Source: Baffinella frigidus
Taxonomy: Eukaryota; Cryptophyceae; Cryptomonadales; Baffinellaceae
Assembly (NCBI GenBank): GCA_026770585.1
Contig: MU646366.1
Location: 925,535-949,602 of the forward strand
Direction: 5' to 3'
Length of the DNA stretch: 24,068 nucleotides
Shown here: positions 1-24,068 of the stretch, piece by piece
How positions within the stretch are numbered: the first letter of the stretch is position 1
Layout of the letters: the number at the start of each line of letters is the position of its first letter
Made by a program: the position numbers and the translations under genes
Notes under the pieces: model-generated
Told to the model about the DNA's origin: nothing
The model's input: only the letters and a program-made list of their open reading frames with translations
Databases searched by the model: none

Positions 1-22
1 GGGGGGGGGGGGGGGGGGGGGG
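1..22. repeat. Poly-G run at window edge
   Basis: Twenty-two consecutive G open the window. This could be a genuine homopolymer, but at a sequence edge a pure G run is also a common sequencing or assembly artefact. Nothing downstream depends on it. Confidence 0.8.
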
Positions 23-285
23 TCACGACTGCGCGGGCCGGCGCGCCCGCTTTCGGTCCTGGTTCGTGGCAGCGTTGCACTTAAAGCTGCCTGCAGGGAT
101 GCCTCGTCCACAAGAAACGGTTCTGGCAAGAACCAAGTGTTCTTGAGGGGGTGGCGGTTCTTGATTTTCAAGAACGTGCCACCGACCGTTTTTTTCTGCG
201 TTTCTAATAAATAAGAACGTTACGCCAACAAATTTGGCCACCAGCCAAGAGTTTCATGGCGCCCTGCAAAGCTCTGTCACCACGA

Positions 286-541
286 TCATGGCACCTCGGC
301 CTGCAAGTCTGCAACAGCAGTGGTGATGCTCGCACTTGAACGACTTTGCAATTGAGAACGCTGGCTTTCGCGGACCTCGTCAATCAACCTTGACCGCGAA
401 AGATTTTGCAGCATGTCCATTCGTCGTTTTTCAGTGAAATCACCATCGCGAAACTGCCAGCGGACGATTCTTGCAGACTTTGAGTTGGGTCCGTTGGGAT
501 GTTTAAGTTGTATAATCACATTCAATTGAGTAACCTCGGCT
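286..541 (-). CDS. Possible terminal exon, unknown product
   Basis: On the minus strand a pyrimidine-rich stretch ending TTTTACAG (acceptor AG at 543-542) leads into an open frame of about 84 codons, which ends at a TGA at 286-288. The protein is balanced and polar (contains QLNVIIQLKHPNGPN and RIVRWQFRDGDFTEKRR) and lacks the low-complexity look of the surrounding shadow frames. I do not recognise a family. No matching upstream exon was found between 560 and 5900, so this may be the last exon of a decayed gene, or chance. Base composition here is lower in GC than in the two main genes. Confidence 0.3.
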
Positions 542-550
542 CTGTAAAAC

Positions 551-749
551 AAAAATGATTTCGACAGAATCGAGGGCGGTCAGAACGCAGCCCCGTCCTC
601 CTATGAACGCCACAGGCCCCACGTGTGACGAGGAGTCTCCTGTCTTCGTTGCGTTTACTCAAACGGATGTGCAGCCCTTAGAAGGGCCGGAGTTACAACT
701 CCATTTTTTTTTAGCCCGCACTGCAATCTAATCTAATGCAGCGTGGGCT
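551..749. other. Short gene-free stretch
   Basis: Moderate-GC sequence between the possible exon and the GC-rich palindromes. I see no open frame, RNA gene or clear repeat, apart from a short T run near 705-713. Confidence 0.4.
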
Positions 750-752
750 CCC

Positions 753-785
753 GGCCCACGCTCGCGTGGTACACGAGCGTGGGCC
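753..785. repeat. Inverted repeat with 12-bp perfect arms
   Basis: GGCCCACGCTCG (753-764) and its exact complement CGAGCGTGGGCC (774-785) flank a 9-nt loop. The same arm pair recurs at 900-924. Degenerate copies of the GAGCGTGGGCC motif continue to about 1115, so this is a local repeat family. Confidence 0.85.
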
Positions 786-899
786 GGGCCCACTCTCTCG
801 CGTGGTACACAAGCGTGGGCCTGTAGGGGGGTTTTCCAGGCGCATGCCCTAGGGCCAAGAGGAGGGGGGGGGGGCGGGAAACATTTCCGATTTTCTGTA

Positions 900-924
900 C
901 GAGCGTGGGCCGGGCCCACGCTCG
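900..924. repeat. Near-perfect 25-bp palindrome
   Basis: CGAGCGTGGGCC and GGCCCACGCTCG are separated by a single G. It uses the same arms as the inverted repeat at 753-785, in opposite nesting order. Confidence 0.85.
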
Positions 925-1000
925 CGCTCCGCGAGAGTGTGGGCCGCGGGCGTGAAAAACGCGTAGTGGGGGCGCGTGCGGGGCGGGGGTGGCGCAACTA

Positions 1001-1175
1001 TTTTCACCCCCAGAAATTTTGCCCCAAATCTGAGCGTGGGCCTGGGCTCGAAAAAACGGCAAAATGTTTTCACAGCCAGAAATTTTCCCCCAAATCTGAG
1101 CGCGGGCCTGGGCTCGAAAAAACACAATATTTTCACCCCCAGAAATTTTCCCCCAAAATGTGAGCGCAGGCGGGC
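1001..1175. repeat. Tandem repeat, 3 units of about 63-66 bp
   Basis: Units starting TTTTCAC at 1001, 1067 and 1130 share a CAGAAATTTT(C/G)CCCC core followed by a TGAGCG(T/C)GGGCCTGGGCTCG block and an A-run. The third copy is diverged and ends before the A17 run at 1179-1195. Open frames here are shadows of the repeat. Confidence 0.85.
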
Positions 1176-1195
1176 ACCAAAAAAAAAAAAAAAAA

Positions 1196-2022
1196 TCAGG
1201 CTGCGAGTGTCCGTGGGGGGTCTCTGTGCAGCTGGTTGTGTGGAACGCTGGGACGGGGAAGGCCGTCAGTCAACTCTCTACTTTGGAGGCCTAAGTGACA
1301 TACCCACACCTCCCGCCACACGCTCGCAGTCCACCAGCGCTAGGCCCGGCGGCTCTGCGCCGGGCAGAAAGTCGCAGGGAGTCCATCCTCCTCAGTCCAG
1401 TCCGAGATCCCGGCTGGGGGTCAGCAAGGGTGCGCAGCGTGTCATTCAGAGCCGGGTGTTCAGTCAAGTCAGGGGTGTCACCGGAAGATCAGGGGAAAGG
1501 GGCGCGGCCCTCACCTCGCTTTTTGCTCTGCGAGACCTTTAAAAGTATTTTAAAAAGAAAAAGATGTGGAAACCTTGAAAATTCGGTTGACCAAATCGTT
1601 TCGGTCAACTTCTGTCAACTTTTACCAAAATCCACTTTCGCTTCAAAAAATTCAAAATTCTAGCTAGCATTCCTCCCCTCTGCTTTCTTCTCTCTGTCCC
1701 ATTCGCAGCAAGGAGCTGTTCAGCCGTGGCATCGCGATCTCAGGCGGAGCGTCGCGTGGGTGTGCTGGGAGTGAAGAAGGTGTGTTTCCATTTTTTTTCT
1801 GTGCCGAGGAGGCCCTGTAAGAGGGGGGGTCCCACATTCAAATGGCGAACTCTCCTGATGGGCCCCACCGCGCCCCAAACCGCTTCGAAACGCTTCTCCG
1901 CGGATCCAACAAGCGGTTTCATCCCCTTCCCTCACGCTGCCTTTTCTTCCGCGGCTTGCCGCCCTCGCTTGGCCTCAAGACTTGCCATTTTAATAGATTG
2001 GGGCCGCAGGCCCCATATGCCC
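1196..2022. other. Gene-free stretch, nothing recognised
   Basis: Mixed-composition sequence with several open frames on both strands. None has splice signals with consistent phase or any recognisable motif. I see no RNA gene or strong repeat. Confidence 0.4.
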
Positions 2023-2024
2023 TA

Positions 2025-2393
2025 CAGGGCTTACTCGAAGATAAGGTCACACCATTTTGAGACAGTCAGTGTGTGGGACTTACATATTTATGGTGGCCAG
2101 AAACAAGTGAGTGCGGGCCTTAAATAATTAAGGTCCAAAAAAAATGAGTGTGTGGACCTTAAATGTGGACCTTAAAATTCGTGTCGAAAAAGTGCCTTTT
2201 CCGAAAATTCGCCAAAATTCGCCAGCTCCATTCTCCGGGGGGGTAAGCGATGCCGGGCCAGATTTGTTTTTCTGTACCAAGGTCCGCAAAACAAGTGTGT
2301 GCGGATCTTAAATAAATAAAGTGCACACAAAACAAGTCAGTGTGCGGACCTTAATTGACCTTCTTTTGTGACCTTATCTTTGAGTGAGCCCTG
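2025..2393. mobile_element. MITE-like element 1 (369 bp, TA-flanked)
   Basis: Terminal inverted repeats of 26 bp begin CAGGGC. Counting the flanking TA, the two ends match at 26 of 28 positions (TACAGGGCTTACTCGAAG at the left against TACAGGGCTCACTCAAAG at the right, read inward). TA lies directly outside both ends, as expected for a Tc1/mariner or pogo-type target duplication. The interior has no transposase frame. It contains repeated AAACAAGTGTGTGCGGACCTTAA-like blocks in several copies. This is a non-autonomous element by inference. Confidence 0.8.
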
Positions 2394-2537
2394 TACCTTC
2401 CCACCAGAAGGGATCTCGGCGTGAAGATCTGTGCCTCTGAGCACCTCTGGCCCCAAGATTGCAATCTAGCAACTCAGCAACTCAACCTCTGACGCGATGC
2501 AGGGGCTTTGGTAGTCAACTATCAACCCTCTGTGATA

Positions 2538-3106
2538 CAGGGGTATCTGAGCTATCCTCTTGCACGTTCTATAGGATTATAATCCTTTTAGATGGAGCCA
2601 TTTTTATCCTGTAGTAAAGATTTTACGATTTTATCGTATCTCGATTTCTTAAGCAGATTCAAGAGCTGACGGTCAAAACTCAAGGATTCTGCAACGGGGG
2701 CATGCTGATGGAGTTCGCGTGTCAGCTGAGCTGTTTGATGGAGCGAAACAGGATTCTCCTCACTTGTCTGAAACACCCGCGGATTCCTGGTTGAGACCTG
2801 ATTATGTTTTTATAATGCTTTTGGGACGTTTTGGAGGATCTGGGCTCTCAGATTTGAAAACAGGGCGAAATTTAGGAACGAAAACCAGCAGAATACACCG
2901 AACCTTTGTTTATGACTCATTTGTTTGGACCTGCTAAAGGATAAGAACACGGGTGCTGCAAAACACGGGTGCTTCGAAATCGGTCGGTGTCTGCTTTTTT
3001 CAAATCAGTCCCAAAGGGTTGGCTAAAGGCATGATTCAGTCAACCGAGGGGCCAAAATTCGGTCTGTGTTCTTGAGTTCTGGTTTGTTACAGCCCAGATA
3101 CCCCTG
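2538..3106. mobile_element. MITE-like element 2 (569 bp, TA-flanked)
   Basis: The ends are CAGGGGTATCTGAGC and, inverted at the other end, CAGGGGTATCTGGGC, with TA immediately outside both. The terminal sequence relates it to elements 1, 3 and 4 in this window. No convincing transposase frame lies inside; the two short open frames within (2588-2776 minus, 2719-2937 plus) show no known motif. The arms are shorter than in element 1, so confidence is somewhat lower. Confidence 0.65.
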
Positions 3107-3192
3107 TACGATGTTTTTGAAAAATAGTCACCGACTGACCTTCGAGCAAGGGTGTCCTTATCCATTGAGTGGTCATTGGGTCATTTTTCAAC

Positions 3193-3410
3193 CCAAGGAG
3201 GTGGTAGGCCCACACGTATAATAGCCCCATGTAGGAGCGTAAGTCCTTTAGGTCCTTCAGGTCCTGTAGAAAAAGGCTACTGGCCACTTCAGGGGTAGCC
3301 AAGGTACTCCTAGAGTCCTTCTCCCTGCCGTTCCCTGGTAATCGGGGGTAGAGATAATGCCCAATAAGTAAAGAGGAGAGGGTGTTTGACTGCAAGGAGG
3401 TGGTAGGCCC
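3193..3410. repeat. Direct repeat pair around 3.2-3.4 kb
   Basis: A CAAGGAGGTGGTAGGCCC motif occurs near 3195 and again near 3393, each followed by unrelated sequence. A downstream GAGTAGGCTCATAC motif (about 3430) recurs near 17083. These look like fragments of old dispersed repeats. No gene is apparent between 3107 and 3940. Confidence 0.5.
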
Positions 3411-3939
3411 CTACCTATCTCTTCAGTGGCGAGTAGGCTCATACTCTGGGGATATCTGGGGATATCCCGCCGTTCGGCCCCATGCCGCCCTTCAAGTCAG
3501 TGCCCTGCCGTAGACCTACGCCCTACCGTAGGGCCCTAGAACCGGCCATATATATTCACACCAACCAGGGATTGAGCTGGTAAGAGCCCAAAATGATTAG
3601 GCTGGTAGGAGCTCCTCCCCAGATTGCAAACCAAACAATGATCATTTTTGAAAGGAGGGCACACGACCACACGACGGATAACCACCAAAAAGACCCTTGA
3701 TGTATGGTCCGTTCGGGAAGAGAGAAACGTGGATGTGTCGAGGTTTCTCCCAATGTTCGAAAGGTCCTTCATCCTTCGGATTCTTTTAACTCCCACCATA
3801 GGCGGACTGCGGAACTAAGTCAGCATTTAGGTCCTCGGGCAACTTTACAACAAGAATTCTGTATTTTGTCCTCACATAGAATCCAGCCGGATCGCATCGA
3901 GGTCTGCATCTGAGTTTGTTTTTGGGTCCTTGAGGTTTA

Positions 3940-5300
3940 AAATGCTCCCAACATAGCTCAACGACACGCCTTTTCCTAGAAAAGATCAGCAGGAAAAGAA
4001 CTTTTGCTTTCAGATCGCATTGAGCTTTCCAGTGCAGAGACCTCGTGAAGAAGGCCCTTTAGGTCCTTGAGCTTTTAATTTCACCCAACATATGCTAACG
4101 ACATGCCCTGCCGTAGAAAGGATCTGCAGCGAAAGCATGTTTGCTTTCGGATCGCGTTCAGCTTTCCATCGCAAAGGCTCGTGAAGAGGGGATAGTGGGT
4201 GTTTCTGTTGGGGATAGCCGTCCTTTATCCTTCAAGTCCTTTAGGTTCTTCGAGCTCCCAACATAGGCGGACACCGGAACTTGTTCTGTAGAAAGGCCAT
4301 GCTTTCTTTCGGATCACATTCAGGCCCCCCGTTGCAGATGATCGCGGCAAAAAACGGCGAAAGGGTATCCTCAAACGGGTGTGAGTGATCCCAAAGAGGA
4401 ACGCGCTCACACACACCAGGACTATACAAGTCGGCTGAAGGCCCTTTAGGTCCTTTAGGTCTTACTTCAGGACCTTTAGGCCAGAGTTGGTCCTTAAGGT
4501 CCTCTAGGTCCTTTAGGTTCTTCGAGCTCCCAACATAGGCGGACACCGGAAATTGTTCTGTAGAAAGGCAATGCTTCCTTTCGGATCACATCAACCCCCC
4601 CTGTACCTTTAGAGGTTCTTTAGGTCCTTTAGGTTTTAATTTCTCCCAACATAGCCCAACAACCCCTTCCGCCCTTCCGCGCTTTAGGTCCTTTAGGTTT
4701 TAAATGCTCCCAACATATGCCAACGACACGCCCTTCCGTAGAAAGGACTGCAGAGAAAGCATTTTTGCTTTCGGATCGCGTTTACCTCTCCAGTGCAGAG
4801 GCTCGTGTAGAGGGGATAAAGGGTGGCTCTCTTGGGGTGGGTGAAGGTATGCGATGCCGCTCCCATGCTCACTTACACGCACCGAGCCCAAGTCAGCCTT
4901 GTTCTGAGGCTCATGGTATCCCATGGTTGAAGTTTAAGAGCTTCAATCACGAATACCCCACAAGGTGAGAGCGATTGTGAGGGGGGGTGAGGTGAAATCA
5001 GTTAGACACCAAAGATGAAAGGAGAGAAATGTGGTTGTGTAGGGGATTCCCCCAATGTACGGATCAAAAAAGTGGGGGATAATTCAAGCGTCATTTTTGC
5101 TTTCGGATCGCGTTTAGCTCTCCAGTGCAGAGGCTCGTGAGGAGGGGATACAGGGTGGTTCTCGCTCTCACACACACACCGAACCCAAGTCAGCCTTGTT
5201 CTGTCCTTTAGGAGGCTCCTTTAGGTCCTTTAGGTTTTAATTTCTCCCAACATAGCCCAACGACACGCCGTTCCGTAGAAGGGATCTGCAGAGAAAGCAT
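3940..5300. repeat. Dispersed repeat cluster with GGTCCTTTAGG links
   Basis: A composite unit recurs with varying completeness starting near 3945, 4070, 4245, 4515, 4630, 4690, 5090 and 5220. It runs GGTCCTTTAGGTT, then CTCCCAACATA, a CCGTAGAAAGGA(T)CTGCAG block, then GCTTTCGGATCGCGTT and CCAGTGCAGAGGCTCGTG, followed by a GAGGGGATA tail. Several copies lack the middle or the end. Copies near 4860 and 5190 also share a CCCAAGTCAGCCTTGTTCTG extension. Copies lie in the same orientation. Open frames across them are periodic shadows of the repeat. The family is unknown to me. Confidence 0.75.
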
Positions 5301-5614
5301 TTCCAAGGTGCTTTGGTGCTTTATTTTACACTCACATCGAAGGCCAGCGCCCACCTCACTCTTGAGGAGATGGGAACGATCTACGGATGAGCTCCCCGGA
5401 ACTACCCACAGGGGTTGAACCGAGCCCGTGGTGCAGTGATGCGCCCCCCCTTTTCGGTTGTTCTCGACGACCCATACTTGAAGCTCGCCCGCCTCCACCT
5501 GCGCCGCACCGAGATTTTGAGCGAAAGCATGTGGTTGAAGGTACCAGAAGGGTCAGCAATCCACGAATTCGCAACAGTGTACAGCACCCCCCCCCCCAAG
5601 TCAATGCATGCAAA
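5301..5614. other. Gene-free stretch before tandem duplication
   Basis: Open frames exist on both strands (for example 5387-5632 plus) but none carries recognisable motifs or splice-phase support. A C-run lies at about 5587-5597. Confidence 0.35.
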
Positions 5615-5792
5615 GTGTTTCAGGATTTGTGAGAGAGATGCAAGGTTAAGACCGATGCAAGGTTAGAACCCGTAATGTGCGGGTTGCGAGGTCAACGAAA
5701 AATGTGTTTCAGGATTTGTGTGGTCAAAGAGATGCAAGATTACAACCGATGCAAGGTTAGAACCCGTAATGTGCAGGTTGCATAGGTCAGTG
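5615..5792. repeat. 89-bp tandem duplication
   Basis: Two head-to-tail copies begin GTGTTTCAGGATTTGTG at 5615 and 5704. Each contains GATGCAAG(G/A)TTA and TTAGAACCCGTAATGTGC. They lie about 175 bp upstream of the proposed start of gene A and could overlap its promoter, which I cannot define further. Confidence 0.85.
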
Positions 5793-5966
5793 AGATAACC
5801 TCGACATAGGGACAGCAGATTTCGTTGATTTCGAGCAATAAATCACAAATTTTGCCTGTCACGAAAGAAAATCTTGTCAACTTATGGACTTTACAGATCG
5901 CTGGGGTGAAGAGGCGGCGCACCTTTTGGCCGCGGAGGAGAGGGCCCTGCGGCTCCCACCTCCCCC

Positions 5967-6083
5967 ATGTCTGGCGACAACACGTCCAGGCGATGGCTGC
6001 GACTATCGGCGATCTTTGTTCCTGCGCTCCTTACGGCGACGGCCCTTGTCCTCGTCGTGCTCCACGCCTCCTCACCCGGCAAG
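5967..6083 (+). CDS. Gene A exon 1: N-terminal signal anchor
   Basis: The ATG at 5967 opens a 39-codon exon ending AAG|GTGCTT. A basic flank (SRRWLRL) precedes about 20 hydrophobic residues (IFVPALLTATALVLVVL), as in a signal peptide or type II signal anchor. No clear cleavage site follows, so an uncleaved anchor is my preference. The start was chosen because the exon ends in phase with exon 2 and the hydrophobic segment sits at the usual distance from the Met. Confidence 0.75.
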
Positions 6084-9000
6084 GTGCTTCCGTTCCACCC
6101 GCTAGCTGGCTGCTGTCCCGGGAGCGAAGGGGAAGAAACATCGGCTAACACACAGCATTTTCGGCAGCTGACTGCTGTTCTGGGCGCGAAGGGAGAGCAA
6201 AATCCGCTAACGCACGTCATAATTTTCAGGATGTGGCCTTGGCGGAGCTGGGTGTCGCAGCTGGAGCGGAGGGTGGACGGGGGGGAGCGGTGACCGAGCA
6301 GCTTTTCCAGCTTCAGAAGCTGGCTCTCTCGGATGAGATCCACATCAAGATGCCCCACTCCGCCCATAGGTGCAACCATATGCCCTCCCTTCCTGTGACT
6401 TCTACAAGTCTACTTGCTTCCAATATGACTAGGGAAAGCCGCTGAATGGGGCAGCGCAGTCCACACCAGAATCAGCGACTGGCGAGCCCTCGCCGCGGCT
6501 AGGGCCGTGTGACTCGCGAACCTCGTGCCCTATCAGCACCTGTGATGCAGTGTTCACACCACGTACTGCGAGTCTAAGAGACGTCGTCTGAGACGGGAGG
6601 TGCCGCGCAGGTGGAAAAAGGTGTGGGGCGACGAGGGCTGGACGGAGGTGCGGACCGCTGCGCGGGCAGCGAATCCAGCGGCGAGCAGGCGACGCGCTCA
6701 GCCACAGTCACGTGGCCGCGCTCACGCAAGGGGCGCCATGACCACAGCGCTCCACTCTCTCCAGCGCAACCATGTCTTCTACCGGCCGGGGGGTGGGGAC
6801 TCCCCCCCGATGGGGCACAACCCGGAGGGCGTGCCGGGGGGCACAGTGCGGTACGAGACGGATGACGTCTCGGGGGGGGGGCCTGGCGACATCTCCGTCA
6901 GGTGCGTCTCCCTGCCCCCCCTGCCGCCCTGCTTCTCCTCCTTGCAAGACGCGCTGATATATGCAACACCTCAACCGTGGGGGCGTGCACGTTTGCCAAT
7001 GGGATCTGACAGCTGAACGAGAGGGCACACGGGCGGCAGGTACTACGCACCGCGACCGATGGGGGCGCCCGAGCAGCAGGCGTACAGCGTATCTGAGCCG
7101 CGCTCGCCGCTCATGGCGGGGGAGCTGGCTGACCTCGGTACCGCGGGGTCAGCGTCCGCGGAGAGCGACCGCGGCCTTCTGGATCAGCATGACCACGACG
7201 TGCCCTATGTCGACGAGGAAGGCCACCCGAAGAAGTTCCGCGAACAGGGCTTGATCAACTCCGCGCATCAGGGCCATCGGTTGCTGTGCATCACGAATTG
7301 TGATATCGAGACGGGGGGGAGGGATACGCCGGTTGGGACGTTCACGGGTGACGTGGCGTCTGATCAGTGGCCCACGCTCCCTGCCGCGGTTGCTCCCCAC
7401 CCAGCCAGTGCTTCTCCTCTGGGGCTTGCCCTCTTCCGTGCGGATCGAGTGTGTGCGGTGTTGTGAGAAGGGGGGGTGGAGGAGAGTCCTTGCTTCTTGT
7501 GGGGGCAGGCAACGTGATGGGACGCATTGGTGGCATGCATGGATGAGTGATGCGGCGTGATGCGGAAATCGAGTGGGCGGGTGACTGTCGGCGCGAAGAG
7601 ATGTCTGGGTCTGGGCTTGCGAGCCTGGGCAACTGGCGGCTCACAACCTGATTACCTCTTGGACCCACGCCAGGTGAAGGCACTGGCCGCGGAAGATGAT
7701 GATGAGGATGAGGAGCCCAAATCCGCGGTACCGCCCCGCCTCCGTTCGCCCACCCCCCCGCGTGTTCTAGCGCTGACTCCGTCTGAATCGGCCTCACTGT
7801 CGGTTTTCGCTGTAAAGTTGACGAATTTGTACCGCACACCCAGAACATCAACTTGTGAAAAGTCGGCCAACCCGACTGAGACCAAGCTAGGTGGTGTATG
7901 CGCTGGCGGAGTGTTCAGGGGCGTGGGGCGAAGCTGACTTGGGGCGGGGAGCAGGTGGAGGAGGAGACAGGCAAGATCGGGGCGGCGCTCAAGGGGCTCC
8001 GGGACCGGCAGAAAGCTCAGGATCAGCTGCACGAGGATGATGGTCTCGATGCTATGGAGGAGGCCCACGGCAAGGTGCGCCTGCTCCGCTGCAAGGGTGT
8101 AGGGTGCAGGGTTAGGGTGGGGGTTCAGGGTTTGGGGCTACCCTCACCCCCGTCCCGAGCCCCTAACTAAGGCGCGCCTGCCTGCTTTCCTCGCTGCGGC
8201 GTGCGCTCCCTTAGGGTTTAGGTTTGAGGGGGTGGGGTGATACCAGTTCTGTGAGAAGGTTATTTAGGGTTGAGGGCCACGCCAGGTCAGAAATTGAAAT
8301 TTCGTTTTACTACACCATCTTCGAGTAAAGTTGATTCTCACCCGGGAAACACGCCGTATGGGGAGAATTGGAACTCTTTGCCGCAGGTAGAATGAAAATG
8401 TGTACCACAAAATCCTTTCAACGCCAAATGTTGTGTTTGAAATTCCCACTTCCGACCTGGTGTGGTTCAGGGTTTGTCAAGTTGGTTTAGGGTTTAGGGT
8501 GTATGGAGGGCCTAGCCCTGCATCCGTCTATTTGAGCTCACCAATTTGGTGAGCCCGGGCTGTTTTCCGCTCCAAATTTGTCGGATTGGTACCACAAACC
8601 CAGCATGTCAACTTGAGAATAGTCTGCCAACCCGAGTGAGGCAGAACTAGAGGACGTTGGTGGGTGGCTGTCAGGAGTGGTGGAGAGTCGTGGTGAGTTG
8701 AGTGATGGAGGGAAGTGGGTGAAGAGTGATGGAGAGTCATGGTGGGTGGAGTGGTGGAGGGTGGCCAATGGTGGGTGGTTGTCAGGCGGAGGAGGGTCAC
8801 CAATGTTGGGTGGCTCAGTTGCCTCAGAGTCAGTTACTCCAAGGTGACACCGTAACCGTATAGTACGCTGACATGGCGCTGACATGGTGACATGTATATG
8901 GCAGGCGGAGGAGGATCTTGAGGAGGCGCACAAGACCGTGGAAGACAACATCGACGAGGCCGAGATCTCCTCCTCTATCAAGGTGCCTACACCTTACACC

Positions 9001-10558
9001 CTTGACCCTAGACCGTGACCCCTAAACCTTAAACACACTAAACCCTAAACTCTTAAACCTACACCCTAAACCCTAAACCGTGCACCCTACACACTACAAC
9101 CCTACACTCTGCACCCCACACCCTGAACCCTAAGCCCCGAACCTTGAACCCCATACCCTCAACGCTAGGGGCTGGAGACGGAGTACAAGAACGCGGAGCT
9201 GGCGTTGGATTACGCCAAGAAGGGTGACTTCTCCTACATGGTAACATCCGCCACCGCACCTTTCCGTAGCCGCTTCGCTCGCCCTTCACCCATTGCTTTC
9301 CACCCATTTTTCGCCTCTGCACCTTTCCGCCGGAATGGATCTGTACCTCTCCGCCCGAAACGCCTCATCTTCAAGGATCGCAGATCCGCAAAGTCTCACC
9401 CAGCCTCAGTCGGGTTGGCTGATCGTAATCACGCCAATAGTTGATGGTTTTGGACCACACACCCGGCAAATCTCCTCCAGGTCTCCTCATTCTGACGAGG
9501 CCATTCTGAGGAGACCAGTCTAGCTCAGCCAGATCCAGAAAAGGACGATTGAAACCCTGCTGGTGGCCGCAGGCAAAGATCACAGGGGGGGGAGCATTGG
9601 AGGACTTCTACAGATCAGAGGACCCTCTTCTGCTCCATTCGATCCGGAGAGGCGACTTCGTGGAGAAGCCTGGGCCCCTTCCGAAGCCGTATGTCGACGG
9701 GCAGGTGCCGCCCCGCCCTGTCAGAATTGTGCTTGGTACAGAGTACCCCGGATGCAGTCGCTGTTCCACGCCCCGCAGTCCGAATCGACTTATCCCGAGG
9801 TTCAGAAAGTGTGGAGGCGTACCAGAGGTTATTTCCGCCACGCCCCCTGCGCGACTGCGGCCAGCCCGACCCCGTGTGTGCACGGTGCGGTGCCCTGCGA
9901 GCGACAATTCGGGTGAGCCCACACACGTGTGGCAGCGTGCCAAAAGGGCACTGCACCCTTGTTGGCACCAGTTTGGTGCGCGGCTGCCGTGCGAGGGGTG
10001 GTAGTATGCACGTTGTGGTAAAATGATCCCTAAAAAACAACCTACACCAGGGCAACGAGATTTCGCGGGAAAACAAGAAGGAGCTTTCGTGGAACATGAC
10101 CGATGAGCTTGTCGATCTTGATAAGCAGGCCTCGCGCCAGGTCGACACCTCTACGCCCTGCACCCTATAAACTAGACACCCCCCACCCCACACCCTACAC
10201 CCTGTGGTGCCTCGTGGTTGGGAACCCTGAACTTTGAACCCTCAACCCTGCCCCATAGGCCATGGACCATGGACCATGGACCATGATCCCTGCACCCTGA
10301 ACCCTGAACCCTACACCCCACACTCCACACCCTAAACCCTAAACTCTTAACCCTAAACCCTAAAACCTGAACCCTGAACCCTAAACCCTGAACCCTAAAC
10401 CCTTAACCTTGCAACCCACACCCTATACCCTACACCCTAAACCCTAAATCCCAAACCCTACATGGCAGATGAACACGCTGCCGCTCCTGCCCTCGCACAT
10501 GTTCGGGGATGACCAGCCCAAGGAGGAGGAGGACGGCAACAGGTACTTCACCTTCTCC

Positions 10559-10590
<32 letters not shown>

Positions 10591-13500
10591 TCCTCCCTCC
10601 CTCTCGCCCTTCCTCGCGTTCTCCCTCTCACCCCCATCGCGCCCACGACGCACCTTGATGCTGCCCCTCCCTGCGTTGTCTGATTCCTTGGCATCAGCAC
10701 ACTCGCCCCCCCCTCCCTGCGCGCCAGGGCTGACTGACTGAACCTCTCGCTATCTCACACACTCGGCACACACTCTCCGTGTGTCATGGCTGACCGAACC
10801 ACCCTCTCCACCGCTCGCAGCAAAAAAGCGCACGTGTATGTGCCGTTGAAGCACCTGGACCAGCTCTGCCTCCTCTGCGAAAGCCTCTCAGGTCTGCTCA
10901 CCCGAAAGCCTGTCAGTTCTGCATACCTTCTGCGAATCCCTCTCCGGTCGACTGATGCACTCCCGCCTTGGATCCAACTCATTGTACGCTTCCTCCTCGC
11001 GTCCCCTTGATGTGCCCCCCTCTGCCCGTGCTGCCTTCGCGCACCGTGAACCCGCAACCCGGAATCCTGATCCCTGAACCCTGAGCCCTGAACCCTGAGC
11101 CCTGAACCCTGAACCCTGACCCTGAACCCTGAACCCTGAACTCTGAACCCTGATTCCTGTGCCCTGATCCCTGCACCCTGCAGGGTCCGGCGCTCTTGAT
11201 TTAGAACTCAATCCTTTGATTCAGCCCTAATCTCTAACCCCTCACCCCTCACGTCCAAACCCTAATCCCTAACCCCCAACCCCTAACGCAGGGTCCGGCG
11301 CGCTGTCGTCGATCCCGGCATGCCAGGGCATGAGCTGCGAATCCGGAAGCTGGAAGGACTCGGACGTGGCGCATGTGTACGACGAGGACGACCTCAACCC
11401 CGTGCTGCACCCGGACCGGCCCCAGTACCAAGGGGGGGAGCGCTTCTCGGACAACACTCCTGTGTATCAGGTGTGCGCTCGCTGCCGTGCGTATGGGGGC
11501 ACGTCCCGTGTGGGAATAGCCGGAGTGGCGTGTCTCCAGAGTGCCGATGCCGCGTGCAGGGGCATCTTTCCTGGAGCCCCGGTCATCTTTCCTGGTGGCC
11601 GCCACTTCCCCTGCTGGTCACTGCTGTCAACACTTTCGGTGGAGGCGCAGCTGCGAGCTGCGAAGAGAGGGGCTGCGAGGCGATGCCGTGTGTGCGACCA
11701 ACGCCGGTGTTGACGGGTGGTGTGGTGGTGGTTGGTGGCCGGAGCAGAATGGGGGTTTTCGAGTCTCTGGCCTAGACCTCCCCCACATTTTTTTGGTCTA
11801 TCACTCCCTCACTCGCGTGTCTGTTTGATTGCTGCCAAACCCCTGAACCCTAAACCCAAGCAGGATGGGCCACCGGAGAAAAAGAAAGAGCGGGAAGAGG
11901 ACTTTCTGACAGAGGCTGAGAAGGCCATCTGGCCGAACACCAAGGCTGCGCCTGAATTCTCCAGGTCGCCTCTCAATCTCCCCCCCCCGCCCGCCTGACC
12001 CATCTGGGGGGCGCAACCTCTATGCAGCAACATGCTTAGGACTCATTGCATCCCATCACCTCTCTAAGGCGCACCCTCGAGTCGGGACGCGCTCCTCTCC
12101 CGGTAGGCGTATACCTTAGCCACACATGCAGCCTGAGGTGGATGACATGCACGTGCGTGGTGAGAAGGGCGGTGCTAGCAGCACGTGCATGTTTGATCGA
12201 GGCGGAGCGCGTGCATGCCTGATTGCCAGTGGGGGGCGAGGTCTGACGTGGGGACGCTGTCACACGCGCGACAGGCCACGGGCGCTGAAGGCCGTGGGGT
12301 CGAGGCAAGGCGGGGCAGGCGTGGTGCAGAGCCTGGCGAGCATCTCGCCTGTCGCCGCGGGGCTCTCGGAGGCGCAAGTGCGCCGCGAGGTGCCTCCCTC
12401 GCCCCCCCCCCTCCCCCGCTGCCTGCCCCGCACTGATGCGTCAGCCAACCCCAGTGAGACAGAGCGAGGTTTCCTTGCACCATCCCACCCGGCCTGCCTG
12501 TGCAACGCCTCCATGGCGTGCGGCCAGCCCTGCAGCAGAGCGCGCGCGCGTCGGCGCTCAAGTGCGGGCGGGTGTGTCAAACTGAGCAGGCCTGCGAGTT
12601 CTTGGCGGCCAGCACCGTCCCGGAGGTGGTGCGGATCAAGTTTGGCGCGCGATGGCTCAAGTCGCACTATGCGCAAAAGTTCGGCAAGCCGCTGCGATGC
12701 AAGGGGAGTGGATCAAGAGCGCACCCCACCTCGCGCCTCGCGGCTTCTGACTTCGCTACTCCCAAGGTGTCTCCCCCCCCCCCCCCCCCCCCCCAGCAGG
12801 TGGATGGATCGATCAAATTCCTAGCTCTGCCTTACTGAGTAATCGTTGGCAGGCCATGAAAGCATTTCAGGTGCCTTTGTGTACTGGAGTTTGCGCCATA
12901 AATGTGTTTGACGACGAGCCCAGGTTTACGCAGGCAGAGCTAGAGTCACATCTGCTGCGACACCGCGCGCTTCGCTTCCAACTCCCCACGCCCCTCCCAC
13001 CGATGTCACGTGCCCTAACACCGCGCACCACGCAGCGGGGGCAGTTGCTGGCAGCGGGCAAGGAGGGGGGGGCGGATGCGGATAAGGAGGTGGAAGCGGA
13101 GGCGGATAAGGAGGGGGCGGCGGAGGAGGGGGGGGACGATGCTGGGGCACCACCGGCGACCGTGCAGTCTCCCGACATCCCCAAGAAGCTCCAGGTCTGG
13201 GGGTTTAGGGTTCAGGGTGCAGGGTGTGTGAGGCGTCATGGGTTGGATGCACATGCAGTATTGGCCCTCCTTCTCCCCGGTAGCGCATGGGGGCCCATGA
13301 GGGGTGCAAGGCGGGCGGGGGCTGTGCTTGCTTGCGCGGGTGGGAAAAGGGGGGTGGGGCGCGCGTGTTGTCGGCAACGAGGAGGCGTGTGGCGCAGGGA
13401 GAGCTATTAATTCTGCTAGAACGTTACTGTGTAAAGTCAATCCTGCTGGTCCTCCACGGGGCTTGTCTATGCACCTCAGCGGGGGTTAATGAAGTATTAT

Positions 13501-16244
13501 CGCATGACGAGGATGTTGTTGCGTGCAGCGCGTGGATTGGCGCAGAGGGGCGGGGCGCGTAGGTGCGTGTGCAACGCTGAGGTGGCGTGCGGTGCAGGGA
13601 GAGGATGGAGAGGAGCTTGGCGCTGACGCGGAGGATCCTGAGGAGAAGGAGGATGAAGAGGAGAAAGAGGAACAGGAGGGGGAGGACGGTGCTGAGGACA
13701 AGGAGGTGTGTGCCCTGCCCCCTCCTCTCCCCCCTCCCCGTTCTGCCCCTTCCTATCCCATCGCTGCCCGCCGCAGCCTGCGCTTCTCTCTTCTTCTTCT
13801 GTATTATCCTCAAATTTTTTTTGCAAGGGGGCATCTACTACCTAATACAGCGTGCGTCGAAGTGCCCTGCCCTGCCCTCTTTGTTCTTCCCCTCGACGCT
13901 TCTGCAGGCATCCTGATGTGTCCGTCGAGGTGTCAGAGTGCAGAGTGCGGGCTTCCGACGCAGGTGCAGTGCGACAGAGAGTTTTTCGGGAGGTGTCCGG
14001 TGTCTCTTGCGTTCATCAACGGAGCTGGTGGGCTTTGTATGGCGTGTCTTCTCATGCGCGGATTGACTAACAGGAGGAGGAGGAGGAGAAAGAGGAGGAG
14101 GAGGCAGACGCAGGGAGCGTGTACCTCTACGTGGGCAAAGACGCCAAGGCTGGCTTCCAGTACAAGATGGAGGTATTTTCCCAACCTAAACCAGCCGATG
14201 AATTTGTCAGAGAGGAATCGCCGTGTTGCCACACCCGTGCCACTCCTATCCCTCTACGGATCCTGGGCTTTCCACCGTCCTCCGTGCCGGCTTGCTGGGT
14301 CGCACTTTGGAATCCTCTCGACGGCTCCGCCTGGCGTGGCCATCCTGACCGGTGGTTCCTCTCTCGGCAGGACATCTTGGCGAACCAGCAGCTGGGTGGG
14401 GGGCCTGTCGAGGTCCTTCCCTCCAGAACCCTGATTGTCCCGTGCCAGGATGATGTCAGGGTCTTTATGGGGCAGGCGGGGGGCAGGGGGGAGGCACCAT
14501 GATCGTCCCTTGGCAGTCGCGGCCGCGCGGCGCGTGTGGTTCAGGATTCAGGGTTTAGAGTTCAGGGCTAAGGGTTCAGGGCGCAATACTGTTTCATTGG
14601 TACCAGGGAACGCATTCAACGGGGGTAAGCCTCAACCTCAATTTCTGATATGTGACCTGGCGTGGCAGGTGAAGACATTCCAGTCGCTCTCGAAAGAGGC
14701 GATCCGCGCTGTCGTCTGGGGCCCCGACTGCTCCGTCATCATGTTCCCCCCCTTCTTCTCCTTCCCGGACTTCCCGCCTTCGGCAGAGGCGGACCTCAAG
14801 GGATACGTCCGCGCGGGGGGGGAGCTCAAGGTCCTGCCCCCCCCCACTCGTTCCATCCGTCATCGGTCCCCGCGTCTTGCCCTCTGCGCCCCCCCGCCCC
14901 CACCTTTCTGAAACTCTGCCTGAAAATGGCTCAAGCCGCGTCCTCGATTTGGCCCGCTTGGGAGGGATTGTGGGCCTCGCGGGCACGTGCGCGGAGCGCT
15001 GCCGCCCCGTGATGGTCTCCGTGTACCGATCTCATCGCGGCACTTAATTGAAGACTTTCACAGGGCGTTCATCCAAAGGGTTACCGGTACAGATCCCGGT
15101 ATTTTGGAGCCCTGCAAGTACGAAACAGCTCCAACGCCACGCCAAATCTGACATACACTCTATTAGGTGACTGGACTAGATCTGACTTGCAGACGGTCTG
15201 GTCCACTGCGCAGGGCAACGTGATGTTTGTGGGTGGGGGGCTGGAGGTGGAGGTGATCAACAAGATGTTCGGGTGGAGTATTAAAAGCAAGTACGCCGGG
15301 GGGCCCTACTACAAGAACGAGCGGAACGCACGTGAAGACAACAGCTTCGGTAAGTCGCCTCTCTCCTCGTTCCGCCCGAACCCTCCTTTGTCTGCACCTC
15401 GCCCTCTGGAGCCAACCTCCCCTCCCGAGACCTCATTGGGAGCGAGCGCGCTGCGAACAAGGAGCGTGCTGGCGGATGGGGCGGGTCCTGAGAAACATCA
15501 AGGCATGGGAGGGAAAGAAAAAACTCGGTTTGAGCGTTCACCTGACGGAGAGTGCAATGTATCGGAGGGCTGACAGAGGGTGCACTGTGGGCAGGGATGC
15601 TGCCGAACATGGTGCCGGAGGTGGGCAACGTGTACGGCATGTGGCTCGAAAGCCTCCCGCCTAACTCCCACTCCTTCTACGACTCTTTCGGGGTGCCTAA
15701 TCCCTACATCCTACACCCTGCACCCTACACCCTACGCCTCACACCCTACACCCTACACCCTACAGGGGTACCCCGCTCATAAGAAACTGCCTCTTCCTAG
15801 GACCCTACGGTAGGACCATGCCTAGGGCCCTATGGTGGTCCTAGGTGGGGGGGCAGTTTCTTTTGAGCGAGGCACCCCTGTACATCCTACACCCTACACC
15901 GTACACCGTACACCGTACACCGTACACCGTACATCGTAAATCCTACCCCCTACCCCCTACCCCCTAAACCCTACACCCTTAACCCCAAACCCCACACCTC
16001 ACACCACGCACCCCACACCCCATACCCGAAACCCGAAACCCGAAACCCGAAACCCGAGACCCCACACCCCACACCCCAAACCCCATACCCTAAACCCCAA
16101 ACCCCAAACCAGGTGTCTGTAGCGTGCTGCATTCGACAAGACATGGGGAAGGTGTGCTTTCTCGCGCAAGATTTCCTCGATGTTTTGCAGGATGAGGTCC
16201 AGCCGTGGTCGGAGCTTGTTGCTGCCATGATTAATTTCCAATAA
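5967..16244 (+). CDS. Gene A: signal-anchored protein with GATase-like C-terminal domain
   Basis: Proposed exons: 5967-6083, 6230-6369, 6611-6647, 6765-6901, 7040-7352, 7674-7727, 7955-8074, 8905-8982, 9169-9240, 9539-9704, 9742-9912, 10051-10140, 10469-10542, 10821-10891, 11292-11470, 11864-11964, 12132-12159, 12536-12766, 12853-13194, 13598-13705, 14074-14172, 14371-14460, 14607-14624, 14669-14830, 15193-15349, 15577-15692, 16113-16244. Most junctions are GT-AG and join in phase. The weak ones are the end of exon 5, the exon 10/11 region, exon 17 and the 18-nt exon. The product is about 1,130 residues: an N-terminal hydrophobic anchor, an acidic and coiled-coil middle, and a C-terminal alpha/beta domain. 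Function is unknown; a secretory-pathway or surface location is inferred from the anchor. AATAAA overlaps the stop (16240-16245). Confidence 0.75.
6230..7352 (+). CDS. Gene A exons 2-5: Gly/Pro-rich luminal region
   Basis: Exons 6230-6369, 6611-6647, 6765-6901 and 7040 to about 7352. The phases interlock: exon 2 leaves AG and exon 3 supplies G; exon 3 ends in phase 0; exon 4 leaves AG and exon 5 supplies G. The product includes RWKKVWGDEGWTE, HVFYRPGGGDSPPMGHNPEG, a second proline-rich part, then DVPYVDEEGHPKKFREQG and GHRLLCITNCDIETGG. No known domain recognised. The exon 5 donor (GAC|GTGGCG) is weak and was picked because only it gives phase 0 into exon 6. Confidence 0.6.
7618..7637. repeat. 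Short dispersed repeat shared with 18658-18700
   Basis: GCGAGCCTGGGCAACTGG in gene A intron 5 resembles GCGAGCCTGGGCAAT...GGCAACTGG at about 18658-18690 in a gene B intron. It may be a fragment of an older dispersed element. Confidence 0.4.
7674..9240 (+). CDS. Gene A exons 6-9: acidic, predicted coiled-coil segment
   Basis: Exons 7674-7727, 7955-8074, 8905-8982 and 9169-9240, all in phase 0. They encode an acidic patch (AAEDDDEDEEPKSA), then Glu/Lys/Ala/Leu-rich helices (for example GAALKGLRDRQKAQDQL, AEEDLEEAHKTVEDNIDEAE and LETEYKNAELALDYAKKGDF) with heptad-like hydrophobic spacing. A rod-like or oligomerising linker between the anchor and the C-terminal domain is my inference. The intron before exon 9 is telomere-like throughout. 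Confidence 0.65.
8277..8465. mobile_element. MITE-like inverted-repeat element (189 bp) in gene A intron 7
   Basis: The 27-bp terminal arms at 8277-8303 and 8439-8465 match at 22 of 27 positions after inversion (CCACGCCAGGTCAGAAATTG against CCACACCAGGTCGGAAGTGG). The interior is lower in GC than the surroundings and has no open frame of note. Telomere-like motifs flank it. It belongs to a different family from the CAGGGG elements, and I cannot identify a target duplication. Confidence 0.6.
8536..8554. repeat. 19-bp palindrome in intron 7
   Basis: GCTCACCAA and TTGGTGAGC flank a single T. It lies at the left of one copy of the dispersed CCAACCCGACTGAG repeat. Confidence 0.7.
8654..8815. repeat. 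GGTGGAGAGTC minisatellite-like tract
   Basis: Irregular repeats of GGTGGGTGG, GTGGTGGAGAGTC and GTGATGGAG(G/A) fill this part of intron 7. The long minus-strand Ser/Thr/His-rich open frame here is a shadow of it. Confidence 0.6.
8983..9168. repeat. Telomere-like repeat filling gene A intron 8
   Basis: From the donor GTGCCT to the acceptor CGCTAG, almost the entire 186-nt intron is degenerate CCCTAAAC, CCCTACAC and CCCTGAAC units, with three near-perfect CCCTAAA copies around 9065-9078. The acceptor AG falls in the last degraded unit. Confidence 0.85.
9539..9912 (+). CDS. Gene A exons 10-11, with reading-frame problem
   Basis: The exon enters in phase 0 after a CAG at 9536-9538 (KRTIETLLVAAGKDH). 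After a run of eight G (9585-9592) the most protein-like frame is shifted by one base (ALEDFYRSEDPLLLHS, then GDFVEKPGPLPKPYVDGQ to about 9704). The good donor CGG|GTGAGC at 9912 is in phase only with a third frame (VPRPAVRIDLSRGSESVEAY, then CGQPDPVCARCGALRATIR). A 37-nt GT-AG gap (9705-9741) would reconcile the last switch. The G-run change may be a real mutation, an assembly homopolymer error, or a mis-modelled exon. Confidence 0.5.
10051..11964 (+). CDS. Gene A exons 12-16: charged middle region
   Basis: Exons 10051-10140, 10469-10542, 10821-10891, 11292-11470 and 11864-11964. Phase joins are exact: exon 13 leaves AG and exon 14 supplies C (Ser); exon 14 leaves G and exon 15 supplies GG (Gly). 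Products include GNEISRENKKELSWNMTDEL, MFGDDQPKEEEDGN, HVYVPLKHLDQLCLLCESLS, DVAHVYDEDDLNPVLHPDRP and the Lys/Glu-rich PPEKKKEREEDFLTEAEKA. No domain recognised. Introns 12, 14 and 15 are rich in telomere-like repeats; intron 13 has a CT microsatellite. Confidence 0.6.
10145..10462. repeat. Telomere-like repeat in gene A intron 12
   Basis: About 310 bp of CCCTAAA, CCCTGAA and CCCTACA units. A short CCATGGA tandem array (about 10258-10282) interrupts it. Frames reading FRV/GFRVQG-like peptides on the minus strand arise from it and are not genes. Confidence 0.85.
10554..10630. repeat. CT-rich microsatellite in intron 13
   Basis: CTCTCT repeats followed by CCCTCC-rich sequence lie just after the donor of exon 13. 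This is simple sequence. Confidence 0.85.
11041..11288. repeat. Telomere-like repeats in gene A intron 14
   Basis: Two blocks (about 11047-11190, mostly CCCTGAA; about 11222-11288, mostly CCCTAA/CCCCTAAC) are separated by about 40 bp. The second runs directly into the CGCAG acceptor of exon 15. GGGTCCGGCG follows a CAG in both places (about 11183 and 11291), so the region duplicated a pseudo-acceptor. Confidence 0.8.
12132..13194 (+). CDS. Gene A exons 17-19
   Basis: Exon 17 (12132-12159, good donor GTGAGA) is tentative; only its length satisfies the phase from exon 16 into exon 18. Exon 18 (12536-12766) encodes a Cys-containing, basic segment (CGRVCQTEQACEFLAAS, EVVRIKFGARWLKSHYAQKF) and ends AAG|GTGTCT before a C22 run. 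Exon 19 (12853-13194) enters after GGCAG and runs through FDDEPRFTQAELESHLLRHR into an acidic Ala/Lys/Glu tract (ADKEVEAEADKEGAAEEGG). It could be two exons with an in-frame intron. Confidence 0.5.
12773..12794. repeat. C22 run in gene A intron 18
   Basis: Twenty-two C immediately before AGCAG, six bases after the donor of exon 18. It could serve as a pyrimidine tract, and it is also a place where assembly length errors are likely. Confidence 0.85.
13198..13230. repeat. Short telomere-like tract in intron 19
   Basis: GGGTTTAGGGTTCAGGGTGCAGGG begins four bases after the donor of exon 19, in G-rich orientation relative to the gene. Confidence 0.75.
13598..14172 (+). CDS. Gene A exons 20-21: poly-acidic linker
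   Basis: Exons 13598-13705 and 14074-14172, both in phase 0 at each end. They are almost pure Glu/Asp/Lys (GEDGEELGADAEDPEEKEDE, then EEEEEKEEEEADAG), before the more folded-looking SVYLYVGKDAKAGFQYKME at the end of exon 21. This marks the boundary between the disordered middle and the C-terminal domain. Confidence 0.65.
14371..16244 (+). CDS. Gene A C-terminal GATase-like domain (exons 22-27)
   Basis: Exons 14371-14460, 14607-14624 (tentative), 14669-14830, 15193-15349, 15577-15692 and 16113-16244. Strand RTLIVP is followed by LSKEAIRAVVWGPDCSVIMF, then helix plus Gly turn ADLKGYVRAGGELK, strand GNVMFVGGG, helix EVINKMFGWS, then GNVYGMWLESLPPNSHSFYD, and finally GKVCFLAQDFLD followed by WSELVAAM before TAA at 16242. 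The order (helix-GG-strand-GG, a (F/I)N..FG(F/W)S motif, an SLP.NS..Y motif, a G.V.FL..D strand and a closing W..LV..A helix) matches, from memory, an unnamed family of predicted secreted microbial proteins with a ThuA-like flavodoxin fold. I see no catalytic Cys-His pair, so a non-enzymatic role is possible. Confidence 0.6.
14537..14583. repeat. Telomere-like tract in gene A, after exon 22
   Basis: G-rich degenerate units (TTCAGGATTCAGGGTTTAG and similar) precede the tentative 18-nt exon. They have the opposite orientation to the C-rich tracts of introns 8, 12 and 14. Confidence 0.75.
15693..16112. repeat. Telomere-like repeat filling the last intron of gene A
   Basis: The 420-nt intron starts GTGCCTAATCCCTACATCC and ends CCCCAAACCAG. 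Apart from an inserted 118-bp element, it is made of CCCTACA, (ACACCGT)n at about 15898-15935, CCCCTAC, (GAAACCC)n at about 16026-16056, and CCCCAAA units. Homogenised variant arrays lie side by side. The acceptor CAG is part of a repeat unit. Confidence 0.85.
15763..15880. mobile_element. MITE-like element 3 (118 bp) inside telomere-like intron
   Basis: The ends begin CAGGGGTACCCCGCTCA and, inverted, CAGGGGTGCCTCGCTCA, continuing AAGAAACTGCC in both. TA lies outside each end. The interior is also self-complementary (CCTAGGACC...GGTCCTAGG), so the whole element can fold into one hairpin. It sits in the middle of a telomere-like array that continues on both sides, which shows insertion into an existing array. 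Confidence 0.85.
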
Positions 16245-17580
16245 ATACCGCCGTTACAGACGCTGCCCCGCGCATGGGAGCCGCAGGGCTGCAGCCTGTA
16301 CACAGCTGTCAGAACAGCTGCGTTCAGTACAGGGGCCTCGCTCACAAGGAGGCAACCCCCTAGGACCCTACAGTACGCTGATAACCACAGTAGCCCCCTT
16401 GGGTGCTCCTAGGTGTTGGGGCGGCTGCTTATGAGCGAGTTACCCCTGTAGCTGAAACGCTGCCCCTCTGTGGGAAGTGACACCAGACGGTCCACTTCTC
16501 TTCTCTTGCCCTTCGCCGTGGCCCATCGACCCTGAGCTCTTCGCCGTGACCCATCGACTCTTCCTCCGTTCAGAGCAGTGACACTCTTGGTAACACCTAT
16601 TTACATGGGTGACACGGCGTTTTTCTTGTAACACGATATTCAAAATATGTTTATGTATTCTGTTTTGAGAGGTGAGCCAACACGCTACGACACGTGCAAC
16701 GAGGAACATGGGACATGGAACATTCGAGTGTGTTCTCCATACGCCACCACTTCCTGCGAGCGCACGAAGCCCCTGATTTCCCGCATATCCTTGCTGATAG
16801 TACAGCATGCCCGCTGCGCTGCTTTCACTCAGCACTGCGACAGCTCTCTCAGCACACACCCCACCATTACACTACAGCCACCCAGCCGAACGTTTCCCCC
16901 GCGTTGTTACTTTCCATGTACAGTAAATCCCCCTCTGCCCCCCCCCAAAAAAATCTCAAAGCTGCGTGCCTGAGGGCAGCGAGGAAGGTGGTCGCGAGAC
17001 GATGAGATGGGCGGGGAGCGATGGGGCTAGAGAGCCGTCGCGCGATCCTTCGAGGCCTGCCAGCGTTCATGTCCCTTCATTGCCGAGTAGGCTCATACGT
17101 CCTGACGTAGGGCATGTGTAGGAGTCTAGGACCCCTGCGGGGTCAATTTTGACCCCATCGCCACTGAGGGGAATTTCAATACACTCGTGGTCTCTCTCGA
17201 CAATTGCAGTAGGCACTGATACTGAAGATGCTCGAGGTGATGAAACATTAACAGACACGCACGTTCCGGTGACGGCTGCCACGCCCGAGTACTCCAGATG
17301 CAGGGACCCTTCGTGCCCTACCCCGAGTGCAATCAACCTAACGGCCCGAGGCGGGCTCGTCCTGGCATATGTCCTCACCGTGCACGCCGGTGGCGCCCCC
17401 CCAAGAAAATCTAAGTGGTTCCCGAAAATAATGGAGTGTTTTCCGCGCGGAGCGGGGAAAACTTTCCGGGGGGGTAAGTGTTGGTGTGTTTGTGGCGCGG
17501 CGTGGTGGCGCAACCAGAGATCTCTCTCTCAAACTCAGAACAGCTTGGTGCCGTATTGAACGGCGGCGGAAAGAGGTTTC
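16245..17580. other. Convergent intergenic region between genes A and B
   Basis: Both genes end here (gene A stop at 16242-16244, gene B stop at 17581-17583). It contains element 4, a GGGGTCAA/TTGACCCC palindrome (17139-17156), and two overlapping unassigned frames (17149-17559 plus, 17067-17513 minus). The plus frame ends near a strong donor-like GGGG|GTAAGT at about 17474, but no partner exon is visible. I cannot support a gene here. Confidence 0.5.
16330..16448. mobile_element. MITE-like element 4 (119 bp) 3' of gene A
   Basis: The ends CAGGGGCCTCGCTCA and, inverted, CAGGGGTAACTCGCTCA are flanked by TA. It has the same length class and core (CCTAGGACCCTAC...CTCCTAGG) as element 3, so it is a second diverged copy. 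It starts 85 bp after the stop codon of gene A and could lie in its 3' untranslated region. Confidence 0.8.
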
Positions 17581-18830
17581 TCACAGTTTCTCAAGACCAA
17601 GGGTAATGGTACCTCTTATGTAGAGGGCCCTGGTCTCAAGGGTCAGTAGAGAGGGGGGACCTGCGAGGGAGTCGAGAGCCATGGATAGTCCAGCCTCGAA
17701 GGAGCGCGTCCAGAGGGGGACGTCGAAGAGAGGCGAGGATTCCCGCGCATCCAGCAGCGCCTTGCGCACCGCCTTTCGCTTTTTCTCGCTCCGAACCTGG
17801 ATGTAGGGTTTCGATTTTGAGGGGTGCGTCCACTGACCAGACTCAGCAACAGTAGCCTGCTCCACCCGCATGCTCACACAGAGAACCTGTGCCTCGCAGC
17901 GATGCAGCGAGATGGCAGCCAGCCTGGGAAACGCACAGGTCGAGGCGAAGTGCCCCATGGCTGCTGCCCCTCTCGCACGCGCACCCCCACCAGAGGCGGG
18001 AGAGAGACCAGCGCGAGCGTGAGAGCGACGTAGTCCTCGACATTGCGCGCCACCACCACCCCCGGGTGCGCCCCCCCGCCCCCTCCACCACCTCCTCCTC
18101 CAGCGCTGCCGCGCGGCGGGGCGAGCGGCGGGGGGGGGGCAGGGGGGGCGAAGGCGAGGGAGGCTGAGACGCGGGATGCGAGAGTCTCGCGCGGGAGGAC
18201 CACCAGAGGTACCCCTGCCAGCAGCGCGTCCCCTGCCCGTCGAGGGAAAGTGTGAGATGTGCCTCACAACCTGACCACGCGCACCCCGCCGCGATTGCCA
18301 TCACCTCCCAGGGAGGGGATCCTGGTTGGAAAGTCCCGGTTGGGAATCACGCGGGGAGGACGTCGGGGCACAGGACAGGCATGTTCAGGAAGCGGCAGGG
18401 CACGCTTCCCCTGTGTGGGTGCGCGAGGGGGTGTGTGGGTGCTATAATGTGTATGGAAGCCCTCGGGAGGCACGCGTAGGGGCAGTGTGGGTCTAAGGTT
18501 ACGCGCCAGTGTAATACGGTTCTAAAGGCGACTTGCGGTACCGGCCGTTACGTGGGTGTTTCCACGAACCAAATAATCATGTACCGGACATGATGTTCTC
18601 GCCATCAGTTGGGATGCCCTCGGGTGGCGCGAGTACCGGCAGTGTGGTCCTAAGGTTGCGAGCCTGGGCAATCAGGCTCGGCAACTGGTGGTCAACCTGA
18701 GGTGGGCGTGGGGCATGGCAAGAGATGTCAAGCTGGGTGGCGTCTCTCTCTCTCTCTCTCTCTCTCTGGCTCTGTCTGTCGGTCTCTGTCTCTCTCTCTT
18801 TCTCTCTCTCTGTGTCTCTGTGTCTCTGTG

Positions 18831-18875
<45 letters not shown>

Positions 18876-20052
18876 GTCGGGTACCGGCGGTGACGTGGGC
18901 GTTGTAGCCTGGGGTGTCGAGAAAGAGGTCTGCCAGGCTCTTGAAGGCGAGGTGCTCTCCGGATGGGAAAGGGTCTGAGAAGATGATCCGGTCGGGTGAG
19001 ACCCCCTGCCGGAAGGCACCCCTCGCCCGTCAGACAGACAGCCATGGGGTGCAGTGCGTGAGTCAATCAGCCAGTTAATCAGTGAGTGAGTAAGTGAGTG
19101 AGTAAGTGAGTGAGTAAGTGAGTGAGTGGGCCATTCAGTCTTTCAGTCAGTCAGTCAATCACAAGAGAATCAGTCACGCGCGGCAGACCACGCAAACGAT
19201 GCGCACGACATACCTGCGCGAGCGAGAAACCCGCCTCACGACGCACAGAGACATCCCCGCTGACGCATACGGCGGGTCAACCCTAAACACTACACCTCAA
19301 ACCCAACCCAGCAGGTAAGGGTGGGGACGGGTCGGTACCGCGGCCGAGGCACTGGCGAGAAGACGCTGTTCCGCAGCAGGGGAGAGCGCCAGCCGCGATA
19401 GCCTGGCGTGTGCCACGGGGTTGGCGCCAGGGTGAAAGTGCGAGCTCGTGCCAAATGGTTCCACCGCCCCTGGGCATATCTGACTGGGGGAGGGCGCCAA
19501 CCGCGGTTGCCTGTGAGAGAACACCAGGTACAAAGTCACTCCTGGTTGGTTAATCCCTGGCTACACGTGGGCACGAAGTGGAACTCGCCTAGCGCTCTCA
19601 GCCTGGTGGGCGCCCGGGGGGTGGATGCAGGCTGGACGTTCGAGCTCGTACCAAGCGGTTTCAACGCCCAGGTCGAATCTGACTGGGTGCACGGGTTGAC
19701 GGTCTGAGTGGGGGAGCATGGCATGGAAGGGCGGCGCAGAGCCATGGAGGGGAATGGAGAGAACACGTGTGGAGAAGATATGCGCGCTCCGCCACGGTGA
19801 TAATCGTTGGGTGTGGGGTAAGGGGCGGGACCAGAGGACGGAGGCGTCGTCAGGTTCCAGGTTCCGGGTTCCAGGCTCAGGGTTCAAGGTTCAGGGCTCA
19901 GGATCCAGAGTGCATGGGCCAGGGTTCAAGGGCCAGGGTTCATTGGGAGGACCAGAGGACGGATAAGGCGTTGGATTGGAGGATGGCCAGCCACGAGGCC
20001 CAGGTGGGGGCGTCGAGCTTCTTGGCTCTGTTGAAGCTCGCTAGCACCACCC
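17581..20052 (-). CDS. Gene B catalytic C-lobe and C-terminus
   Basis: Exons 20052-19953 (VVLASFNRAKKLDAPTW, ending in SVLW split across the junction), 19510-19339, 19005-18885 (GVSPDRIIFSD, LADLFLDTPGYNAHVTAG), 18232-17991 (DALLAGVPLVVLPRETLASR, VVVARNVEDYVALTLAL) and 17796-17581 (KAVRKALLDARESSPLFD, FEAGLSMALDSL, stop). The nucleotide-binding Lys of the SFN..KK segment and the His, Thr and Asp of HVTAGD are present. Exon 18232-17991 carries a Pro/Gly-rich insertion of about 29 residues where the family normally has a short helix. The last exon extends about 24 residues past the usual end, so the true 3' end could differ. Confidence 0.9.
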
Positions 20053-23000
20053 CTGCTGTGAGTTTAGGTTTTAGGGCTTATGGCTTTGGTAAACCAGCCA
20101 CGCGTATCACCCCCCCGGTCACGTGACTGCTGCTGTGGGAGGAGGAGGCGGTGAGCTCGGAGGGGGTTGGGGGGAGGAGGTGGTGGTGAGCCAGCCACGC
20201 CGAACAGCGCCGGTCACGTGACTGCTGCCGGGCCGAAAGGGGGATAGCGCTGGTTATGCGGGTAACGGCGTTGCGCGAAGGGGTGGAAGGTGAGCGTGCG
20301 GAGACAGTTTCGAAGAGGCTCGTGCGAGCATGGCGGTCAACGGTGTGTTTAGGCGGGCCGTGGGCGATGCGGCGAGATAGCGAAAGCGAGCGCGAACGAG
20401 AGAAACAGAGGGGGGGGGGGAGGGGATGAGAGCGGGAGAGACAGAGGGGGAAAGGGGAGAGAATGGGAACGGGCGCGACCTCCGCCCTCCGCGCCCTGCT
20501 CCGGCGGCAGCCCCAGCGCCTCCCGCGAAATCCCCGCCACCCCCCCGGGGGGCGTAACGCGGGCGGGCGGGTCGAAGGCGCCGAAGAGATGGAGCTGCGG
20601 GAGGGGATGGTGGGAGGGGGGCAGGAGGAGGAGGCGCTCGGAGAAGAAGCGTGCCATTTCTGGCGGCGCGCTCACCCTACTCGTGCGAGGGCGTTATTCA
20701 GTCAGCAGGTTACCCGCCAGTGTTTCTTACCCTGCTCGTACCAGGGGGGGAGGGGGGGGTATGATGTTGGTGCCAACATGCTAACCCATGTGCGCGTCAC
20801 CTACCAAGTTGCCCACACGTGATGCGCACCCTCCCCGTGTCAACCATTCGCGCGCGAAATTGGAGGAGCGGCAGCGCTTGCTGGGGTTTCGGCTGAGTGG
20901 CGTTGAGGTAAGGCTGGGGGCGAGGACCTGTCTGCCAGGAGGGCATGAATGAAGGAGCACCCGCTCGCACCCGGGAAGCCGACAGCGTTGATGACAAGAG
21001 GCGCGGGGCGGAGGGCGAGAACGTCGTTGCGGTCTTCGCCCGACCACCCGTTGAGGTTCACCATCACATGCACCCCGAGAGCGTTCACCTGCCAAGCCCC
21101 CCGCACCCGTCACATGTGTGACGTCCCGTACGCAGACACATCACGCGTGTCTCGTCCCGGACGCACACCCGTCACCTTCCTGCCATAGCGTCGTGGGGAT
21201 GCACACCCGCCACCTTCGTGCCATGGCGTCCTACTCACTGTGCAAGAACCGCGCCCCCCCACTACACTACGCACCCGACACTGGTCCTGATGAAAGTGGA
21301 GACATTTCGAAAGCGCGGGTGTCGGGCGGACAGGTAGGGGGGGGACGTGCCTTTGCAGCGGCGGCACGCGCCGAGAGGCCCGCGATGGAGTGCACTTGTC
21401 CCCCTCCGCACAGCGCCTGCCGCCAGGACCGCCCCGATTCACGCCCACGAACCCCCCCCCTGACTCACAACCCCCAGCCACCCTCTCGACTGACAACCCT
21501 GAATCCCCCCCCCCCCAGGTTTCCAGCCTTGCGGGGGTGCGGAGAGGCGCGTGGGGAGGCGGGGAGACGAAGCGGGCGCTTGCGTCCAGGGTCCTAGGCG
21601 GATGCGCGGGGGCAGGTTTGTCGGGGACGGGCAGGGGGTGGAGGGATGCGCGATCTCTCGTTCCTGAGGCACGGATGCGAGGGGCACGCCGTGCTGAGAA
21701 ATGCGCAACCCCAACCCCCAAAATCCTAACCCCAAACCCCATACCCTGAACCTTGCACCCTGAACCCTCCTGAACCATGAATCATAAACCCCCAGGAATG
21801 CACAGCGGGGCCATACATCGGTGCATGAGGGGCAGGTAGAGGCAGGAGACGGGGACCACCTGGACCTCCTGCTGATACGGGAGGGGCGATCGACTGATGC
21901 CGATCGAATGCGAGTCGATGCATACGGGCGTGAATCGCTGCCGAGAAACACGCCACGCGCCCGTCAGTGTCAGTGTCAGTGTCAGTGTCAGTGTCAGTGG
22001 TGCGGGGCATTGACGCCTGCGCTCTGTGGCCTCTCCCCTGCGAATTCTCGCCTGCACGAAGTTCTCTGTGGTAAGGGTGGGCGACCTCATTCCGTCGTGA
22101 ATCTAATTCCGGCATTCCGTAGGGTGCTACGGTACACAATACGGAGGCGTGATACGGAATGCCGAAATTGGGTTCACGCCGGAATTAGGTCGTCAGCCGT
22201 TAGGGAAAGATGAGGATTTGAGACCTGGCGGCGATGCCCGGCGAGGATTGGCACGAGCAGCTGTCCGATAGGATGTGATAGCTTCAGGTCTGACGTCAGG
22301 TACCCCACCACCACCATCCTCCCCCCTCCCCCCGCGCCCGACAGCCCGTCGATCCAGCCCCCCCCCGCCCACCAGCGACCCGGGGGGGGCATAGGGGAAG
22401 GGGAGGCGGGGGAGTGTGCGAGGGCGCGGGCAGCGGCAAGGTTCAGCGGTCGCGCTGCCTCCTCTGCCCACCTGCAATCACCTCCCGGGAATCGCAGCGG
22501 GTTAGGTGAATGGTTGCTGCAAGGGCACGAGGTGCAACCAGGCTCAGCAGGGTCTCTCACCGGGTTGATCAAGTGATCACCGTGTCAGCGGGCGGACCGG
22601 GGAGTTGGTGTTTGGGGTTTAGGGTGTAAGGGTTTAGGGTTTAGGGTTTAGGGTTTAGGGTGTAGGGTTTGGGGTTTAGGGTTTGGGGTTTAGGGTTAGG
22701 GGTTTAGGGTTAGGGGTTTAGGGTTAAGAGTTCAGGATTGAGGTTTAGGGTTTGGGATTTAGGGTGTAGGGTTCAGGGTGTTGGGTGCATGGTTTGGGGT
22801 CTAGGGTTTTAAGGTTGAAGGTTTGACCGGCGCAGAAGGTCGCCATCAAGTCCGAGGTAGAGTGCCTCGTACGGACTGAGCCCTCCAGGAGCGTCGGCAC
22901 CTTCCGTCTCATTCTTTCCCCCAGTTGCGTCTGAACCTTCTTTCTCCTCCGTGCCCCCCGCTTCCACCTGGAAAGTGATTGCATTGTTGAGCACTTGAGG

Positions 23001-24068
23001 GGTGGAGTCGTCATATCTTTCCAGGACAATTCTCAGGCAACGCACCTCAACGGCGCGGGCAATCACCTGGGCCAACGCCTCTCAAGGGCTCAAGGGCGCG
23101 GGCAACCACCTTGGCGCTGGGAGGGGGGAGGCGCGGGAGGAGGGCTTGCACACGGCTCCACTGGCAGGTTGTCTGGAGTGCGTAGATAGCAGATGGTAGC
23201 GCACCCCCCCCGCCTCCCGCACTCTCCACCTGCACGGGGAGCCCCGATGAGCGGCACGCGCGCGCAACGTGGCGGATGTTGAAAGGGGTGTTTCTGGTAG
23301 GCAGCGAGAGGAGGTTGGGCACGGAGAAGCGCGTCACGTGGGCAGGAGGCCGTGCCGATGGGGAGGGTTAGCATTGCGAGCAGCCCCAACAACCGTCAGG
23401 TGCGCACGGGACGTTGTGTGAGGGACGTTGAGGGTGTGCCTGCTAGGCAGCTAGGCAGGCAGAGGAGGGTGTGCATGAGGGTGGGCGCAGACGGAGGAGG
23501 GTGGGCAGGAAGACGGAGGCGCGCCAGGCGGTCGAGAGGCCTCTGTCAGAGGGATGAAGCCATAGGGTTCCTGATTGTCTGACAAAGACATGGAGATAGA
23601 GGGACGCGTGATGCGCGGGGACTGGGGCAGTCACCGCAGCGACAAGGAGGTCGGCGCCGGTGTCGTAGTCCCGGAAGTCGTTGCCTGCCATCCCGAGCAC
23701 CCCCTCTCAGAAATCCACGTGATACATCAATCTCCAGAAATCCACAAGAGTTCCCCCCGAGGACCCCCTCTCACAAACCATCCACTTGATGGGGTTCATA
23801 AAAGAGGGGTGTGTACCACACTATGCCTGCCTCCTGAGGACTCCCTCTCTAAAACCGGGAGAGAGAGAGAACCAGCGTACGCAGTGCCGACAGCGCGCAG
23901 CTCCCTCCCACTCAGCCGCTCCAGCCGCCGCAGCGCATCCAGCACCCTTCGCCCCACGGCCACGCCGTGCACGCCGCCGCGAGCAGCAACATCCATGGCT
24001 ACGGAGGCAGCGATCCCAACTGCACCGCCGCCCGCCTCTGCATCTTTCGCCCCTGCTGCTCCTGCTCG
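17581..24068 (-). CDS. Gene B: O-GlcNAc transferase (SPINDLY/OGT type, GT41), 5' end outside window
   Basis: Minus-strand exons in transcript order: 24068(partial)-23873, 23684 to about 23590, 23293-23110, 23066-22828, 22318-22225, 21937-21860, 21416-21351, 21088-20928, 20676-20480, 20052-19953, 19510-19339, 19005-18885, 18232-17991, 17796-17581. Nearly all are GT-AG and join in phase, giving about 720 codons in view. The family transfers GlcNAc (OGT, SECRET AGENT) or fucose (SPINDLY) from a nucleotide sugar to Ser/Thr of nuclear and cytosolic proteins. Family landmarks in order: TPR-like helices, TTCQW, SPYEALYLGL, VVVGYLTSDLKLSHPIGQLL, VHVMVNLNGWSGEDRNDVLA, LRPAPL, GFPGASG, FFSERLLLLP, SFNRAKKLDAPTWASWL, SVLW, GVSPDRIIF, LADLFLDTPGYNAHVTAGD, ALLAGVPLVVLPRETLASRV, VARNVEDYV and ESSPLFD. 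No intervening domain as in animal OGT is present. GlcNAc or fucose specificity cannot be decided from this. Confidence 0.92.
18459..18660. repeat. 45-bp direct repeat pair in a gene B intron
   Basis: GCCCTCGGGAGGCACGCGTA... (18459-18502) and GCCCTCGGGTGGCGCGAGTA... (18616-18660) share the following GGCAGTGTGG and CTAAGGTT blocks. The copies are separated by about 110 bp of unrelated sequence. Confidence 0.75.
18743..18878. repeat. CT / GTCT microsatellite in gene B intron
   Basis: CTCTCT runs alternate with GTCTGTCT runs on the plus strand. The block abuts the donor of exon 19005-18885 within about 10 bases. The Arg/Glu and Ser/Leu open frames here are artefacts. Confidence 0.9.
19069..19170. 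repeat. GTGAGTGAGTAA tandem array in gene B intron
   Basis: A 12-bp unit (GTGAGTGAGTAA) repeats about four times, then grades into CAGTCAGTCAATCA-type units. Confidence 0.85.
19639..19690 (-). pseudogene. Partial duplicate of gene B exon 19510-19339 within an intron
   Basis: This stretch matches 19440-19487 of the neighbouring exon (shared CGAGCTCGT.CCAA..GGTT.CA.CGCCC and TCTGACTGGG). Translated on the minus strand it gives KPLGTSS followed by TRLRALGE, parallel to EPFGTSS and ARLSRLAL of the real exon. It could be a decayed exon duplicate or an alternative exon. A weaker related sequence at about 15119-15153 in gene A suggests instead a dispersed repeat that contributed to the exon. Confidence 0.4.
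19850..19945. repeat. Telomere-like tract in gene B intron
   Basis: Degenerate CAGGTTCCAGG and TTCAGGGTTCA units on the plus strand, immediately downstream in transcript order of the donor of exon 20052-19953. Confidence 0.7.
20096..20232. repeat. Direct repeat with CACGTG, gene B intron
   Basis: Two copies of CAGCCACGC...CCGGTCACGTGACTGCTGC (about 20096-20135 and 20191-20229). The shared palindrome GTCACGTGAC would be an E-box/G-box if it were in a promoter, but here it is intronic. Confidence 0.65.
20480..22318 (-). CDS. Gene B catalytic N-lobe
   Basis: Exons 22318-22225 (MVVVGYLTSDLKLSHPIGQL, the conserved 'GY.S.D...HP' motif with its His), 21937-21860 (RFTPVCIDSHSIG), 21416-21351 (HSIAGLSARAAAAK), 21088-20928 (NALGVHVMVNLNGW, LALRPAPL, VGFPGASG, ALLAD) and 20676-20480 (RVSAPPEMARFFSERLLLLP, REALGLPPEQ). 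Together they form the first Rossmann lobe of the GT-B fold. The join from 21351 to 21088 needs a GC donor (AAG|GCACGT) to stay in phase; the other joins are GT-AG. The loop after FFSERLLLLP is Pro-rich and longer than usual. Confidence 0.85.
21708..21795. repeat. Telomere-like tract in gene B intron
   Basis: C-rich degenerate units (CCCCAAAATCCTAACCCC, ACCCTGAACC) on the plus strand, hence G-rich in the direction of gene B. Confidence 0.75.
21962..21999. repeat. (GTCAGT)6 microsatellite
   Basis: Six perfect copies of the hexamer GTCAGT, upstream in transcript order of exon 21937-21860 and within about 25 bp of its acceptor. Confidence 0.9.
22083..22191. mobile_element. MITE-like hairpin element (109 bp) in gene B intron
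   Basis: The left arm 22083-22121 (GACCTCATTCCGTCGTGAAT...) and right arm 22153-22191 are inverted copies of about 39 bp with a handful of mismatches. The innermost ATTCCGGCATTCCGTA against TACGGAATGCCGAAAT is nearly perfect. The loop is 31 nt. The ends do not resemble the CAGGGG family, and no target duplication is clear. Confidence 0.7.
22608..22820. repeat. Best-preserved telomere-like array (TTTAGGG) in gene B intron
   Basis: About 210 bp of TTTAGGG-type units with at least four perfect copies in a row (22632-22660), then TTTGGGG, TTAGGGG and TTCAGGG variants. It starts within ten bases of the donor of exon 23066-22828 and occupies the first part of that intron. The plus-strand G-rich orientation is C-rich for gene B. 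Confidence 0.9.
22828..24068 (-). CDS. Gene B N-terminal part: TPR-like helices and linker
   Basis: The edge exon (RRVLDALRRLERLSGRELRA, then VGTAYAG) leaves one base, which the next exon completes (GNDFRDYDTGADLLVAAV). This gives a TPR-like helix pair (AYAGNDFRDYDTGADLLVAA). The 3' end of that exon (about 23590) is unresolved, and another exon may lie between 23300 and 23590. Exon 23293-23110 contains SAIYALQTTCQWSRVQALLP, matching the 'TCDW' segment that precedes the catalytic region of GT41 enzymes. Exon 23066-22828 has an acidic insertion (EEKEGSDATGGKNETEGADA) before LSPYEALYLGLDGDLLRR. Canonical TPR signatures are weak, so the solenoid is degenerate or mostly upstream of the window. Confidence 0.7.
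23067..23109 (-). other. Candidate 43-nt intron bounded by tandem AGGT duplication
   Basis: In transcript direction, AAG|GTGGTTGCCCGCGCC is followed 43 nt later by CAG|GTGATTGCCCGCGCC. The two blocks are near-identical and each contains AGGT at the proposed junction. Removing the 43 nt joins the frame of exon 23293-23110 to that of exon 23066-22828; leaving it in breaks the frame, since 43 is not a multiple of three. Confidence 0.55.
23700..23800. repeat. Short direct repeats in gene B intron
   Basis: CCCCCTCTCAGAAATCCACGTGAT and a diverged copy about 63 bp further on, with AGAAATCCAC repeated a third time between them. The copies lie between the first two visible exons of gene B. Confidence 0.6.

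Follow-up and report, generated by a model that had tools for sequence, protein, structure and literature searches.

On balance we favour the view that a telomere-like repeat has been amplified in the nuclear genome of Baffinella frigidus, has overgrown its introns and has taken over many of their splice boundaries in register. What carries this view comes from computation: tracts of the repeat lie in introns, with one strand prevailing in the sense direction; they make contact with acceptors and share a register with splice sites; neighbouring units within them resemble each other; and introns contain copies of pieces of their exons.

The window, that is, the whole stretch of 24,068 nucleotides that was analysed, is nuclear DNA of this Arctic cryptophyte alga. 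It begins at base 925,535 of a contig of 1,012,366 bp, which places its tandem telomere-type repeats away from chromosome ends; the telomere repeat of cryptophytes is TTTAGGG. The 10 kb upstream of the window reads N, and homopolymers of 22 G and 22 C stand at 1-22 and 12773-12794 respectively.

Two genes and their introns

Gene A (5967..16244, plus strand; 24 exons and 23 GT-AG introns) and gene B (16959..23996, minus strand; 12 GT-AG introns in the annotated model) are real: the annotated B. frigidus proteins P0001 and P0003 map exactly to A and B, respectively, aligning with no mismatches through GT-AG introns. Gene B is GT41/O-GlcNAc-transferase-like (precomputed match to PF13844). Gene A gave no Pfam match in a search with four pieces, and by eye its N terminus is signal-anchor-like; Rfam returned nothing at gathering score for the window. 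Intron edges were taken from the whole of P0003 and from P0001 minus its last two residues, the final exon of gene A being read from the window. P0001, labelled partial, runs 6 nt into intron 23 (15693-15698) and then stops. The true last exon, 16113-16244, was found through P0002, a protein of 1,304 aa from a 3,989-nt contig that is probably a transcript: it resumes from residue 1262 at 16113-16241, and thus confirms the junction of intron 23. P0002 also covers the exons flanking gene A intron 12 (10834-10893 and 11288-11413); for introns 7 and 10 the edges are those given by P0001. For gene B, P0004 aligns to the exons either side of introns 5, 7, 8 and 9, and its likeness across intron 3 is seen by eye only.

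Stretches of N are frequent in the DNA we sampled and the P0001 model strays into an intron, as would suit an artefact of assembly or annotation; but the matches of relatives' proteins to both sides of tract-bearing introns (12 and 23 of gene A with P0002; 5, 7, 8 and 9 of gene B with P0004), and patterns of orientation and register that misassembly would not be expected to give, make such an artefact highly improbable.

The annotated model of gene B probably misses an exon, to judge from weak matches of P0004, P0005 and P0006 (E 0.002-0.006) at 23110-23220 (minus), inside its intron 2. The gene has at least 12 introns. Two 18-nt exon candidates in gene A, one at 12853-12870 and another, by eye, near 14608, are absent from P0001.

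Telomere-like tracts in the window

We defined as tract all 28-mers that agree with (CCCTAAA)4 or (TTTAGGG)4, whatever the register, at 19 or more of 28 positions, and call it C-sense or G-sense according to which strand reads in the direction of the gene. The window contains 1,767 bp of tract, compared with a mean of 3 bp and a maximum of 32 bp in 20 dinucleotide shuffles. Introns hold 1,736 bp of it (14.0% of their 12,441 bp), exons 31 bp, at their edges, and the 6,680 bp between genes none; the share falling in introns is equalled by 2 of 24,067 circular shifts of the window.

In gene A, three introns consist mostly of tract. Intron 7 (8983..9168, plus) is C-sense tract in 186 of its 186 nt and ends in the acceptor CTAG, which bears out an earlier note that had described this interval as telomere-like almost from donor to acceptor, under the number 8. 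Intron 10 (10141..10468, plus) is C-sense tract in 302 of 328 nt. Intron 23 (15693..16112, plus), the last and likewise named in the earlier note as telomere-like, has C-sense tract in 319 of 420 nt, and its acceptor CCAG lies in the register of the repeat. The tract of intron 23 is split by a terminal-inverted-repeat element at 15761..15882 (122 bp, 31-nt arms, no strand assigned), which makes up most of the non-tract part of the intron.

Shorter tracts are present in other introns of gene A (plus strand): 206 of the 400 nt of intron 12 (10892..11291), both of whose flanking exons are matched by P0002, are C-sense tract that extends to the acceptor; intron 13 has a C-sense tract at its acceptor (11828..11863); and G-sense tracts are found in intron 6 (8075-8904; three short ones within 8090..8513), at the donor of intron 17 (13195..13233) and inside intron 20 (14529..14587, the acceptor being 81 nt away). 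The near-complete intron 10 was missing from the list of the earlier note. Gene B (minus strand) carries C-sense tracts in intron 3 (22472-22827), beginning at the donor (22597..22825), at the acceptor of intron 7 (20052..20093) and in intron 8 (19859..19911), flanked there by two 15-nt copies of the donor junction; introns 5 (21704..21796) and 9 (19273..19311) have G-sense tracts.

These introns bear on a reading in which old introns with ordinary splice sites have merely had repeats expand inside them, so that the boundaries owe the repeat nothing. It is favoured by the 22 introns, of the 35 in genes A and B, without a tract of at least 28 bp, and by introns 10, 12 and 13 of gene A, which end in GCAG, the commonest acceptor of the two genes. 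The acceptors that the earlier note named, CTAG of intron 7 and CCAG of intron 23, are present. Against mere filling are the introns made of tract along their whole length.

Beyond the tracts, a second terminal-inverted-repeat element, related by eye to that at 15761-15882 and with the same arms (TACAGGGG...), lies at 16328-16450; the two look like non-autonomous DNA transposons. Other inverted-repeat elements occupy 2023-2395 (29-nt arms, 93% complementary) and 22072-22202 (50-nt arms, 82%).

Abundance in the genome and in sampled loci

Names beginning T484DRAFT we take to denote strain CCMP2293. In the 382 Mb searched there are 132,388 occurrences of (CCCTAAA)3 when one mismatch is allowed (67,569 forward and 64,819 reverse), and 184 of its reversed-letter control (88 + 96). 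The commonest unit of the tracts is CCCTAAA, at 160 of 1,410 units.

We also took a small sample of 20 stretches of 10 kb at fixed genome positions, two of them being the flanks of the window; 11 were all N, and 59,632 bases were readable. Tract accounts for 13,827 of these bases (23%), ranging from 0% to 50% per locus. For prediction we built a basic gene finder with genes A and B as its training set; of their introns it finds again, at penalties of -12 and -14 per intron, 20 or 21 of 23 in gene A and 10 of 12 in gene B. It was then retrained on its own first round. Run on 11 loci it gave seven predictions with 74 introns, making, with the 35 of genes A and B, a set of 109.

The proteins predicted match Pfam in two of the seven cases and lack a match in the other five. 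L013 matches HUWE1 (E 9.6e-6) and L030 matches SMG1 (E 1.8e-49; Pfam 2.3e-30), each giving evidence of the coding strand; L029 adjoins L013 on the same contig and strand, and the two were counted together. Tract is present in 21 of the 23 predicted introns of one stretch of the HUWE1-like gene. As further evidence of strand, L023 has a cyclic-nucleotide-binding (cNMP) exon on the plus strand (6.6e-7) next to C tracts, L033 a 3-beta-HSD-like piece (1.6e-4) just below the curated cut-off, and L015 a weak SRP54 match (0.0057) with tracts of mixed orientation. For L020, L010 and L012 the coding strand comes from the gene finder alone, and the L020 protein found no match among PDB sequences. No gene was detected in the 10 kb of L021, where tracts of the two orientations add up to 2,006 bp. 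At 8593-9985 (minus) of L023, a kinase gene of two predicted exons is free of tract and neighbours a tract-rich gene on the opposite strand.

In the sample, tract makes up 36% of predicted introns (8,547 of 23,649 bp), 2% of predicted exons (135 of 6,470) and 17% of DNA outside detected genes (5,130 of 29,513). Tracts are thus not confined to introns but are common outside detected genes too, a point in favour of the reading in which repeats only expanded inside old introns; undetected genes may be hidden in such DNA. The earlier note had held that an equal density in introns and between genes would count against its proposal: at 36% as against 17% in the sample, with tracts abundant outside detected genes, such equality is excluded only in part.

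Orientation of the tracts

Over all 109 introns, 74 of them predicted, CCCTAAA reads in the sense strand over 12,833 bp and the G-strand over 787 bp; 69 introns have a C-sense tract and eight a G-sense tract. That both orientations occur, as the earlier note remarked, is true and yet misleading, given this preponderance. The bias is present in the 85 introns of genes A, B, L013, L029 and L030, which we refer to as strand-checked (8,797 bp C-sense, 364 bp G-sense), and in the remaining 24 predicted introns (4,036 and 423 bp). Gene A has 1,049 bp C-sense and 232 bp G-sense, gene B 323 and 132 bp, and the predicted introns of L013, L029 and L030 no G-sense tract at all.

The coding strand was set independently for A, B and the HUWE1, SMG1 and cNMP-binding genes. 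As a control on strand, we replaced the interiors of tracts by random bases, keeping edges of 14 and 20 nt, and ran the gene finder with splice matrices from A and B only and the retrained codon table unchanged: the best strand was the same in seven of seven loci in all five replicates. In L023 the top-ranking gene under this control is the tract-free kinase gene on the minus strand, the plus-strand gene coming second.

Selection on splicing might account for the bias, since CCCTAAA adds almost no AG ahead of the acceptor and TTTAGGG adds one per unit. A first test for exclusion of AG, which measured how far upstream the preceding AG lies, gave a null result (p = 0.38); the number of AGs at -60 to -8, a measure chosen post hoc, averages 0.47 for the 36 tract introns and 2.11 for the remaining 73.

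Contact and register with splice sites

A C tract comes within 6 nt of the acceptor in 36 of the 51 strand-checked tract introns; 23.3 are expected, and none of 2,000 placements gave as high a number. At the donor the corresponding figure is 27 of 51 against 23.2 expected, a weak effect (27 of 2,000 placements). The other 18 tract introns show acceptor contact in ten cases and donor contact in four, with 1.3 expected for each. An acceptor lies within 6 nt of 46 of 99 C-sense tracts and of none of 13 G-sense tracts.

The boundaries also prefer a register. The 28 nt adjoining the donor match the repeat in 31 of the 109 introns (18 of the 31 come from the one gene of L013 and L029), and in 15 of these, where 1/7 is expected, the G of GT is the third C of CCCTAAA. 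GTs in tracts that are not splice sites show the donor register in 46 of 98 cases, equal to splice donors; donors therefore look like GTs that formed within arrays rather than sites placed independently of them. For acceptors the register consists of AAA, one base, then CAG, and is found at 23 of 48 repeat-matching acceptors (24 of the 48 being from L013 and L029), again with 1/7 expected; among AGs in tracts that are not splice sites it is found at 10 of 117, and among such CAGs at 8 of 34. Non-tract acceptors lack the A-rich stretch at -7 to -5.

Across the genome there are 1,917 instances of (CCCTAAA)2 with CAGG following at no more than 8 nt, and three of the reversed-letter control. Among the matches listed (100 of the 1,917, from contigs C1 to C13), 57 of 93 sites kept have the acceptor register; about 21 (2/9) would be predicted if the nine spacer lengths were equally frequent. 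The G-strand counterpart has 8,077 matches, most of which, among the 100 listed, read TTCAGG; it is unusable as a control, TTCAGGG being a frequent unit of the repeat in its own right. An annotation-free test of tract edges finds the acceptor motif at 21 of the 83 edges that read C, 15 of them in L013, and at 3 of the 83 that read G; the same test on two smaller sets gave 7 vs 2 of 42 and 3 vs 0 of 14, neither significant. A donor-like motif shows no difference between C-reading (23 of 83) and G-reading (21 of 83) edges.

Boundaries independent of the repeat would show the acceptor register in about 1/7 of the repeat-matching acceptors and 2/9 of the genome-wide sites listed, well short of the proportions just given; the lack of the A-rich stretch at non-tract acceptors likewise counts against such boundaries. 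Expansion of repeats inside old introns with no part in their boundaries is, on this evidence and despite the GCAG acceptors, the tract-free introns and the tracts outside genes, a possible but rather unlikely account. The proposal of the earlier note that intron sequence and certain splice sites came from the repeats draws support, in part, from the intronic tracts of the window, the acceptor contact and the preferred register.

Splice sites could have arisen by mutation of repeat units. In a stronger form of this idea, telomeric repeat would be an intron-making substance in this lineage: C-sense insertions into transcribed genes could be spliced immediately, or once one or two bases had changed (CTAAA to GTAAA, AAACCCT to AAACCAG), and a large share of introns would have been born or rebuilt in this way. 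We regard this form as rather unlikely. Every tract intron of gene A could be an old one that has become overgrown.

Local expansion and copies of exon pieces

Neighbouring units within a tract are likelier to be alike than when shuffled: 50 of 51 tracts lie above the shuffle mean, 42 of them at the 5% level or better, so that expansion of the arrays in place is probable. Exact copies of at least 12 nt of adjacent exon or junction sequence occur within the intron concerned in 28 of 109 introns, and in none of 541 pairings with other introns. With exon-only windows, copies in the strand-checked genes showed no specificity for the edge (4 of 170 at the edge vs 3 of 136 at 40-60 nt inside); in the set defined by the gene finder only they numbered 12 of 46 at the edge and 4 of 44 inside.

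Two examples lie in the window. The 14-nt junction of gene A intron 12 with exon 13, GCAGGGTCCGGCGC, is present at 11288-11301 and in an inner copy at 11180..11193 (plus), the 94 nt between being 73% tract; the 15-nt donor junction of gene B intron 8, TCCGTCCTCTGGTCC, has copies at 19949-19963 and 19828-19842 (minus) with 106 nt between, 50% tract. A junction duplication would leave a complete splice site on the exon side, and the insert would therefore fall within the intron. Insertion with duplication of the junction would fit both cases.

Such copies matter to the proposal that telomeric DNA was inserted into exons, probably at double-strand breaks, and spliced from the outset, each full-tract intron being new. 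Introns that are tract from donor to acceptor with ends in register, and the exon-piece copies within introns, accord with it, as do the telomeric insertions at breaks described in mammals, with in-register microhomology and occasional duplication (PMC2246262). By contrast, the inner copies of the two junctions just described suggest insertion at the edge of an existing intron, and introns do not resemble copies of each other in the best 25 of 2,426 alignments; we consider birth of these introns from exonic insertions improbable. Those best 25 intron-intron alignments are 72.5-82.5% identical, over repeat tract, and give no support to copying from intron to intron, nor do they show the many near-identical copies of one element that characterise Introners.

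Predicted introns of L012 and L020 contain copies of neighbouring exon sequence of up to 33 nt, which suggests either frequent local duplication in genes of B. frigidus or gene-finder errors at duplicated exons.

Discussion

The course of events that we favour, amplification of the repeat and its overgrowth of introns, would run as follows. Telomere-like repeat DNA would have been hugely amplified within the nuclear genome of B. frigidus; tracts would enter introns by insertion, at times duplicating nearby exon or junction sequence, and, once there, would grow and decay as variant units were duplicated in tandem. Introns would tolerate them mainly with CCCTAAA in the RNA, and in many the tract would have overtaken the boundary, leaving donor and acceptor inside the repeat and in register.

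Parts of this have parallels elsewhere. TTTAGGG is given as a telomere repeat in green algae (PMC8226300), and telomeric tracts in an artificial yeast intron are described as expanding at a high rate (PMC6410037). Short interstitial telomeric sequences of mammals are likewise telomere-type repeats internal to chromosomes, more decayed when older and often inserted at breaks in register, occasionally with duplication (PMC2246262 and PMC6410037); unlike them, the Baffinella tracts make up about one fifth of sampled DNA, lie mostly in one orientation in introns and meet splice sites in register. Introners, too, are repetitive DNA that supplies intron sequence across many genes of one genome (PMC9860276), whereas the Baffinella arrays are without a conserved element or constant ends, different introns being alike only as repeats. 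Intron gain by double-strand-break repair or tandem duplication also leaves duplicated sequence beside intron sequence (PMC8226300); in Baffinella the added DNA is telomere-like and gain is a candidate. Intronic minisatellites and microsatellites as a class share expansion in tandem and in place, but here a single telomere-type heptamer is involved, with a strong sense-strand bias and boundaries in splice-site register.

A literature search, with most subscription journals outside its range, brought up no recognised report of telomere-like introns in cryptophytes. A peptide search with the reading of intron 23 gave 77 matches, among which the only taxon-named ones are two Baffinella proteins, P0045 and P0092; it says little about how widely such introns are spread, because two (P0089, P0100) of six matches inspected look bacterial. 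P0089 and P0100 contain in-frame translations of a similar 7-nt repeat (TPYTVHR...), and heptamer insertions may thus be present in some bacteria also. In P0041, an ankyrin-type protein encoded on an environmental contig of 2,155 nt, a telomere-like reading breaks into the sequence; a further organism may be affected in like manner.

The origin of intron sequence and of splice sites is a long-standing question. In this one genome the introns of one gene after another seem to be filled by a single simple repeat that has a direction, follows a strand rule and keeps a register. The tracts may also lie behind faulty gene models, among them the truncated P0001 of gene A. They point to an unusual route for the growth of introns, perhaps for their origin, and, in a strain whose genome is reported at 534.5 Mb with 41.1% repeats, 6.1 times that of Guillardia theta (PMC9756366), would tie telomere biology to the large size of the B. 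frigidus genome.
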